DNA of 64,000 nt, taken from Sphingorhabdus sp. Alg231-15. Its GTDB lineage: Bacteria; Pseudomonadota; Alphaproteobacteria; Sphingomonadales; Sphingomonadaceae. Below are positions 1 to 64,000 of the stretch, piece by piece. Within the stretch, counting starts at the first letter, position 1, and each line of letters opens with the position of its first letter. The DNA is taken from positions 2,660,001 to 2,724,000 of the forward strand of contig NZ_LT703001.1 in the NCBI RefSeq assembly GCF_900149705.1, given 5' to 3'. A model generated the notes under the pieces. It was given only the letters and a program-made list of their open reading frames with translations. It ran no database searches and was not told the origin of the DNA. Both the position numbers and the translations under genes were made by a program.

Positions 1-647
<647 letters not shown>

Positions 648-808
648 TAGAATCCCGCCATCAACAACAATGTTGGAAGACAATGTCGTTGATGCTGGAC
701 ATTATAAGCTCAGCCCACGGTAATATGTGCATGGATTTAAACATGCATATCTTACCAACGAACTATCGATTAAAAGACCCGTGATTACAGCTTATGCGCT
801 TGCTTCAT

Positions 809-926
809 TGCTTGGTGGCCATAGCATCTGTGCCCCACCCGATCCCATCTCGAACTCGGCCGTGAAACCAGATTGCGCCGATGGTACTTTGTCTTAAGGC
901 ATGGAAGAGTAGGTCGTCGCCAGGCA
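809..926 (+). rRNA. rrf: 5S ribosomal RNA
   Basis: The terminal stem TGCTTGG / CCAGGCA closes a stretch with the conserved internal block CCCATCTCGAACTCGG. It follows the 23S gene by about 160 bp, as in standard bacterial rRNA operons. Ends are accurate to a few bases. Confidence 0.94.
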
Positions 927-980
927 TTGCAGCAGGCGCATGGAGATGTAGTTACGAGGAAATAACCCATTCACTTTTTC

Positions 981-1020
981 AAAAAGCGGCCTGTCCATTG
1001 ATTGGGCCGGCCGCTTTTTT
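981..1020 (+). terminator. Rho-independent terminator after 5S rRNA
   Basis: The arms AAAAAGCGGCC and GGCCGCTTTTTT flank a short loop and end in a T-run. It lies about 55 bp after the 5S gene and before the initiator tRNA, so the tRNA may be served by read-through or its own promoter. Confidence 0.75.
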
Positions 1021-1058
1021 AGTTTTGGCAGTCATTGCAATATGACTACCATTGGTGG

Positions 1059-1135
<77 letters not shown>

Positions 1136-1142
1136 ACAACAA

Positions 1143-1165
1143 GCCCCGCCTCGTGCGGGGTTTTC
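1143..1165 (+). terminator. Terminator after tRNA-fMet
   Basis: GCCCCGC and GCGGGG form a tight hairpin followed by TTTT, 8 bp after the tRNA, and would end the rRNA operon transcript. From 1171 to 1379 I see no gene or clear signal. Confidence 0.75.
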
Positions 1166-1379
1166 TGTTTTTGCTATTGACGCGGAGCAGGTTTCAGCCT
1201 CGCCCAAGGAGCCTGTCCCCAAATTTCGCCGAATTCACCGCCACCGGATTGAAAGAATATGGCTAGATTTGTGCGGCTTTGTCATTGGATCAGCACAGGG
1301 TAAAAATTTGGGTGAAAAGAGCAGTAAACCGGCATTGACAAGCATCTCGAATTACCGCTAAGCGCATCGCCTACCCCGT

Positions 1380-1466
1380 GCCCAGATGGCGGAATTGGTA
1401 GACGCGCTAGCTTCAGGTGCTAGTATTCGCAAGGATGTGGAGGTTCGAGTCCTCTTCTGGGCACCA
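1380..1466 (+). tRNA. tRNA-Leu (CAG)
   Basis: An 87-nt class II tRNA with a long variable arm. The acceptor stem is GCCCAGA/TCTGGGC, the anticodon CAG is at 1414-1416 in the loop TTCAGGT, and CCA is encoded at 1464-1466. Its 3' end is the apparent integration target of the adjoining island: near-copies of the last bases recur at 37062 and 57494. The tRNA itself is intact. Confidence 0.96.
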
Positions 1467-1473
1467 GATACTT
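1453..1473 (+). repeat. attL-like site: tRNA-Leu 3' end
   Basis: The stretch running from the T-stem side of tRNA-Leu into flanking DNA reads TCTTCTGGGCACCAGATACT and one further T. The copy at 57494-57513 matches it except for one missing G in the GGG run; the copy at 37062-37075 matches through CACCAG with the same missing G. Integrases of the P4 family typically recombine at tRNA 3' ends. Confidence 0.7.
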
Positions 1474-1664
1474 GAGTAATACACTGATATAGATGCATTT
1501 AATTTGATCTAGAAATATGGCCCACCTTATAGACCACCCCTCAATCTGAGTTGTAATGAGTCTGTATGTTCATCTAACGGGCAGGTGATTTTGAGTAGCT
1601 CTCTGAACTCCAACTCCCGCACTCGTCATCTGACTGCTTTTGACCTGGCCTTCACATACGAACG

Positions 1665-3509
1665 GTGCTATGCTGCCTATCGATGGAAAAACAAGAATGT
1701 TTCTCCAAACAAAACAGACGAGAAAGAAGGCCGCGTTTGAACGAATCCCAAAGCCTAACAGTATCCAAACGGAAAATATGGAATGACAAGGTCCTACTGG
1801 AATTGTCTAACAACCAAGAATTTATTGGGCGCAGATATTTACCGATTGGCAAAAACGACGAAGTAAAGATCCAAGGAGAAGGTTTGTCCGTTTTCATCAG
1901 GCAAGACAAACAATGGATAGATATTGCAAATCCCTGGAAAAAATCCGAACAGTTGGACTTAGGAGGCGTGAATTTATCAGTAACCTTCAAAGAGATAGAA
2001 ACTGATTCTGAATTGGCTCAGTTTCGCGAATTGAGAAAGTTTCACTATCGCGGAGCAGGTGGAGCTGGGCGCAGTGTTCCAATCATCGCAACTACAAACC
2101 TACCTGACTTACCCAATGTCATTGGATTTATTGAGCTAACTTCTAGCATGATTGCTAACACCGCCCGCAAACGCCTTTTCGCTGGGCCATACCGCGAAAA
2201 GCAGGGTATATCATGGCATGAGTGGGACTCTGAATCCTCCCGGAAATATTGCAGTTTGATTTGTAGGATTTCTCGGTTTGTGATCCATCCCGAGCTTAGA
2301 GGCCTAGGCCTCGCGAGACCCTTTTCAGATGCTGCGCGAAGCTTTGCGGGATCGAAGTGGCACTACGGCGGCAGAAGGGCTCGATTTCTCGAAATCACAG
2401 CAGAAATGCTCCGATATTATCCCTTTCTCAATGGTGAATTCCAATACGCTGGAGAAACAGAAGGCAACCAGCATCGAGTAAAAAAGGATATGAACTATCT
2501 TGTGAAGAAGGCGCTTTCCCCACAAGGTAAAACCGCAATGCCGCAAGGTGGAGGAGGAATCATGACACTCCAGAGGAGCTATGCGATGACAATGATTGAT
2601 CATATGCAAGCTGCTGGAGCAAGCCTTGAGGAGGCGATCGAGCAGTTGCAATATGATCCTAGCCAACTTGATCAAGATGCATGGGAAGCGCTCTACAAGC
2701 TGAATAGGCGGCCTAAGCCATGTTACATAGCAGGCGTCACTCCGTCGGCAGCTAAATACGTCAAAAAACGTGCGCTCGCTTGCCGTTCTGATACTCCATA
2801 TAGTCACATGCGATCGAAGGATCAGGTCTATAACTTATCGAACATAGGTGTGAAAACTACATCAAATATACTCCAAACCAACGAAGGGCGGTTAATCCAG
2901 GATGCCTTCGGATTTGTCGGGTCACACTTAGAAAGTGACGTTCAACTTCCATCAACACTATCGCTCCGCCAGGGCAATTTGACACTGATCTGCGGTGGTA
3001 GCGGGTCTGGAAAATCGCTCCTTTTGGAAGCCATTCGTCATAGTTTTAGCGACAATCCAGTCGCTGCTCCGAGCAGCGTTGTTTTCGGCGGCGAAGTGGA
3101 TGCAAAGGGGCTCGTGGAGACACTACCGAATCTCGATTTTAGCAAGGCGCCACTTGATTATATTGGAAAGAATACACTTGATTGTTTTCTGGAGATAGCT
3201 GGTCGCTGCGGCCTTGCTGAGCCTCAGCTATTAGTACGACCGATTTCGAGCCTTAGTTCCGGGCAACGTTATCGACTGCAAATCGCCATCGCCGCATGTC
3301 GGCGGCCTGACGTATTGTTGATCGACAATTTTTGTGAGCCTCTTGATCGATTCAGCATGAGGGCGGTCTGCAAGGGCTTGAAATCTCTCTCAAATAACCT
3401 TGGTTTCACAACAGTTGCCGCCACCGCCGCACATGAGCGTTTGGAAGATTTTCTGCACCCTCAACAGATTGTTATGCTAAGGCGTGGAGCCCAACCAACA
3501 ATCAGCTAA
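1665..3509 (+). CDS. GNAT acetyltransferase-like/ABC ATPase fusion protein (COG2401-type)
   Basis: A 614-aa soluble protein of two parts. Residues about 110-265 resemble a GNAT-type domain (ELRKFHYRG at 122-130, then VIHPELRGLGLARP around 206-219). The C-terminal part is an ABC ATPase: Walker A GGSGSGKS 444-451, signature LSSGQ 530-534, Walker B LLIDNF 551-556. The architecture matches the family annotated as ABC-type ATPase fused to a predicted acetyltransferase. It has no membrane segments, so it is not a transporter. The residue after the Walker B Asp is Asn where Glu is usual, which may slow or abolish hydrolysis. The start is GTG 1665; ATG at 1683 is possible and neither has a good ribosome site. 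It is the first gene of a five-gene operon, 8 bp before the next. A role in DNA modification or sensing is inferred from context only. Confidence 0.8.
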   Translation: MLCCLSMEKQECFSKQNRRERRPRLNESQSLTVSKRKIWNDKVLLELSNNQEFIGRRYLPIGKNDEVKIQGEGLSVFIRQDKQWIDIANPWKKSEQLDLGGVNLSVTFKEIETDSELAQFRELRKFHYRGAGGAGRSVPIIATTNLPDLPNVIGFIELTSSMIANTARKRLFAGPYREKQGISWHEWDSESSRKYCSLICRISRFVIHPELRGLGLARPFSDAARSFAGSKWHYGGRRARFLEITAEMLRYYPFLNGEFQYAGETEGNQHRVKKDMNYLVKKALSPQGKTAMPQGGGGIMTLQRSYAMTMIDHMQAAGASLEEAIEQLQYDPSQLDQDAWEALYKLNRRPKPCYIAGVTPSAAKYVKKRALACRSDTPYSHMRSKDQVYNLSNIGVKTTSNILQTNEGRLIQDAFGFVGSHLESDVQLPSTLSLRQGNLTLICGGSGSGKSLLLEAIRHSFSDNPVAAPSSVVFGGEVDAKGLVETLPNLDFSKAPLDYIGKNTLDCFLEIAGRCGLAEPQLLVRPISSLSSGQRYRLQIAIAACRRPDVLLIDNFCEPLDRFSMRAVCKGLKSLSNNLGFTTVAATAAHERLEDFLHPQQIVMLRRGAQPTIS

Positions 3510-3517
3510 GGTTAGAT

Positions 3518-4864
3518 GTGAAATACAGAAAGGTCCTTACCGAAACTAGATTTCGAACGAACGCCCAGAACTCATTTAACGTCGATCCGAAAAGCAAGGC
3601 ACTAATAGTTGGTTCGCGCAATGCTAACCCGAACCAATCGGCATTTTTTGGAAAGGTCCTAGAGCAAAGTAGAACCGGGTCTTTGCTGGATCACAATGTA
3701 TTTGTAGATGTTTCATTTCCACATGTAATCGGAATATTCGGTAGCAGAGGAAGCGGAAAATCCTATGACCTAGGCGTCTTACTAGAGGGATTGATTCCGC
3801 CCAACGATCTCGATTCTGACGGGTCTGCGATTGTGTTTGATATTCAGGATCAGTTTTGGACGTTGGCTTACAAACCGAACAAAAATGTTCCGGGGGACCA
3901 AAGCCAATGCGAAGAAATTACGCGCTGGGGGCTGCAAGGGGACTGTTTAAAAGATGTTAAAGTTTGGATTCCTGCATCAAGTGACACACAAGTTCCGGGC
4001 GCAATTCCGTTCACTCTGTCATCCTCTCAGTTAACTTTCTCGGATTGGTTGGCAATTCTTGAATTGGAAAGATTCTCTCCGATGGGTCAAGCTCTACAAA
4101 CTCTGCTCAACCAAACCAAGAAGCTAACGCCCACTGAATTGGCTGATCACTGCAATATCAAGGGACCTTTATCCTCACACCAACAAAGCACAATCGACGG
4201 ACTGCGTTGGCGACTGGAAAGTCTTGATGACGCCGAGATCATTGGACCGGACGGAATATCTGTCGACGAACTATTATCAAAAGGTGCACTTACAGTTATC
4301 CTGATGCGTAATCTCTCCGAAGCACTTAGAGGATTGATCGTAGGTGTAATCACACGTCTATCGTTGGACAAAATGGGGCGCGTGCAACAAGAACGAAAAG
4401 TGAGCGCCCGCGCTAAATCAACGATCAGTCATGATAATGAGAATTTGGCGCGGCGGCTGTGGATGGTCTTAGATGAAGCACATGTCCTGATTCCTGCAGA
4501 GGGTTCCACTGCAGCAACGGAACCATTAATCGATTATGTCAAACGTGGACGCGACGCAGGACTTTCATTAATTTTCGCGACGCAACAGCCTTCTGCAGTT
4601 GATTCGAAGCTAATGAGCCAAGTAGATCTTACTATAACTCACACGTTGGGCTTCGATACTGATTTGAATGCGGCAAGCGCCAGAATGCCAACTCGAAAAG
4701 CCTTCAGTTATGAAATTGATGGCCACGACGGAGCAAACACAAGTGATTTGATACGAAGTTTGCAACCTGGAGAATGTGTCATTGCGGATAGTGCCAGCAC
4801 TCGCATATTTGTTGCCAGAGTGAGGCCACGTAGCTCTGCGCACGGAGGTACGACGCCAGAGTGA
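3518..4864 (+). CDS. HerA/FtsK-like DNA-translocase ATPase
   Basis: A 448-aa protein of the HerA helicase/translocase superfamily. Walker A is GSRGSGKS (75-82), Walker B VLDEAH (317-322), an arginine-finger-like segment KRGRDAG lies at 342-348, and the sensor-like FATQQP at 353-358. A short N-terminal region (1-65) would correspond to the HAS-barrel position. HerA proteins form hexameric rings that pump DNA and usually work with a nuclease; the PLD-like protein two genes downstream is the candidate. The GTG start at 3518 is 8 bp after the previous stop, and the 3' end overlaps the next gene by 4 bp (GTGA), indicating translational coupling. The ATPase family is firm; the role in defence is inference. 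Confidence 0.85.
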   Translation: MKYRKVLTETRFRTNAQNSFNVDPKSKALIVGSRNANPNQSAFFGKVLEQSRTGSLLDHNVFVDVSFPHVIGIFGSRGSGKSYDLGVLLEGLIPPNDLDSDGSAIVFDIQDQFWTLAYKPNKNVPGDQSQCEEITRWGLQGDCLKDVKVWIPASSDTQVPGAIPFTLSSSQLTFSDWLAILELERFSPMGQALQTLLNQTKKLTPTELADHCNIKGPLSSHQQSTIDGLRWRLESLDDAEIIGPDGISVDELLSKGALTVILMRNLSEALRGLIVGVITRLSLDKMGRVQQERKVSARAKSTISHDNENLARRLWMVLDEAHVLIPAEGSTAATEPLIDYVKRGRDAGLSLIFATQQPSAVDSKLMSQVDLTITHTLGFDTDLNAASARMPTRKAFSYEIDGHDGANTSDLIRSLQPGECVIADSASTRIFVARVRPRSSAHGGTTPE

Positions 4865-6003
4865 GCACACTGGGCAATCGAGAAGAATTAGAAGCCGAAC
4901 TGGCCGCTGCATTGTCGCGGCATATTGGTTACACATCAGGTGCGTATGACATTGATCGCATATTATCGGTTCTTACTGTCTTTGCGGACCAGCCATCTGT
5001 TTATGAAGAAGAAATCATAGATTTCTTGGGCAAGAATGTTGAGGAACGGCCATTAGAGCGAAAATATCGAAGAGAAATCATAAATTTTGCGATAGCATTT
5101 GGCATCATCCAACAAATATCCGGACGAGATGCACGAATGAGTCGGTATTCCCCTACAGAGCTTGGTCGTGCACTCTTTGCAAGCAGCAAACTTTCTGATG
5201 CAGAGTTTCATGAGTATTTTGTACTTCGAGTCGTGCTCTTATCAGACGCCGATTCTATAGCAGCATTACTCAAATACATTTTTGACAAACCTGATACAAA
5301 CATTGAAGAATTCTACATTTCTTTCGTTACCGCCATTCGCCAACATCGTTACGAATGGTTAGTTCAAGCAATACCAGAAAGAGTGCTGAGAGCCCGGATC
5401 GAGCAAAAAATTTCTTGGCTTAAAGTGAACAATGATGGATTTGGCAAGCCGAAGATAGAAATTCCCTCGAAGAATACAGCTCGTCATCACATGACGCCTA
5501 GACGGGGTTGGCTTCGAATGCTGGCTCTCACAGAAATTGACGGCAATGAAAACAATGAGACCATGCGCATATCGGCCAAAGGCCGACAGGTTGCATCTGC
5601 ATTAATGCCTAGCGGCAGCTATTTTTGGCTTGGACCTCAGGCGGGGACGCAGGAAGCATTAGGAATAAGTACAGAAGATCTAGCTGTCGGCCCTTTTGTT
5701 GATGAAATCAAATTCAACCAATCAGAGCTTTCACCGACCGAAGAGCAGAGTAGCAAGCTAATCGAAAAATTACTTGCCACTATGATTGATGCGTTCCCGT
5801 TCGCCAAACTTCAACATGCATCGCAAGCATCAATGGAGTTACCAACAGAGTTTGTTAGATATCAATCTCAAAAAGATGGTATAGCTTATGATCAAACTCA
5901 AATATTCGATACACTCTTTAGAACAAACAAAGATAGACTGGAGCGCCTCTCGGCGTTAAGAGGAAATATGGGATTTTATAGTGTGAAATCAGGGGCGGAG
6001 TAG
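4861..6003 (+). CDS. Uncharacterised protein of the HerA/PLD operon
   Basis: A 380-aa protein I cannot assign to a named family. It is soluble, with no signal peptide or membrane span. The N-terminal 120 residues are helical with a YSPTELGRALFAS segment suggesting a winged-helix-like fold; the ISAKGRQVASAL segment near residue 240 looks similar. The C-terminal part is charged. The GTG start overlaps the HerA-like stop by 4 bp, and the next gene begins 5 bp after its stop, so it is surely co-expressed. A DNA-binding or adaptor role for the translocase is plausible but unproven. Confidence 0.7.
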   Translation: MSTLGNREELEAELAAALSRHIGYTSGAYDIDRILSVLTVFADQPSVYEEEIIDFLGKNVEERPLERKYRREIINFAIAFGIIQQISGRDARMSRYSPTELGRALFASSKLSDAEFHEYFVLRVVLLSDADSIAALLKYIFDKPDTNIEEFYISFVTAIRQHRYEWLVQAIPERVLRARIEQKISWLKVNNDGFGKPKIEIPSKNTARHHMTPRRGWLRMLALTEIDGNENNETMRISAKGRQVASALMPSGSYFWLGPQAGTQEALGISTEDLAVGPFVDEIKFNQSELSPTEEQSSKLIEKLLATMIDAFPFAKLQHASQASMELPTEFVRYQSQKDGIAYDQTQIFDTLFRTNKDRLERLSALRGNMGFYSVKSGAE

Positions 6004-6008
6004 TTTAA

Positions 6009-6554
6009 TTGTCAGCAACCAATGGTCAAGTTACGTTCCAGAACGTTCTTGCTACACGCGAATTTTTTAAACGCTTTTGCGCCTCGTTGACTGAAGAAAT
6101 AAGTTCGATAACAATTTGCTCTCCTTATTTCCACAAACTACCTAAGCCGTTTGAAAACGTGGTAGGTTTTTGCGAGTTTCTTCGGCGTCGATCCGAGCCA
6201 CATATTACCATAATCACACGACCACCGGCCATTGACCAAAATGCTATCTCACTGGAAATGGCGAGAGCCCTGGACAGAGATGGAGTGGAATTTTTAGTGA
6301 GACCTAATCCCTATTTACATTCGAAACTTTACCACATTTGCTATCAGCGAGGTCATTTTCGATCTTTCGTGGGTTCTTCGAACTTCACGTTAGGTGGACT
6401 TGAAAAAAACCAGGAGTTAATGGCAGAGCTTGAGGGAATCGGCCCGAAAACTCCGTGTGATCGAGAAGTCGCGCGCCTGACCGGGCCTGGAGCGCTTACA
6501 TATCAAGCCTGGATAAACCGAGAACGCCCTGAAGGGGCCGAGGAGGTAACATGA
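6009..6554 (+). CDS. PLD-like nuclease domain protein
   Basis: A 181-aa single-domain protein of the phospholipase D/HKD fold. The catalytic block is HSKLYH (His104, Lys106) followed by FVGSSNFTLGG (120-130), the usual HxK...GSxN arrangement. The Asp four residues after the Lys-containing turn is Cys here, so the motif is HK without D, as in several nuclease members. One HKD half-site means a homodimer would be needed for an active site. The start is TTG 6009, 5 bp after the preceding stop; the end overlaps the next gene by ATGA. Together with the HerA-like ATPase this suggests a translocase-nuclease pair that cuts DNA. Confidence 0.75.
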   Translation: MSATNGQVTFQNVLATREFFKRFCASLTEEISSITICSPYFHKLPKPFENVVGFCEFLRRRSEPHITIITRPPAIDQNAISLEMARALDRDGVEFLVRPNPYLHSKLYHICYQRGHFRSFVGSSNFTLGGLEKNQELMAELEGIGPKTPCDREVARLTGPGALTYQAWINRERPEGAEEVT

Positions 6555-7699
6555 AATTTGAGGATTTCGATCTTGTACAGGACCCGTTTCCGATAGCCCC
6601 TGAAAACAGTGTCCACAACTGGGCGGGTGGTCAAGAGCTTCGCGAAGACTTAGTCGACTTGGTCAAAGGGGTTCGATCCCGAGATATTGGAGTTAGCGAG
6701 TTTGCTGTGCTCTACGGTGAGTATGGTACTGGGAAAAGTCATGCCCTTAGATATCTCCAAACGTTCATCAATGAAAATCAAGATCACTTCAATTCACTTG
6801 CAATTCTCTTAGATCGACCGAGATTGAGCGATAAAGTAAACTTCTCAAGTATCGTCCATCATATCTTCGCCGCCATTGGCCGTGAGAGAATAGCTATCTA
6901 TTGCGGCAAAGTGGCTGAAATTAGAACTGCAATTGTCGACGAAGCAGCGGACGCAGCTGGGATGGGTGAAGTTCCTGACAAAAGCACATTTTATCATCAG
7001 GTCGATGCAAATTTCCAAGAACGAGATCGATCGATGATCCAGCTATTGGCTCGCGGAACAGACCCCGATGCCGATATTTTTGATTTCTTCACAGGTACCA
7101 AACCATGCGATGGACCAGAGTACGAAGGGAAGATAAATTCGGACTATGCAGCCGCCAAAGTGCTCGGTGACTTTTTTCGTGTGCTTACTTTGGTATTTCC
7201 CAATGAAGATCAAATTTTGGAATCGGTTTATATCTTTATTGATGAGTGTGAAATGCTCGCTGACATGAAAACGGCGGAGAGTGAGCTAGTGTTTACGGGG
7301 CTACGTGAATTGTTGAATTCTCTGCCATACAAATTTGGACTGTTACTGAGCTTCACCGCATCGGCAGCTTTAATTGAAGCAATAATGTCTGGTCACCTTA
7401 TAAAGAGAATGACGCGCGCTTACATTGAGTTCCCTTTGTTAGACGATGTCATGGCGCGCGAATTTTTCCAAAATCAACTTGACCACTATAGAGTCGATGA
7501 ATCCCAATATATGGGGACAACTTATCCATTTTCTAGCGATGCAATTAATGTCATCATCGGAAATGAAGTCTCCATCACTCCTCGGAGTTTGTTTATTCAG
7601 TGCAAAAGGGTCTTCGAACGCGCGGTTCGCCGGCACGATGTGGAGCCCGGCACCGAAATATCTGGTGAACTTGCAGCACAGATCCTCGGTATCAACTAG
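6551..7699 (+). CDS. ORC/Cdc6-like AAA+ ATPase
   Basis: A 382-aa P-loop ATPase. Walker A is GEYGTGKS (56-63) and Walker B is YIFIDE (227-232). The segment LLLSFTAS (264-271) fits sensor 1. Layout and the C-terminal helical region resemble the AAA+ proteins of phage-defence loci (BrxD- or ORC-like), though I cannot name the exact family. It starts at ATG 6551 within the previous stop and has a strong GGAGG site at 6541. It ends the operon; no obvious terminator follows within 7700-7790. It may load or regulate the HerA-like ring. Confidence 0.8.
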   Translation: MKFEDFDLVQDPFPIAPENSVHNWAGGQELREDLVDLVKGVRSRDIGVSEFAVLYGEYGTGKSHALRYLQTFINENQDHFNSLAILLDRPRLSDKVNFSSIVHHIFAAIGRERIAIYCGKVAEIRTAIVDEAADAAGMGEVPDKSTFYHQVDANFQERDRSMIQLLARGTDPDADIFDFFTGTKPCDGPEYEGKINSDYAAAKVLGDFFRVLTLVFPNEDQILESVYIFIDECEMLADMKTAESELVFTGLRELLNSLPYKFGLLLSFTASAALIEAIMSGHLIKRMTRAYIEFPLLDDVMAREFFQNQLDHYRVDESQYMGTTYPFSSDAINVIIGNEVSITPRSLFIQCKRVFERAVRRHDVEPGTEISGELAAQILGIN

Positions 7700-7820
7700 T
7701 GCAATTAATTGGCTAACTTACCAATTTGGGGAATGCAGGAATCAATGTTAGATTGATCGAACCTCGGGGTATTGTCGTAACCGGGGCATCGCGATGCTCT
7801 CTTTCATAGGAGAAATCGTG

Positions 7821-8021
7821 ATGAGGATACTTTCAAAGCATCAGTTGAAGGAGCTAGTCTTATACTCGCCGCAACACATCGCACGACTCGAAAAGGCCGG
7901 TCAATTCCCCAAGCGGGTACAACTTGGCCCTAACAGAGTGGGTTGGGTTGAGGATGAGGTGCTGGACTGGCTAACCATAAGACTGGAAGGCCGCGAAGAA
8001 CCAAGCCGACACTCCTGCTAA
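7821..8021 (+). CDS. AlpA-family DNA-binding regulator/excisionase
   Basis: A 66-aa protein with the AlpA layout: LSKHQL then YSPQHIARLEKAGQFPKRVQLGPNRVGW, where the helix-turn-helix is followed by the FPKRV and G-W-E-V-D-W block. AlpA-type proteins activate integrase or excision genes of P4-like elements, which suits this integrase-bearing island. I chose ATG 7821, preceded by AGGAGA at 7808; an in-frame ATG at 7794 would add nine unlikely residues. A hairpin terminator follows at 8028. Confidence 0.85.
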   Translation: MRILSKHQLKELVLYSPQHIARLEKAGQFPKRVQLGPNRVGWVEDEVLDWLTIRLEGREEPSRHSC

Positions 8022-8027
8022 AGGAGC

Positions 8028-8064
8028 GGGTGATCGGGTTTGCAAACCCGGTCACCCATTTTGT
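8028..8064 (+). terminator. Hairpin terminator after the AlpA-like gene
   Basis: GGGTGATCGGGTT and AACCCGGTCACCC form a long GC-rich stem, with one bulge, followed by ATTTTGTT. It starts 6 bp after the AlpA stop codon. Confidence 0.65.
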
Positions 8065-8144
8065 TATTAGGCAAACGATTCGGCATCGGTTAGTGGTTTT
8101 TTATCGGGCCTAAAATAGCGAATTTTGCTTTGGGGGAAGCAATT

Positions 8145-9065
8145 ATGGACTGTACATCATGTGGAGTATCAATTGATCATCGTGCCGCTTTTTGTCCAAA
8201 ATGTGGCGAGGTTACGCTGTCCGGGCAACCGTTAAACCAAAAAATAGCAAATGCTCTATTCCAGCTTGGAGAAGGACTGGGCAAGGTTGTTAACGCAGCG
8301 ATGGACTTTGTTACGGAGGAAACAAATCGCAATAAAATGATCGGCGGAGGCGTGGTCTTCGCCTTCCTGCTAATTGCGTTGACGGAAAATCCAATCTCCA
8401 ATGAGATAGCGGGGCTATTCGAAGCCGAAGAACCAGAACTCGAACTGACTGATGACGGATTGCCGGACTTTGCAAATTATGCAGATATTTTTCTCTCCGA
8501 AGAGAAAGAATTTTTCGTCATGGGAAAGGCGAATGTCCGTGACTATCCAACCAGCCAAGGGACGCAGGTCATAAAAACTCTCGCCGGTGGTGAAACGATA
8601 CTTGCCCGCGAAGTAAAAGCGTTTGACCCATCGTCTCAATGGTTCAAGCTAGCGAACGGCGGCTATGTCTGGGGCGGCAATCTATTGAGCGATGATCAAA
8701 TCGCACATGAGGCTGGCTATACTTTCCCGAGTTCTTTGCAAGGCCAATGGTCAAACAAGAATTCATGTGCGGACGTTGGCAGAGACACATTGTTTTCGAT
8801 TTCAGAAACTAAAATCGACTTCGGTGCTACGCGATATGATCTAGTAAACATATTGAGCGCGGGGAATGAACTCCCGGGATATCAGCTCGCTGAAAGTGGA
8901 AACAATAGCCTAGAAGGTTCCGGGCTGACAGTGCAAGAAGACGCGCGCTGGCCGGTGATTTGGATTAGCTATGATTCCGATCTAACGGAAAAAGCTTATC
9001 GATACTTTCGCAGCGACTTGCCTTGTTCCGAGGTTTTGGCAATCGCCGAACGCATGTCGCGATAG
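8145..9065 (+). CDS. Zinc-ribbon membrane protein with SH3-like domain
   Basis: A 306-aa protein when started at ATG 8145 (GGGGGAA just upstream); an in-frame TTG at 8130 is less likely. The N-terminus carries a zinc ribbon, CTSCG...CPKCG within the first 20 residues. A single membrane segment, GGGVVFAFLLIAL, sits near residues 65-80. After it a region of about 60 residues (FFVMGKANVRDYPTSQGTQV, then WFKLANGGYVWGGNL) is a bacterial SH3 domain of the type that binds peptides or cell-wall material. A further C-terminal domain with two Cys is unassigned. It stands alone, flanked by a terminator and a 256-bp gap with no gene. Function unknown; an envelope sensor is conceivable. Confidence 0.75.
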   Translation: MDCTSCGVSIDHRAAFCPKCGEVTLSGQPLNQKIANALFQLGEGLGKVVNAAMDFVTEETNRNKMIGGGVVFAFLLIALTENPISNEIAGLFEAEEPELELTDDGLPDFANYADIFLSEEKEFFVMGKANVRDYPTSQGTQVIKTLAGGETILAREVKAFDPSSQWFKLANGGYVWGGNLLSDDQIAHEAGYTFPSSLQGQWSNKNSCADVGRDTLFSISETKIDFGATRYDLVNILSAGNELPGYQLAESGNNSLEGSGLTVQEDARWPVIWISYDSDLTEKAYRYFRSDLPCSEVLAIAERMSR

Positions 9066-9321
9066 GGATACGAGCCATGATCCTTCTATCCCCATCAAAC
9101 AATTTTCGGGTCCCCATCCACTGCTGCTCATTGAGGAACATGGCTAATCATCTACAAATGGGGATACAGAATGACTTCAAGATAATAGCTCGCTCATTCT
9201 CTAAGAATTCGCGAGCAAGCCTTATTTCATTAGGTTTTAATTACTGACACAATTTTATCAGAAAGGCTGTCTGTCCATTCGTGAACGCAGAATACAAAAC
9301 AGGCAAAATAGGAGGGCATAA

Positions 9322-9840
9322 ATGGATCTGCTTTTTAAAAGAGAACAAAATCGAAATTGGAGAGGACGAGTTGTTTTTCGTCTGTGGTCGATGACAGAAA
9401 TGACCGAAGACGAACGTGACCTCGCCGAGCGATATCAACTGGGTAAATCAATCGTTCTCATCAGTGATGATGAAGATATTCTCAAATGGTCCTTTGCGAT
9501 CGGTTTTATTGCCTTCCTTGTCGCTGGTACATTCGTTGGAGCAAACTCTGAAAACGTATTTGCCGGACTGGCAGCAGGTGTTCTGGCAAGCGTGGTTGCG
9601 GGTTTTTGGTGGTTTAACGAAAAGCGTGAGACCATATTCATGCGTGATCTCATTCATGGGCGGCGTTTCAAATGCGGCAGCATTGTTGAACTGGCCAAAA
9701 AGGAAGCGCTTCTCGACAACGCATGCATCGTGCTGCGTCAGGTATTAGAGACCGCCAAGCATTGGGATGGCGTCGAAACCGTGCCTGTTCCATCATTGCC
9801 ACGAGAAGAGGCAAAAGACGTCGTCGTAAAGTTCGCCTGA
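9322..9840 (+). CDS. Small two-helix membrane protein upstream of a TraD-like ATPase
   Basis: A 172-aa protein with two adjacent transmembrane helices (around residues 54-72 and 78-95, rich in Gly/Ala/Val) and a cytoplasmic C-terminal part of about 75 residues. I do not recognise a family. A strong GGAGGG site precedes ATG 9322. The next gene starts one base after its stop, so the two are co-translated; it may anchor the following soluble DNA-transfer ATPase to the membrane, a job normally done by the N-terminal helices of VirD4-type coupling proteins, which that ATPase lacks. Confidence 0.65.
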   Translation: MDLLFKREQNRNWRGRVVFRLWSMTEMTEDERDLAERYQLGKSIVLISDDEDILKWSFAIGFIAFLVAGTFVGANSENVFAGLAAGVLASVVAGFWWFNEKRETIFMRDLIHGRRFKCGSIVELAKKEALLDNACIVLRQVLETAKHWDGVETVPVPSLPREEAKDVVVKFA

Positions 9841-9841
9841 T

Positions 9842-12022
9842 ATGACCGGCAACTTTGGCGCCTGGTTTCATAGTTTTATCCACGGGCTTTTTCGGCCTAG
9901 CGAAAAGCAACTTGTCCAACAAAAATGGAATGAGGTTTCAAGCCGCTTTGAAGAAGCTGACATTGGATCTGACAGTGATCGCAAACGGTTGATCACGTCC
10001 ATTGCGCGCCAAGCGCAGGGTAATTTGTCTGCCGCCAATTCTGATCAGCAAAAGGCAGTGATCCAAGGGCTTGTCGAACAACTTTTCGAAAATGACAATT
10101 TGTACATCCTGCCGAACATAGATTGGGATCGCGAGCGCACAGTCGCTGAGCTGTGGGAAATCAGAGAAGAGCTTTCCCGGCAATATGATTTGGTGCAAAA
10201 TTTCGATGCCAATGTTGAGCTGCTGACGCTTGCCATTATCGCATTTTTAAAACCCATCTACGAAGCATGCCCAGCCTTGCTCGAAGATGACGGCGATGAT
10301 GACGCAATTGCCGTTGCGACGGACCTTTTACGTAGCTTGGGCGATATTGGCGAGGTCGCAGAAACACTTCTCAGCGTTGGTCTATCAGATGAGTTAGTTG
10401 AAGGTGGCCAGCTACCTCGACTCCATGCACAATTGGAGTACAATATCATTGCTGCATCTGGCGGCAACCCTGCCGATCCTGCTAGCTTCAAACGTGCACC
10501 CAAAAAACCGACCCAATTTGATGCCAAAACGCCCGAGCAAATGGTAGAAACCTATTTTGGTGGAACCCCGCTGGTTCATTTGTTTGACCAGAGCCTTGAG
10601 TTTTGCATCCCTACAAAATCAAGATTCGAGCATCATCACATCGTTGCCGGTTCCGGCCACGGAAAAACGCAAACGCTTCAATATCTGATTGCCCAGGATC
10701 TAGCCAAAATGGAGCGTGAGAAGCGTTCCATCATCGTTTTGGATAGTCAGGGAGACCTTATCAAAAATATCGCCAAATTGGCGCATTTTGGACCAGATGG
10801 AACGCTGCGCGACAAGCTTGTCATCATTGACCCAAGCGATGTTGAATATCCCGTTTCGTTAAACCTCTTTGATGTCGGTCAGGAACGGCTTGAGAAATAT
10901 GAAGCGCTGGAACGCGAGCGTCTCACCAATTCAATCCTGGAGCTGTATGATTTTGTTCTGGGCACATTGCTCGATGCGCAGATGACGCAAAAGCAAAATG
11001 TCATCTTTCGATACGTCACACGGTTGATGCTCCATATTCCCGATGCAACCATTCACACGCTCCGTGAATTGATGGAGCCGGAAAGCGAAAAGAAGTTTTC
11101 CGAGCATATCGCCAAGCTATCCGGCACCCCAAAGCATTTTTTCGAAACGGAATTTGCAGGCCGCGAGTTTGAGCAAACAAAGAAGCAAGTCTTGCGCCGT
11201 CTTTGGGGCATTTTGGAAAACCAGACATTTGAACGCATGTTCTCGCATCCTCGCTCCAAGCTTGATCTATTTTCTGAGATGAACGCTGGGAAAGTCATTC
11301 TGATCAATACAGCGAAAGATTTGCTCAAGGAGCAAGGTACCGAAATATTCGGTCGCTTCTTTATCGCTATGATCGCCCAAGCGGCTCAAGAACGAGCAAC
11401 GTTACCAGCGAACAAACGCGTTCCAACCATGGTCTATATTGATGAAGCACAAGATTATTTTGATCGCAATATCGGCATCATATTGGCGCAGGCGCGCAAA
11501 TATAATGTCGGCATGGTTCTAGCTCATCAATATCTTGGTCAACTCGAACCCAAACTTCAGGAAGCCTTCGCCGCCAACACCGCAATTAAGTTTGCGGGCG
11601 GCGTTTCAGCAAAAGATGCGCGCGCGCTTGCACCTATGCTCTACACCCAAGCAGAATTTATCGAATCTCAAGGTAAAGGTAGTTTTGCAACCCACATCAG
11701 AGGTGTCACCAAAAATGCCGTGCCACTTCAATTTCCTTTCGGATATCTGGAAGATATGGAGCAGATGGGCGAAGCAGATCGCAGGGAACAGCGTGAGACA
11801 ATGCGCGACCGCTATGCAGTTCATCATTCAGAATTGGGACATGAAGAAGAAGACGGTGATGAAAGCGATAGCGATACGCCCGAAAATGGGCCAGATGGCG
11901 GCGGCGGCGGTCCAGATAACGGAGGCAATCCAGACGGCTCCAATCAAAGTGCCACTAGTAGAAAGCCAAAGGGTGATGCCTCTCAGGGGCAAGTAGATAC
12001 TGAGCCGGCTGACAAGTGGTAG
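9842..12022 (+). CDS. Type IV coupling-protein-like ATPase (TraD/VirD4-related)
   Basis: A 726-aa P-loop ATPase of the HerA/VirD4 group. Walker A is AGSGHGKT (269-276) and Walker B is VYIDEAQDYF (531-540), followed by ARKYNVGMVLAHQYLGQL, the pattern of TraM-recognition/coupling ATPases. Residues 1-260 are helical without membrane spans. The C-terminal 60 residues are low-complexity and rich in Asp, Gly, Pro and Ser, likely disordered. It would drive DNA toward a conjugation pore; no VirB-type channel genes occur in the window, so the element may rely on another element's machinery. It is coupled to the preceding membrane protein and converges on the toxin-antitoxin pair. Confidence 0.75.
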   Translation: MTGNFGAWFHSFIHGLFRPSEKQLVQQKWNEVSSRFEEADIGSDSDRKRLITSIARQAQGNLSAANSDQQKAVIQGLVEQLFENDNLYILPNIDWDRERTVAELWEIREELSRQYDLVQNFDANVELLTLAIIAFLKPIYEACPALLEDDGDDDAIAVATDLLRSLGDIGEVAETLLSVGLSDELVEGGQLPRLHAQLEYNIIAASGGNPADPASFKRAPKKPTQFDAKTPEQMVETYFGGTPLVHLFDQSLEFCIPTKSRFEHHHIVAGSGHGKTQTLQYLIAQDLAKMEREKRSIIVLDSQGDLIKNIAKLAHFGPDGTLRDKLVIIDPSDVEYPVSLNLFDVGQERLEKYEALERERLTNSILELYDFVLGTLLDAQMTQKQNVIFRYVTRLMLHIPDATIHTLRELMEPESEKKFSEHIAKLSGTPKHFFETEFAGREFEQTKKQVLRRLWGILENQTFERMFSHPRSKLDLFSEMNAGKVILINTAKDLLKEQGTEIFGRFFIAMIAQAAQERATLPANKRVPTMVYIDEAQDYFDRNIGIILAQARKYNVGMVLAHQYLGQLEPKLQEAFAANTAIKFAGGVSAKDARALAPMLYTQAEFIESQGKGSFATHIRGVTKNAVPLQFPFGYLEDMEQMGEADRREQRETMRDRYAVHHSELGHEEEDGDESDSDTPENGPDGGGGGPDNGGNPDGSNQSATSRKPKGDASQGQVDTEPADKW

Positions 12023-12078
12023 TTCTCATTCAAAAAGCCTGTGGGCCAAGTGTTTGCTAACTATTTTGTCGCCTCACA

Positions 12079-12798
12079 TTATTGGCCTTTTCCCTCTTCT
12101 GGAGGCACAATGGCAATGATCGCTTCGATACGGTCGCGCACAATGTCAACTCGTCCATCTTCCTCGTTGATATTGCCGTAGAGAAAATGGTCAAAATCGC
12201 GGTGATTTTTTAGAGCGAAAAACTGCTCGGCTATATATTGACGAACGTCTTCATCTGCAGTGGCAACCTCTTCACCAAGTGCCGGGCGACCGTCAACAAG
12301 GATTACGACATCTTCCAAATCGTGGCTGCCAAGCGGATCGTCGTTCCCTCGGCCATTATAAGCCTCGAATTTGGTAGCGAGGAATAGCGGGGACGTAAGA
12401 TGCTTGATTGTTCGTCCGCTTGGTAGAGCATATTTGACTGATGTCTGGATGCCCCTTTCATACCAGCGGTTCGTGAATCCAAGAATTTCCGGATCATCTG
12501 GCATAAAATCGACCTTGAGGTTGCCAAGCCGCATGCGACAGAGAACCTCATCTTGCGAAGAGATGGTAAATCCTTGTTCGCGGAGTTTTTGCTCTAACTG
12601 ATACCATTCGGTCATTCCCTCAAGGGTGACGATCAAATCTACGTCATCAGTTGCTCGAACCTCTTGCAGTGTTATTTCATCGGTGATGAGGACCGCCGTT
12701 GAACAGCCGCCAACGAAAACCATTTGACTTAGCATCTCGTCGCCAAGCGCCTCGGATACAGTTTCAAGCATTTCCAGAAGCTGGCCCTGAATTGTCAT
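12079..12798 (-). CDS. Nucleotidyltransferase-fold toxin (AbiEii-like)
   Basis: A 239-aa protein with the minimal nucleotidyltransferase signature: VGGCSTAVL near residue 29, then ATDDVDLIV near 50 carrying the paired acidic residues, and a third acidic residue in KVDFMPDD near 98. AbiEii-family toxins have this core and transfer nucleotides, for example onto tRNA. The start codon overlaps the upstream gene's stop by 4 bp, the usual order of antitoxin-like gene first and toxin second. It may stabilise the island. Toxicity is inferred from family and arrangement. Confidence 0.7.
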   Translation of the reverse strand: MTIQGQLLEMLETVSEALGDEMLSQMVFVGGCSTAVLITDEITLQEVRATDDVDLIVTLEGMTEWYQLEQKLREQGFTISSQDEVLCRMRLGNLKVDFMPDDPEILGFTNRWYERGIQTSVKYALPSGRTIKHLTSPLFLATKFEAYNGRGNDDPLGSHDLEDVVILVDGRPALGEEVATADEDVRQYIAEQFFALKNHRDFDHFLYGNINEEDGRVDIVRDRIEAIIAIVPPEEGKGQ

Positions 12799-13361
12799 TG
12801 CCCGATTATCCTAGTTTCCAGCATTTCTTTCGCCAGCCCGGACTCTCTCGGTCCGCCAAGTCTTAAGGCATCGGCGAGAGCAAGATATTCATATAGCCGT
12901 TCATCTGCGAGCGCAGCTTTCGGCACAGATCGAAACAATGGTTTTACTGCTAATCCTCGCTTCTGACCTTCGGGATAAGGCCATACATAAATTTCTTCTC
13001 CCGCACTGACTAGTTGCCCTTTTAGCATCGGCGCGGCAAATGCCGTCGGTATGCCTCGTTGCGGTGCGCTTGGTTTTACAGGGAATGCATATTTCAGCCC
13101 ATGCATAACAAACTCAGCAAGATTACGTCGGTTGGCTCTCGTGATTCCCTGCAATTTTGCAGCTAGTTTTGATCCAATACTTCGCTTGAGCGAAGCACTT
13201 ATTTCTGTTTTGCTGATGCCCAATGACGCTTCTAGACTGCGAACAGCATAAGGGTCTACACTGCTAGACAATTCCCCATAGCCGTTAGGAGAACCGAATT
13301 TTTCTTGTTCTTCTAAGCTCAAGAGCTTGAACAATATAACAATATCTTGGCTTTTCATCAC
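12795..13361 (-). CDS. Putative antitoxin/transcriptional regulator paired with the nucleotidyltransferase
   Basis: A 188-aa protein that precedes and overlaps the nucleotidyltransferase gene by 4 bp. The N-terminal half contains a helix-turn-helix-like run (VRSLEASLGISKTEISASLKR) suggesting a MarR/ArsR-like winged helix; the C-terminal half has no motif I recognise. A nested palindrome at 13369-13406 immediately upstream is the obvious operator for autoregulation. AbiE antitoxins (AbiEi) are also DNA-binding repressors of their own operon, but I cannot show that this is AbiEi. Confidence 0.65.
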   Translation of the reverse strand: MMKSQDIVILFKLLSLEEQEKFGSPNGYGELSSSVDPYAVRSLEASLGISKTEISASLKRSIGSKLAAKLQGITRANRRNLAEFVMHGLKYAFPVKPSAPQRGIPTAFAAPMLKGQLVSAGEEIYVWPYPEGQKRGLAVKPLFRSVPKAALADERLYEYLALADALRLGGPRESGLAKEMLETRIIGQ

Positions 13362-13368
13362 AACCCTA

Positions 13369-13406
13369 CTTATTCGTCCGCTGTCCTAGGACTGAGGACA
13401 AATAAG
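13369..13406. promoter_or_regulatory. Nested palindrome, likely toxin-antitoxin operator
   Basis: The outer arms CTTATTCGTCC (13369-13379) and GGACAAATAAG (13396-13406) match at 10 of 11 positions. Inside lies the perfect palindrome GTCCTAGGAC (13383-13392). It begins 8 bp upstream of the antitoxin-like start codon and lies in the intergenic region shared with the rightward gene at 13570. Confidence 0.55.
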
Positions 13407-13569
13407 GTCACTACTGGCCTTTTGTCAATCGAATCATAAACCGACAAAAAAATGCCACGTCGCATATCATCTCATAGCCTTGCAAGCCTGAGCCCCCCTG
13501 AAAATACCGCACGGTTACAGGGCTTTGATTGTGCATTAAATGGTTCATCCATTTATCAAAGGTCGAGCT

Positions 13570-14523
13570 ATGAACCACAAATATGACAAGATTGGACGTC
13601 GCACCCGAATAAAACCCTCTTCAACTGGAAAGCGAGTTTCGCTTCAACCCCGCGATCTTCTTTGGCTCGAAAAATTGGCCGAACATGGCCCTCTTCCATC
13701 ATCCTTTTTGCTTGAATATGGAAAGCGCACCCACAAATCAGAAAAGCGCGCCAAGGAACGACTAACCGATCTCTTTAATGAGGAGAACACACCGGACAAA
13801 GGCACATATCTCACGCGACCCTTGCAGCAATTTCGTACGATTGACGCGCGCTACAATCAGCTCGTCTACGAACTGTCACCTGCATCTATTGCCGCGCTGC
13901 GCAAATCTGGCTGCTCGTTAAACCCCAGGCGATCCGGTCCTTGGCAGCATAGCCTGATGGTGAGCTCTATCACCGCTTCTGTAGATTTGGCCTGCATCGA
14001 CCGACAGGACATCAATTACATCCCACAATCAAAAATACTAGACAGAGCTGATCAACCACTGCGTTGGGCGACATCTATATGTGATCCGGATAGCGGTGCG
14101 ACATATAAGAAAGAACTTCTGCCCGACGCGGTGTTTGGATTGGAATATTTGATGCCTGCAGGAAAGAGATATCGGTTTTTCACATTGGAAGCGGATAGAT
14201 CAACAGAACCATTGCGCTCGGCTCAGATTCATCGAAAGAGCTTCATACGGCATTTGCAGCAATATGAGGATTACATAGAGTGCGGAGGCTATCAAGATCA
14301 TCTAAATCTCACAGCCCCCATGATGGTTCTGAACGTTGTGACAAGCGAAGCTCGATTGGAACGCATGTTGGCGCTGACTGCAGAATATTTTCCGCACGGG
14401 AACAGCTATCAACTATTTCAATGCTGGGAAGATTTCGGTGGGCCAATTCGCCCGCCCCATCCAAAATCGACCCTTCTCGAAGGATATTGGTATGGCTTGG
14501 AAGATAAAACCCGCATTCGATGA
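13570..14523 (+). CDS. Replication-relaxation family protein
   Basis: A 317-aa protein resembling the plasmid replication-relaxation family (PF13814). The N-terminus has a winged-helix-like segment (LQPRDLLWLEKLAEHGPLPS). A central region carries LLPDAVFGLEYL then YRFFTLEADRSTEPL, consistent with the acidic positions of a PD-(D/E)XK-like core seen in this family. I chose ATG 13570 over the in-frame ATG 13540 because a GGTCGAG sequence sits just upstream. Such proteins are common in mobilisable elements and may act at the origin of transfer. Its neighbours include two coupling-type ATPases. Confidence 0.7.
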   Translation: MNHKYDKIGRRTRIKPSSTGKRVSLQPRDLLWLEKLAEHGPLPSSFLLEYGKRTHKSEKRAKERLTDLFNEENTPDKGTYLTRPLQQFRTIDARYNQLVYELSPASIAALRKSGCSLNPRRSGPWQHSLMVSSITASVDLACIDRQDINYIPQSKILDRADQPLRWATSICDPDSGATYKKELLPDAVFGLEYLMPAGKRYRFFTLEADRSTEPLRSAQIHRKSFIRHLQQYEDYIECGGYQDHLNLTAPMMVLNVVTSEARLERMLALTAEYFPHGNSYQLFQCWEDFGGPIRPPHPKSTLLEGYWYGLEDKTRIR

Positions 14524-14677
14524 ATATCGAATCGGGTATTTATTTTGGACTCCAAAATCGCGCAATACCGATATGTTCAGCTATGTGAGTCTATATTTAA
14601 TATGTTTAATATCAATGCTTTAGGGTATATCTTTAGATGCCATCACAGATGCTGGCGGAAACAATGGAGATAATATC

Positions 14678-14839
14678 ATGGCACGGAAAAAGAAGGAAAA
14701 GCAGCGTGGATTGATCGATGAATTGAGCTGGGGCGTGCTTCAGGAATTTGCAGCAGTCGGTTCAACAGCAAAACGTGAATTCGTGAGTACTACCGATATC
14801 ATGAGCGGCAAGCCAAAACGTCCCCGCCGTTATCGCTGA
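14678..14839 (+). CDS. Small basic protein, 53 aa
   Basis: A short reading frame with a good GGAGA site 7 bp before ATG 14678. The protein starts ARKKKEKQRG and ends KPKRPRRYR, basic at both ends with a helical middle (LIDELSWGVLQEFAAVG). It is followed by a clear terminator, which supports its being a real gene. I do not recognise a family; nucleic-acid binding is likely from its charge. Confidence 0.6.
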   Translation: MARKKKEKQRGLIDELSWGVLQEFAAVGSTAKREFVSTTDIMSGKPKRPRRYR

Positions 14840-14865
14840 GCCTGCAGCAATCAAATTTTAACGAC

Positions 14866-14896
14866 AAAAGGGCGCCGATATTGGCGCCCTTTTTCG
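14866..14896 (+). terminator. Rho-independent terminator
   Basis: Perfect stem GGGCGCC (14870-14876) and GGCGCCC (14883-14889) with a 6-base loop and a following T-run. It ends the rightward transcript of the small basic gene and faces the leftward gene at 14934. Confidence 0.85.
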
Positions 14897-14933
14897 TTTT
14901 AGTGTTTATCTTTAAACATGCGAAATTTCTCGC

Positions 14934-15389
14934 TCACTGCATCAGCGCCGCTTCTTCAGCCAATGCAATCGCTTCAAATAGGACATAGGCTCTGGGCTCA
15001 TCATCAAAAACGCGTCGGGGTGGCGGCACATATCGCGCGAGAGCAGGATGCCGCTTTGCAATATGAACAGCTTCGACTTGCTTGCTTGGGTGGCGCTGGA
15101 TGCGACCAATGGTCACCGCCTGCGTTTTGCTGGTTTCGGCGACCTCAGAAAGTGATTTCAAAATTCCTTTCGTGCGTGATGATTTCCTATGCGCAGTTGT
15201 AAGATTTTCGCATACAAAAATATCTGGTTCGAACCTGTCGATCATCTTCTTCGCATATGTCGCGGCGAGTTCCGGTGACCGTGCATATTTGACGCTCATC
15301 TCCCAATGGAGCAAATCGTGTCTTATCAGACAGACAGTACCCAATTGTCCAGATCGCGAAGCAATCGCCGTCATTCTATCCCATTTCAT
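14934..15389 (-). CDS. Possible RNase H-fold/RuvC-like protein
   Basis: A 151-aa protein of uncertain family. The order of predicted strands (TAIASRSGQLGTVCLI, then PDIFVCENL with an acidic residue ending a strand, then a late FDDEPRAYVLFEAIALA helix) resembles small RuvC-like resolvases, but the first catalytic Asp is not evident, so this is a weak structural guess. Its start overlaps the XRE regulator by 14 bp, so the two are one operon reading leftward. Confidence 0.55.
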   Translation of the reverse strand: MKWDRMTAIASRSGQLGTVCLIRHDLLHWEMSVKYARSPELAATYAKKMIDRFEPDIFVCENLTTAHRKSSRTKGILKSLSEVAETSKTQAVTIGRIQRHPSKQVEAVHIAKRHPALARYVPPPRRVFDDEPRAYVLFEAIALAEEAALMQ

Positions 15390-15726
15390 CCGATCCTTCT
15401 TCAGCGGCTAATCGCTCTTCTAGTTTCTGAAGCGTTGCCTCTCTTCTCAAACCGTCGGCTCCCTGACTTCCGATATGCGAAATTTCTGTAATACGTCCCC
15501 GGAGCTGCTCGCGTGCTTCACCGAGTATTTCGGCAAAAAATTGTTCAAAATTGCGGCCATAGATTAGAGAAAGCGTGCAAATATGTTCGATACTTGGCCG
15601 GTAGCGACCATTTTCAAGATCAGATAAGGTGGCTTGGGCAACGCCTAAAAGCTGCGCGACGTCACGCTGCATCAACCCGGATTTTTTGCGCGCAAGACGC
15701 AGATCAAAAGCAAATTGTTTTGACAT
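15376..15726 (-). CDS. XRE-family transcriptional regulator
   Basis: A 116-aa protein with an N-terminal HTH_3 domain: DLRLARKKSGLMQRDVAQLLGVAQATLSDLENGRYRPS, the canonical Cro/CI recognition layout, ending near residue 60. The C-terminus is helical and charged. It overlaps the following RuvC-like gene. An inverted repeat ATCGGT-ATG-ACCGAT centred at 15804, about 75 bp upstream of its start, recurs before the coupling-type ATPase at 17080 and near 18245; these are its likely operators. Confidence 0.88.
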   Translation of the reverse strand: MSKQFAFDLRLARKKSGLMQRDVAQLLGVAQATLSDLENGRYRPSIEHICTLSLIYGRNFEQFFAEILGEAREQLRGRITEISHIGSQGADGLRREATLQKLEERLAAEEGSDEMG

Positions 15727-15779
15727 ATGTGAATGAACTTATCGACTAACCCATCCAGTTTAGGATGATTACAGGTCCC

Positions 15780-15811
15780 GCCATAGGGGACAGCATATCG
15801 GTATGACCGAT
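15780..15811. promoter_or_regulatory. Operator-like repeat, copy 1
   Basis: The core AGGGGACAGCATATCGGT runs into the inverted repeat ATCGGT-ATG-ACCGAT (15797-15811). The first 23 bases match copy 3 at 17002-17024 at 22 positions. It lies upstream of the leftward XRE operon. Confidence 0.6.
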
Positions 15812-15841
15812 TTCGACCGCCGCCCCCTCAATATGAAAAAA

Positions 15842-15914
15842 ACCAGCGCGTCTCGATGGATGCGAGAGGCCGAAAAGGTAGAAACCTTTTCGGATCTACT
15901 TCGAGCGCGCTGGT
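15842..15914. ncRNA. Strongly structured element (possible small RNA or cis-element)
   Basis: Outer arms ACCAGCGCG (15842-15850) and CGCGCTGGT (15906-15914) are perfectly complementary. Inside are CCGAAAAGG/CCTTTTCGG (15870-15878 and 15885-15893) around a 6-base loop, and TCTCG/CGAGA (15851-15855 and 15863-15867). CTCGA (15852-15856) can instead pair with TCGAG (15901-15905), extending the outer stem and breaking the small hairpin. Two exclusive folds in a gene-free stretch suggest an RNA switch, a transfer or replication origin, or a recombination site. Strand cannot be decided. Confidence 0.45.
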
Positions 15915-15983
15915 GGTTCTTCTCGGCGGCGGCGGTCGCCCAGTGTGTCAGATGAACAGATAATCGCAAATTCTCGGCTTAAA

Positions 15984-16004
15984 GCTAGAGGGCAGCATAT
16001 CGAT
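15984..16004. promoter_or_regulatory. Operator-like repeat, copy 2
   Basis: GCTAGAGGGCAGCATATCGAT shares the GGGCAGCATATCG core with copies 1 and 3 in the same orientation but lacks the right arm of the inverted repeat. Between here and 16293 I find no convincing gene. Confidence 0.45.
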
Positions 16005-16293
16005 CGTTCCCTAGCATTAACTCATTATGACACAGCATCGCGCGCAATCTTACAGACTATGTGCAAAGCGCTGATCGGTGGAAACGCGATATCGATCTTT
16101 GCGGGTTCTTGGGTTCGCTTTTGGCCCAGCTGCGCGCCTTGTCAACCGCCTTCGCTTCCGCGCGTTGCTTGTGCAGCTCCAGGCCCTTACGGGCGCATGT
16201 CGCGCGGTGTGACTAGCCACTTTTCGCTTGGCCTTTTTGGCTCCCATGAAGCCGCGGGATGGTCTCGCGGTATCAATTTTTCAGGAGCTTTTC

Positions 16294-16503
16294 ATGACCA
16301 ATCAATCTCAATCTACTACCGGCATGCCTTCGCATCGTCTTTACCGCGTTGATGGGGATGGCGAGAACGCCAATTGGACCGACATTGGTGCTGCCTGGCC
16401 GAATAAAGACGGCCTTGGCTTTTCTGTCATCTGCCACGCAGTTCCGATGCGTGGACGCATGGTATTGCGCGCTATCAAAGAACGAGAGCAAAACGAAAGC
16501 TGA
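16294..16503 (+). CDS. Small conserved mobile-element protein, 69 aa
   Basis: Starts at ATG 16294 with AGGAGC upstream; an in-frame start at 16228 would add residues without a ribosome site. The protein has the pattern YRVDGDGENANWTDIGAAWP then GFSVICHAVPMRGRMVLR, a compact fold known as a hypothetical family on alphaproteobacterial plasmids and islands. The biochemical role is unknown. It converges with the DUF3768 gene on a shared hairpin. Confidence 0.65.
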   Translation: MTNQSQSTTGMPSHRLYRVDGDGENANWTDIGAAWPNKDGLGFSVICHAVPMRGRMVLRAIKEREQNES

Positions 16504-16512
16504 ATACAAAAT

Positions 16513-16539
16513 CGGCCACTCCTTTTTCGGGAGTGGCCG
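16513..16539. terminator. Bidirectional hairpin terminator
   Basis: CGGCCACTCC and GGGAGTGGCCG flank TTTTTC, between the converging genes ending at 16503 (+) and 16544 (-). Confidence 0.7.
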
Positions 16540-16543
16540 CAAT

Positions 16544-16891
16544 CTAATATTCACTTGCCAGCATGATCGTGAGCACGCGATGTGTCTCCGTTTCGCATGC
16601 TGGATCATTCGAGGCGTTTTGTAGGCTGGGATCGTAATAGTCGATCTTCCAAAACAATCGCTGGCCATCCAAGTCGAACGCGCCAAAATCATGCTCACCA
16701 TGCGGATCATTGTCATCCGTGAAGCGATCAAAGTCGCGCACCTGTTGCAGCGCTTTGACGCCAAATTCGTAGCCCCGATCTTGAATGCCGTTGGTTACGA
16801 AAACCGATCCTTGGCCAAGTCCATGGCAGCGCAGTCGGTCATTGAGCCGTCTGATCTTGGCTGTTTTATGATCTTCATCTGTTTCAGTCAT
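16544..16891 (-). CDS. DUF3768 family protein
   Basis: A 115-aa protein matching DUF3768: RRLNDRLR near the start, VTNGIQ, then FDRFTDDNDPHGEHDFGAF, LFWKIDYYD and a C-terminal RVLTIMLASEY. The family is frequent on alphaproteobacterial plasmids and islands and has no known function. The start at 16891 has AAGGGA upstream; the longer in-frame start at 16936 lacks one. Confidence 0.88.
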   Translation of the reverse strand: MTETDEDHKTAKIRRLNDRLRCHGLGQGSVFVTNGIQDRGYEFGVKALQQVRDFDRFTDDNDPHGEHDFGAFDLDGQRLFWKIDYYDPSLQNASNDPACETETHRVLTIMLASEY

Positions 16892-17001
16892 GAGCGTCCC
16901 TTTCCATTGGATGCGCCAAAACCATTTCAGGCGCATCCCCTGAAAAAGGACGCTTCAACCATGGAACTCTTCTACGCTCAGAATAGCAAAGCAAGATAGC
17001 G

Positions 17002-17036
17002 GCCATAGGGGGCAGCATATCGGTGACACCGATATG
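17002..17036. promoter_or_regulatory. Operator-like repeat, copy 3
   Basis: The same leader as copy 1 is followed by a perfect palindrome CATATCGGT-GAC-ACCGATATG (17016-17036). It ends 43 bp before the start codon at 17080, a typical operator/promoter position. Confidence 0.65.
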
Positions 17037-17079
17037 CGCGCCTCTACAGAAAACGGACTCTCCGCCTCACAATATCGGC

Positions 17080-18234
17080 ATGCATCATAAACCCAATACG
17101 GTGACGCAGCTTGGTCTCGCCTATCATCGCTATGGTGATCGCCGCTTTGGTATCTATCAAGCCGACCGGCTTCATCATCTTTATATCATTGGCCAGACTG
17201 GAACCGGAAAATCCACTTTGCTCGGCAATCTGGTGCGTCAGGATGTGAGCCAGCAGCACGGCTTTTGCCTGATCGACCCGCATGGCGATTTGGCATCGGC
17301 GCTGGCAGACGAATTAGGCGATCATGCTATTTACTGGTCTATTGCCGATGAAAATTCACCCTATGGCTATAATCCGCTCACTCGTTCGTCGGCTCAATTG
17401 CGCCCGCTAATCGCTGCGGGATTGATCGAAACCCTCAAGAAGCAATGGGCCGATAGTTGGGGTGCGCGCATGGAGCACCTATTGCGCTATGCCGCACTGG
17501 CGCTTCTGGAACAGCCCAGCGCAGACATCAGCGAAATCGTACCGCTATTCGTTGATAAGGATTTTCGGCGCTCCGTTGTGGCAAAGGTTACTGACGAGCA
17601 AGTCCGTGCTTTCTGGACCCAAGAATATCCCAAAATGAACTATGCTACTTCCATCGATGGTGTCTCACCAATTGCGAACAAGCTTGGCGCTTTTCTTGCC
17701 AATCCTCGCATCCGCCGCGCTTTATGTACGCCTGAAAAACCGCTGCGATTTCGAAAGATTATGGACGATGGTCAGGCGCTGATCGTCAATCTCGCAAAAG
17801 GCAAAATTGGAGCAAGCAGCGCCAATGTGCTCGGTGGTCTCATCGCCGCTAACATAATGCATGCCGCTTTCTCACGCCATGACATAGCCGAAAGCCAGCG
17901 CCGACCTTTCTTTCTTTACGTCGATGAATTTCACTCGCTTACTTCCACCGCCTTCGCCGATCTGCTTCCCGAAGCCCGTAAATATGCGCTGGGTCTAGTT
18001 TTATCTCACCAGCATATTGGACAGACCGATCGCGATATTTTTGATGCGATTATCGGCAATGTCGGCAGCATCATGGCTTTTCGGGTGGGAGCGAGAGATG
18101 CAGGAGTTCTTGCCAAGCAACTGGATGGTCTGTCGCCAATCAATTTGCAGAGAATGCCAAACTATCACTGTTCCGTGCAGTTGATGGTTGGCGGTCAAAA
18201 GAGCCGGATATTTTCTGCCCGGACGTCATTCTAG
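17080..18234 (+). CDS. Conjugative coupling-type ATPase (VirD4/TraM-recognition family)
   Basis: A 384-aa P-loop protein. Walker A is GQTGTGKST (38-46), LIDPHGDLA follows near residue 80, and Walker B is LYVDEFHSL with a later LVLSHQHIGQ, all typical of the VirD4/TraD type. It has no transmembrane segments, so it is a soluble, short version. I chose ATG 17080 because the palindromic repeat 17016-17036 falls inside the longer frame from 17023 and looks like an operator. A second coupling-type ATPase lies at 9842; two in one element is unusual. Probably part of a mobilisation module with the replication-relaxation protein. Confidence 0.78.
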   Translation: MHHKPNTVTQLGLAYHRYGDRRFGIYQADRLHHLYIIGQTGTGKSTLLGNLVRQDVSQQHGFCLIDPHGDLASALADELGDHAIYWSIADENSPYGYNPLTRSSAQLRPLIAAGLIETLKKQWADSWGARMEHLLRYAALALLEQPSADISEIVPLFVDKDFRRSVVAKVTDEQVRAFWTQEYPKMNYATSIDGVSPIANKLGAFLANPRIRRALCTPEKPLRFRKIMDDGQALIVNLAKGKIGASSANVLGGLIAANIMHAAFSRHDIAESQRRPFFLYVDEFHSLTSTAFADLLPEARKYALGLVLSHQHIGQTDRDIFDAIIGNVGSIMAFRVGARDAGVLAKQLDGLSPINLQRMPNYHCSVQLMVGGQKSRIFSARTSF

Positions 18235-18238
18235 ATTT

Positions 18239-18263
18239 CGGGGATACCGATATCAGCGCCCCT
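18239..18263. promoter_or_regulatory. Operator-like repeat, copy 4 (inverted)
   Basis: Read on the minus strand this stretch gives AGGGGCGCTGATATCGGTAT, resembling copy 1 (AGGGGACAGCATATCGGTAT). It lies just after the coupling ATPase stop and about 35 bp before the small gene at 18298. Confidence 0.45.
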
Positions 18264-18297
18264 ACGTCCCAAGCTTTAGAAGCGGCATAATGAGGAC

Positions 18298-18435
18298 ATG
18301 AACGAAGATGATCAATTCGAGGAATATCTCAAAATCTGCAAAGCAATCTACGAGCGCATGGAAGCCGAAGGAACGTGGCCATGGGCAGATGACGATTCGA
18401 CAGAATCTGAAAATTTGATAGAGTCCGAAATATAG
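18298..18435 (+). CDS. Small acidic protein preceding the serine recombinase, 45 aa
   Basis: ATG 18298 has TGAGGAC just upstream. The protein, with FEEYLKICKAIYERM, then EGTWPW, then an acidic tail SENLIESE, is a type I recognise as a short conserved companion gene in front of recombinases in sphingomonad elements. It ends 11 bp before the recombinase start, so they are likely one transcript. Function unknown; a recombination directionality factor is possible but unproven. Confidence 0.6.
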   Translation: MNEDDQFEEYLKICKAIYERMEAEGTWPWADDDSTESENLIESEI

Positions 18436-18446
18436 CAAAATGAACT

Positions 18447-19967
18447 ATGAAACGATGCTACGGTTATGTCCGCGTCTCCACTGTCAAACAGGGGGAAGGA
18501 GTTTCTCTAGACGCACAAAAAGAAGCGATCAGCGACTTTGCCCGCCGCAATGGTTTTGACATTATCGAATGGTTCAAAGAAACTGAAACTGCCGCCAAGC
18601 GAGGCCGTCCGCGTTTCAATGCGATGCTTGCCGCCTTGCGCCGAGGCAAAGCAGACGCCGTGATTTTCCACAAGATTGATCGCTCTGCTCGTAACTTCAC
18701 TGATTGGGGAAAAGTAGGTGATTTGATCGATGCCGGAATTGATGTACGTTTTGCCCACGAAGATATGGACATGCGCTCACGCGGCGGACGTCTCACAGCC
18801 GATATCCAGGCGGTCATTGCCGCTGATTATATTCGAAATCTCAAAGATGAAATCCGGAAGGGTATAAACGGCCGCCTCAAACAGGGGCTTTATCCATGGC
18901 CTGCGCCGATCGGCTACTTGAACAATGGTGGAGGCAAGCCAAAGACTCTTGATCCCAAGACCGCACAGTTAATTCGTGAAGCGTTCGAGCTTTACGCAAC
19001 TGGAGAACATTCGTTTAACAGCTTGCTTCTTGAAATGCGCAAACGCGGTCTGAGCGGTCGCCAAAATGTCAAACTGTCAATGCGCGGACTTGAGACGATC
19101 ATCAATAACCCCTTCTACTGCGGTATCATCAGAATAAGAAGCACCGGAGAAACTTTTGACGGAGTTCATGAACCGATTATTCCTGTGTCGCTTTTTGAGC
19201 ATGTCCAGCAGTTAAAATCGGACAAATGCGGCAAGAAAGTCACGCGCCATAATCACATCTTTCAAGGTTTGTTTCGTTGCGGCTTATGCACCGGACCAAT
19301 GGTACCTGAACTTCAGAAAGGCCATGTCTATTATCGCTGCAAACGCCGTGAATGTGTAACAACCTCGGTCCGCGAGGAAATCATTGAAGAACAAATTCGG
19401 AAACTATTCGAACAGATTCGATTGGAAGAAAACGCGATTCATAGAACCATGGAGCAGGTGGATGCGTGGGTAAACCAACGGGCGAGTGGGTTTGTTGATC
19501 CCAAGAATTCGATCTTACTGGCAGAGGCTGAAAGCAAAATGGAACGCTTAACCGATGCATTGATCGATCGTCTTATCGACCAGGAAACTTATTCTAAGCG
19601 AAAAACGAAGATCCAGTTTGAGATCACTAAACTGAAGCAGGAGCGAGCCAAGGCCTCTGATTTACGTCAGAAAGCGGTAAAAATTCGAGAAGTGGCCGAA
19701 CTCGCAAAAAGCCTTGGGAATGCATATGATTTGGCAAATCGGACTCAGAAACGTCAATTGGTCAAAATCGGATCGTCGAACCGTCATGTCATCGAAAAAG
19801 ACGTCTATTTAGCACCCTCAAATTGGGTAAAGAGAATAGAAGATATGGTGCTTACCTTCGGTGGTGAACCGCATGGGGGTGATGGCCGAACCGCAGAAAC
19901 AGACAAGTTGTCTAATGATTTCACTAAAATATTATTGGATGTAGAATCGCTTAATACAAATACCTGA
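18447..19967 (+). CDS. Large serine recombinase
   Basis: A 506-aa site-specific recombinase. The N-terminal resolvase domain has YGYVRVST (catalytic Ser11, Arg9), then AVIFHKIDRSARNF with the conserved Arg. Next come the recombinase domain (residues about 150-280) and a zinc ribbon, FRCGLCTGPM...YYRCKRREC, near 290-315. A coiled-coil segment follows (about 380-420). This is the layout of integrases that move phages and mobilisable elements. It is a second recombinase besides the tyrosine integrase at 35748, suggesting a nested or formerly independent element. No att site could be fixed; the 160 bp that follow hold no gene. Confidence 0.93.
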   Translation: MKRCYGYVRVSTVKQGEGVSLDAQKEAISDFARRNGFDIIEWFKETETAAKRGRPRFNAMLAALRRGKADAVIFHKIDRSARNFTDWGKVGDLIDAGIDVRFAHEDMDMRSRGGRLTADIQAVIAADYIRNLKDEIRKGINGRLKQGLYPWPAPIGYLNNGGGKPKTLDPKTAQLIREAFELYATGEHSFNSLLLEMRKRGLSGRQNVKLSMRGLETIINNPFYCGIIRIRSTGETFDGVHEPIIPVSLFEHVQQLKSDKCGKKVTRHNHIFQGLFRCGLCTGPMVPELQKGHVYYRCKRRECVTTSVREEIIEEQIRKLFEQIRLEENAIHRTMEQVDAWVNQRASGFVDPKNSILLAEAESKMERLTDALIDRLIDQETYSKRKTKIQFEITKLKQERAKASDLRQKAVKIREVAELAKSLGNAYDLANRTQKRQLVKIGSSNRHVIEKDVYLAPSNWVKRIEDMVLTFGGEPHGGDGRTAETDKLSNDFTKILLDVESLNTNT

Positions 19968-20151
19968 TTTTGCGCATGCTCGATTCCTTACAGTCAACTA
20001 GAATATCGTTGCAAGTTGTTACAAAAATATCTAGAAATAATGTTATTGCGAGTCGCTTTAAAAAAACCTCGAAGAAACGAGAGATTAATCACGAATACTT
20101 TGTCGGATTCAAGTTCGACATTCTTAAATGTATTCATTTGGGGGCTTAACT

Positions 20152-20478
20152 ATGACTTCATCAAATCTCACTCCTGAAGTTGAAGCGGTGTTTCGCAAAA
20201 TTTCTACAAAGCTGGCGGCCGGTAAGGTCCCCACAAAAACAATCGAGTCTCTGAGTAAGGAAATTCATTCTTCAAAATCTGAGGTGATTGGGATCGATAT
20301 TTGCCAAATGGGAATTTGCATCGATGTTGAACTAGAGCAATCTATTGATGAGATTGACCTGAAAAATGTACTGAAGCCATTTTCCGGAGAGATTCAAAAT
20401 ATAGAAATTTTCCCCCTCGGGATTACTCTTCCTGAGCGTCTACGAGTGCGAATTACAAAGTCCATCGAAAACCTCTAG
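20152..20478 (+). CDS. Small protein preceding a radical SAM enzyme, 108 aa
   Basis: Starts at ATG 20152 with GGGGGC upstream; the frame could extend to 20128. The protein is charged, without signal peptide, and holds two Cys in DICQMGICIDV near residue 50. I know no family. The radical SAM gene begins at the base after its stop codon, so they are tightly coupled. It may be the substrate, a substrate-presenting partner, or a regulator of that enzyme; nothing in the sequence decides between these. Confidence 0.65.
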   Translation: MTSSNLTPEVEAVFRKISTKLAAGKVPTKTIESLSKEIHSSKSEVIGIDICQMGICIDVELEQSIDEIDLKNVLKPFSGEIQNIEIFPLGITLPERLRVRITKSIENL

Positions 20479-21441
20479 ATGACATTGGTACGATCAAAAA
20501 TTATACATATACACCCAACAAGAATGTGTAATTTCCGTTGTAGTCATTGTTACTCCCAGTCAGGGCCCCTTCAAGAATCCTTTTTACCTGCAAATACAAT
20601 TTTGCAATTCACAAGCAAGTTGAAGGCACTGGGTTATACTAGGATTAGTATATCGGGTGGTGAACCCTCTGTATATCCGGAAATCGAAAGGCTGTGCAAA
20701 GGGTTGAAGGACCAATCCTATGGGATTTCTGTGATCTCTAATGGTTGGCAGACACGCCGACTTTTGGCTTTAGTCAAACTCGGGCTGATTGATGAAATAT
20801 CAGTTAGTTTTGATGGGCTTCCCGTCCAGCATGATAAAATAAGGGGACGACTAGGTTCATTTAAACGAGCTATTCTGGCGGTGTCTGAATATTTGGATGT
20901 TAAGACAATAGTCGGCGCCGTTGTATCCGTCAGCGGCAACAATCTTCAGCATATTCCCAATCTTGTTGATGTTCTTGCAGCGACTGATCTTGATAGAATT
21001 CAGCTACATCCTTTAGCATTGACTGGACGGGCCGCATCGGGCCAGTCTGGCCTACGAGATCTCGATGGGCATCAGTTGCTTGCGCTCTTAATCAACGTTC
21101 GCATCTTCCAGGAATTGTATCCTAACGTAAGTTTTCATTGTGACGCCGTTGCGTCGGAGCAATTGGCTCATTTATCACTCCCAAAAAAGGGCGACTTGAT
21201 ATCTCCTTTGGTAATCACTGAAACCGGAAATCTGTTGCCAATCTCTTATGACCTGGATTCCCGATTCAGTTTGGGTAATATCTGCCAGCACTCCAATCAA
21301 TTTAGCTTTAGCCGATGGCATATTGAGCGAATAGAAACGGCTCGTGGAAGATGTCAAAAAGCGCCAGCATCAACTTATTACGCTGAATTGACTAGCGCTT
21401 TCAATGAGTTAGGGAATGAAGAAATTGGAGTGATAGCCTGA
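20479..21441 (+). CDS. Radical SAM enzyme
   Basis: A 320-aa enzyme with the cluster motif RMCNFRCSHCY (Cys17, Cys21, Cys24) that binds the 4Fe-4S cluster and SAM, then ISISGGEPSVYPE (GGE motif) and SVSFDGLP. Proteins of this type modify peptides or proteins. The C-terminal third has three scattered Cys (HCDAV, ICQHS, RCQKA), so a degenerate SPASM-like region is possible but a full auxiliary-cluster domain is not evident. It starts right after the small protein and is followed 22 bp later by a trypsin-like protease. The clustering suggests a modified-peptide or protein-modification system, though the target is unknown. Confidence 0.88.
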   Translation: MTLVRSKIIHIHPTRMCNFRCSHCYSQSGPLQESFLPANTILQFTSKLKALGYTRISISGGEPSVYPEIERLCKGLKDQSYGISVISNGWQTRRLLALVKLGLIDEISVSFDGLPVQHDKIRGRLGSFKRAILAVSEYLDVKTIVGAVVSVSGNNLQHIPNLVDVLAATDLDRIQLHPLALTGRAASGQSGLRDLDGHQLLALLINVRIFQELYPNVSFHCDAVASEQLAHLSLPKKGDLISPLVITETGNLLPISYDLDSRFSLGNICQHSNQFSFSRWHIERIETARGRCQKAPASTYYAELTSAFNELGNEEIGVIA

Positions 21442-21463
21442 TGTTTGGTTGGGGTACGTCTGC

Positions 21464-22507
21464 ATGAGCCAAGCACTAGAAAAATTTAGTGTCGAGGAAT
21501 TGCGTACAATTCTTGATGCAAGGCGATATAATAGGAAATTTGATGATCCCGTAGATTGGTCGATTGAAAAAGATCAAGACCACAGTAGTGGCGTGTTTTG
21601 CGGTATTGAAGATACTGTATTCACAAGCCTTCCCATTGGCCAAGATGATATGCCCGGCATATCAACGGAGGTAATTTTCAGTCATCTCCACAAACGTCAG
21701 AAAGCCCTGTATGGAGAAGATGATCGCACCGAAATTGTCGATGTGATATCTGAAGTTCATCGAGAAGCAGCAAGATCTGTCGCTGCAGTTATTAAACAAA
21801 ACGACATTGTTGCCATCAGTGATACCCAATCCTCTATCGGTTCTACTAGTCTGGGCGTAAAACGCGCTCTTGCGGGCAAACCGCTGTGCAGCCGTGAACC
21901 GTTTAAAGAGCAACCTTCAAGTGCCATTGGGACAGCTTTTCTGGTTGAACCAAATGTCGTTGCAACCGCTCACCACTGCATAAATGAACAAAACATCGAG
22001 AGTGTAAGGTTGATTTTCAATTTTGAAATTGATTCCTCTGGGCTCGCGCCAAGTCTTGTCGATGCGGAGAACATTTATGCGGCCACCGAATTCATGGCTG
22101 GGGATTATGTTGAAATGGGAGCTGACTGGTCACTAATTAAACTCGACCGACCAGTGGAAGGTCGGATCCCTTTGACGCTTCGCAAAAATGGGCGAGTACC
22201 TGATAGTACACCACTTTACGTGATCGGTCATCCGCTGGGGCTTCCCAAAAAATTCGCTGGGAATGCGCAGGTCCGTATCAATGATCAAGATGATTTCTTC
22301 GTTGCCAATTTAGATACATTTGGTGGCAATTCGGGCTCTCCCGTTTTCAATGCACAAACGAACGACGTCGAAGGGATCTTGGTTCGAGGTGAAACGGATT
22401 TTGCTCCTCAAGGGGATTGTTTTGCATCGTTAGTGTGCCCCGTTGGCGGTTGTCGGGGCGAAGATTGCAACCGCATTGAGCCAATTGCTCGAATTATCAA
22501 CAATTAA
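21464..22507 (+). CDS. Trypsin-like serine protease with N-terminal extension
   Basis: A 347-aa protein with a full chymotrypsin-fold triad: His171 in ATAHHC, Asp221 in GADWSL and Ser290 in GGNSGSP. The first 145 residues are a helical extension (EKFSVEELRTILDARRYNRKFDD at the start) of unknown family, with no signal peptide, so the enzyme probably acts in the cytoplasm. Cytoplasmic trypsin-like effectors with N-terminal adaptor domains occur in bacterial conflict systems, and this protein could be one. I chose ATG 21464 (GGGG upstream) over TTG 21449. The PAD gene begins 22 bp after its stop. Confidence 0.85.
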   Translation: MSQALEKFSVEELRTILDARRYNRKFDDPVDWSIEKDQDHSSGVFCGIEDTVFTSLPIGQDDMPGISTEVIFSHLHKRQKALYGEDDRTEIVDVISEVHREAARSVAAVIKQNDIVAISDTQSSIGSTSLGVKRALAGKPLCSREPFKEQPSSAIGTAFLVEPNVVATAHHCINEQNIESVRLIFNFEIDSSGLAPSLVDAENIYAATEFMAGDYVEMGADWSLIKLDRPVEGRIPLTLRKNGRVPDSTPLYVIGHPLGLPKKFAGNAQVRINDQDDFFVANLDTFGGNSGSPVFNAQTNDVEGILVRGETDFAPQGDCFASLVCPVGGCRGEDCNRIEPIARIINN

Positions 22508-22529
22508 TGAAACAAATGGAATATTGGGA

Positions 22530-24509
22530 ATGGAAAAAGTAACTTACATCACGAGTATCCCTGGAAAATATGAGTATTTCTCGCTCGAAGCAGCGACCGG
22601 TCAACTTGAATTCGATGTTACTGGTGATTTTCAAATACTTGCAATTCGCCGGTCAGATGGAAAACCCGAGCGGCTTCCTAAAAAACAGAAAATTGATGTA
22701 AATTTGTACTTTGCCACAGATTTCGTAGTTCAAACAAAATTAGGTCAGCCGACGGTTGCCGAAATTGAATTTTCTCACATAGCAGGGGCTAACGATCATT
22801 CATTTAAACTCAAGGTTATCGTTGCCACTCTAATGCTGGATTGCGATGCGGACCGAGATGGAACGGTAGGGCTAAATGAGGAGGGTAAGGCTAATTGGAC
22901 CTGGGGCGAAGAAGGTCGCGGCGCTATGGTTCTGGTCGATAATGATCGGGATCCACTAGTTGGCGGGTCAAACTATTTAGACGAACGTGAGCCAATTGAA
23001 ATTAGGTCACTGGGCATCAAATCGCTACCTCAAGGAGTTGAGCTCCAACTTAGCACGGCTGCTGAAGGCGCTATGAAATTCTCTATTTTTCGGAAGGATG
23101 GAGTTGGAGTTCAAAAGGTTATCGGTCGGGCACCAAACGAACCAATTCAAGATACACTCACTACTGGAATAGTAAGCTATAGCGGAGAAAAATTGTATAT
23201 CGCTGCACATGAGTATCCAGGTCCATATTTTGAGGGACTGATATTGCTCAATCTCGAACTAGTTGACCTTAACAGTGGCAGTAGAGTGGTTCTTGCCCAA
23301 GATCGGATAATGATGCGTGTTGCGCCATGGATTATGACACCGAACACTCAACCAGCGGTAAAAATCTATACAACTGAGATAACGAAAAATGGAGATAATT
23401 CGAAATTCCTGAAGGGGTTGAAATCTGCTGTAGCGGCAGAGGGATTAGTTTTGGAAGTGATTCAAGAGAAAGATCATCGCGGTGATCGTTGGATTCAAGA
23501 TGAGATCGAGATCGGTTACACTGAAAATCATCGAGGAAGCTTGCCCGTTGTTTTTGATAGTCCGAGAGATCGTGGACTAGATGACTACCCTGAAATGAAA
23601 ATGCTTGGCCCAGATTTCGGCCACTTTGTCGTGGGCGGAGGGGTTGAAAATTCCCTGGATTCTTTCGGAAACTTAGAAGTTTCTCCCCCAGTGGTTGTTG
23701 CCGGGGAGGTTTTTCCGCTGGGTAGAGTTATTGTGGGTGGTCGAAAAGATGCAGATTTTTCCCACTCTTCTAGGCAGATGATGGCTGAAATTCGGCAGTT
23801 TCTTTATGCGCAGAAAGTACAGTTTCCCTTTGAATTGTTTACTGATTGGTTGCAAGTTGCCCATGTGGATGAGATTGTCTGTTTTGTTGAGAACGAAACT
23901 GCGGCTCAGGGGTTCAAGACGCTTGTAGCTAGTCCCCGAAAAACCCTCTCCATACTCGAGGATCTTTCAACAAATGGCTATGGAAGCGAGATTCTTTTTG
24001 CCGGAAAAAAGAGAGAAAGTGTTACCGGGCACACTGCTGAAGTATCCGTTGATCAACTACTTGCGGATAAAGAGTTTTGGAAAGCAAATGAGGTTTTCCA
24101 AGGCTACATGGATGACAATGTTGCAATTCTCCAGAAAGAACTCGGTCTTGCTGAAGCCGATATTGTAGAGATTCCCGTTTGCTTCCAAGATTTGCGGGAT
24201 GACCAGAACAATCTAAGAAGAACTTTGGCTTTTTTCCCAGATATGGTTAACCATTTGGTACACAAGGACCTGAGTATTGTACCAAAACCATATGGTCCAA
24301 TAATTGATGGCAAGTGTGCATTTGAAGAGGCATTCGAAGATGCACTACCGGATCGTCGCATGATCTTCATCGACGATTGGTACTCTTACCATGAAAAAAG
24401 TGGAGAGGTGCATTGCGGCACTAATGCGCTCAGGAAGCCATTTGCCGTATCAAAATGGTGGAAATTGAAGCCAGAAGGTGGATATGACATCAAAACTACT
24501 GGGATATAA
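22530..24509 (+). CDS. Animal-type peptidyl-arginine deiminase (PAD)
   Basis: A 659-aa homologue of vertebrate PAD enzymes, which convert protein arginine to citrulline with calcium. All catalytic residues align: Asp324 in RWIQDEIEIGY, His445 and Asp447 in GHVDE-like VAHVDEIV, Cys629 in GEVHCGTN. Other animal-like stretches include SFGNLEVSPPVVVAG, VVFDSPRDRGL and RKPFAVSKWW. The middle domain has DCDADRDG and VDNDRD, where PADs bind calcium. An N-terminal domain of about 95 residues comes first. Bacterial PADs of this three-domain kind are known in cyanobacteria and some other bacteria. No secretion signal is seen. I start at ATG 22530, not 22443, because the longer frame overlaps the protease. 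It sits between a protease and another pentein-fold enzyme. Confidence 0.93.
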   Translation: MEKVTYITSIPGKYEYFSLEAATGQLEFDVTGDFQILAIRRSDGKPERLPKKQKIDVNLYFATDFVVQTKLGQPTVAEIEFSHIAGANDHSFKLKVIVATLMLDCDADRDGTVGLNEEGKANWTWGEEGRGAMVLVDNDRDPLVGGSNYLDEREPIEIRSLGIKSLPQGVELQLSTAAEGAMKFSIFRKDGVGVQKVIGRAPNEPIQDTLTTGIVSYSGEKLYIAAHEYPGPYFEGLILLNLELVDLNSGSRVVLAQDRIMMRVAPWIMTPNTQPAVKIYTTEITKNGDNSKFLKGLKSAVAAEGLVLEVIQEKDHRGDRWIQDEIEIGYTENHRGSLPVVFDSPRDRGLDDYPEMKMLGPDFGHFVVGGGVENSLDSFGNLEVSPPVVVAGEVFPLGRVIVGGRKDADFSHSSRQMMAEIRQFLYAQKVQFPFELFTDWLQVAHVDEIVCFVENETAAQGFKTLVASPRKTLSILEDLSTNGYGSEILFAGKKRESVTGHTAEVSVDQLLADKEFWKANEVFQGYMDDNVAILQKELGLAEADIVEIPVCFQDLRDDQNNLRRTLAFFPDMVNHLVHKDLSIVPKPYGPIIDGKCAFEEAFEDALPDRRMIFIDDWYSYHEKSGEVHCGTNALRKPFAVSKWWKLKPEGGYDIKTTGI

Positions 24510-24576
24510 AAAGGCGAGAAAGTGATCGCAGATTTCAAGTTGCAAACTTTTTCTAATAAGCGATTGGAGTTCATCT

Positions 24577-25968
24577 ATGTCTGAACCAAAAGAAATTTCC
24601 AATGGAGCCTCTTCCCGATTTTTAGAACCGCGCACTCAAACAGATTCATGGGTAACTGAAAAGACATTGCGTGACCGGGCTATCACATTCTCTCTATTGC
24701 CTGAAAAATCAATAGAGAAACTTGAAAAGCCTTCTTTGATTTCGAGCGCACATGGAAAGATTACGGGCATTTTGATGACACCTCCTTGGTGGTTGTTCAT
24801 TGAAAAGGGGGATTTTGACCCAATAGATTTTGCCGATACTGAAATTGCAAAAATAAAAATTGAGCGCGACACTCTATTTAGTATCATTAAGGATCTACCT
24901 TCAGGGACGGAGATAACATTTCTGACAACGGAAAATGTGATGAACTCGGGAACTCTAGTTTTTTCGCCGGTCAAAAGGCTCGAAGCCATTTTAAAGCAAG
25001 TAGGTCGCAAAGATTCTTCCAAGATCATTTCCGCACCAGACGGCTTAAAACACTCTGTCTGGGCTGAAGACGCCTACGCCATGTCAAATGATCTAAGTGA
25101 TTCCGAAACCTTTTTTGTAGAGCCAGCGTCTTTTAGGCGCGGAGATGACGCTCTGATAGCAGATCTCGTCGCTTCTAAGAGCTCAATCATACAAAGTCAG
25201 ACCAATCTATATTTTCAAGGCGGAAATATTCTTATTGGTGATGATTTCTGGTTCATCGGAACTGACTATCCGAAAAACTCTTTAACATTAGGCTATGTCA
25301 AACCTCAAAATGGTGAAACTGAAGTTGAAGCGGTCACGCGAGCGTATTCAGATGCACTCGACCACGATCGAAAGTTTATTCAAATTGGTTCTCGTCTTCC
25401 TGTTCCAAGTGAAATTGAACAGCGATTCATTCTCCATGGTGAGGTATGGTCTGAAAAATTATATCGGGCAAATAAAACTGGAACGGCGCAACCTCTATTT
25501 CACATTGATATGTTTCTAACTCTAGGGGGCCGCGATGACGACGGGCGCTATCGAGTGTTTGTTGGCGATCCTGATATGGCTGCTGGTATTTTGGGAGAAC
25601 AGACCAGTCGATATGCTATGGCGTCGATCTTCTCAGATATAGCAGATCAGCTTGAAGCCATGGATTTCAAGGTTGTTCGAAATCCTCTACCCCTTACGTA
25701 TATTGACGACCCGTCAGAAAAACATCGGTCTTGGTATTTTGCCACATCGAACAATGCACTGGTTGAAATCGATGATCAGAACAAAACGGTTTGGTTGCCT
25801 ACTTACGGACATAGAATTTGGCCAGAGTTGAAGAAGACTGACGATGCAAATAAGGAAATCTGGAAAAGCGAAGGGTTTAAGGTAATTCAGCTCGGTGATT
25901 TTCATCCCTATGCTGAAAATCTCGGTGCAGCGCATTGTATAACCAAATATATTGACAGAACCCGTTAG
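24577..25968 (+). CDS. Pentein-fold (guanidino-group-modifying) enzyme
   Basis: A 463-aa protein with the pentein residue pattern: VWAEDAY (161-167) in the acidic position, LYFQGGNILIG (211-221), HIDMF (His309, Asp311) and a C-terminal AAHCITKY with Cys454 as nucleophile. Agmatine deiminases, arginine deiminases and PADs share this fold. The length exceeds agmatine deiminase by roughly 90 residues, mostly at the N-terminus. It follows the PAD gene by 67 bp on the same strand, so two different guanidine-modifying enzymes sit side by side. The substrate could be a protein, free arginine or agmatine; the sequence alone does not say. Bases 25969-26202 hold only a weak hairpin. Confidence 0.82.
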   Translation: MSEPKEISNGASSRFLEPRTQTDSWVTEKTLRDRAITFSLLPEKSIEKLEKPSLISSAHGKITGILMTPPWWLFIEKGDFDPIDFADTEIAKIKIERDTLFSIIKDLPSGTEITFLTTENVMNSGTLVFSPVKRLEAILKQVGRKDSSKIISAPDGLKHSVWAEDAYAMSNDLSDSETFFVEPASFRRGDDALIADLVASKSSIIQSQTNLYFQGGNILIGDDFWFIGTDYPKNSLTLGYVKPQNGETEVEAVTRAYSDALDHDRKFIQIGSRLPVPSEIEQRFILHGEVWSEKLYRANKTGTAQPLFHIDMFLTLGGRDDDGRYRVFVGDPDMAAGILGEQTSRYAMASIFSDIADQLEAMDFKVVRNPLPLTYIDDPSEKHRSWYFATSNNALVEIDDQNKTVWLPTYGHRIWPELKKTDDANKEIWKSEGFKVIQLGDFHPYAENLGAAHCITKYIDRTR

Positions 25969-26202
25969 TTAAGCGCGCGGCTGACAACCTTTCATTGCAT
26001 AGAAGAGAATTTCTGAAGCACGGGAGGTAGATTTTCCGTAATTTGCGTTAGTATTCGCTTTGTTTGCTGCTTCTCATGCAATGAAATTCACTTTATGTAT
26101 GGTTTGAAGGCGGGACTTAAATTTTGACCCGCCCCCCAATCCAAGCTAGTGCTTCGCTCAATCCATCACTATATTTTATCGTCCACCCTATTAATGAGTT
26201 GA

Positions 26203-27429
26203 CTAGATAAACAATTCAGAAGCGGGGAGACTATCATCAGCTTTACGAGGGGGAACTACAAAAAATCCCGCGGCGCGCACTCTGAGTAGATTGGCCATTC
26301 CCGGGAGTTGATTGTTTGGATCGCCTCCGAAATTCACACGACCTAACCAGCCTGGAATTTTGAGCATTCCCAAAATTCGTTCAGGCGTATCTTGAAAGCT
26401 GATGAAGTTGAGCCCAAGTTGCGGGCAACCTTTTGCGTCAATACCTTCTAAGAATTCATATCCTTGGCGATAAACCAATCTAGACTCTGGATCTGCCGGT
26501 GTCGAACGGCCTTGGTTGGCCCTATGGATGTGAGAAGATCGAAGTGTTGCATCAAAGGCAGGGCGGGGCGCAAAACGAAATCGTTCATTTTGGCCATCTT
26601 CGACCGTCCCACCGGCATTCGCTGGACAACCGCTTATAGGCTGGATTCCGCCATTTGCATCGGCAACTAAGGGGCATCCCGAAACCATATCTCGTCCAAC
26701 TAGTTGCTCTTTTTGTGATCTTGAGAGTTTTTGCCAGCTAGAAATATCGACGGCGATCCGCATGTAACAAAGGTACGTTCCATTTTCTTTCCAGTTATCC
26801 GGCGCGTCTCCTGACCTCTCCTTTATCTCTATGGCTCCAAGGCGTTGCTCGGAACGCAGATTTGAAGTGCCATCGAAAAAATCAATCCAGCTTCTGCGAT
26901 CTTCGCGGCCAAATCCATTGAAGCTAGCATTCAATCGCAGTGGCGCGGGCTTATTGAAACTATCTTGAAAACGATCAATTGCTTTCCATGTCTCTACCAC
27001 CGCTCGTCGAACTGACAGAGCAGTCTCACCGGTGAATTGGATCGCTAAATCACAATCAGCAGGATTCTCTGCTACATCCGAATCAAAACTTAAGCCTGCC
27101 CCTAACGAGATCGGGCCTCCTCCACCAACTCTCGGCTTGCGAAAAGGGCGCAACTCCGAAGGTCGAATCGAGTCTTTAGAGAGCGAGTCGAAAAATCTGC
27201 TGCCAAAGCCAATAAGAACGGTTAACCCACTAGGGTCAACGGTTGTCCCAGGCAAATCATGGACTTGTCCAGTCTTTAATTCGGTGAGCGTTTCCCAGAT
27301 TTTCTCGAGACAGGCTTGAACATCAAGGGTCTGTGGTGAACCAACGACATTCAAAAACACAACGGAAAAATGCGGGGGGGGCGATTCCCCACTCCTGAAG
27401 TGAATTCCCTCCTGTATCTGATCACTCAT
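26203..27429 (-). CDS. DyP-type heme peroxidase
   Basis: A 408-aa peroxidase. The DyP motif appears as FFDGTSN (the GxxDG loop) and the proximal heme ligand as SHIHRANQG. A C-terminal LNFISFQDTPERILGML block is also typical. It has no Tat signal and no encapsulin gene nearby, so it probably works in the cytoplasm. The start at 27429 lies one base after the upstream gene's stop; the longer frame from 27459 would overlap it. It is co-transcribed with the unknown gene at 27431-28825. The substrate is unknown. Confidence 0.88.
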   Translation of the reverse strand: MSDQIQEGIHFRSGESPPPHFSVVFLNVVGSPQTLDVQACLEKIWETLTELKTGQVHDLPGTTVDPSGLTVLIGFGSRFFDSLSKDSIRPSELRPFRKPRVGGGGPISLGAGLSFDSDVAENPADCDLAIQFTGETALSVRRAVVETWKAIDRFQDSFNKPAPLRLNASFNGFGREDRRSWIDFFDGTSNLRSEQRLGAIEIKERSGDAPDNWKENGTYLCYMRIAVDISSWQKLSRSQKEQLVGRDMVSGCPLVADANGGIQPISGCPANAGGTVEDGQNERFRFAPRPAFDATLRSSHIHRANQGRSTPADPESRLVYRQGYEFLEGIDAKGCPQLGLNFISFQDTPERILGMLKIPGWLGRVNFGGDPNNQLPGMANLLRVRAAGFFVVPPRKADDSLPASELFI

Positions 27430-27430
27430 T

Positions 27431-28825
27431 CTAAATCTCGTCCTCGCGTGCCTCCTCATACTCGTCGCGGAGTCTAGTTAGCTTTCGACAAATCGGGGCC
27501 TTCGCACAATCGTAGTCCTCGTCTAGAGCTTCTACCTCAAACCGCTCATACTCGTCATCGGTTACGTCAGATTGAGACCCGATCCTGAGCCATGGGCCTA
27601 CTTCTATTCTTTGAGCAATTTCGAAGCCCCCTTGTACAGGAAGCTCGTCATCGCCGACCGTAATCTCGTCAAGAAAATGTGGTGAGTCATCAGGTGGCCC
27701 GAATTCAAGTCGCTGATAAAGCTGATCGCCGGAGCCGCGCGAGAATCTTATCCAATCACTTGGCAAAGTATTTCCTTGGAAAAGAAAATCTGCGTCAGCA
27801 AACGACATGATATACATTCCTAGTGGATTAGCGAACCCTAGTTTACGGCCTTCAAACGCCTGTTTTGCTGCTTTCGTTGCAGCTTCTGGATCAGCGTGTC
27901 TACAGGCAAGTTGAATTGGCGGTAACTCTTCTCCTTCGAAATATGTCTTGCTGAAAATTTCATCCTTTGTCGCTGGGACCCAATCTGAACCGTCCTTTCG
28001 TGCGTATGGATGGGCCCCGTAAAGGACGATGTACAGCAGGTCATCCAACCCATTAATCCGATGAGTCATGAATAGTGCGTTTAAGTTGTTTAACTCGCCG
28101 ATCGGATGAATTGGAACGCCTGCTTCCATTAGGTCCCTGTCACCCCCACCGCCAGAGACCCAAGTGGCAAACAGAATGAGGCGCTGATTTTCCGTCAATT
28201 CGCTCGGATCTTCAACGCCGGGCCCATACAACTCCGTCCAATCCACGTCGCGCCCAAGAACATCATAACAGGCACACTTCAAGCGATCCGGTGCGTAAGT
28301 CGCGAGCGTCATCCAGTATTCACGCAATTCTGTTGTAAAGACCACACGTTTGGCTCTAGGAGGTTGGCCTTCCTCTTTATGAAAGATAATCCGATACTCA
28401 CAGTATTCATTGTGGGTCTCGCGTCTTCCTTTGGAAGAGAGCGCGCTATGTACAGGGTGCCCAGACTTTATTCGCCAATTCGATAACTCGCGGGCCGCCT
28501 CAATACCAAAACAAAAATTTGGCTCGGCCGGATCCGCCGCCCAGCGTACATCTGGAGTATCATTCCCGTCTGATATTTTCGTGCTGTCGATGGCAAAGAA
28601 CCTGCTATGGTAGTCCGACAGATCTTCAAATTCATTGACAATCCGTCTGTTCCAAATCGCTTTCAATTCCTCGCTGTCGAAATCGTCAACACCGCCAGGG
28701 GCATCGTATTCAGTAATTGGGCTATCGTCTTCGGCGGATGTCAAATTTGATGACATCGACTTATTTTTTAAACCCAGCACCTGCGCACTAAGCGGTTTTG
28801 TTCTATCAATATCTCGAAACGCCAT
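27431..28825 (-). CDS. Uncharacterised protein partnered with the DyP peroxidase
   Basis: A 464-aa soluble protein of no family I recognise. It begins MAFRDIDRTKPLSAQ with a very strong AAGGGGGGAA site before ATG 28825, so I prefer this to 28849. The first 50 residues look disordered and acidic; later come aromatic-rich segments such as NEYCEYRIIF and REYWMTLATYAPDRLKCACYDVLGRDVDW, and an acidic C-terminus. Its stop and the peroxidase start are one base apart, suggesting a functional pair, perhaps a substrate or partner protein for the peroxidase. Confidence 0.7.
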   Translation of the reverse strand: MAFRDIDRTKPLSAQVLGLKNKSMSSNLTSAEDDSPITEYDAPGGVDDFDSEELKAIWNRRIVNEFEDLSDYHSRFFAIDSTKISDGNDTPDVRWAADPAEPNFCFGIEAARELSNWRIKSGHPVHSALSSKGRRETHNEYCEYRIIFHKEEGQPPRAKRVVFTTELREYWMTLATYAPDRLKCACYDVLGRDVDWTELYGPGVEDPSELTENQRLILFATWVSGGGGDRDLMEAGVPIHPIGELNNLNALFMTHRINGLDDLLYIVLYGAHPYARKDGSDWVPATKDEIFSKTYFEGEELPPIQLACRHADPEAATKAAKQAFEGRKLGFANPLGMYIMSFADADFLFQGNTLPSDWIRFSRGSGDQLYQRLEFGPPDDSPHFLDEITVGDDELPVQGGFEIAQRIEVGPWLRIGSQSDVTDDEYERFEVEALDEDYDCAKAPICRKLTRLRDEYEEAREDEI

Positions 28826-28973
28826 ATTTCCCCCCTTTACCTTATTCAATTTGACTCATTTTTTTTCATTAATTTATCATGAACATAAAAAAGACAATTG
28901 TGAAGCTTGATTCAACACAAATATTGAATTTTAATGTTCTAAGAAAAATTACTAAATTCCTTGGAGAATGCTA

Positions 28974-30881
28974 ATGGGCCTAGAAGAAAAAACAATTCCT
29001 TGGTACGAAAATATTGATGGAACTCTTCAATACTCAAGGCGCGGCCCAGAAGTTCATTTATCTGTTGTCGAATTGCCTTGGGCTATACTGACTGAAAAAT
29101 CAGCAGTAGAACTTAAGGGGTTTCAAAAACTCAAGAAACTTTCTCTTAAAGGTCGACATTTCGCGATGCGGCAAATCAAAGTCGGTGACCTTGATTTGCT
29201 ATCAGGAACTAGTGAACTTGAATCACTTTCTTTTAATGGTGCTTCGCTAGACGCAGACTTGTTAAGTAGTATATTTTTGAACTTGACAAATCTGGAAGAG
29301 ATTGATGTCCGCGGTTTGGCGATAACTCCGCAAGTTCTTTCAACAATTGTCACTTCGTGTCCACATCTTAGGGGGCTCTCGGTAGGTTGGGCCAAAGAGG
29401 GCAATGACCATTCATTCGCACCATACGATCTTGGTGCTGCAGTTCTGGCAGAAACTTCGCATCTTGAAAATCTGTCTGCCTTATCGGTGCGCGGCCTATC
29501 GATTGCAGATGCTGACATTGAAGTACAACACAGTTTCTCTCGGTTAAGGGATATCGATGTAGCTGATACGAATATTACTTCAGCCGGACTGAATGCCCTA
29601 GGAATGCACGGTGGTCTGGAACGGATTGTTATGGACAATTGTCCCATCGACGACGATTGTGCACCAACTCTTGAAGCAAATTCAGATCTGCATACGCTGA
29701 GCGCAGAGGGTAGCCGCATATCTGATCCGACGCTAGGCGTCCTAAGTAATCTATCTAGGCTGGCCTACCTGAACGTCTCTTCGACTCCTGTTACAGATGT
29801 GGGATTGGCGCAACTTGCAGGACTCCCAAATTTGCGCGTCCTAAAGGCTGCAGGTGTCGAGTTCTCTGCATCAGCAGTTGCAGATTGCGTCATTCAAACT
29901 CCTTCACTCCGGTCACTCTACATGGGTAAAAAGGTTTTTTCTGCAGCGGATCTGCCGAATTTGGAGACACTAGATGAGTTGGAACTAGGGGTCTATCCCG
30001 ACCAATCCGTGCTAAATACTCTAGCGACCCTTGATGCCCAAATAGATCTAACGATGTTCGGATCCCCCGCAGGCAATTTTAAAATGCCACCTCGCCTGAG
30101 AGAACTTCGACTCGACACACAAATGAGTCGAGATATCATTCGTTCGATTGCACCACTTAGATACCTTAGAAGTTTGTCGTTTAGGGGAAACGCTCAGTTT
30201 CTCGCGGAACTCAATGATGGTGATCTACCTGGCTTAAGGAATTTGCTTTCACCAAGTTCTAATCTAGACGATACGACACTTGCCCGCCTTGCACAGCTCC
30301 CCAGCCTAGAGTCGCTCTACATTTCCGACAACCCCATATCGGAAGCTGGCATAACGACACTAGTGGGCAATCCATATCTCCATACTTTGGAACTGAGAGC
30401 TATCTCCCTCAGCACGAATATAATTGAGAAGTTACTAACGCTCCCCTCGTTGCACTGCCTTGACATACCAGGTACCGGCCTTCCGCCGAGTTCGGTAGCA
30501 CAACTTGGCGCTGCGCCAACACTGCAGTCGCTAGCCATTGATCAAAGTCAGTTGGCAAAAGAGGCAGTTGAAGGCCTAGCATCGTTGCCGACTTTGATGG
30601 AGTTATACTTGTACGGCGATGGCTATACCAAAGAGTCCCTCAAGCTTCTGAAGCACTTACCTTTTCTCAATGAGATTGTCTTGGTCGACAGAACCCAGCC
30701 AATTGCAGTTGACGAGGTATCTGCTTTCTTTGATATTCAACACTTGCGGCATATTAATGGACCAATTGAACCGGAAGCGCGGAAGGCGCTCGCAAAGGAA
30801 CGCCCGGAAATCTATGTAAATGGATTGTCCTCCAGGCCTGCAGGAAACAAAAGCGGACGAAATTCATTGGCAACTTTTTGA
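28974..30881 (+). CDS. Leucine-rich-repeat protein
   Basis: A 635-aa protein made almost wholly of LRRs of about 22-26 residues (for example LRGLSVGWAKEG, LAYLNVSSTPVTDVGLAQLAGLPNLRVLKAAG, LESLYISDNPISEAGITTLVGNPYLHTLEL). No signal peptide, membrane span or enzymatic domain is present, so it is probably a cytoplasmic recognition protein. I start at ATG 28974 since GGAGA is 6 bp before it; ATG 28968 is in frame. It is divergent from the DyP operon across a 150-bp AT-rich region. A hairpin without a good T-run at 30971-30991 may end it. Confidence 0.85.
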   Translation: MGLEEKTIPWYENIDGTLQYSRRGPEVHLSVVELPWAILTEKSAVELKGFQKLKKLSLKGRHFAMRQIKVGDLDLLSGTSELESLSFNGASLDADLLSSIFLNLTNLEEIDVRGLAITPQVLSTIVTSCPHLRGLSVGWAKEGNDHSFAPYDLGAAVLAETSHLENLSALSVRGLSIADADIEVQHSFSRLRDIDVADTNITSAGLNALGMHGGLERIVMDNCPIDDDCAPTLEANSDLHTLSAEGSRISDPTLGVLSNLSRLAYLNVSSTPVTDVGLAQLAGLPNLRVLKAAGVEFSASAVADCVIQTPSLRSLYMGKKVFSAADLPNLETLDELELGVYPDQSVLNTLATLDAQIDLTMFGSPAGNFKMPPRLRELRLDTQMSRDIIRSIAPLRYLRSLSFRGNAQFLAELNDGDLPGLRNLLSPSSNLDDTTLARLAQLPSLESLYISDNPISEAGITTLVGNPYLHTLELRAISLSTNIIEKLLTLPSLHCLDIPGTGLPPSSVAQLGAAPTLQSLAIDQSQLAKEAVEGLASLPTLMELYLYGDGYTKESLKLLKHLPFLNEIVLVDRTQPIAVDEVSAFFDIQHLRHINGPIEPEARKALAKERPEIYVNGLSSRPAGNKSGRNSLATF

Positions 30882-30970
30882 ATCCATCGTTTCGACGCCA
30901 TTTCGCCATCTATTTCCTCGAAGCCGATTTCGAACCGTTTCGACTACCACTATTTGCAGGTTGAAAAAGT

Positions 30971-30991
30971 AACCACCCATATAGGGTGGTT
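30971..30991. terminator. Weak hairpin after the LRR gene
   Basis: AACCACCC and GGGTGGTT form a perfect 8-bp stem with a 5-base loop; no strong T-run follows on the plus strand. Possible terminator or decay-protecting hairpin. Confidence 0.45.
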
Positions 30992-31025
30992 ATAAGTTCA
31001 TTTTTGATTAGTTCTTCCTTTTGAT

Positions 31026-31430
31026 TCATGCCACCATCTTGGCTCCCACCACTTGAATAGAATCGTCATAGACGAAGCAATTTGGTTTGCTGCAGCGTCC
31101 TCCAAACTCGGCATTGTGAACTTTCAATCCAATACAAAAGTTTTTCAGCGAATATTTTTCATAAACATATTCCAGCAATACCGCCGCTGGATCAGCGATT
31201 GTTTTCGCTGCAAACCTGTTAAACTCAGACTGATTGCACGGATCTACGGGACAAAAGATCGTGAACCCTAATGGTTGACCGAAAGAGCGGACTTGATATC
31301 GACTTTCATCGGAACGAATTTCAAGTTCAATGTACATGGATACAAATTTCCTGACTTCTGATTGCAATTGTACTGCCAATACTTTGATCGAAGGTAATAT
31401 TTGATGGTCGAATATTTTGCCAAAATTCAT
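31026..31430 (-). CDS. Uncharacterised 134-aa protein, translation likely hairpin-controlled
   Basis: A small protein of unknown family. It contains two Cys pairs, FCPVDPC and RCSKPNC, which could bind zinc. No membrane span. Its ribosome site GGAG lies inside a long hairpin that ends at the start codon (31431-31489). It stands apart from the caspase operon by about 180 bp but reads in the same direction, so a link to that system is possible. Confidence 0.6.
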   Translation of the reverse strand: MNFGKIFDHQILPSIKVLAVQLQSEVRKFVSMYIELEIRSDESRYQVRSFGQPLGFTIFCPVDPCNQSEFNRFAAKTIADPAAVLLEYVYEKYSLKNFCIGLKVHNAEFGGRCSKPNCFVYDDSIQVVGAKMVA

Positions 31431-31489
31431 GATTTTTCTCCGTCAAACTCTTTACCACCAATTGATAAAGAGTTTTTCGGAGAAAAATC
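31431..31489 (-). promoter_or_regulatory. Long hairpin masking a ribosome-binding site
   Basis: Arms 31431-31454 and 31466-31489 pair at 22 of 24 positions around an 11-base loop. On the minus strand the second arm ends CGGAGAAAAATC directly before the ATG at 31430, so the Shine-Dalgarno GGAG is base-paired. This looks like an RNA switch or attenuator, or alternatively a protein operator. Confidence 0.6.
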
Positions 31490-31609
31490 ATACATTTCAA
31501 CATCTTAAACTATAGCATCTTTGGGACTTATTACAAAACTCAGGTCATCTGCGAAGATGTAGATTCTGGTTTTAATGTTGCACAATCGCACTAACGTAAA
31601 CTCATTGGT

Positions 31610-32410
31610 TCAGCCGACTTGATTGCAGTCTCCATCTAGTTTTGAACTTGAGATCAAATGGAAGCGATCATAGTCAGGTCCGTATATGCACGGCACTTGC
31701 GGTTTGTCTGGAAAATGTTCATTTGTAAATATCGAAACTTTATCCCTAATTTGTGTAAACAATTCAAGCACACTCAATTGTTGTTTGTTTTTTAATGAGT
31801 CTAGCACCGCATCCCAAAAAAATATGGAAAAGATACTCCCTTTTGTTGTTTTAACGTTGCTTAACTCCAAAGCGCTTTGGCCGTGTGAGCAAGCAGTTAT
31901 AATTATCAGATTGTCTTTCACCGTAAATCCGGTTCGAGGCATTAAATTTAACTTATTTTGCTGAATGCCTGCTTCCGGTGCAATTCGACACGCATCTATC
32001 AATATAAGGCTCCAAGGGTATTTCTCGGAATAGGTGTCTACCACTGTTTGTATCGATATACTGGAATCAGATGGAATTTCTGGTCTATAATCTGTCGGGC
32101 AAAAAGAAAAAACACCCTCCGTATCGATGCCATGGCCTGAAAAGTAAAAAATTCCTGGAACATGCGCTTTGCCAGTGCTGCCAAGTTTTTGCAGTCCAGA
32201 CAATATGTTATTGCGACTAGGGCGAATATCGGAATCTCGAACATCAGATATTAGATATTGAATATTTGAATCAAGATACTGTCTGGAATTTTGAGCGAAT
32301 TTTACTGCGTCCTCAGCAGCAAACATAAGAGATGTATCCATATTCTGGCTGCCATCAGATGAAAAATACGAGTCTATCCCTACTGCAAAAACTTCCGGCC
32401 CATCTTTCAT
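31610..32410 (-). CDS. Caspase-like (C14) cysteine protease
   Basis: A 266-aa caspase/metacaspase-fold protease. The catalytic dyad is His93 in YFSGHGI and Cys141 in LILIDACR. The fold begins FAVGIDSYF at the N-terminus and contains a later IIITACSHGQSALE strand and loop typical of bacterial caspases. No N-terminal adaptor domain is present, so activation must come from the operon partners. Its start overlaps the upstream small gene by ATGA. It is the last gene of a leftward operon with a histidine kinase and response regulator. Such proteases act as death effectors in bacterial conflict systems. Confidence 0.88.
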   Translation of the reverse strand: MKDGPEVFAVGIDSYFSSDGSQNMDTSLMFAAEDAVKFAQNSRQYLDSNIQYLISDVRDSDIRPSRNNILSGLQKLGSTGKAHVPGIFYFSGHGIDTEGVFSFCPTDYRPEIPSDSSISIQTVVDTYSEKYPWSLILIDACRIAPEAGIQQNKLNLMPRTGFTVKDNLIIITACSHGQSALELSNVKTTKGSIFSIFFWDAVLDSLKNKQQLSVLELFTQIRDKVSIFTNEHFPDKPQVPCIYGPDYDRFHLISSSKLDGDCNQVG

Positions 32411-32691
32411 TCTCTGGATTCACGAATTTTGAAATATTCATTCTTTTTCATACTACAGCGAAATAGTTCATTGAATTCAGAATCGTCGAGCCTTAGGCCT
32501 TTTTGAAGTTTCCGTTGAATTCGAGGTGGGAGGTCTCCAGAACCTTTGTTAACCGAAAGAGGCGGAAAAAGTTTGATCCCTTTCGGATCTATCAAAAATC
32601 CTCGAATATGATGTGTTGCGTTGCTGCGTTTTAGACCCAATTTTTCTAATGCAGAGACAGCTTGTTTCTTAGAAAATACCTTTCTAGCCAT
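32407..32691 (-). CDS. Small basic protein (possibly HicA-like) in the caspase operon
   Basis: A 94-aa basic protein starting ARKVFSKKQAVSALEKLG. The segment GDLPPRIQRKLQKGLRLDDSEFNEL loosely recalls HicA mRNA-interferase toxins, but the catalytic HxxH-type strand is not certain, so the family is doubtful. It overlaps the response regulator by 8 bp upstream and the caspase by 4 bp downstream. It may be an adaptor between regulator and protease, or a second effector. Confidence 0.55.
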   Translation of the reverse strand: MARKVFSKKQAVSALEKLGLKRSNATHHIRGFLIDPKGIKLFPPLSVNKGSGDLPPRIQRKLQKGLRLDDSEFNELFRCSMKKNEYFKIRESRE

Positions 32692-33532
32692 GTGAAAAAA
32701 TGCTTTGCAAATAGCTTTGAAATTTTGTCAAATCTCTTGATAGATTTACGTCTGATATTTCTTGTGCCAATTCCAAATTATATTCTGCAAGGCTTTCGCA
32801 CAAATTTTCTAAAGCCTCCGTGACTGAGTCTCCATAGGCATATACAAGTGGCGAAGCATAGAGCTCAGCTATAGCTGTTTGTTCATTTTGTTCCACAATG
32901 ACAGGGACCGGAACTCGAAAGCCTAGTTCATGTGCTTTTGGATGCTCTGTTTGGATCACTCTAATGTGTCTGTTCGAATCAAGATGATCTCCACCAGCTT
33001 CCCCAATAGTTGCGTCATGAACTGCAAGAAGAGCCTGCTCGAGTACCGCGGGTATCGGCAACAAACTGATTAGTTGTTGGAAATCAGTATCATTTATAAG
33101 ATACTTCCTTTTTATTTCTTGAAGTTTCGTAGAAATTAGAGTTGCCTTGTTGGATTCAAACTCGGCGATTGCAGAACCAATTTTGTCTAAATTATCTTCG
33201 ATACGTTTTGCAGGAACCGCTGAACCTTTCTCAAAATAAAAATCAAAATTGGGAAATTTTCTGCTATGAGCCGACAGACTGATCGTCGGAATCTTGGGGT
33301 CCATTCGTTTAATTGTCGACGCGACCTCAGAGCCTGACACATCAGTTCTTGATCGACGAAGTCGAAGATCTATGACCGCAGCAGACAAATGAGCACATCG
33401 TTTTTTAAACAGTTCTAGCGCTGATTCTTTGTCGACTGCAGTTACGACTTTGAAGCCTTCTTCTTCAAGAATTCCCTTTGTTGCTTCTCGCGATCGCTTT
33501 TCGTCTTCGACAAGTAATATCTCTCCGCTCAC
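32684..33532 (-). CDS. Response regulator with a HicB-like C-terminal domain
   Basis: A 282-aa protein. Residues 1-120 are a receiver domain: EILLVEDE (acidic pocket), phospho-acceptor Asp55 in AVIDLRLRR, SLSAH and FYFEKGS with the conserved Lys. The C-terminal half has no DNA-binding helix-turn-helix; instead a segment AELYASPLVYAYGDSVTEALENLCESL resembles the HicB/DUF1902 antitoxin fold. The output is thus probably protein contact, perhaps with the small HicA-like partner encoded next. It is separated by 23 bp from the kinase gene. Confidence 0.8.
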   Translation of the reverse strand: MSGEILLVEDEKRSREATKGILEEEGFKVVTAVDKESALELFKKRCAHLSAAVIDLRLRRSRTDVSGSEVASTIKRMDPKIPTISLSAHSRKFPNFDFYFEKGSAVPAKRIEDNLDKIGSAIAEFESNKATLISTKLQEIKRKYLINDTDFQQLISLLPIPAVLEQALLAVHDATIGEAGGDHLDSNRHIRVIQTEHPKAHELGFRVPVPVIVEQNEQTAIAELYASPLVYAYGDSVTEALENLCESLAEYNLELAQEISDVNLSRDLTKFQSYLQSIFSHG

Positions 33533-33555
33533 AAATCTTTACCCCGAGTTCTTAC

Positions 33556-35184
33556 CTATTTTTTATTTATGTCAGTTATAGGAATTTTTATTTCGAATCC
33601 CATCGAATTCCGCCATTCGGTAACGTTGATAGAACCTTTATGCAATCTTTGAATGACCTCTCGAACCATCGGAAGGCCGTAGCCTGTTCCTGTTTTCTTA
33701 CTTGTTTTACCAGGCATCCATATGTCCTGTACGGTTTTTATGCCTCCCTTTCCCAACTTCAATCCAGTCCCGTTGTCTGAATAATTTGCTACCACATAGT
33801 CTCCCTGGATCTTGCATGTGAAATGAATTTCATGAGATTTACTACTGTTTTTCACACTAGAAAAAGCCTGCAATGAATTTAGAATCAGATTCAGAAATGC
33901 ATAGACAATAGAAGTTTTCTGCATCCGAACTTCAGGAGTCTGTTGAAGCGTCCGCTTAATTTGAACGCCACTTTCTTTGAAGGATTCCCATTCACTAACA
34001 ATTGAAACCGCGTCGTCAAAGGCTTCAACAAGCTTTGCAGTTTCCATCTCGTCGGGATAAATTGTCTTCAGATTGCCCATATTTTCTATGGCATGTGAAG
34101 TTTCATCGAACCCTATTCGGACTTTTTTGACGAGTTGTTGAGAATGCGCATCAAATTTTTCAGACTTTTTTTCTAGCGTTTTAAAAGGCATTCTCGCAGC
34201 ATGGAGTGAATTTCTGGCAGCATGTCTAAATCCATGTATCAAATCCAAATTGATGTTCTCAACATATTCCCGGAGTTTTATATCTCTCAGTCGTGAGGCC
34301 TCTTCACCGGCCTTATAGTTTCCAATTGCTGCGCCTATATGGTTCCCAACGCTAATCATTGCCGTTTCTTCTAAATCCGAGAAATGCTCCTGATGGTCAT
34401 AAGCAAAACTTATAAAGCCAAATGTCTCAGTTCCAAAGAAAAGGGGGGCAGTGTAGGTCGATTGAAAATCTGAAAATCCTACCAAACGCTGAATTTCAGA
34501 GAATAGTTTCGGATCCTGAGAAGTTGACAAACTAACAATTTTCTCGATGGGTACTTTATTATTGGCATTGATTGTTTTCCGAAAATGCGAATGCAATTTA
34601 CTTCCATTTTTTATCGGCTGCAAAAGCTCACTATCGTCTAAAATGCCTTTGCGATCATAAACGCCGATACATTCGTATGAACCGTCGTCGCTGATTTCCC
34701 TTATGACTACATACCGGCTGTCCATAGCGTCGCACGTTTGCTCGCAAAGTCGAGCACAGTAATCCTCAAATGATTGATCGTTGGAAATCGGTTGTGCGAT
34801 CCGGTCGAGTAGCTTACCCACCCACTTTGCTTCGCGGAAATTATGAGCTGCGCAAAGAGTCCAATACAAAATTGAAATCCAATTCTCAGGTATACATTTG
34901 GACGAAACGACTCTCATATTAAACTGGCGCGATGGTGACTCAACCGCAATGCTCTTATCACTTGAATCGGACTGAATGATTTTCTTCGCTTGAACCGCAT
35001 CAAGGTTGGAAGAAAAATTGAGAATTTTCGATTGGTCAAAATGATTGTCGTGTCTGTACAGGACTACCCCTTCGATATTATTATTTCCAACGATTGAGTC
35101 CAGTAACTGGGAAATTCTAGGTGGAGAATTTCCAGTTCCGAATATTGCTTCGAACGGAGCGACCTTGAAGACTTCCTCTAGCAT
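33556..35184 (-). CDS. GAF-domain sensor histidine kinase
   Basis: A 542-aa soluble kinase. A GAF-like domain spans about residues 125-290 (ending FGFISFAYDHQEHFSDLEETAMISVGNHIGAAIG). The phospho-acceptor region is DLIHGFRHAARNSLHAA near residue 315. The HATPase domain has the N-box FLNLILNSLQAF, DNGTGL and GTGYGLPMVREVI. No transmembrane segments, so it senses a cytoplasmic signal. Its start codon overlaps the upstream gene stop by one base. It presumably phosphorylates the response regulator downstream. Confidence 0.88.
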   Translation of the reverse strand: MLEEVFKVAPFEAIFGTGNSPPRISQLLDSIVGNNNIEGVVLYRHDNHFDQSKILNFSSNLDAVQAKKIIQSDSSDKSIAVESPSRQFNMRVVSSKCIPENWISILYWTLCAAHNFREAKWVGKLLDRIAQPISNDQSFEDYCARLCEQTCDAMDSRYVVIREISDDGSYECIGVYDRKGILDDSELLQPIKNGSKLHSHFRKTINANNKVPIEKIVSLSTSQDPKLFSEIQRLVGFSDFQSTYTAPLFFGTETFGFISFAYDHQEHFSDLEETAMISVGNHIGAAIGNYKAGEEASRLRDIKLREYVENINLDLIHGFRHAARNSLHAARMPFKTLEKKSEKFDAHSQQLVKKVRIGFDETSHAIENMGNLKTIYPDEMETAKLVEAFDDAVSIVSEWESFKESGVQIKRTLQQTPEVRMQKTSIVYAFLNLILNSLQAFSSVKNSSKSHEIHFTCKIQGDYVVANYSDNGTGLKLGKGGIKTVQDIWMPGKTSKKTGTGYGLPMVREVIQRLHKGSINVTEWRNSMGFEIKIPITDINKK

Positions 35185-35531
35185 CAGCCTTCTTGATCCA
35201 GAAACATAGTGATTTGATCGGCTAGTATTTTTTTGTCTGCTAAATCAAGTTCGGACCTTTTTATCCCGGAATCATCATGCAAGATTACGATGATATTTTC
35301 GGAAGCATTTTTGGGTTGCAGTTTCCCCCAAATCCAATTCGCTAATATACCCGATAAAGTACCTAAAACTATGCCGTTTGTGGAAATGGTAAATGCAAGT
35401 TCGCACATAGTTGCGGTATCAGACTTAACTTTTGCTATGCCATGGTTTTCGAATTCAAGTTCTTCGATGTGACGGACATCATTTATCGCCCTTAGCGATT
35501 GTTCCTTAGGTGACAAGAATGAAACTCTCAT
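35184..35531 (-). CDS. Small EACC1-like membrane-associated protein
   Basis: A 115-aa protein opening the caspase operon. It has an N-terminal soluble part, one hydrophobic helix (TNGIVLGTLSGILANWIW), then an alpha-beta tail (NIIVILHDDSG, then ADQITMFLDQ). This order resembles effector-associated constant component 1 (EACC1) of bacterial conflict systems that use caspase- or trypsin-type effectors. I chose ATG 35531; TTG 35552 is in frame. The match is by layout only. Confidence 0.55.
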   Translation of the reverse strand: MRVSFLSPKEQSLRAINDVRHIEELEFENHGIAKVKSDTATMCELAFTISTNGIVLGTLSGILANWIWGKLQPKNASENIIVILHDDSGIKRSELDLADKKILADQITMFLDQEG

Positions 35532-35747
35532 AGTTTTTAACCCAGTATCCAAAAAAGTTATTCGATAAATACTATAATCGTAGAGATAACACGAGTCGCA
35601 TTTTCTTTATAGCTCTTTCATTTTCGGAGTGCTCACAAATAACAATAGCAAAGTCGCAAATGCGACTATTGGCTGTATAAGTTCCGTGATCGCTATTTCG
35701 ACCTCTTTGTATACCAATGTCGGAATTTCAGTTGCATGAGTTATTCC

Positions 35748-36884
35748 CTAGACCAAAAAGGAAGCCCAGTCACTTATCAAGACACGCCGTTTCTCTAATC
35801 GATCCGATCGTTGATAAGCTCCTATGACGCCGGAATCGACAGAGTGTCCCAAAGCAGTCTCTTTAACCTCAAATGGCGTGTCCGTTTGCTCTTCCACCCA
35901 AGTCCGAAATGTCGCCCTAAATCCATGCGGACGCGCTACATAGCCCTCACGCTTCATAAAAAGCGACATTGCCATATCTGACATAGGTTTACCACGCATG
36001 GCGTTGAACAGATGTTGATTGTCCGATTGTTCACGAGCGGTCTTAACAACAGCAAGCGCTTCCTCGGTCAAAGGAATGCGGTGTTTCTGACCGGTCTTTG
36101 TTCTCTCGCCTGACAGTTTCCACACATCGCCTTCAATCTCATCGAACGTAGCAAGTCGAACTTCGGTCGTTCGCGCTACCGTCAAGATAAGAAAACGCAA
36201 TGCCAGCGGAACTGCGCCTGACCGCGTTTTGAGCCACTGATAAAATTTCGGCGCGTCTTGGTAGGGCATTGATGGAATATGCTGCACTTTGTGAGCTTGC
36301 TTCCCTAACAGGGCCCGTGCTTTCATCGTTGCCTGCATATCGACATCTAGCCCAAGTGCCGCAGAGTACTGGATAACCTGTCCGATATGGCCAAGCGCTT
36401 TGCGCGCGGTTTCTGCTTTTTCATGCCAGATGGGTTGCAAAGTCTTCTTGATCATATGCTGGTCAACATCTTCCACCGGCCTATCGCCGATGGTGGGCAG
36501 AACATGATGATTGAGCAGCCCCATCCAGCGCTTCACAGCGTTCTTGTTTTTGAGACCAGCCTTCTTTGCTTCAAAACAGCCTTGTGCTGCTTCGGCGAGT
36601 GTCACAGCCAATGGTTTTTCACGTTCCTTTTTTCGTTCTTCGATTGGATCAAGGCCATCACGAACAACGCGCCTAGCTTTTGCGGCCCGTTCGCGTGCTT
36701 CCGCAATGGAAACATCGGGCCAGCGCCCGAGACCCATTTCCCGGCGCTTGCCTCTGATAACAATCCGCAATTGCCATTTGCCTGCATCCCTTGATCTTTT
36801 GACAAGCCACAATCCTTGGCCGTCGGCATATTTGCCTTCGCCTAAATTTTTGGCGCGCATCTGGGTCAGGGTGTTATAAAGCAT
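35748..36884 (-). CDS. P4-type tyrosine integrase
   Basis: A 378-aa integrase with an N-terminal DUF4102/arm-binding domain (KNLGEGKYADGQGLWLV) and a C-terminal catalytic domain. Catalytic residues: Arg238 in VARTTEVR, His320 and Arg323 in HGFRATFR, His347 in LGH and Tyr357 in AYQRSD. This family targets tRNA 3' ends. It lies at the end of island A, reading away from the att-like site at 37062, about 180 bp beyond its start. AGGTGGGC before the ATG is a fair ribosome site. It appears intact. Confidence 0.95.
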   Translation of the reverse strand: MLYNTLTQMRAKNLGEGKYADGQGLWLVKRSRDAGKWQLRIVIRGKRREMGLGRWPDVSIAEARERAAKARRVVRDGLDPIEERKKEREKPLAVTLAEAAQGCFEAKKAGLKNKNAVKRWMGLLNHHVLPTIGDRPVEDVDQHMIKKTLQPIWHEKAETARKALGHIGQVIQYSAALGLDVDMQATMKARALLGKQAHKVQHIPSMPYQDAPKFYQWLKTRSGAVPLALRFLILTVARTTEVRLATFDEIEGDVWKLSGERTKTGQKHRIPLTEEALAVVKTAREQSDNQHLFNAMRGKPMSDMAMSLFMKREGYVARPHGFRATFRTWVEEQTDTPFEVKETALGHSVDSGVIGAYQRSDRLEKRRVLISDWASFLV

Positions 36885-37110
36885 CAGCCCACCTTTTGGT
36901 ACATTGGGACTCGAACTAGCAGCTACCCTAATAGCTCACCTTTCGACGTGTGAAAAGGTGAAAATCTATGATTCGACATGTTCAACCGAAATTCGCATAG
37001 CTAGTTGAAATATAAGGTATATATTGCGTTATGTTCAGTTATGGAAAAGTGCTGCCATGAATCTTCTGGCACCAGCAATTGGTTTTTGATCCTTAAATAA
37101 TTGAAAAATA
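36882..37110. repeat. Integrase-upstream/att block, copy A
   Basis: From the integrase start codon (36882-36884) outward, this block is clearly homologous, with many substitutions, to 57315-57540. Shared landmarks are CCACCTTTTGG, AGC(T/C)CACCTTT(C/T)GACGTG, ATGTTCA and GAATCTTCTGGCACCAG. It includes the att-like core at 37062. Confidence 0.75.
37062..37075 (+). repeat. Internal att-like site between island A and segment B
   Basis: TCTTCTGGCACCAG matches the tRNA-Leu 3' end (1453-1467) with one G missing. It marks the probable junction of two tandem elements. The remaining gene-free stretch to 37507 contains the palindrome at 37358. Confidence 0.6.
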
Positions 37111-37357
37111 ACGCTTAAATAGAAAATCTGTTAACGTTATCTCCAAATGGTCACTTTTAGGGATTCAAGCTTTTCAATAAGCTACCGAAATTAAACAGTT
37201 ATTTATGGTGCGGATGAATCTGGCCCACCTTCTTAGGTGTGGTTGCAGCAATACGGGCTCGATCTTTTTGTTCTTTGTAAGCGCACAAACGAAGATTACA
37301 CTCTATCGATAGTCCGCAGGATGGCTCTCGATCCTGTCAGCTTGCAAAGGAATCCAA

Positions 37358-37380
37358 TTTACATCCAAAATGGATATAAA
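37358..37380. promoter_or_regulatory. Palindrome upstream of the secretion operon, copy 1
   Basis: TTTACATCCA-AAA-TGGATATAAA, an inverted repeat with one mismatch, about 130 bp before the HlyB-like start. The same core recurs at 41196-41220. Likely an operator of a shared regulator. Confidence 0.5.
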
Positions 37381-37507
37381 TATGCCTGCGAACAAAAAGA
37401 AACCAAGTAAATCTGTGTAATTGACCATTGGTTATCAGTTTAGCTGGCGAATCTATGCAATCACTGCTAATGGCTCGCCGCTTGAGTATAGCGGGGGCGC
37501 GTAAAAT

Positions 37508-39688
37508 ATGTCCGTCAGGGCAGACGACCAGACCATAGATCAACCTGTTGAACAAACCGGGCCGATTGATCCGGCGCTGGCCTGTTTTGTGTTGCTTGCT
37601 AAATTTCTAGGCCTGCCGGCCGACCCCCAACAGATACATCATGATCGTGGCAAGGGCGATGAACCCTATACGCTGGAGCATTTGTCGCGGATTGGGAAAA
37701 AGCTTGGCTTGATTGCGCGGTTGCGTGATGCCTCCAGAGAAGAGCTCTCCAAGATTCCGCTGCCCGCGATTGTGCGAACAAACGACGGCAGTGCATTTAT
37801 TTTGCTAAAGATCGAAGAAGATATCGACAATCCGCGCTTCCTTATACAGCGCGGAGATGCGGAGCGCCCGGAAGTCTTGTCGGCAGAAGCTTTTGATGAG
37901 GCATATGCAGGACGTTTGCTCCTCCTGACATCCCGTGAAAAGGTCGCGGGTGACAAGCGGCCCTTTGATATCAGCTGGTTCATTCCCGCGCTGGTCAAAT
38001 ATCGCCGTGCCTTGCGCGATGTGCTGGTCGGCAGTTTTTTCCTGCAGCTAATGGGGCTGGCGTCCCCGATATTCTTCCAGCTCGTGATTGACAAAGTGTT
38101 GGTTCACCAGTCGCTGACCACTTTGGAAGTACTCGCGTTCGGGCTAGCGGTTGTGCTGATCTGGGAGACCTTTTTGTCTGCGCTCAGAAACTGGCTTTTC
38201 GCCCACACGACCAACCGGGTCGATGCAGAACTATCTTCCAATATGTTCCGGCATCTCGTCAATTTGCCGGTGAGCTATTTTGAAGCGCGGCGTGTGGGTG
38301 ACAGCGTGGCGCGCGTGCGCGAACTGGAAACCATACGTGAGTTTCTGACCAGCAACGCGGTGACAGTGGTGATCGATCTGTTCTTTACCATCGTCTTCTT
38401 CGTGGTGATGTATATCTATTCTCCGTTGCTGACACTCATTGTTGCGCTGACCATTCCGATCTATATCGCAATCTCTCTGTTTATCACGCCGCCACTACGC
38501 GCGCGGCTGGACGAGAAATTCCGCCGCGGGGCCGAGAACCAGGCTTTTCTGGTCGAAACCGTGACTGGAATTGGCACGCTCAAATCCATGGCTGTTGAAC
38601 CGCAGATGCGGGACAAGTGGGAAAAGCTCTTCTCCGGATATACGCAAACAGGTTTCAAGGTCGCGATCCTGTCCAATTGGGGCAGCCATTTGATCCAGGC
38701 TGTGTCCAAACTGACGACCGTGGCGATCCTTTTCTTTGGTGCCAAGGCCGTGATTGCGGGAACGCTGACGGTGGGTTCGCTGGTGGCCTTCAACATGCTG
38801 GCCGGTCGCGTCGCGCAGCCGATCCTCCGTCTGTCGCAACTATGGCAAGATTTTCAGCAGGTTCGTATCTCAGTCGATCGCTTGGGTGATGTTCTCAATG
38901 CGCCGGCTGAGCCAGAGCACAATCCCAATCGCGCGAGTTTGCCGCCTATCTCTGGTCGGGTGGAATTTGACAAGGTACGCTTTCGCTATCGCCCCGATGC
39001 ACCTGAGGCCTTGCGCGGTGTTAGTCTCGAGGTCAAAGCGGGCGAGATGCTCGGCATTGTCGGACCTTCGGGATCTGGCAAATCCACGCTGACAAAATTG
39101 GTCCAACGGCTTTACGTGCCGGAGCAAGGCAGGGTGCTGATTGATGGTGTTGATCTGGCTCTGGTTGATCCGGCTTGGCTCCGACGGCAAATCGGCGTGG
39201 TGTTGCAGGAGAACATCCTGTTTAATCGCACGGTCCGCGAGAACATTTCTCTGGCTGACTCCACGCGGCCCATGGAAGCAGTGATTGCGGCAGCAACGCT
39301 GGCCGGGGCACATGAATTTATCTTGGAACTGCCCCATGGTTATGACACGATAATTGAAGAACGGGGCGGCAATCTATCCGGTGGTCAGCGTCAAAGGCTG
39401 GCCATTGCAAGAGCGCTAATTGGAGATCCCCGTGTCTTGATATTGGACGAAGCCACCAGCGCACTGGATGCGGAGAGCGAAGAGATCATCCAGAATAATT
39501 TGGGCAAGATCGCGCATGGGCGGACGGTGATGATCATTGCCCACCGCTTGTCCGCTGTGCGTCAGTGCAATCGTATTGTGACCGTTGAAGCGGGCGATAT
39601 TACCGAGATCGGTACCCATGAGGAGCTGATCGAGGCCGATGGCCGCTATGCCAAGCTCTACAAGAAGCAAATGGGTATCGGGGCATGA
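37508..39688 (+). CDS. HlyB-like type I secretion ABC transporter
   Basis: A 726-aa exporter: an N-terminal C39-like domain (1-145), a membrane domain of about six helices (157-450) and an ATPase (483-726). Walker A is GPSGSGKST (519-527), signature LSGGQ (623-627), Walker B VLILDE (643-648), and the H-loop is IIAHRLS. The C39-like domain lacks the catalytic Cys in the usual DCG position (the sequence is DPA) and so is a substrate-docking domain, as in RTX toxin exporters. It overlaps the HlyD-like gene by ATGA and presumably exports the giant RTX protein encoded downstream. Confidence 0.95.
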   Translation: MSVRADDQTIDQPVEQTGPIDPALACFVLLAKFLGLPADPQQIHHDRGKGDEPYTLEHLSRIGKKLGLIARLRDASREELSKIPLPAIVRTNDGSAFILLKIEEDIDNPRFLIQRGDAERPEVLSAEAFDEAYAGRLLLLTSREKVAGDKRPFDISWFIPALVKYRRALRDVLVGSFFLQLMGLASPIFFQLVIDKVLVHQSLTTLEVLAFGLAVVLIWETFLSALRNWLFAHTTNRVDAELSSNMFRHLVNLPVSYFEARRVGDSVARVRELETIREFLTSNAVTVVIDLFFTIVFFVVMYIYSPLLTLIVALTIPIYIAISLFITPPLRARLDEKFRRGAENQAFLVETVTGIGTLKSMAVEPQMRDKWEKLFSGYTQTGFKVAILSNWGSHLIQAVSKLTTVAILFFGAKAVIAGTLTVGSLVAFNMLAGRVAQPILRLSQLWQDFQQVRISVDRLGDVLNAPAEPEHNPNRASLPPISGRVEFDKVRFRYRPDAPEALRGVSLEVKAGEMLGIVGPSGSGKSTLTKLVQRLYVPEQGRVLIDGVDLALVDPAWLRRQIGVVLQENILFNRTVRENISLADSTRPMEAVIAAATLAGAHEFILELPHGYDTIIEERGGNLSGGQRQRLAIARALIGDPRVLILDEATSALDAESEEIIQNNLGKIAHGRTVMIIAHRLSAVRQCNRIVTVEAGDITEIGTHEELIEADGRYAKLYKKQMGIGA

Positions 39689-41157
39689 GCGAAGATCAAG
39701 CCAGCTCTGAAAGCGAAGTTCCGGAACAGGAAGCTCCTCAAGAGGGCTTTTTTGCACGCCGCTTTCCCGGCCTTGCGCGCCATTGGATGATCCTCCGGGA
39801 AAGCTGGGCGCAGCAAAATGTCGCGGATGAAAATGCCAAGCCGCAAAGCGATCATGAATTTTTGCCGGCTGCCCTGGAGATTATGGAGAAGCCAGCGAGC
39901 CCCGGCCTGCGCTGGTTGATGCTGATCCTGTGCAGCCTGTTTGCAATAGCCTTGCTGTGGTCGTTTATCGGCAAAGTGGATGTAGTCGCAACCGCTACCG
40001 GTAAAGTGGTGCCCTCGGCGAGCAGCAAGATCATTCAACCGATTGAGATCGGATCCATCCGTGCCATCCATGTGAAGAACGGTCAGCGGGTCAAGAAAGG
40101 CCAATTGCTGGTCGAACTAGACTCCACCATCAGCAATGCCGACGAGGCACAAAGCTCCCAGCAGCTGATGTCGGCGGAGATTGTGCGCGCCCGCAATGAT
40201 GCACTCATGGCCCATCTGCAAGGGCTTGATGCCCGCTTCGTTCCGCCCGCAGGCACGCCGGTTGATGTTGTGCTCACCCAGTCGCAATTTGTGCGTTCTG
40301 CCATCGCGGAATATGAAGCGGAGAAATCGGGCCTCCAGCAGCAGCGCGCCGAACGGCAGGCACAGCTTGCCGGCGCAGAGGCCGAGATCAGCAAGCTGGA
40401 ACAGACATTGCCGTTGCTTGATCGCCAGCTGGCGGCAAGGCAGGAGCTCGCAGATAAAGGCTACTTCTCCCGGCTGCGCCTGCTCGAATTTGAGCAATTG
40501 CGCGTGGAGCACATCCAGAATATCGCCGTGCAAACCGCCCGTGCTGCGGAAGCACGCGCGTCTATCCGCAATCTGGAGGCCCAGATCAGACGCCTGCGCG
40601 AAGCCTTTGGTCGCGGCGCGATTGCGGAAATGGCGGAAGCCGAGGGGCAATCAGCGATGGCAGGAGCGGAGCTGCAAAAGTCTGCTCGTCGGCGCGAGTT
40701 TCAGCAGATCAAGTCGCCGGTCAATGGCACCGTGCAGCAACTTACTCTGACGACCATTGGCGGCGTGGTGCAACCCGCCGAACCGATCATGGTGATCGTG
40801 CCCGATGATGCCGAAGTGCAGGTCAGCGCGCAGATTCTCAACAAGGATATCGGGTTCATCTATGAAGGCCAGCCGGTGCGGGTGAAGCTGGAGGCGTTTA
40901 ACTTTACCGACTACGGCCTGATCGAAGGCGTGGTCGACAATATCAGCCGCGATGCGATCCAGGATGAGAATCTCGGACTGGTCTATGCCACGCGGATCAA
41001 GCTCAACAAGCGCCACCTTATGATCAATGGCAAGAACCAGGCCATTGGTCCCGGTTTACAGGTGCAGGCAGAGATCAAGACCGGCGAACGGCGTATCATC
41101 CAATATCTGCTATCACCCCTCGCCAAGACAATGGATGAAGCAGGGCGTGAACGGTGA
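39685..41157 (+). CDS. HlyD-like membrane-fusion protein
   Basis: A 490-aa periplasmic adaptor. One N-terminal transmembrane helix (WLMLILCSLFAIALLWSFIG, near 73-92), then the barrel-lipoyl start ATATGKVVPS, a long coiled coil (about 150-330) and the second lipoyl half (IKSPVNGTVQQL). It ends with the HlyD family C-terminal beta-barrel. It overlaps the ABC gene by 4 bp. It would bridge the inner-membrane pump to a TolC-like outer-membrane channel encoded elsewhere. Confidence 0.95.
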   Translation: MSEDQASSESEVPEQEAPQEGFFARRFPGLARHWMILRESWAQQNVADENAKPQSDHEFLPAALEIMEKPASPGLRWLMLILCSLFAIALLWSFIGKVDVVATATGKVVPSASSKIIQPIEIGSIRAIHVKNGQRVKKGQLLVELDSTISNADEAQSSQQLMSAEIVRARNDALMAHLQGLDARFVPPAGTPVDVVLTQSQFVRSAIAEYEAEKSGLQQQRAERQAQLAGAEAEISKLEQTLPLLDRQLAARQELADKGYFSRLRLLEFEQLRVEHIQNIAVQTARAAEARASIRNLEAQIRRLREAFGRGAIAEMAEAEGQSAMAGAELQKSARRREFQQIKSPVNGTVQQLTLTTIGGVVQPAEPIMVIVPDDAEVQVSAQILNKDIGFIYEGQPVRVKLEAFNFTDYGLIEGVVDNISRDAIQDENLGLVYATRIKLNKRHLMINGKNQAIGPGLQVQAEIKTGERRIIQYLLSPLAKTMDEAGRER

Positions 41158-41195
41158 GTTAAGTATTGAGAACAGCGATATTCTGCGGCTTTTCA

Positions 41196-41220
41196 ATATA
41201 CATCCAAAATGGATGTATAT
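41196..41220. promoter_or_regulatory. Palindrome upstream of the toxin operon, copy 2
   Basis: ATATACATCCA-AAA-TGGATGTATAT has perfect 11-bp arms. It lies in the 289-bp gap after the HlyD-like gene and about 230 bp before the acyltransferase gene. With copy 1 at 37358 it suggests the export and toxin operons share a regulator. Confidence 0.6.
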
Positions 41221-41446
41221 TTTATCAAAGTTTTACATGCAATTGCACTTGTCTTGTCTGATTTTGCGGCTAGTCTGCAAGAAGAGTCGTGGGGGCCTGC
41301 AACATAAAAATGTACAGGTTTAGTTGGTGAATATCCGGTTTTTTGCGGATTTTTACCACTGGGCGTGCGGTGACTCGCACGCTGGCGTAGCTGACCAGCA
41401 GGGGGTTGGCGGTCAGAAGAGTTTGTATTGAGGGGCCAGAATATCA

Positions 41447-42160
41447 ATGAGTACGAAAAAACCAGCCAAGAAAGCTGCGACCAACGGGTCTGCGGCCGGT
41501 AAAAACGCGCCTACAGCAAAAGCTGTTGCGGCCGAGCCTGATGCCGATAAGGCTGGTACAGTCGATACAGATGCCAGCAGCAGGCCTACGCTGACGCCTC
41601 AAGCGATGGAGAAAATCGCCGCATTGCGCGGGAAAATCCAGACAAGCGTTGGTCAAGTAGTTCTCGCGATGATGAACTTGCCGCGCTATCGCAATCAAAC
41701 GTTGAACGATCTCACCCATTTGATCATCGAACCTTTGCTCCGTGACCGATTGGCCATTGCGTCCTCACGGCCTAAAGATACCGAAGAGGATAATGCTGCC
41801 GCCGAGACACTGGCTGGGATTGCCATCTGGGCGAGCGTGTCGGACGATGTCGATGCAAAAATCCGGGAACAGACTAAAGGCGGCGCTTTTCCCATTCGAT
41901 TGGCCAGCGAAGACTGGGTTAGCGGCGAAAAACTGTGGTTGCTCGACGTTATCGCGCCTAATCGCAAGTTAGCGACTGCAGTGCTGGCGAATTTCAGTCA
42001 GGTCGCGAAGGATAAACCGGTCGCCATCCACCCTATTGTTGCACGGTCGGTTGATCCAGAATTACTCAAGAAGATGAAGGGTAAGTCGGCAGGCGACGCC
42101 AATGGCGCGAAGGTCAGGCAGGAGCTAACGGCAGATATAGAAAACAAAGGCGAGGCATAA
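41447..42160 (+). CDS. RTX lysine-acyltransferase homologue (HlyC family)
   Basis: A 237-aa protein. After a low-complexity Lys/Ala N-terminus of about 50 residues comes the HlyC-like domain: GQVVLAMMNLPRYRNQTL, TLAGIAIWASVSDDV, ASEDWVSGEKLWLLDVIAP (Asp156, Asp167). HlyC enzymes fatty-acylate lysines of RTX toxins. The His normally found in the SPxHR motif is Tyr or Arg here (NLPRYR, 77-82), so activity may be altered. It starts an operon with the lipoprotein and RTX genes. Confidence 0.8.
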   Translation: MSTKKPAKKAATNGSAAGKNAPTAKAVAAEPDADKAGTVDTDASSRPTLTPQAMEKIAALRGKIQTSVGQVVLAMMNLPRYRNQTLNDLTHLIIEPLLRDRLAIASSRPKDTEEDNAAAETLAGIAIWASVSDDVDAKIREQTKGGAFPIRLASEDWVSGEKLWLLDVIAPNRKLATAVLANFSQVAKDKPVAIHPIVARSVDPELLKKMKGKSAGDANGAKVRQELTADIENKGEA

Positions 42161-42906
42161 TGAACCGGGCATTTTTAAGTTTATTGACCGTAGCGATGCT
42201 AATGTCGCTCGGTGGATGTAAAGAAACCGGAGCTGGCAAAAAGAGCAGCGCAGAAGTTCGATACAAGGTCACTATAGAGGTCGATACGCCTGAAGGAATG
42301 CGCTCCGGGTCCAGCGTGTGGAGCTGGACATTGAGCCGACCAAGCTTGGCCTTAGCCTCGCCTTATAATGGTAAATTCAAAGGAGAAGCTGTGGCCGTAG
42401 ACTTGCCGAACGGCAAAACACTATTTGGATTGGTGAGCGGGCAAGAATTGATCCCTGAACGCCAATTTCGAGAGCTTCGCTCCCGCCCGAGGGAGCGCGA
42501 AGACCGGGTCGCTGACATCCGTGATATTGCTTCGAACCTTGGCGCGAGCACAAAGCTTCCCTGTGAGAAACGTACCGGTGATGAACGCGGCGTAGAGCGC
42601 GTCAATTATCGATTTGATTGTATCATGCTGGTTAGCTTTGACGACATAAACAACCCTAAATCTGTGTTTCTGGTCAATTATCATGATGCCACCGCTAGCC
42701 TTGGTAAAGGCTACGCTATCAAGGCCATTACTGTAACCATTGCCGATGAACCGGTGACGATGGGAATAAAGAAAAGGCTGGGGTGGTTGGAAGAAGTTGG
42801 GCGCGAAAGAGGAACTCTAGTCCCTGATCCGCCCAGATTGCTTAAAGATTCAACGCCTATTCAGAGAGTTGGCCCTGGCTACTTTACAACGGAACTATAC
42901 AAATGA
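42160..42906 (+). CDS. Predicted lipoprotein of the RTX operon
   Basis: A 248-aa protein. The signal peptide FLSLLTVAMLMSLGGC ends in a lipobox with Cys at residue 20. The mature part has no family I recognise; it has two further Cys that could form a disulphide (LPCEKR and RFDCIM). Its start overlaps the acyltransferase stop by one base and its stop overlaps the RTX start by ATGA. It may be an outer-membrane or periplasmic partner of the RTX protein, such as an immunity or tethering lipoprotein. Confidence 0.75.
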   Translation: MNRAFLSLLTVAMLMSLGGCKETGAGKKSSAEVRYKVTIEVDTPEGMRSGSSVWSWTLSRPSLALASPYNGKFKGEAVAVDLPNGKTLFGLVSGQELIPERQFRELRSRPREREDRVADIRDIASNLGASTKLPCEKRTGDERGVERVNYRFDCIMLVSFDDINNPKSVFLVNYHDATASLGKGYAIKAITVTIADEPVTMGIKKRLGWLEEVGRERGTLVPDPPRLLKDSTPIQRVGPGYFTTELYK

Positions 42907-45900
42907 TTTCTCGTGATCTTACATTAGCACTACTATCTTTGGATGCATATAACCGCGAATATGATCAGAACTTGATCGTGGCGGGAGATAGTCTAGGCAA
43001 GTTTAGTCTCATTAGTCGAGAATCTCAGGGAATAGGGCAGCAAGAATTTTCTAGTTGGCAATCAACCGGTTTTTACGCCATCGCCTATGACGTATCCGGA
43101 GCAGACATTACAGGGCTATCGGGCACGGTCATTTCTTATCGTGGTACAAATGCAAATTGGGATGCACCCGACGTAACGGACTTTCTGGATCGACCGCTTG
43201 TAAAAGATGCTCTGACAGGTTGGATCGTGGGTGCAGGGATACCTGGAGGACAAGCCAATCTGGCGATTGACTTTTACAAGGCCGTCGCTGGTGGGGTGAA
43301 CCCGTTCCTTTCCGATATAACAACCACAGGGCATTCACTTGGTGGCGGGCTAGCGGGATATGTCGCAACTCTATATGGCAATGATGGGGTATTATTCGAT
43401 CATATGCCATACGCGCTGGCCGTCGATGCGGCTTTTAAAGCGTCGGCCAATCCCGCGAATGATAGCCAGCAGCAATTGCGGGACCGAATATATGGAATGG
43501 GCAATATAATTCCTGCTAGCTCCAATGATCTTGAAGCTTTTGCTACTACTGGTGAAGTGCTCGGTAGCATCAGAACGGGTGATATATTAGCTAATCCGGA
43601 ACAGAATATATTTTATGGTGTATCTGTTGATGGTGTTGACAGTAATGGAGACCGTCGTAACCCTGTCGATCTTCACTCTCAGGCGCTCTTGGTCAATCTC
43701 ATCTGGGCACGAGACAATGTCTCTGATGACTGGGAAGCTGTCGCGCCACAACTATGGGATGCGTATTTTAGTGAAGAAGTTGCTGGAACATTAGCTTCCG
43801 ACATCGAGCAGTTTAGAGGGCCACTAGGCACCGATGTTTCTACTTTACAATCCGCCATCGCCTACAGTGCAATTGACGAAGGTGAACGTCCCTTTGGAGA
43901 CGTCGCAATCCGCTCGATGTTCAACGATGCCGCGGATCTTGGCAAAACAATAGAATTACTGCCATCGCGCGGCGGTTCTATCGGTTATGGCAGTGCGCTT
44001 TCAGAGCTATTGGTAGAATTTGCCGGATTGATGGCGTTGCGAGATGTGGAGGCAGATCAGCTTTCGGCTAATGACCCCAATGTTCTCGGTGGCATATTGG
44101 AAATCTTGTCCGAAGAAGGACCCAGTGAAGTTCCGGCAGCACTGCGCGTAAACTTCGGCAATGATCTATGGTCCGTAGGCGGCCAATTCCATGAAGCAGG
44201 TGGTAAGCAAGGGTTGATTGATGATTTGATCAATGCCTCGTTTACAAGCGATGGCAGTGATCGGGATGATTTGGAGCAATGGTATAGCAACGAAGCAAAG
44301 CCAGGTATCGATCTGCTGAAAAGCATAGATGAAGTTGTTTTTTCTCTGCAAGAAGGTCTCATTTTTCGTCCAGTAGATGGGTTGCCCGGATTAGGTCTTC
44401 AAGTTGGAACAACATCAACCGAAAGTTTTTCATATGCAGACGAAGGTGATCATTTTCTGTTTGCCGAACGGGGTGACGACAATGTCACCGGGAATATTGG
44501 CATTGATATCCTTTACGGGGGTATCGGCGATGACACACTAAACGGCGGTGGCGGTAAGGACTGGTTATCGGGCGGAACGGGACAAGACACGCTTGATGGC
44601 GGCTCTGAGGCAGATTATTTGGACGGCGGTCAGAATACCGACGTCGTTCGCGGTGGAGGCGGCGATGACACAATTATTGCCAATCGGGATGGTGCAACTG
44701 ATTCGTATGACGGCGGTGAAGACGATGATATAATCGTCTTTCAATGGAATGATGGCGTTTCTACTATTGATCTAAGTGCAACAGTTGCTGCCGATCAGTT
44801 GGCAGAAGGCTTTGGTCTCGAAATAAGATTCGCCAGTGTGGTTGACTTTGGCAATGATGATCTTGTTTCCTTGGAAAGGGCGGCCATCGAAGCTGGCAGA
44901 GATGTCGATACATTGGTCATTGCGGCCGACGCTGATATTGGCCTTGTTGACTATATTGATCTGGGGGCGACGCCCTCTAACAATTTTGACCTCATCGACA
45001 TAAGCGCCAGAAACGAAGGCTTGATCGTTAATCTTGGCGAAGAAAATCTCATTTTTGATGACGGGGTTCAACTTACGATACGCAACGCCGATGCTGTGCT
45101 TGGTGGTGATGGTGATGATCAGATTACCGGCAACGCCGGTGCAAACAGGATCGAGGGTGGCCAAGGTGCCGACATCCTGACGGGTGGTGCTGGAAATGAC
45201 TCAATATATAGCAACCTCAAACAGGACCCGAGCGACAATGATGGTAAAACAGACATACTGGATGGCGGTGCAGGCAGAGATTTCCTCTATGTAAATGGCG
45301 CTGATGAAGTAGCCAATATTGATCCGCTTGACCTTATCTTCTTCAATCGATTTTTGCTCGAGGGAGGAGTTCTGGATGCGGACCGCAATGTTTATATAGG
45401 CTCGCGAGAAGAAGAATATACCCTCTCAGGTGAGATACTTGAGGTCAAATATAACGACGAGACAATTGTCATCAAGGACTTCGTCAATGGCGATGGCGGC
45501 ATCAATCTGCGCGATGAAGATCCGGAAGATGACCCCAATAGATTTGATCCAACGGACTTCTTTAAGCGCTCTCTAAGTAGTTTGCTCAACCGTCTTTTCG
45601 GCCCCTATTTTACCAATCGTGATCCCCTAGTTCTCGATTTGAATCTAGGTGATGTTTCACTCAGGTCTTTGGCGCTTTCTGATGCCTTTTTCGATCTCGA
45701 CAGCAATAATTTTGTAGAGCGTACAGGCTGGATCCAACCAGGCGAAGGTTTGCTTGCTTTTGATGCCAATGGAAATGGCATTATCGATAACGGTAGCGAA
45801 CTATTCGGCACACCAACTGTCGATGGTTTTACGATCTTGGCCCAATATGACAGCAATAGCGATAATCAAATTACATCGGCTGATGGCATATGGGACCAAT

Positions 45901-48900
45901 TACTAATCTGGCGCGATGATGGCGATGGGATCAGCACTGCTGGTGAATTGAGCAACATTACACAAGAAGACATTGTCTCAATTGACTTGAACGATGTCGC
46001 GCCGAGACGTTTTGAGCGTACCCGTGCTGGTAACAGCATATTGGGGATCAGCAGCTTTGCAGGCGAAGATGGGTTTGACCGTGAAGTGGTTGCAGTGGGA
46101 TTCAGTACAGACACAAGCAATTCACTGTTTGTCATTCCCGATGGATTTCAATTTGATCCCGATGTTTTTACACTGCCAAACCTGAGGGGATATGGCGACC
46201 TTCCCGACCTTTGGACCGCGATGAGCCTTGATCCTGTCCTTAAGCAAATGGTTCAGGATTTCATGGCTGGTGACTATGAATCGATCGATGAATTGAATGG
46301 GCGATCTTTTGCCAAATCCGGGCCCGGCAGATATCTAAGAGGTGTCTTCAGGCCCGGTCCCACAACCTATCATTATGAAGCTAGCGCTTTTGATGACATT
46401 TTAGCGCGTTGGGCAGGTGTGGCTATCAATGGCGGCATATTTGACGAGCGGCAGGCCGAGTTAACGGCTGAGAAGTTCTTGGGCCGTGCGATCGTGGATC
46501 AAACTCTTATTTCTGGAGTTGGTCCAGGACGCGGTGCGGGTAATCCGGTTTTCCACAGAACATTCGCAAGATTTTCAACCGAACTGGTGACCCGTTTTGT
46601 AGCAGGTTGGGCCGATATAGAACAAAATCGAGGTTCACTTGACCGGTTCCGGAATATTATTGCTGCTGTGGGTGAGCAAACTGAGCTACCCGAGGCGACG
46701 GTCTTACAACAATTAATCGATCAAACTCTAATCGATGCGGAAAATACGCCGGAACTTAGCCCCTTTTTACAGCGCTATGCAGCCCTGCGCTATGACTTTG
46801 GAGCAGATGAAATCAGTGGGGACATCGCTGGTTTCATCGATGCGGAGCTTCAAAGTTTTGCATTCAACGCAGACAACCCCTGGGATGGCTGGACCAATTG
46901 GGTTCGTGAACGGAGCGATATTTTAGGCGTTATCGACCGCGATGGATCGTTGCTCGACGAACGTCGGCGCGCCTATACGGGCAACCAGACGCTTCCGATA
47001 TTATTGTCGACGCGTTCCTTATTCAACGGAACAGCAATTCCTGGTTTCAACGAAATAACCGGCGATGATGGTGATAATGTGTTGCAAGGCGCCATTGAAG
47101 CTGGATTGAACGGCATCGGCCCTGATTTGATCGACGGCGGCGCTGGCGATGATGTGTTGATGGGGGGTATTGGCTCCGACGCCTATGTCTTCGCCGACGG
47201 CAGTGGCAATGATATTGTCATCGATGCAGCTGGTGAAGCCGATGAAGTGGCTTTTCAGGGCAGCTTATTCTCCACGCTCGCAGTCCTTGAATTTGTCGGG
47301 AATGACAATCGCGACCTCAAAATCAGTTTTGAAGGACGCGATGAAACCGTTTTGATCAAGGGCTATTTTGCCGATGATGGAACGGCTTCTATTGAGCGTA
47401 TCAGCTTTGCCGATGGGCCGCTGCTATCCGAGCGCTTTGTTCGCGATGCCGCAGCAGCGCGTCTGGCCACGGATGGCGATGACCGGATAACGGGCACACG
47501 TCTTTCCGAAACCATAGTTGGCGGTGCCGGAAATGATAATCTAGGCTTCAATTTCAATGATGTTTTTGATGCGCGGAGGTTTAGTTTTGCAGGCGATGTC
47601 TTTGTAGGCGGTGCCGGCGATGATATACTGCAAGGCGCCGACGGCAATGATGTGTTCCGCTTTTCGCGAGGTGATGGGCATGATATTGTCGACGACTATA
47701 GTGGTCTTAGCACTATTGAATTTGACGATACGATTGCGCCTGAAGATGTTGTCATACGTCCGGCGGAAAATGGTGAGGATATTATTCTTACCGTTGTTGG
47801 CGAAGATCAATCCATCACTCTGATCCAGTTTCTGGAGGACGGTAGGTCCGTCCCGGGTCGATTCACTTCGGCTAGCCCGACCTTCAACATAGTCTTTGCG
47901 GACGGTACTGTTCTTACAGAGGGCCAAATTCTCTCTCTCGCGACTGCAGGGACGTCAGGGGATGATGTCCTATTTTCCAATCATAGTGGTTCCACGCTTT
48001 CTGGCGTTGAAGGTAATGACAGGCTTTCGGGTAAAGAATCCAATGACATATTAATTGGCGGTGCCGGTGATGACATATTGACCGGGAACGGAACAACCTT
48101 ATCTGACCGGGGTAATGACGAATATCGATTCTCACGCGGTGATGGTCATGACATCGTGAACAATGAGAATGATGGTCGCTCGACCATCCGCTTTGATGCG
48201 ACCATCAATCCAGGCGATATCAGCGTAACCCATGGTGCGGATGGAAATTCCATCACATTGTTTGTTGCTGGCGAAGATCAGTCGATAATAATCACTGATT
48301 TCTTGAGCAAGGTTGACGAAACAAGCATCGGCTTCATTGATGGAACGATCTGGACTGGCCGCGAAATTCTCTCTCGCTCCATTGAGAATAATGGCGGAGA
48401 TAATGTCTTTTTCGCTCCGACAGCTGGCGGCGAGTTGTCGGGCGGTGAAGGCAACGACATACTCGAAGGTAGAAATGGACAGGATACGCTTTCGGGAGAC
48501 GGCGGCAACGATCGCCTTTTGGGTAACTTCGGAGAAGATTTGCTCGACGGCGGCGACGGCAACGATGAACTGATCGGTGGCGGTAGTGATGACATATTGA
48601 TTGGCGGGGCTGGCGACGATCTTTTGGATGGCGTTTTTGGCAACAATATCTATCGCTTCTCTCGGGATGATGGCCACGACGTCGTTCGGTTCGCTCGAGC
48701 CGGTATAGGCAATGATGTTATCGAGTTTGATTCTACGATAAGCATTGCTGATATTGGAGCAGTGGCAGCACCTAACGGTAGAGATTTGATTGTCACAATC
48801 ATAGACTCTGATCAGTCGATCACATTAAGCGATGCGCTAATAAATCCCGACCATGCTGCAAGTATGATCAGATTTATAGATGGCAGTGAACTTACCGTTG

Positions 48901-51900
48901 ATGATCTGCTTACACAGATGCTGGTTTCGACTAATGACAATGACTTGATTGTCGGCACATACCGCGGCGATTTGTTAGATGGTGGAGCCGGTGACGATGA
49001 ATTAAGAGGCGGTGCCGCAGATGATGTTATCGTCGGTGGAACGGGCAACGACATTCTATCTGGTGGCGATGGTAACAACATCTTCCGTTTCAACTTAGGC
49101 GATGGTCAGGATACTATTGTTGCCGGAGATGATCGACGGTTCTTCTCACCTGCTTTTCAGGATGTTGTCGAATTCGGTCCTGGCTTGTCGGCAGATGACA
49201 TTTCAGTAACTGCGTCACCGGACGGTCAACTTCTGACCTTGTCCTTCGCAGGCCTTGATGACAGCCTATCCATCGAAAGAAATGCTAAGGTTCTGTCAAC
49301 AAACGGCGAGCTTAGATTTGCTGATGGATCTATACTGAATGCTTCCGATATTTTTGAGCTGGGCATTGGCGCCACTTTGGGAGATGATTTCCTTTTTGCA
49401 TCACCTGAAGGATCAACTCTTGAAGGTCTGGCGGGTAATGATCAGCTAACCGGCAGTGACAATGTCGACGTTCTAGATGGAGGTGAAGGAAACGACACTC
49501 TCATCGGAGGGGGAGCTGTTGATGTCTACAGATTCAACAAGGGGGATGGTCAAGACACAATCATCGATCAAACCGAAGAGCAGCCGCCGGAGGTGCTCGT
49601 CTCGGTATTTGATAGCAACGGAGACTTTATTGCATCCAGCATCGTATCGGAGATCAGCGCGGCAAATAGTTTCTTGTCCGAAAATGGAGTTGATCCGTTT
49701 ATTAATGCTGGCTCATTTGATCTCGGAACGGTCTTTTTTGAATCTCCAGGCTTCGAAAACCTTGAATCACTGGACGTAATAGCAAGCGTGGGCGGTTTTG
49801 TTGGCGACGGGAGCTACGTAGAGAGGGGCTTCGGTGGCGAGGGTGCACCGCGTGTTGGTAATCGGATAGAGTTCGGTCCCGATATCGATCCAAATGATGT
49901 TTATATTACCAGAGATGATTTTCCTTCTTTTGACAATGCCACGCTTCAGATCAGCGGAACGGACGATACCATCTCTATACAAAATCAGTTTGGTGGAGGA
50001 GAGATTTTTCGTCCTGAGATTGATGCATCACGCTTCGTCATCGATGAAGTGGTTTTCTCAGATGGAACTATATGGTCGGCTGAGGATATTGCTGACCGAG
50101 TAGTTACCACGCGAATTGAGGAAGGCACTATAGTCGGCGGTGCCGGTGATGATATTATCGACACTCGTGGTGAGTATTTTAGAATTGAAGGTAACGGCGG
50201 TAGCGACACTTTTATATTTGAGCGCGGCTATGGTTCGCTGACGATCGATCAATTGAACTCGAATCCAAACGCCGAGCTTTCAGTATTGGAATTCGGAGCG
50301 GAAATATCACCTGATCAGGTTCTTGTTACTAAAAACTTAGCTGGCGATATCGAACTCCAGATTGGCGATGACAAAGTTGTTTTGGCGAATGCGCTTGTGC
50401 CTGGAGGCGGCACAATCCTTACAGAACCAGACAGTCTGCCGCAAAATCGGAAACGGACGCCACCTTCGACTCCTTTTGCCGGAGTAGCAGAAGTTCGTTT
50501 CGCTAATGGTACGGTATGGACGAATGAGGATTTGTTGGCCGAATTTTTCACGGGCAGTGAATCACGCACGACATTGATTGGCGATGAATATGGCGTGGAT
50601 TTTGATCCAATGGGTTTCGCCCGCGAGATCTTTAGTCGAGGCAATGAAGACACCATCATTTATAATCAGGGATATGGGCAGGTTTCCATAAATCTTGATC
50701 AGATCTTGGTTGACAATGGAAGGGTAACCTCTTTCCGCTTCAACGAGATAATTTTTGGTCCCGGGCTGTCTCTTGAAACGGCGGCAGTCTATGTCGACGC
50801 GTCATCGTCTCTTGTCATAGATTTTGGAAATGGTGACAAAGTAAGACTCGTTGATGCTGTTACAGCGGATGGTGATGGTGGACCATTCAGTCTTTCCCAG
50901 AATTTTAGATTTTCTGACGGGAGCGTTGGTGGAGACGAGGTTGTTTTCGGAGGCGACGAGCTTGTTGTCGCAATAGGCGACACCATAGACTTTAGCGCGG
51001 TGCTGGCCTTGGCCAACGAACAAATGATTTCCGCTGGCTTAAGGCCTGAATCAGGATTGCAAGAGGCGACATTTTTTGGAGATACCGGTGGTTCGGAAAC
51101 ATTCGATCCCAATGGCATCGTACGGAAAATCGTTACTGGTGGAGGCAACGATACTGTCCACTACAAGCGGGGATACGGCAAGGTCGAGGTCGATGCTTTT
51201 ATCCCTACAACTGGCCGCGGATCGATCCCTATATCCGCCGACCCCAGAGGGGCTATCCCTCTTGTTGTCGAGTTAGGTCCTGAGCTGAGTAGAGAAAACC
51301 TGAATATTCAAGAGTTTGCTGACGGCTTTGTTTTATTCGATTTCGGAGAGGGCGATCAGCTAAAAATCCCAAATCCATTTGCCAGTGAACTACTATATCC
51401 CGACGGTGCAGTTGCCATACTCTTCTCTGATGGAGGTGTTTGGGCGCGAGAAGAGTTTCTAGCCCGAATTGATACCAATTTTGATCCAACGACAGATCAG
51501 AACCAGATTGCAGCAGCATTCCAGGAACTGTCCTCCACAGGGGATGTTGATTCACAATTTGTGTTATCCGGCGTCGCCAGTTTTGTGGATAATAATATTG
51601 ATGATTTGCACGAGATTACCGTTTCCAGTGTTTCGATTTCAGGACCATTAAGCGGTGTTTTAGATGATAGTGATGCATTATCATTTTTGTCTTTGGATGC
51701 TTCACAAGATGTCGACGAGGCAAATCGTGGTTATCGTTGGTTCTTCGTGGCCGGGAGCGATAGATTCGAGGCCTTGGCCCAGAATGAGACCAGCACAATC
51801 GAATATTCCATCGAGATCGACGATGGACGTGGTGGCGTTTTGTCTCAAACTATTTCAGTCAACGTTACAGGCTCAAATGATACACCCGTATTTGTAGGCG

Positions 51901-54900
51901 GAGTAACCGCAGCCAACATTATGCCTTCTGACTTGAGTGGTGCGGTTGAAGGCGAGATCCTGTTCTCTGAGACTGATTTGAGTGATTCTCATACAGCCCA
52001 AATCACGGATGTCGAGATACAGGGTAACGCACCAGAACTGCCTTCTGCCGATATCATTCGTCAATGGCTGACATTGGCAGAAGTTAGCCCCGACGACTTA
52101 GAAAATGCCCAGCCAAATTCGATAGATTGGAATTTCACTGCAACGGGTTTTGATTTTAGTGGCCTTGCTTCCGATGAGTTTGTGCGCCTTTCTTACACTG
52201 TCGAGATCACGGACAGTGCAGGCGATATTCTTACGCAGCCGGTCGTTGTTAGCATCGGAGGTGCCACAGCTGCTCCGGGAGCGCTGTTTGCTTTGAACAA
52301 TCCGCCCACTCCGGAAGACACCGCTGTTGATCTGGAACTACCCGCAAGTGCTTTTGTAAATGTGTTGGATGGTGACCTTGCGTTCACTGCAAGATTGACC
52401 AGCGGAGAGAACTTGCCAGACTGGTTGGCCTTTGATGGTTCGCGATTTACGGGCACTCCGCCGGAAGATTTCAATGGCAATCTCAGCATAATTGTGACTG
52501 CAACAAACGCTACGGCATCTGCAAGCGATGTCTTTACGTTAGTTATCGAAGCTGTCGATGATGCGCCTGTCGTTCAGTCGATCATTCGTGATCTGTCTGT
52601 TGAATCGAACAGCATTGTTGATTTCACCGTTCCTACGGATGCATTTTTAGACGCCGACGGTGATGAACTAACACTGACGGCGACTCTGGCAAATGGCGAT
52701 CCATTACCGGACTGGCTTGGTTTTGATGGAATTAGATTTTTGGGAACAGCACCGGAGGGCGTTACCGGCAGCTTCGACATTGAGATCGTTGCCAGTGATG
52801 GAGCTCTGTCTGCAAGTCAGATAGTGCGGTTGGGTGTTGGACTTTCGAACAACGCACCTTCCATACTAGTAGAGTTGCTCGAAAATCAGTTCGATGAAGA
52901 TACGTTTGTTGATGTTGCCATACCAGCGGATAGCTTTGAAGATATTGATGGCGATACTCTCTCGCTTTCAGCCTCTCTTCTTGACGGATCACCTCTGCCA
53001 GATTGGCTTTCCTTCGATGGAGAAAGAGTTACCGGTACTCCTCCCGCCAACTTCAACGGAAGCTTGGAAATCGCGGTCACCGCAAGTGATGGAGAGTTGA
53101 CGAATAGCCAGACATTTGCATTGACCATTTTACCGGTGAACGATGCCCCAGTTCAGGTTGTCGGCCTACAAGATGCTGAGGGAATAAAGGGAGAACCCTT
53201 CTCATTCGATCTGCCCTCAAATCTGTTTGAAGACATCGATGGAGATACCCTAACGCTAACCGCCACCTTAGCCAACGGCGATCCTTTGCCAGCCTGGCTA
53301 ATTTTCGACGGTGCTTCATTCAGCGGCCAAGCTCCACTTAGCGTCGATGCCGGCGAGATCGAGATTCGGGTTTCTGCTTCTGATGGACAAGCACAAACAT
53401 CTGACGTCTTTAGTTTGATCGTTGTAGAAGCTAATTCTGCACCGGAAATTAGCGTACCGATTGGCAATCAATCATCCAATGAAGATCAACCGATTGATTT
53501 GATCGTTCCAGCAAACACCTTCACAGACATTGATGGTGACCTGCTCTCTCTTTCTGCCACGCTATTGGATGGCTCTGCTTTACCCGCTTGGCTCGTATTT
53601 GACGGGACAGGTTTCACTGGGACACCCCCACAAGATTTCAATGGCACAATAGACCTGACTGTCACGGCAAGTGACGGTTCTCTCGAGGTCAGTGACAATT
53701 TCACGCTGACAATTGATCCGGTCAACGACGCTCCGGTTCTCTCGCTTATGATGTCTGATCAAACATCTCTAGAAGATGAGCCAATTGATTTCTTGGTGCC
53801 AGCAGATACGTTCGCGGATGTCGATGGTGACAGCCTGACACTGTCGGCCACATTGGCGGATGGTAGCGATTTGCCAGCTTGGTTGAGTTTTGATGGCGCA
53901 CGCTTTGCCGGTCAACCGCCACAAGATTTCAATGGCATGATTGAGATTGCGCTTACGGCAAGTGATGGTGAACTTGAGGCTTCGGATCTGTTCGCTCTAT
54001 CAATTACACCGGTGAATGATCCGCCGGTTATTCTTACACCGCTTGCCGATGTTTCTTCCGCTGAAGACAGTCAGGTTGACGTTGCAGTTCCAACGGATAC
54101 TTTCGTGGATGTAGATGGTGATCCACTGACGCTAACCGCTACTTTGTCCGATGGTTCTGACCTTCCCGCATGGCTGACCTTTGATGGTATCCGGCTAACC
54201 GGTACACCGCCCCAAAACTTCAATGGCAATATCGATATTGCCGTTACTGCCAGTGATGGTGAACTTGATATCGTGGATCATTTCACACTGACAATTGATC
54301 CGGTGAACGATGCGCCGGTCGTATTGAATGCCATTGCCGACATCAACGCAGATGAAGATACGGTGGTAAATGTCGCGCTGCCAACCAATATATTCTCGGA
54401 TATCGATGGTGATGCACTAACCCTTTCAGCTGCGCTGGTTAATGGCTCAGAGCTTCCCATCTGGCTTAGTTTTGACGGTGTTCGTTTTACCGGAATGCCG
54501 CCGGCCAACTTCAATGGCTCGCTGGATATCCGTGTCATTGCGAACGACGGTGAATTGCAAGTCAGCAATGATTTTGCGCTCACCATTGATCCGGTTAATG
54601 ACGCGCCCATTCTGACAGCTGTTCTGAGCGACGTTTCGAGTGATGAAGACACATCTTTCGATGTCGCACTCCCGCAGGATGCTTTTGCAGACGTGGAGGG
54701 TGATGCTCTGACTTTGACTGCAGCTTTGGTCGGTGGAGATATTCTACCAGACTGGATCAGCTTTGACGGTGAAAGATTTACCGGGACACCACCTCAAGAT
54801 TTCAATGGAGTTCTGGATATTGAAGTTACGGCCAGTGACGGCCAGCTCGGCACTGCTAGTAGTTTCGCCCTAACAATTGATCCTATCAATGATGCACCGA

Positions 54901-57266
54901 TTGCAGTTGATGACGATATCTTCCTTTCTGAAGGTGGCGATGAGCTTACGATTTTGCAATCCAGCTTGCTTGATAACGATAGCGATGTAGATGGTGATAC
55001 GCTGAGCGTGGTCTCAGTAACCGATGGTACCAACGGAACCGTTGGTTTCGATGCCGACGGCAACATCGTCTATACGCCAAATGCGGGCTTCCAGGGTGAA
55101 GACAGCTTCACCTATACGATCAGCGATGGTGAGCTTACCTCTACCGCCACTGCACAGCTTCGGGTTGACGATCCATTCTCTGGATGGCGTCAGGGTACTG
55201 AAGGGAATGACTTTCTATTCGGTAACTTCTTCCGAGCGAATGAAATCTTCGGACGCGCCGGCAATGATTACATCTTTGGTGGTTTCCGGGCTGACTATCT
55301 GGCTGGCGGTGATGGCGATGACCGTGTCTTCGGCCTGTTCGGAAACGACCATCTCTGGGGTAATGCCGGTGACGACAAGCTCTATGGCGGCTTTGGTACC
55401 GATACCGCTTACTTCAACGGCACCAGCAGTGAATATGAGCTGCAGACTCAATTTGGTGGCTTTTATGTCCGCACACGCGACGAAGATCCGACTGTAAATG
55501 GCGACGATGGCCGGGATCAGCTTTACAGCATTGAACGCCTGGCATTTTCCGATCAGACCATATCGGTTGCTTCGCCCATCATTCTCGATCTTGACGGTGA
55601 TGGAACAGAAGTTGTTTCTGCGGCACAAAGCAATGCGCTGTTTGACCTGGATGCGGACGGTGTCCTTGATGACACGAGCTGGATTGGCAGCGGCGATGCC
55701 TTCCTGTTCCTTGACCGCAATGGTGACGGCTTTGTAAGCGGTGTGAACGAGATCAGCTTTGTTGATGATGCAGAAGAGGCGCGCTCAGACCTTGATGGTT
55801 TGAGAGCATTTGACAGTAATGGCGATACTATCTTCTCTGCTGCGGACGATCGCTTTGTTGAATTTGGCGTTTGGCAGGACTTGAACACCAATGGCGCAGT
55901 GGATGCTGGTGAGACATTCACGCTGCAAGATGCGGGAATTGAATCAATCGATCTCAATGCAACAGCAACAGAATCGGGCTTCACCTTAGGCGATGTGGCT
56001 ATCGTCAATCAGGGTACATTTACAAGAGCCGACGGATCCACTGGCGGCTTCGCTGATGCAGCGATTACCTTCTTCCAAAAAGGTGTTCCAGAGCTGCCGG
56101 TTATTGATTTCAGTTCGGAAGCTTTCCGCCGCAAGTCAAAAAAATATCGTATCTATGCACAAGATGGCGAATTGATGATTGGGTCCAAGAAAGGGGTCAC
56201 ACAAGCATTGGACGGTGCATCGGTTCTGAACTTCAAGAACCGTGATATCGGCATGCTTTCCCCAATCGTGTTGGATTTGGACGGGGATGGCATTGAGCTG
56301 CGCAAATATAAGAAGAGCAAAGCGCGCTTTGATATGGATGGCGACGGATCGCGCGACAATGTCGGTTGGACCGGCAAGGGCGATGGATTCCTTGTCATTG
56401 ATCGCAACAATAATGGTTTGATCGACAATGGTACCGAGCTGAGCTTCCTCACCGAAGCGCCTGGTGCCAAAAGTGATCTTCAGGCGCTCTCGGCGCTCGA
56501 CAGCAATGGTGATGGCATAGTGTCCAGCCTCGACGTACGCTTCCGCGAATTGAAAGTCTGGGTTGATCGCAATGACAATGGGCTCACGGATGCTGGAGAA
56601 CTGGCAACTCTGGATCATCATGGCATTGCTTCGGTCAGTCTCGATCGCCGTGCAACCAATGAACGTGTAAAGGTTGGCAACAACATATTGCTTGCGACAT
56701 CCAGCTTTACTCGCACAGATGGCACCACTGGAGCCGTTGGCGATGCGGTCCTTGCCTTCAAGCCAGCTGGAAGCGCAGCGTCCAAGATCCAATATTCCAA
56801 TGGGCGCTCTTCTCTGCAACACTGGAAACGGGAAGGATACTTGGCTGTCGCATCTGAGTTTGAACCGGACGATGCACAGTTGATGGGTCTGAGAGATGGC
56901 TTGAGAGATCAGAATGCCGCTACAGGGCAGGGATTGCGCTTTGACGCCCCGAAGGACGCGAATGTCTTCGACTACTTCGAAAAACCAGCAAACTCAGGTG
57001 CTCAGACTGCATCTGCTGCGGATGCGTCTGCTTCAAATACACTGAGTTCTAACAACGGTGCGGTTACTGAAACCATTGTTGCTAAAGAAGTGATCGGATT
57101 GAGTGCCGATATTGTGGCCAAGGAATCGGTTGCAACTGCAGATCCAGACTTGCTGAAACTCGCATTGATGACCCAGGATATGAACGTATTTGGCGCTTCC
57201 TCAGGTGCAACAATGATGAAGGAGCGTGAACGGACAGCCCCCATGATGGACTATTTCGTGGGGTAG
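42903..57266 (+). CDS. Giant RTX protein with lipase-like and cadherin-like domains
   Basis: A 4787-aa type I secretion substrate. Residues about 1-210 form a class-3-lipase-like domain: SYRGTN (78-83) and GHSLGG with nucleophile Ser145. RTX nonapeptide repeats (GGxGxDxLx) begin near 510-770, and further RTX blocks with repeated FADGT-type segments span about 1390-2780. EF-hand-like FDANGNGIIDNG lies near 946. Nine cadherin-like (CADG/He_PIG) repeats fill 3132-3999, then a tandem-95-like domain to about 4090. The C-terminus holds a last RTX block (about 4097-4167) and two calcium-binding EF-like segments (DLDGDGTEV, DLDGDGIELR). It has no N-terminal signal peptide, as expected for C-terminally targeted substrates. 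It could be a large adhesin, a phospholipase-bearing toxin, or both. Confidence 0.93.
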   Translation: MISRDLTLALLSLDAYNREYDQNLIVAGDSLGKFSLISRESQGIGQQEFSSWQSTGFYAIAYDVSGADITGLSGTVISYRGTNANWDAPDVTDFLDRPLVKDALTGWIVGAGIPGGQANLAIDFYKAVAGGVNPFLSDITTTGHSLGGGLAGYVATLYGNDGVLFDHMPYALAVDAAFKASANPANDSQQQLRDRIYGMGNIIPASSNDLEAFATTGEVLGSIRTGDILANPEQNIFYGVSVDGVDSNGDRRNPVDLHSQALLVNLIWARDNVSDDWEAVAPQLWDAYFSEEVAGTLASDIEQFRGPLGTDVSTLQSAIAYSAIDEGERPFGDVAIRSMFNDAADLGKTIELLPSRGGSIGYGSALSELLVEFAGLMALRDVEADQLSANDPNVLGGILEILSEEGPSEVPAALRVNFGNDLWSVGGQFHEAGGKQGLIDDLINASFTSDGSDRDDLEQWYSNEAKPGIDLLKSIDEVVFSLQEGLIFRPVDGLPGLGLQVGTTSTESFSYADEGDHFLFAERGDDNVTGNIGIDILYGGIGDDTLNGGGGKDWLSGGTGQDTLDGGSEADYLDGGQNTDVVRGGGGDDTIIANRDGATDSYDGGEDDDIIVFQWNDGVSTIDLSATVAADQLAEGFGLEIRFASVVDFGNDDLVSLERAAIEAGRDVDTLVIAADADIGLVDYIDLGATPSNNFDLIDISARNEGLIVNLGEENLIFDDGVQLTIRNADAVLGGDGDDQITGNAGANRIEGGQGADILTGGAGNDSIYSNLKQDPSDNDGKTDILDGGAGRDFLYVNGADEVANIDPLDLIFFNRFLLEGGVLDADRNVYIGSREEEYTLSGEILEVKYNDETIVIKDFVNGDGGINLRDEDPEDDPNRFDPTDFFKRSLSSLLNRLFGPYFTNRDPLVLDLNLGDVSLRSLALSDAFFDLDSNNFVERTGWIQPGEGLLAFDANGNGIIDNGSELFGTPTVDGFTILAQYDSNSDNQITSADGIWDQLLIWRDDGDGISTAGELSNITQEDIVSIDLNDVAPRRFERTRAGNSILGISSFAGEDGFDREVVAVGFSTDTSNSLFVIPDGFQFDPDVFTLPNLRGYGDLPDLWTAMSLDPVLKQMVQDFMAGDYESIDELNGRSFAKSGPGRYLRGVFRPGPTTYHYEASAFDDILARWAGVAINGGIFDERQAELTAEKFLGRAIVDQTLISGVGPGRGAGNPVFHRTFARFSTELVTRFVAGWADIEQNRGSLDRFRNIIAAVGEQTELPEATVLQQLIDQTLIDAENTPELSPFLQRYAALRYDFGADEISGDIAGFIDAELQSFAFNADNPWDGWTNWVRERSDILGVIDRDGSLLDERRRAYTGNQTLPILLSTRSLFNGTAIPGFNEITGDDGDNVLQGAIEAGLNGIGPDLIDGGAGDDVLMGGIGSDAYVFADGSGNDIVIDAAGEADEVAFQGSLFSTLAVLEFVGNDNRDLKISFEGRDETVLIKGYFADDGTASIERISFADGPLLSERFVRDAAAARLATDGDDRITGTRLSETIVGGAGNDNLGFNFNDVFDARRFSFAGDVFVGGAGDDILQGADGNDVFRFSRGDGHDIVDDYSGLSTIEFDDTIAPEDVVIRPAENGEDIILTVVGEDQSITLIQFLEDGRSVPGRFTSASPTFNIVFADGTVLTEGQILSLATAGTSGDDVLFSNHSGSTLSGVEGNDRLSGKESNDILIGGAGDDILTGNGTTLSDRGNDEYRFSRGDGHDIVNNENDGRSTIRFDATINPGDISVTHGADGNSITLFVAGEDQSIIITDFLSKVDETSIGFIDGTIWTGREILSRSIENNGGDNVFFAPTAGGELSGGEGNDILEGRNGQDTLSGDGGNDRLLGNFGEDLLDGGDGNDELIGGGSDDILIGGAGDDLLDGVFGNNIYRFSRDDGHDVVRFARAGIGNDVIEFDSTISIADIGAVAAPNGRDLIVTIIDSDQSITLSDALINPDHAASMIRFIDGSELTVDDLLTQMLVSTNDNDLIVGTYRGDLLDGGAGDDELRGGAADDVIVGGTGNDILSGGDGNNIFRFNLGDGQDTIVAGDDRRFFSPAFQDVVEFGPGLSADDISVTASPDGQLLTLSFAGLDDSLSIERNAKVLSTNGELRFADGSILNASDIFELGIGATLGDDFLFASPEGSTLEGLAGNDQLTGSDNVDVLDGGEGNDTLIGGGAVDVYRFNKGDGQDTIIDQTEEQPPEVLVSVFDSNGDFIASSIVSEISAANSFLSENGVDPFINAGSFDLGTVFFESPGFENLESLDVIASVGGFVGDGSYVERGFGGEGAPRVGNRIEFGPDIDPNDVYITRDDFPSFDNATLQISGTDDTISIQNQFGGGEIFRPEIDASRFVIDEVVFSDGTIWSAEDIADRVVTTRIEEGTIVGGAGDDIIDTRGEYFRIEGNGGSDTFIFERGYGSLTIDQLNSNPNAELSVLEFGAEISPDQVLVTKNLAGDIELQIGDDKVVLANALVPGGGTILTEPDSLPQNRKRTPPSTPFAGVAEVRFANGTVWTNEDLLAEFFTGSESRTTLIGDEYGVDFDPMGFAREIFSRGNEDTIIYNQGYGQVSINLDQILVDNGRVTSFRFNEIIFGPGLSLETAAVYVDASSSLVIDFGNGDKVRLVDAVTADGDGGPFSLSQNFRFSDGSVGGDEVVFGGDELVVAIGDTIDFSAVLALANEQMISAGLRPESGLQEATFFGDTGGSETFDPNGIVRKIVTGGGNDTVHYKRGYGKVEVDAFIPTTGRGSIPISADPRGAIPLVVELGPELSRENLNIQEFADGFVLFDFGEGDQLKIPNPFASELLYPDGAVAILFSDGGVWAREEFLARIDTNFDPTTDQNQIAAAFQELSSTGDVDSQFVLSGVASFVDNNIDDLHEITVSSVSISGPLSGVLDDSDALSFLSLDASQDVDEANRGYRWFFVAGSDRFEALAQNETSTIEYSIEIDDGRGGVLSQTISVNVTGSNDTPVFVGGVTAANIMPSDLSGAVEGEILFSETDLSDSHTAQITDVEIQGNAPELPSADIIRQWLTLAEVSPDDLENAQPNSIDWNFTATGFDFSGLASDEFVRLSYTVEITDSAGDILTQPVVVSIGGATAAPGALFALNNPPTPEDTAVDLELPASAFVNVLDGDLAFTARLTSGENLPDWLAFDGSRFTGTPPEDFNGNLSIIVTATNATASASDVFTLVIEAVDDAPVVQSIIRDLSVESNSIVDFTVPTDAFLDADGDELTLTATLANGDPLPDWLGFDGIRFLGTAPEGVTGSFDIEIVASDGALSASQIVRLGVGLSNNAPSILVELLENQFDEDTFVDVAIPADSFEDIDGDTLSLSASLLDGSPLPDWLSFDGERVTGTPPANFNGSLEIAVTASDGELTNSQTFALTILPVNDAPVQVVGLQDAEGIKGEPFSFDLPSNLFEDIDGDTLTLTATLANGDPLPAWLIFDGASFSGQAPLSVDAGEIEIRVSASDGQAQTSDVFSLIVVEANSAPEISVPIGNQSSNEDQPIDLIVPANTFTDIDGDLLSLSATLLDGSALPAWLVFDGTGFTGTPPQDFNGTIDLTVTASDGSLEVSDNFTLTIDPVNDAPVLSLMMSDQTSLEDEPIDFLVPADTFADVDGDSLTLSATLADGSDLPAWLSFDGARFAGQPPQDFNGMIEIALTASDGELEASDLFALSITPVNDPPVILTPLADVSSAEDSQVDVAVPTDTFVDVDGDPLTLTATLSDGSDLPAWLTFDGIRLTGTPPQNFNGNIDIAVTASDGELDIVDHFTLTIDPVNDAPVVLNAIADINADEDTVVNVALPTNIFSDIDGDALTLSAALVNGSELPIWLSFDGVRFTGMPPANFNGSLDIRVIANDGELQVSNDFALTIDPVNDAPILTAVLSDVSSDEDTSFDVALPQDAFADVEGDALTLTAALVGGDILPDWISFDGERFTGTPPQDFNGVLDIEVTASDGQLGTASSFALTIDPINDAPIAVDDDIFLSEGGDELTILQSSLLDNDSDVDGDTLSVVSVTDGTNGTVGFDADGNIVYTPNAGFQGEDSFTYTISDGELTSTATAQLRVDDPFSGWRQGTEGNDFLFGNFFRANEIFGRAGNDYIFGGFRADYLAGGDGDDRVFGLFGNDHLWGNAGDDKLYGGFGTDTAYFNGTSSEYELQTQFGGFYVRTRDEDPTVNGDDGRDQLYSIERLAFSDQTISVASPIILDLDGDGTEVVSAAQSNALFDLDADGVLDDTSWIGSGDAFLFLDRNGDGFVSGVNEISFVDDAEEARSDLDGLRAFDSNGDTIFSAADDRFVEFGVWQDLNTNGAVDAGETFTLQDAGIESIDLNATATESGFTLGDVAIVNQGTFTRADGSTGGFADAAITFFQKGVPELPVIDFSSEAFRRKSKKYRIYAQDGELMIGSKKGVTQALDGASVLNFKNRDIGMLSPIVLDLDGDGIELRKYKKSKARFDMDGDGSRDNVGWTGKGDGFLVIDRNNNGLIDNGTELSFLTEAPGAKSDLQALSALDSNGDGIVSSLDVRFRELKVWVDRNDNGLTDAGELATLDHHGIASVSLDRRATNERVKVGNNILLATSSFTRTDGTTGAVGDAVLAFKPAGSAASKIQYSNGRSSLQHWKREGYLAVASEFEPDDAQLMGLRDGLRDQNAATGQGLRFDAPKDANVFDYFEKPANSGAQTASAADASASNTLSSNNGAVTETIVAKEVIGLSADIVAKESVATADPDLLKLALMTQDMNVFGASSGATMMKERERTAPMMDYFVG
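52296..54899 (+). repeat. Nine tandem cadherin-like repeats within the RTX gene
   Basis: About 96-residue units share the pattern D(I/V)DGD-L(T/S)L(T/S)A-LPxWLxFDGxRFTGTPP-(D/A)FNG-(I/L)-VTASDG-VNDAP. Units 5-9 are most alike, suggesting recent internal duplication; units 2 and 4 deviate in the FNG region. Confidence 0.9.
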
Positions 57267-57314
57267 GTCTGGCATGTTTAAGTTCGGTGTGTGGATGGAC
57301 CTCTGCGATCGATA

Positions 57315-57540
57315 CATCAGGCCACCTTTTGGTGCATTGTGACTCGCGCTAGTGGCTATCCTATTAGCCCACCTTTTGACGTGCGAAATAGTGTAAACCT
57401 ATGGTTCTGCATGTTCAGTCGGCTTTCTCGTAACTTATAGAAAAGTAAGACAAATGTTGCAATATGTTCAACTATGAAAAAGGCGGCCACGAATCTTCTG
57501 GCACCAGATACTTTCAAGTGATTGAAAAATGCTTGAGGTC
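57315..57540. repeat. Integrase-upstream/att block, copy B (integrase lost)
   Basis: Homologous to 36882-37110 from the integrase start codon outward, but the sequence left of the relic CAT (57315-57317) does not encode an integrase. Conserved features include CCACCTTTTGG (57321-57332) and GAATCTTCTGGCACCAG (57491-57507). This block and the next 250 bp to 57794 hold no gene. Confidence 0.75.
57494..57513 (+). repeat. attR-like site at the right end of the composite island
   Basis: TCTTCTGGCACCAGATACTT matches the tRNA-Leu end plus its flank (1453-1473) except for one missing G. This is the best match of the three sites and marks the likely chromosome junction. Confidence 0.7.
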
Positions 57541-57794
57541 GGTACAAAGCATAAGACCCCAAGTCGACTTAGCGCGAACCCACCGGCAAAACTACAACCG
57601 CACTGACTGACCAAACCCTGGCTATCCGGCTGGTTCTTATGGTTGGGTGATCGCAATATTCACATAACATGGCGTTACAACACGACAGCCGTCGGCGCGT
57701 AGCATTTCGGCCGTCACGATCGCTGTTCGTCAATTCTCTATTGCGCTGGGTGTATTAGTAATATACCACACGTAAAAATGAATGGAGAATACGG

Positions 57795-58694
57795 ATGCTG
57801 CAACTGAACAAGGTCACCCATGTCTATCCCAATGGTACCAGAGCGCTGGAGGATGTGACGCTTTCAATACCGAAGGGCATGTTTGGTCTGCTCGGCCCTA
57901 ATGGCGCGGGCAAGTCGACCTTGATGCGGACTGTGGCTACCTTGCAGACGCCGACCCAGGGCGAAATCCGCTTTGGTGATATTGACATATTGGCGGACCC
58001 GGAAAGCCTGAGAGAACGGCTTGGCTATTTACCTCAGGATTTTGGCGTTTATCCCAGGGTGTCCGCCTATGACATGCTCGATCATATGGCGGTGCTGAAA
58101 GGCGTCGCATCGGCGGCCGACCGCAAGGTGACTGTGGAAACATTGCTGAACCAGACCAATTTATGGGATGTCCGGAAAAAAGCCATTGCCGGTTTTTCTG
58201 GTGGTATGCGCCAGCGCTTCGGGATCGCTCAGGCGCTTATTGGTAATCCTGAACTGATCATTGTTGATGAGCCCACGGCCGGTCTGGATCCCGAGGAGCG
58301 CAACCGTTTCCTCAATTTGCTCGCGGAAATCGGGGAGAATGTTGTCATCATCCTGTCGACTCATATTGTCGAGGACGTAGCCGATCTTTGTCCGAACATG
58401 GCGGTTATCGCCAATGGCCGGATTCAGCTGGAAGGCGCGCCGCTGGATTTGATCGGCAAGACCAAGGGGACAATCTGGTCCAAAACCATCAGGCGTGAAG
58501 AGCTCGATGATTACCGAGTAAAATATGAAGTCATATCGACCCGCCTTTTTGCCGGCTCGACGATCATTCACATATTGGCGCCGGACAATCCCAGCAATGG
58601 GTTTGAAGCCGTAGATGGGGGGTTAGAAGACGTCTATTTCTCCACCCTCGCTGCGACGCGTCGCGAGTCCGCCAATCCATCACAAGCAGCCTGA
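57795..58694 (+). CDS. ABC transporter ATP-binding protein
   Basis: A 299-aa ATPase of an ABC-2-type exporter. Walker A is GPNGAGKST near residue 34-42, the signature appears as FSGGMRQR, Walker B is LIIVDEPTAGLD, and the H-loop is LSTHIVED. Base composition is that of core genes. It ends 14 bp before the large permease/peptidase gene and is surely its ATPase. Confidence 0.95.
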   Translation: MLQLNKVTHVYPNGTRALEDVTLSIPKGMFGLLGPNGAGKSTLMRTVATLQTPTQGEIRFGDIDILADPESLRERLGYLPQDFGVYPRVSAYDMLDHMAVLKGVASAADRKVTVETLLNQTNLWDVRKKAIAGFSGGMRQRFGIAQALIGNPELIIVDEPTAGLDPEERNRFLNLLAEIGENVVIILSTHIVEDVADLCPNMAVIANGRIQLEGAPLDLIGKTKGTIWSKTIRREELDDYRVKYEVISTRLFAGSTIIHILAPDNPSNGFEAVDGGLEDVYFSTLAATRRESANPSQAA

Positions 58695-58708
58695 GCGGGG
58701 AGACGGAC

Positions 58709-61700
58709 ATGTTCGCAAAAATTGCTGCATTCGAGCTACGCTACCAGTTCAGAAACCCAGTGTTTTGGGTGGTTTCGATATTATTCTTCCTGCTTACTTT
58801 CGGTGCGATGACGGTCGATGGAATCTCAATCGGCAGCGGTGGCAATGTAAATGCCAATAGCCCGGTTGCGATTGTTCAGATCCATCTGATCCTCACATTA
58901 TTCTTCATGTTTGTGACCACCGCTTTTGTCGCGAATGTCATTGTGCGTGATGACGAAAGCGGTTTCGGGCCCATGGTGCGTTCGACACGGGTGAAAAAAT
59001 TCGACTATCTCTTCGGCCGCTTTACTGGTGCTTTTCTGGCGGCCGGCATTGCGTTTCTGTCGGTACCATTCGCTATCTGGCTGGGGTCTCTTATGCCTTG
59101 GCTCGACCAGGAAACTCTGGGCTCGAACCAGCTGCAATATTATGCTTATGCCTATTTCCTGATGGCTCTGCCCGGGATATTCCTAACCTCCTGCATATTC
59201 TTTGCGGTGGCAACCCTGACCCGGTCAATGATGTACAGCTATCTGGGTGTTGTCGTATTATTGGTGCTCTACATAATATTCAATATCAGTACCGACAATA
59301 TGCCGGAACTGCGCGCGTTTACCGGCTATGCGGATCCCTTTGGGTTCGCGGCTTTCAACAATGTCATTCGCTATTGGACCGCATCGGAATCCAACAGTTT
59401 GTTGCCGGCCATCGAAGGAGCGCTTGTCTGGAACCGGTTGATCTGGATCGGCGTCTCGATCAGTGCCCTGGCCTTGGCTTATCGGTGGTTCAGTTTCGCT
59501 GATCGCGGTGTTTCTGTTCGCAAGGCCCAGCGTCAAGCCAAAAAGGCAGCGAAGCTGGCGACGGTCGACCCACAGATTGTTGATATTCTACCCGAGACAA
59601 GTGAACGGGGCGCAGCGTGGAGCCGCCTGGTATCACGAACCCGCTTTGAAATGACCCAGGTGTTCAAAAGTCCCGCCTTCATTGTACTGCTGCTTATCGG
59701 TCTGTTCAATGCCAGCGGGGCGCTTGCCTTTGGCAATGAAATCTATGGCACACCAGCGCTTCCACTGACCTCTACCTTGCTGTTGACCCTGATGGGATCG
59801 TTCGGGATCATACCGATCATTATCGCTATCTATTATGCCGGAGAGCTCGTCTGGCGGGATCGCGATCGCAAGATGCATGAGATTATCGATGCGACGCCGT
59901 TGCCCAACTGGGCTTACATGGTACCCAAAACGATTGCGGTTACGGGGGTTTTGTTTGCGACCTTGTTGATTTCCGTTGTCGCTTCTATTTTGATCCAACT
60001 GTCGCGCGGTTTTACAGATATTGCGATTGACCAATATTTCCTTTGGTATTTGCTGCCCCTGTCGATCGATATGGTGATCCTGGCCATATTGGCGGTGTTT
60101 GTGCAGGCCCTGAGTCCGAACAAATATGTCGGCTGGGGCATCATGGTTATCTATTTTGTCGGAACCCTGACGCTCAACAATATCGGTTTTGAGCATCCGC
60201 TATATCAATATGGCGATACTCCCTTTCCGCAATTTTCCGATCTGAATGGCAATGAGGTCAATGGTGCTGCTGGTTGGTGGCTACGGCTCTATTGGGGAGC
60301 TGTTGCGGTGATATTGGCGGTTCTCGCGCATTTCCTGTGGCGCCGTGGAACAGAAGTGAGCCTGATGCCGCGTTTGCGTCAGCTGCCGCGCCGATTGCTG
60401 AGCTCGGCTGGTGCTGTGCTGGCTCTCGCTGCTGTGGTCGCGACGGCCAGCGGAGCCTATATCTTCTATAATATGAATGTCCTGAACGATTATGTAACGC
60501 AGGATGATCAGGAAAAGCAGCTTGCCGACTATGAAAAGAAATATCTCAAATATGAAGGCCTGAAACAACCGTCCTTCACCGATATCAAGCTGGACATCGC
60601 CATCTATCCAGAAGACCAGAATATGGTCGCCAGTGGCACGATGCAGATCATTAATGATACCGGTGCGCCGGTGGAAGTGCTGCACGTTCGTTTTCAGGAT
60701 CCAGATGTAAAGATTGATACTGTCGATATTCCCGGTGCGAAGCTCGAAATGGATGACGAGCGGATGAAATACCGTATCTACCGGTTTGACAGCCCGATGC
60801 TGGTCGATGAGAAAAGGACGATCAGCTTTCGATCGTCACGGAAGCAAAAGGGCTTTCGGGCCAGCGGCAATGATACCCGTCTGGTTCAGAATGGAACCTT
60901 CTTGAACAATTCCGAATTTGCACCGCAACTGGGCATGAATCGCAACGGCCTGCTCACGGATCGTCAAACCCGCCGTGAATATGATCTTCCATCCGAACTG
61001 CGCCTACCCAAGTTGGAAGATGATTCTGCGCGAGAGCAAAACTATGTCGGGAATGTCGACTGGGTGATGTCGGATATCACGGTCAGTACCAGCAAGGATC
61101 AAACACCGATTGCGCCGGGCAGCAAAGTTTCCGACGAGGTTAAGGGCGAGCGGCGCATCGCGCGATTTGTTTCGGAAAAGCCGATATTGGGATTTTTCTC
61201 GATACAGTCAGCCAGATATGAAGTGAAGGAACGGTCGGCAGATGGCGTGGATATGGCGGTCTATTATCACCCCACCCATGACTTTAATGTCGATACGATG
61301 CTCGACGCTACGGATAAATCGCTGGCCTATTTCAAAGAGAATTTTGGGCCTTATCAGTTTGATTATGCCCGGATTATCGAGTTTCCCGGTTATGCCACCT
61401 TCGCACAGGCCTTTGCCGGAACCATCCCTTTCTCCGAACGCATCGGATTTATTGCCGATAACAGCGATCCGGATGAAATTGACTATGTCACCTACGTGAC
61501 CGCGCATGAATTTGGTCATCAATATTGGGCCCATCAGCTGATCAGTGCCAATCAGCAAGGTGGAACCTTGCTCGTGGAAACCATGGCGCAATATTCGGCA
61601 TTGATGGTGATGAAGCAGATATATGGCGAGGACAAGATTCGCCGATTCCTGAAATATGAACTGGATCGCTATCTCAGCGCCCGGGGTAGCGAGGCGATTG

Positions 61701-62299
61701 AAGAATTGCCGCTCAACCGGGTCGAGAATCAGGGCTATATCCACTACCGCAAAGGCGCTGTGGTCATGTATCTGTTGCAGGACCGATTGGGAGAGGATCG
61801 TGTCAATGTCATGCTCTCTGGTCTGCTCGACCGTTATCGCTTCAAGAGCCAGCCTTATGCGAGCTCAACCGACCTGGTCGACGGTTTCAAATCGCTGGCG
61901 CGCAACGATGCCGAACGGCAACTGGTCAGTGATCTGTTGGAACGGATAACTGTTTATGATCTGAAGGCTGAAGAGGCGACCGTGAAAAAACTGGCCAACG
62001 GACGCTATGAAACCTCCCTGAAGGTGGCGGCTTCCAAATATTATGCCGACGGCAAGGGCAAGGAAACAGCATCGGTCTTGATGGATGATATTGATGTGGG
62101 CCTGTTCACCGCCCGTCCGGGAATTGGCGCGTTTGGCAAAGAGGACGTGATCAGCATGGAGCGCAAGCGGATAAAATCCGGCGATCAGGTGATCCGCATC
62201 ATCTCTACCAAAGAGCCGAAATTTGTCGGTGTCGATCCTTATAACAAATATGTGGACCGCAACAGCGATGATAATGTGGTGGCGGTTTCGGACAGCTAA
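58709..62299 (+). CDS. ABC permease fused to M1-family metallopeptidase
   Basis: A 1196-aa protein. Residues about 1-590 are a membrane domain of roughly a dozen helices in two groups (starting FRNPVFWVVSILFFLL and later FIVLLLIGLFNASGALAF). The remainder is a periplasmic M1 aminopeptidase-like domain with HEFGHQYWAH (the HExxH zinc site) and the downstream Glu in LLVETMAQYSAL. Such fusions exist in sphingomonads and Bacteroidetes next to one ABC ATPase. The likely function is export or peptide processing at the membrane; the substrate is unknown. A terminator follows. Confidence 0.9.
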   Translation: MFAKIAAFELRYQFRNPVFWVVSILFFLLTFGAMTVDGISIGSGGNVNANSPVAIVQIHLILTLFFMFVTTAFVANVIVRDDESGFGPMVRSTRVKKFDYLFGRFTGAFLAAGIAFLSVPFAIWLGSLMPWLDQETLGSNQLQYYAYAYFLMALPGIFLTSCIFFAVATLTRSMMYSYLGVVVLLVLYIIFNISTDNMPELRAFTGYADPFGFAAFNNVIRYWTASESNSLLPAIEGALVWNRLIWIGVSISALALAYRWFSFADRGVSVRKAQRQAKKAAKLATVDPQIVDILPETSERGAAWSRLVSRTRFEMTQVFKSPAFIVLLLIGLFNASGALAFGNEIYGTPALPLTSTLLLTLMGSFGIIPIIIAIYYAGELVWRDRDRKMHEIIDATPLPNWAYMVPKTIAVTGVLFATLLISVVASILIQLSRGFTDIAIDQYFLWYLLPLSIDMVILAILAVFVQALSPNKYVGWGIMVIYFVGTLTLNNIGFEHPLYQYGDTPFPQFSDLNGNEVNGAAGWWLRLYWGAVAVILAVLAHFLWRRGTEVSLMPRLRQLPRRLLSSAGAVLALAAVVATASGAYIFYNMNVLNDYVTQDDQEKQLADYEKKYLKYEGLKQPSFTDIKLDIAIYPEDQNMVASGTMQIINDTGAPVEVLHVRFQDPDVKIDTVDIPGAKLEMDDERMKYRIYRFDSPMLVDEKRTISFRSSRKQKGFRASGNDTRLVQNGTFLNNSEFAPQLGMNRNGLLTDRQTRREYDLPSELRLPKLEDDSAREQNYVGNVDWVMSDITVSTSKDQTPIAPGSKVSDEVKGERRIARFVSEKPILGFFSIQSARYEVKERSADGVDMAVYYHPTHDFNVDTMLDATDKSLAYFKENFGPYQFDYARIIEFPGYATFAQAFAGTIPFSERIGFIADNSDPDEIDYVTYVTAHEFGHQYWAHQLISANQQGGTLLVETMAQYSALMVMKQIYGEDKIRRFLKYELDRYLSARGSEAIEELPLNRVENQGYIHYRKGAVVMYLLQDRLGEDRVNVMLSGLLDRYRFKSQPYASSTDLVDGFKSLARNDAERQLVSDLLERITVYDLKAEEATVKKLANGRYETSLKVAASKYYADGKGKETASVLMDDIDVGLFTARPGIGAFGKEDVISMERKRIKSGDQVIRIISTKEPKFVGVDPYNKYVDRNSDDNVVAVSDS

Positions 62300-62325
62300 G
62301 CTGCTCTTCTCGCAATAACCAAAAG

Positions 62326-62360
62326 AAAAACGGCGGCGCTTTTCAGCACCGCCGTTTTTT
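62326..62360. terminator. Bidirectional terminator
   Basis: AAAAACGGCGG (62326-62336) and CCGCCGTTTTTT (62349-62360) form a stem with A- and T-runs on either side. It separates the rightward ABC/peptidase operon from the leftward TonB receptor. Confidence 0.88.
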
Positions 62361-62394
62361 CTGACCGATCAAAATCGGCTTGTAAGAATCTGCA

Positions 62395-64000
62395 TCAGAA
62401 CTCGTAGCGAACGCCGAGCTGAATCCGCCATGCCGAGCTGGACACGGTTACGTCATTGTCGTCATCCGGATTGAAGCCGGTGATGATGTAACGTCCCTGT
62501 GCATCAACTCCGCCATCAACGACGTCAACAAGATCGCCGCGGCTCCGGGCTTCGTTCCACTCACCGTCGATAAGGTTGAGGACATTGTCAAAATCGGCAA
62601 ACAGCTCAATTTTGTCTTCAACACCGAACAGTCGTCCTGGACCAGGGATCTCCTGGCTGAGGCGCATATCCATGTCGAAGGTCCAGTCATTGCGACAGGT
62701 ATTGCGTCGGATGGACTGACCAGCTGTGAAGCCACAATTTGTCCCATTCACATAGTCAATCAGTGACTGAACAGCGGCCGGATCACTCGAAGGTGATACA
62801 TTCGCGTCGCTTACACCTGATGGAATGTATAGCAATGCGTTGTCCGTACCCGATGCGCGATCGTTGAAGACGCTGCCGCCATCAAAAGTCAAGCTGTAAG
62901 GCCGACCGGACCGTGCTGTGAAGAACATCGCCAGCTGCGTATCGAAGTCGTCAATGAACTGCTCTTCAAACGTCGTGGCAAACGTGAAGTTGTGCCGTGT
63001 CTGGAAGTTAGACGTCGAGGTTGCAGGATTCTGACGGTCGAAAGCAGCCGTCACATCAAAGTTTGATGTTGCGGTCGAGCTGCCGACGTTGCGGAAGTTG
63101 TTTGATTCCGTAAACGCATAACCCATGTTGATCGAAACGCTGCCACCATCCGTGAAGATGCCTTCATTAAAGCGCTTGGACAGGGCCACAGAGAAAACGT
63201 GGCTGTCATAGGAACGACCGTTGGTCAGCTGGATGAAGTCATCCAGGCCGGTATTGAAGCAGGTGTCGCCTGGAACAATGCCGGTATATGTTGGAGGAGT
63301 GCCTCCACCATTTTGCAATTGCGCATTACAACCAGCGTTGAGCGGATCAATCGCATCGTAAATTGGTCGGCCATCGACGGTAAAGCCGTTCAGTCCGACA
63401 TTTGGATTGACCACCTGCACCAGATCGACAAAGTTCAGCGGATCATTGAACCGAGAGTAAATATAATCGAGGTTCAGGTTCCAGTCTGAGAAAAAGCCGC
63501 CATCGGTGCCGAACTGTGTCGATAGACCCAAGTTAGCACGAAACACCGTTGGAACATCCAGGTCAGGACTGGTCGACTGCACATCACCGCCGCCTGCTGC
63601 TGCTCGATTTGAAGCAGCCTGTACTGCGCACTGCGGGAAGCCGGTGAACTGGCCAGCACCGTCGAGAACATTGAAGCTGCCATCCGGGTTTACCAGGCCA
63701 GCACATTCACCGCTGAATGTATTGCCATCCACCGAAGAGAAACCGTTGTTCGAGAAAGCGTTGGAGAAGAAAACAACCGGGTCGCCGCCAGAGAACCAAC
63801 CAATGCCGCCGGTGATCGAGGTGTTCCGGAAGAACCCGTCATTGTCCAAGTCATATGTCGCTGCCAGACGTGGCAAGATGACAGTATCGATGCTGCTGAA
63901 CGGGCTGGCATTTGTAATACCAAAGCGCTGAAGGAAGGATGGATTGGCACGTGGTGCGTCGCCATCATATAGCTGCACCCGGATACCGGCTGTCACATTA
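62395..64000 (-). CDS. TonB-dependent receptor, Oar-like (5' end beyond window)
   Basis: The C-terminal 533+ residues of an outer-membrane beta-barrel. Alternating strands and loops, the motif ARSGRPYSLTFDGG, a late DKIELFADFDNVLNL block and the C-terminal WRIQLGVRYEF with terminal Phe are typical of Oar-like TonB receptors. The true start lies past 64000; the first Met at 63996 is only internal. Cargo is unknown, as is usual for the Oar group. Confidence 0.9.
   Translation of the reverse strand, partial: NVTAGIRVQLYDGDAPRANPSFLQRFGITNASPFSSIDTVILPRLAATYDLDNDGFFRNTSITGGIGWFSGGDPVVFFSNAFSNNGFSSVDGNTFSGECAGLVNPDGSFNVLDGAGQFTGFPQCAVQAASNRAAAGGGDVQSTSPDLDVPTVFRANLGLSTQFGTDGGFFSDWNLNLDYIYSRFNDPLNFVDLVQVVNPNVGLNGFTVDGRPIYDAIDPLNAGCNAQLQNGGGTPPTYTGIVPGDTCFNTGLDDFIQLTNGRSYDSHVFSVALSKRFNEGIFTDGGSVSINMGYAFTESNNFRNVGSSTATSNFDVTAAFDRQNPATSTSNFQTRHNFTFATTFEEQFIDDFDTQLAMFFTARSGRPYSLTFDGGSVFNDRASGTDNALLYIPSGVSDANVSPSSDPAAVQSLIDYVNGTNCGFTAGQSIRRNTCRNDWTFDMDMRLSQEIPGPGRLFGVEDKIELFADFDNVLNLIDGEWNEARSRGDLVDVVDGGVDAQGRYIITGFNPDDDNDVTVSSSAWRIQLGVRYEF

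Follow-up and report, generated by a model that had tools for sequence, protein, structure and literature searches.

An animal-type protein-arginine deiminase gene paired with a serine protease gene in a region of mobile-element genes: perhaps a small, undescribed bacterial module for conflict or stress

Bacterial gasdermins are coupled to trypsin-like or caspase-like proteases. To our knowledge, bacterial protein-arginine deiminases (PADs) have no established physiological role apart from peptide tailoring. Bacterial PADs, including those of cyanobacteria, have been published, and the proteobacterial sequences used fall in an outgroup clade in that work, as far as its available text goes (PMC8826395). 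Conflict systems that combine NucA with a trypsin (System 3), as well as radical SAM peptide add-ons, were described by Kaur et al. (2020; PMC7159879), and on the available text of that study the NucA-trypsin systems are the nearest described relatives of the protease-PAD pair analyzed here. The words deiminase, pentein, and peroxidase are absent from its main text. A prokaryotic protease-PAD system was not found in the literature covered (titles and starts of abstracts; open-licence PubMed Central), and the pair matches no PADLOC model of a described anti-phage system.

The window is the whole stretch of 64,000 nucleotides that was analyzed (bases 2660001-2724000 of contig 1; host genome, 3.62 Mb). 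Between 20152 and 25968 it carries five intact ORFs, g1 to g5 (Table 1), all called on the + strand and separated, with the preferred starts, by 0, 22, 22, and 67 bp, which agrees with the tightly spaced same-strand series described in the initial annotation. The start used for g3 is an ATG within a TTG ORF opening at 21449, and that for g4 is an ATG within a TTG ORF opening at 22443. Neither a signal-peptide-like nor a TM-helix-like segment was found in g1-g5, the highest Kyte-Doolittle 19-residue mean being 1.52. This low hydropathy, the Pfam families, and the PAD residue blocks kept in g4 uphold the earlier naming of a small protein, a radical SAM enzyme, a protease without a signal peptide, and a PAD. 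Promoter and terminator scans gave numbers near the shuffled background (20 vs 13.7 +/- 3.8 and 13 vs 9.0 +/- 3.0) and were set aside.

Table 1. Genes of the protease-PAD locus and selected neighbors, in window coordinates.
Feature	Coordinates	Strand	Evidence
g1, orphan protein, 108 aa (116 aa from upstream ATG 20128)	20152..20478	+	no Pfam, NCBIfam, or PADLOC match
g2, radical SAM enzyme, 320 aa	20479..21441	+	PF04055 6.7e-18; CxxxCxxC motif
g3, S1-fold serine protease, 347 aa	21464..22507	+	Trypsin_2 1.2e-15 (Pfam)
g4, animal-type protein-arginine deiminase (PAD), 659 aa	22530..24509	+	PF03068 2.1e-126; PF08527 (PAD_M) 6.8e-16
g5, second, divergent pentein-type enzyme, 463 aa	24577..25968	+	tblastn relatives, invariant catalytic columns, PF04371 on 2/6 family members
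g6, DyP-type haem peroxidase, convergent neighbor, possible accessory	26203..27459	-	PF20628 2e-16; PF04261 2e-6
g7, DyP peroxidase partner, no family	27431..28849	-	no Pfam match; relatives adjoin DyP on plasmids
Tyrosine integrase of mobile region	35748..36884	-	PF00589 2.9e-10; PF13356 1.2e-17

The g4 protein matches PF03068 with 422.5 bits against a cut-off of 25. It also matches the solved PAD1-4 chains, with E-values from 3.1e-111 (PAD1, the best) to 9.6e-102 (PAD2, the weakest), and the inactive PAD6 more weakly than these; its identity to the PAD1 C-domain is 45.9% over 410 columns. Kept in g4 are the QDExE, HVDE (AHVDE), and HCGTN motifs, together with the Asp of the calcium switch (within SLDSFGN) and the acidic block of PAD_M. 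We take the QDE, AHVDE, HCGTN, and SLDSFGN blocks to hold the catalytic Asp, His-x-Asp, Cys, and calcium-switch Asp, respectively. The likeness to vertebrate PADs that had been noticed through the catalytic motifs is thus borne out by the structure matches and by the kept residues. In part, the roles of the catalytic and calcium-switch residues of PADs are those given in the available text of PMC8826395. On these residues, g4 is predicted to be a calcium-gated PAD, which would be inactive at the calcium level of the resting cytosol.

PADs are rare in the class, where two of 385 genomes have a match at E<=0.001 and one, the own genome, passes the cut-off; PADLOC gave no match for the PAD. Two peptide patterns, run against genome_contigs (84,980 species), gave 108 matching stretches, 16 of which encode PAD relatives, a lower bound because no cyanobacterium is among the matches though cyanobacterial PADs are reported in the available text of PMC8826395. 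An 18-row tree was built from the window, 15 of these 16 loci (all but L011, the third row from Methanophagales), a Streptomyces plasmid PAD, and the human PAD1 C-domain. The human sequence is placed in the same set of 14 rows (98/95), in a tree without cyanobacterial rows and with long branches flagged, the human row included.

In a comparison of the 16 PAD loci with the 14 genes that the window holds from 20152 to 35552, a relative of g3 was found directly before the PAD gene in two loci. It ends 14 bp before the PAD in Ruegeria (53.6% identity over 278 residues, tblastn) and 28 bp before it in Pseudorhodoferax (46.2% over 346 residues, tblastn), and in the window the protease gene also lies upstream, with a gap of 22 bp, which makes three instances of the pair in all. 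In the 18-row tree, the three PADs form a 100/100 clade, all of whose members are therefore protease-linked, and Ruegeria and Pseudorhodoferax belong to different proteobacterial families and classes. The pair thus seems to have been inherited as a unit within one PAD clade, which spans Roseobacteraceae and Comamonadaceae, and chance adjacency is unlikely because the protease family is rare. A g3-like protease is absent at E<=1 from the other 14 loci (L009-L022), all with more distant PADs and all with upstream DNA present, though some are short (the L009 PAD starts 1.7 kb from the end); PAD in general, therefore, needs no such protease. The Ruegeria pair has an integrase-like ORF upstream (read by eye) and M14, two trypsin, and S8 genes downstream on the other strand. 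Upstream of the Pseudorhodoferax pair lies a Vsr gene, and the other four of its five scanned neighbors have no Pfam match, so that a peptidase or mobile context is not common to all three pairs.

The linkage of all five genes, as first proposed, held in part. The protease-PAD linkage stood in three of the three members of the clade; for that of g1, g2, and g5 to the pair, no second instance was found. The five-gene set was not found elsewhere, and the pair at the other loci has no g1/g2-like genes alongside. Relatives of g2 at E<=1e-22 occur in one of 372 class genomes, the own genome, g1 has no plasmid tblastn match at E<=1, and the g5 family occurs in none of nine other PAD genomes (a run without a positive control); joint recurrence was accordingly rejected. 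A protease-PAD pair with accessory enzymes is supported, and a five-gene system is not. A phage origin was also rejected, since scans of viral_contigs for the PAD, the protease, and g5 gave no relative.

The assignment of g3 to family S1 follows from the presence of both a trypsin-family match and the His/Asp/Ser triad. His171, Asp221, and Ser290 are invariant in the five aligned family members, as are Cys319, 325, 330, and 335 in a Cys-rich stretch near the C-terminus, and all five keep K80 with a YGxDxR motif (K-x-x-Y-G-x-D-x-R) ahead of the catalytic domain. This motif resembles the N-terminus that glutamyl endopeptidases of bacteria have in their mature form, a likeness that would suggest activation through a cut behind the Lys. 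The protease is probably made as a zymogen, with some 55-80 residues at its N-terminus leading up to the invariant Lys and YGxDxR. In the profile search against the PDB, trypsins match best (about 1e-5 to 1e-4) and V8-type or glutamyl endopeptidases at 6e-4 and above, so that the specificity of g3 is not readable from the profile; an Asp stands in all five members at what we take to be the position of trypsin Asp189. Similarity to trypsin-NucA proteins is weak (E 2.4e-6 and 9.0e-6), and PADLOC gave partial matches only, to protease-bearing models (best, 5.1e-8).

At E<=1e-20, the g3 family is found in two of 385 class, one of 396 order, and one of 398 phylum genomes, counts that each include the own genome and come from overlapping draws. 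The second class genome encodes a distant relative (E 6.5e-58) whose N-terminus looks exported. By eye, that relative lies near a caspase-like/WD40-like gene. The family is absent from the four same-genus genomes searched, which indicates recent import or frequent loss. A shared docking motif was considered and dropped: in a loose pattern scan, the N-terminal helix motif occurred in four of five protease-family ORFs and one M14 ORF, and not in the partners.

The genes that flank the pair are less readily placed. No leader or core is recognizable in g1 and no relatives of it were found in Pfam, NCBIfam, PADLOC, or plasmid tblastn searches; its single-sequence AF2 model (pLDDT 47) is too poor to interpret. 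For g2, identity as a viperin was rejected because the PADLOC pVip matches (1.4e-17) are confined to residues 8-140 or so and NCBIfam gives higher scores to several other radical SAM families, all below cut-offs. The g5 protein has no Pfam match of its own, and among the six members of its family, two have a match to PF04371 (PAD_porph; best, 5e-10). W162, D165, H309, D311, and C454 are invariant in all six aligned members, and we take the D165, H309, D311, and C454 columns to be the catalytic Asp, His-x-Asp, and Cys of penteins. The PDB profile matches are agmatine deiminases, at a weak 0.045, and the single-sequence AF2 model is too poor (pLDDT 39). The suggestion of a second guanidino-modifying enzyme is therefore supported, as a distant pentein, by the family matches and invariant columns.

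Relatives of g5 were found by tblastn on six plasmid records, of which five neighborhoods were examined. In Paenibacillus polymyxa, the gene adjoins a relative of the trypsin-NucA fusion; in Rhizobium daejeonense, it lies beside YcaO and TfuA genes, and the gene order in Neorhizobium is similar, with YcaO/TfuA not so annotated. The Aureispira relative is located between type III-B CRISPR and TIR genes, and that of Vibrio maritimus has no protease among its annotated neighbors.

Relatives of g3 occur on four plasmid records, and the neighborhoods of three were examined, a second Bradyrhizobium record of the same identity being left out. That of the Mesorhizobium plasmid is a larger, distant trypsin-like protein with a partial match (28.1%). 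On the Rhizobium sophoriradicis plasmid, the protease gene is followed by genes for a LodA-like protein, a radical SAM enzyme, a ferritin-like protein, a possible FAD protein, and a C25 peptidase, where LodA-like rests on weak profile matches to neighboring or related proteins (0.0049, 0.021, and 5.6e-5) and on blastp. A trypsin-NucA fusion lies upstream, and beyond the C25 gene the opposite strand carries the genes of a DyP, of a g7-like protein (E 1.8e-6), and of a haem peroxidase of animal type (An_peroxidase, E 7.6e-9). The order in Bradyrhizobium septentrionale is tyrosinase, S8, protease, C25, ferritin-like, radical SAM, and halogenase. The radical SAM proteins of the Rhizobium and Bradyrhizobium clusters are weakly similar to g2 (E 0.012 and 1.8e-4, respectively), and neither of the two plasmid records, which were searched as plasmids only, encodes a PAD. 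The DyP/g7 pair recurs on plasmids of R. leguminosarum and Streptomyces, adjoining a radical SAM/ferritin-like module in the latter. A DyP is thus seen in the window, a DyP with An_peroxidase in the Rhizobium cluster, and NucA in relatives. PAD together with a radical SAM enzyme, g5, or DyP was not seen at any other locus examined. Judged from these gene orders, the pieces appear to come from one gene pool shuffling around peptidases.

The surrounding region holds many unlike genes, including a conjugation-type ATPase (9842-12022), a serine-recombinase-like ORF (18447-19967, by eye), a HerA-like ATPase, a PLD-domain protein, and the PADLOC candidates PDC-M21A/B (7e-73 and 9.2e-102). No convincing attachment repeats were found in the region, the longest exact direct repeat being 16 bp, inside g1 and g5, so that its borders are undefined and mobile region refers to gene content rather than to mapped ends.

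The reading that we favor, with a probability of roughly 40%, is a cytoplasmic effector pair of a protease and a calcium-gated PAD, to which g1/g2, g5, and DyP/g7 would be interchangeable accessories. At rest, the pair would be kept off by the pro-segment of the protease and by the calcium requirement of the PAD. The trigger may be that phage or conjugation breaches the membrane, or it may be an upstream signal by which the protease is processed. The active PAD would then irreversibly convert arginines of host or invader proteins to citrulline, and the protease could process the PAD, the targets of the PAD, or proteins that citrullination has loosened. A modified peptide would possibly be the product of g1/g2, and g5 and the DyP/g7 pair may act as local accessories. 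A role of the pair in conflict is plausible, given the mobile-element genes, the candidate defence genes, and the peptidase and nuclease clusters of relatives.

Other explanations draw on the same loci. The genes might be unrelated cargo of a mobile region, with the pair serving to turn over proteins or salvage arginine and the other genes present by happenstance. Such a collection would suit the unlike gene content and the lack of recurrent linkage of g1, g2, and g5 to the pair in the searches made, but we think it somewhat unlikely, because protease and PAD genes adjoin with short gaps in three genera, including two families and classes, and because relatives of g5 and DyP/g7 elsewhere adjoin trypsin-NucA or radical SAM genes. 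The precursor-sized g1 immediately before the radical SAM gene, together with the YcaO/TfuA setting of the g5 relative in R. daejeonense and the similar order in Neorhizobium, might instead suggest a RiPP-like pathway, in which g2 crosslinks the g1 precursor by radical chemistry, g3 trims the leader, and the arginines in the product are deiminated by the PAD and by g5. According to the available text of two papers, PADs tailor citrulassin lasso peptides (PMC12971885), and radical SAM, peptide, and peptidase add-ons occur in conflict systems (PMC7159879). The recurrence of the pair free of g1/g2-like genes, the absence of a transporter from g1-g5 in Pfam searches, and the orphan g1, with no recognizable leader or core, nevertheless make this pathway unlikely.

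Tight pairing with the protease gene first could also mean that g3 is toxic and the PAD protective, guarding self proteins or limiting the protease by erasing its arginine sites. The Asp aligned with trypsin Asp189 would, in a trypsin, mean cleavage at Arg/Lys; the match of glutamyl endopeptidases to the same profile leaves Arg specificity of g3 not established. As calcium gating would make the PAD a poor standing antidote and, of the five protease relatives, two are carried by plasmids that encode no PAD (plasmid records only), we regard protection as improbable. A bacterial counterpart of the neutrophil toolkit is a highly improbable, speculative reading: PAD, chymotrypsin-fold protease, haem peroxidase, and non-specific nuclease would be drawn from one shuffled arsenal and form a calcium-triggered, last-resort death programme, in which nucleoid or phage complexes of DNA and protein are citrullinated, proteolyzed, and oxidized until they come apart.

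Located in mobile DNA, a protease-PAD operon provides a concrete, assayable hypothesis for why bacteria retain an animal-type, calcium-gated citrullinating enzyme, perhaps as a small, undescribed module for conflict or stress. If the effector-pair reading is true, arginine deimination would join the chemistries that effectors use in bacterial conflict systems. The locus also extends the phyletic spread of PADs in which the calcium switch is kept, which bears on the origin of animal PADs.

Compared to described systems, the pair follows the same logic as gasdermin systems, in which a protease is encoded next to an effector, whereas the effector here would be an enzyme and not a pore. The animal and cyanobacterial three-domain PADs of clade Ai (Cummings et al. 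2021; PMC8826395, available text) resemble g4 in the catalytic residues, calcium-switch Asp, acidic PAD_M block, and N-terminal region of ~100 residues, but g4 is operon-paired with a protease and not cyanobacterial. The PADs that tailor citrulassins are similar, on the available text of PMC12971885, in being bacterial PADs alongside other modifying enzymes, a likeness of description; no lasso precursor or cyclase was recognized in the window. As in System 3 of Kaur et al., in the available text of PMC7159879, a trypsin-like protease is coupled to a macromolecule-attacking enzyme, with several peptidases per locus. The two are also connected by the Rhizobium cluster, which holds both a g3 relative and a trypsin-NucA fusion, and by the Paenibacillus fusion relative that adjoins a g5 relative. 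NucA (PF01223) has no match in g1-g5, the five following genes, or ten other window genes, and the effector partner in the window is instead a PAD. Bacterial PADs, trypsin-NucA systems, and radical SAM add-ons are thus known, and what would be new, at the strength given above, is PAD effector chemistry in a protease-coupled arrangement.

In three metagenome-assembled genomes of Methanophagales archaea (loci L009, L010, and L011), a gene was found for a protein-arginine deiminase (PAD) with 45-46% identity to the window PAD, and in each locus a TGL-like gene lies upstream of it. This label was assigned from sequence in L009 and L011, and in L010, which was covered by the profile search, the gene matches Pfam TGL at 3.2e-98. 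The archaeal loci are thus predicted to hold two animal-style protein-modifying chemistries in close proximity.

Other gene sets within the window and beside the protease-PAD pair of the Ruegeria locus L007 are listed in the table. The caspase-domain set could possibly constitute a second protease-based signalling unit. The pairing of the DyP peroxidase (g6) and its partner (g7) was found again on plasmids of R. leguminosarum and Streptomyces. In addition, a LodA-like protein, a radical SAM protein, and a ferritin-like/LodA_C-like protein form a recurring set on rhizobial and Streptomyces plasmids (L031, L032, and L034), which possibly represents a quinone-cofactor oxidase matured by the radical SAM protein.

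Gene sets in the window and adjoining the Ruegeria protease-PAD pair
Feature	Position	Remarks
PDC-M21B/PDC-M21A, candidate pair	window 12079-13361	strong PADLOC matches, 9.2e-102/7e-73
DyP peroxidase (g6), partner without family (g7)	window 26203-28849	
Caspase-domain protein, response-regulator-like protein (by eye), histidine-kinase-type protein	window 31610-35184	all same strand
ABC transporter, type I secretion-type adaptor, two small ORFs, 4787-aa repeat protein	window 37508-57266	past integrase; by eye
M14 carboxypeptidase, two trypsins, S8 subtilase	L007 12413-17596	adjoining protease-PAD pair, opposite strand

The calcium-switch Asp is present in the PADs of L012-L018 (Vibrio, Bowmanella, Paenibacillus, and actinobacteria), which also have an N-terminal region of ~100 residues, except that L015 is counted for the Asp alone. 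Such PADs outside cyanobacteria are relevant to the donor of animal PADs. Compared to the cyanobacterial PADs emphasized in PMC8826395, these loci extend calcium-switch PADs to the above four groups.
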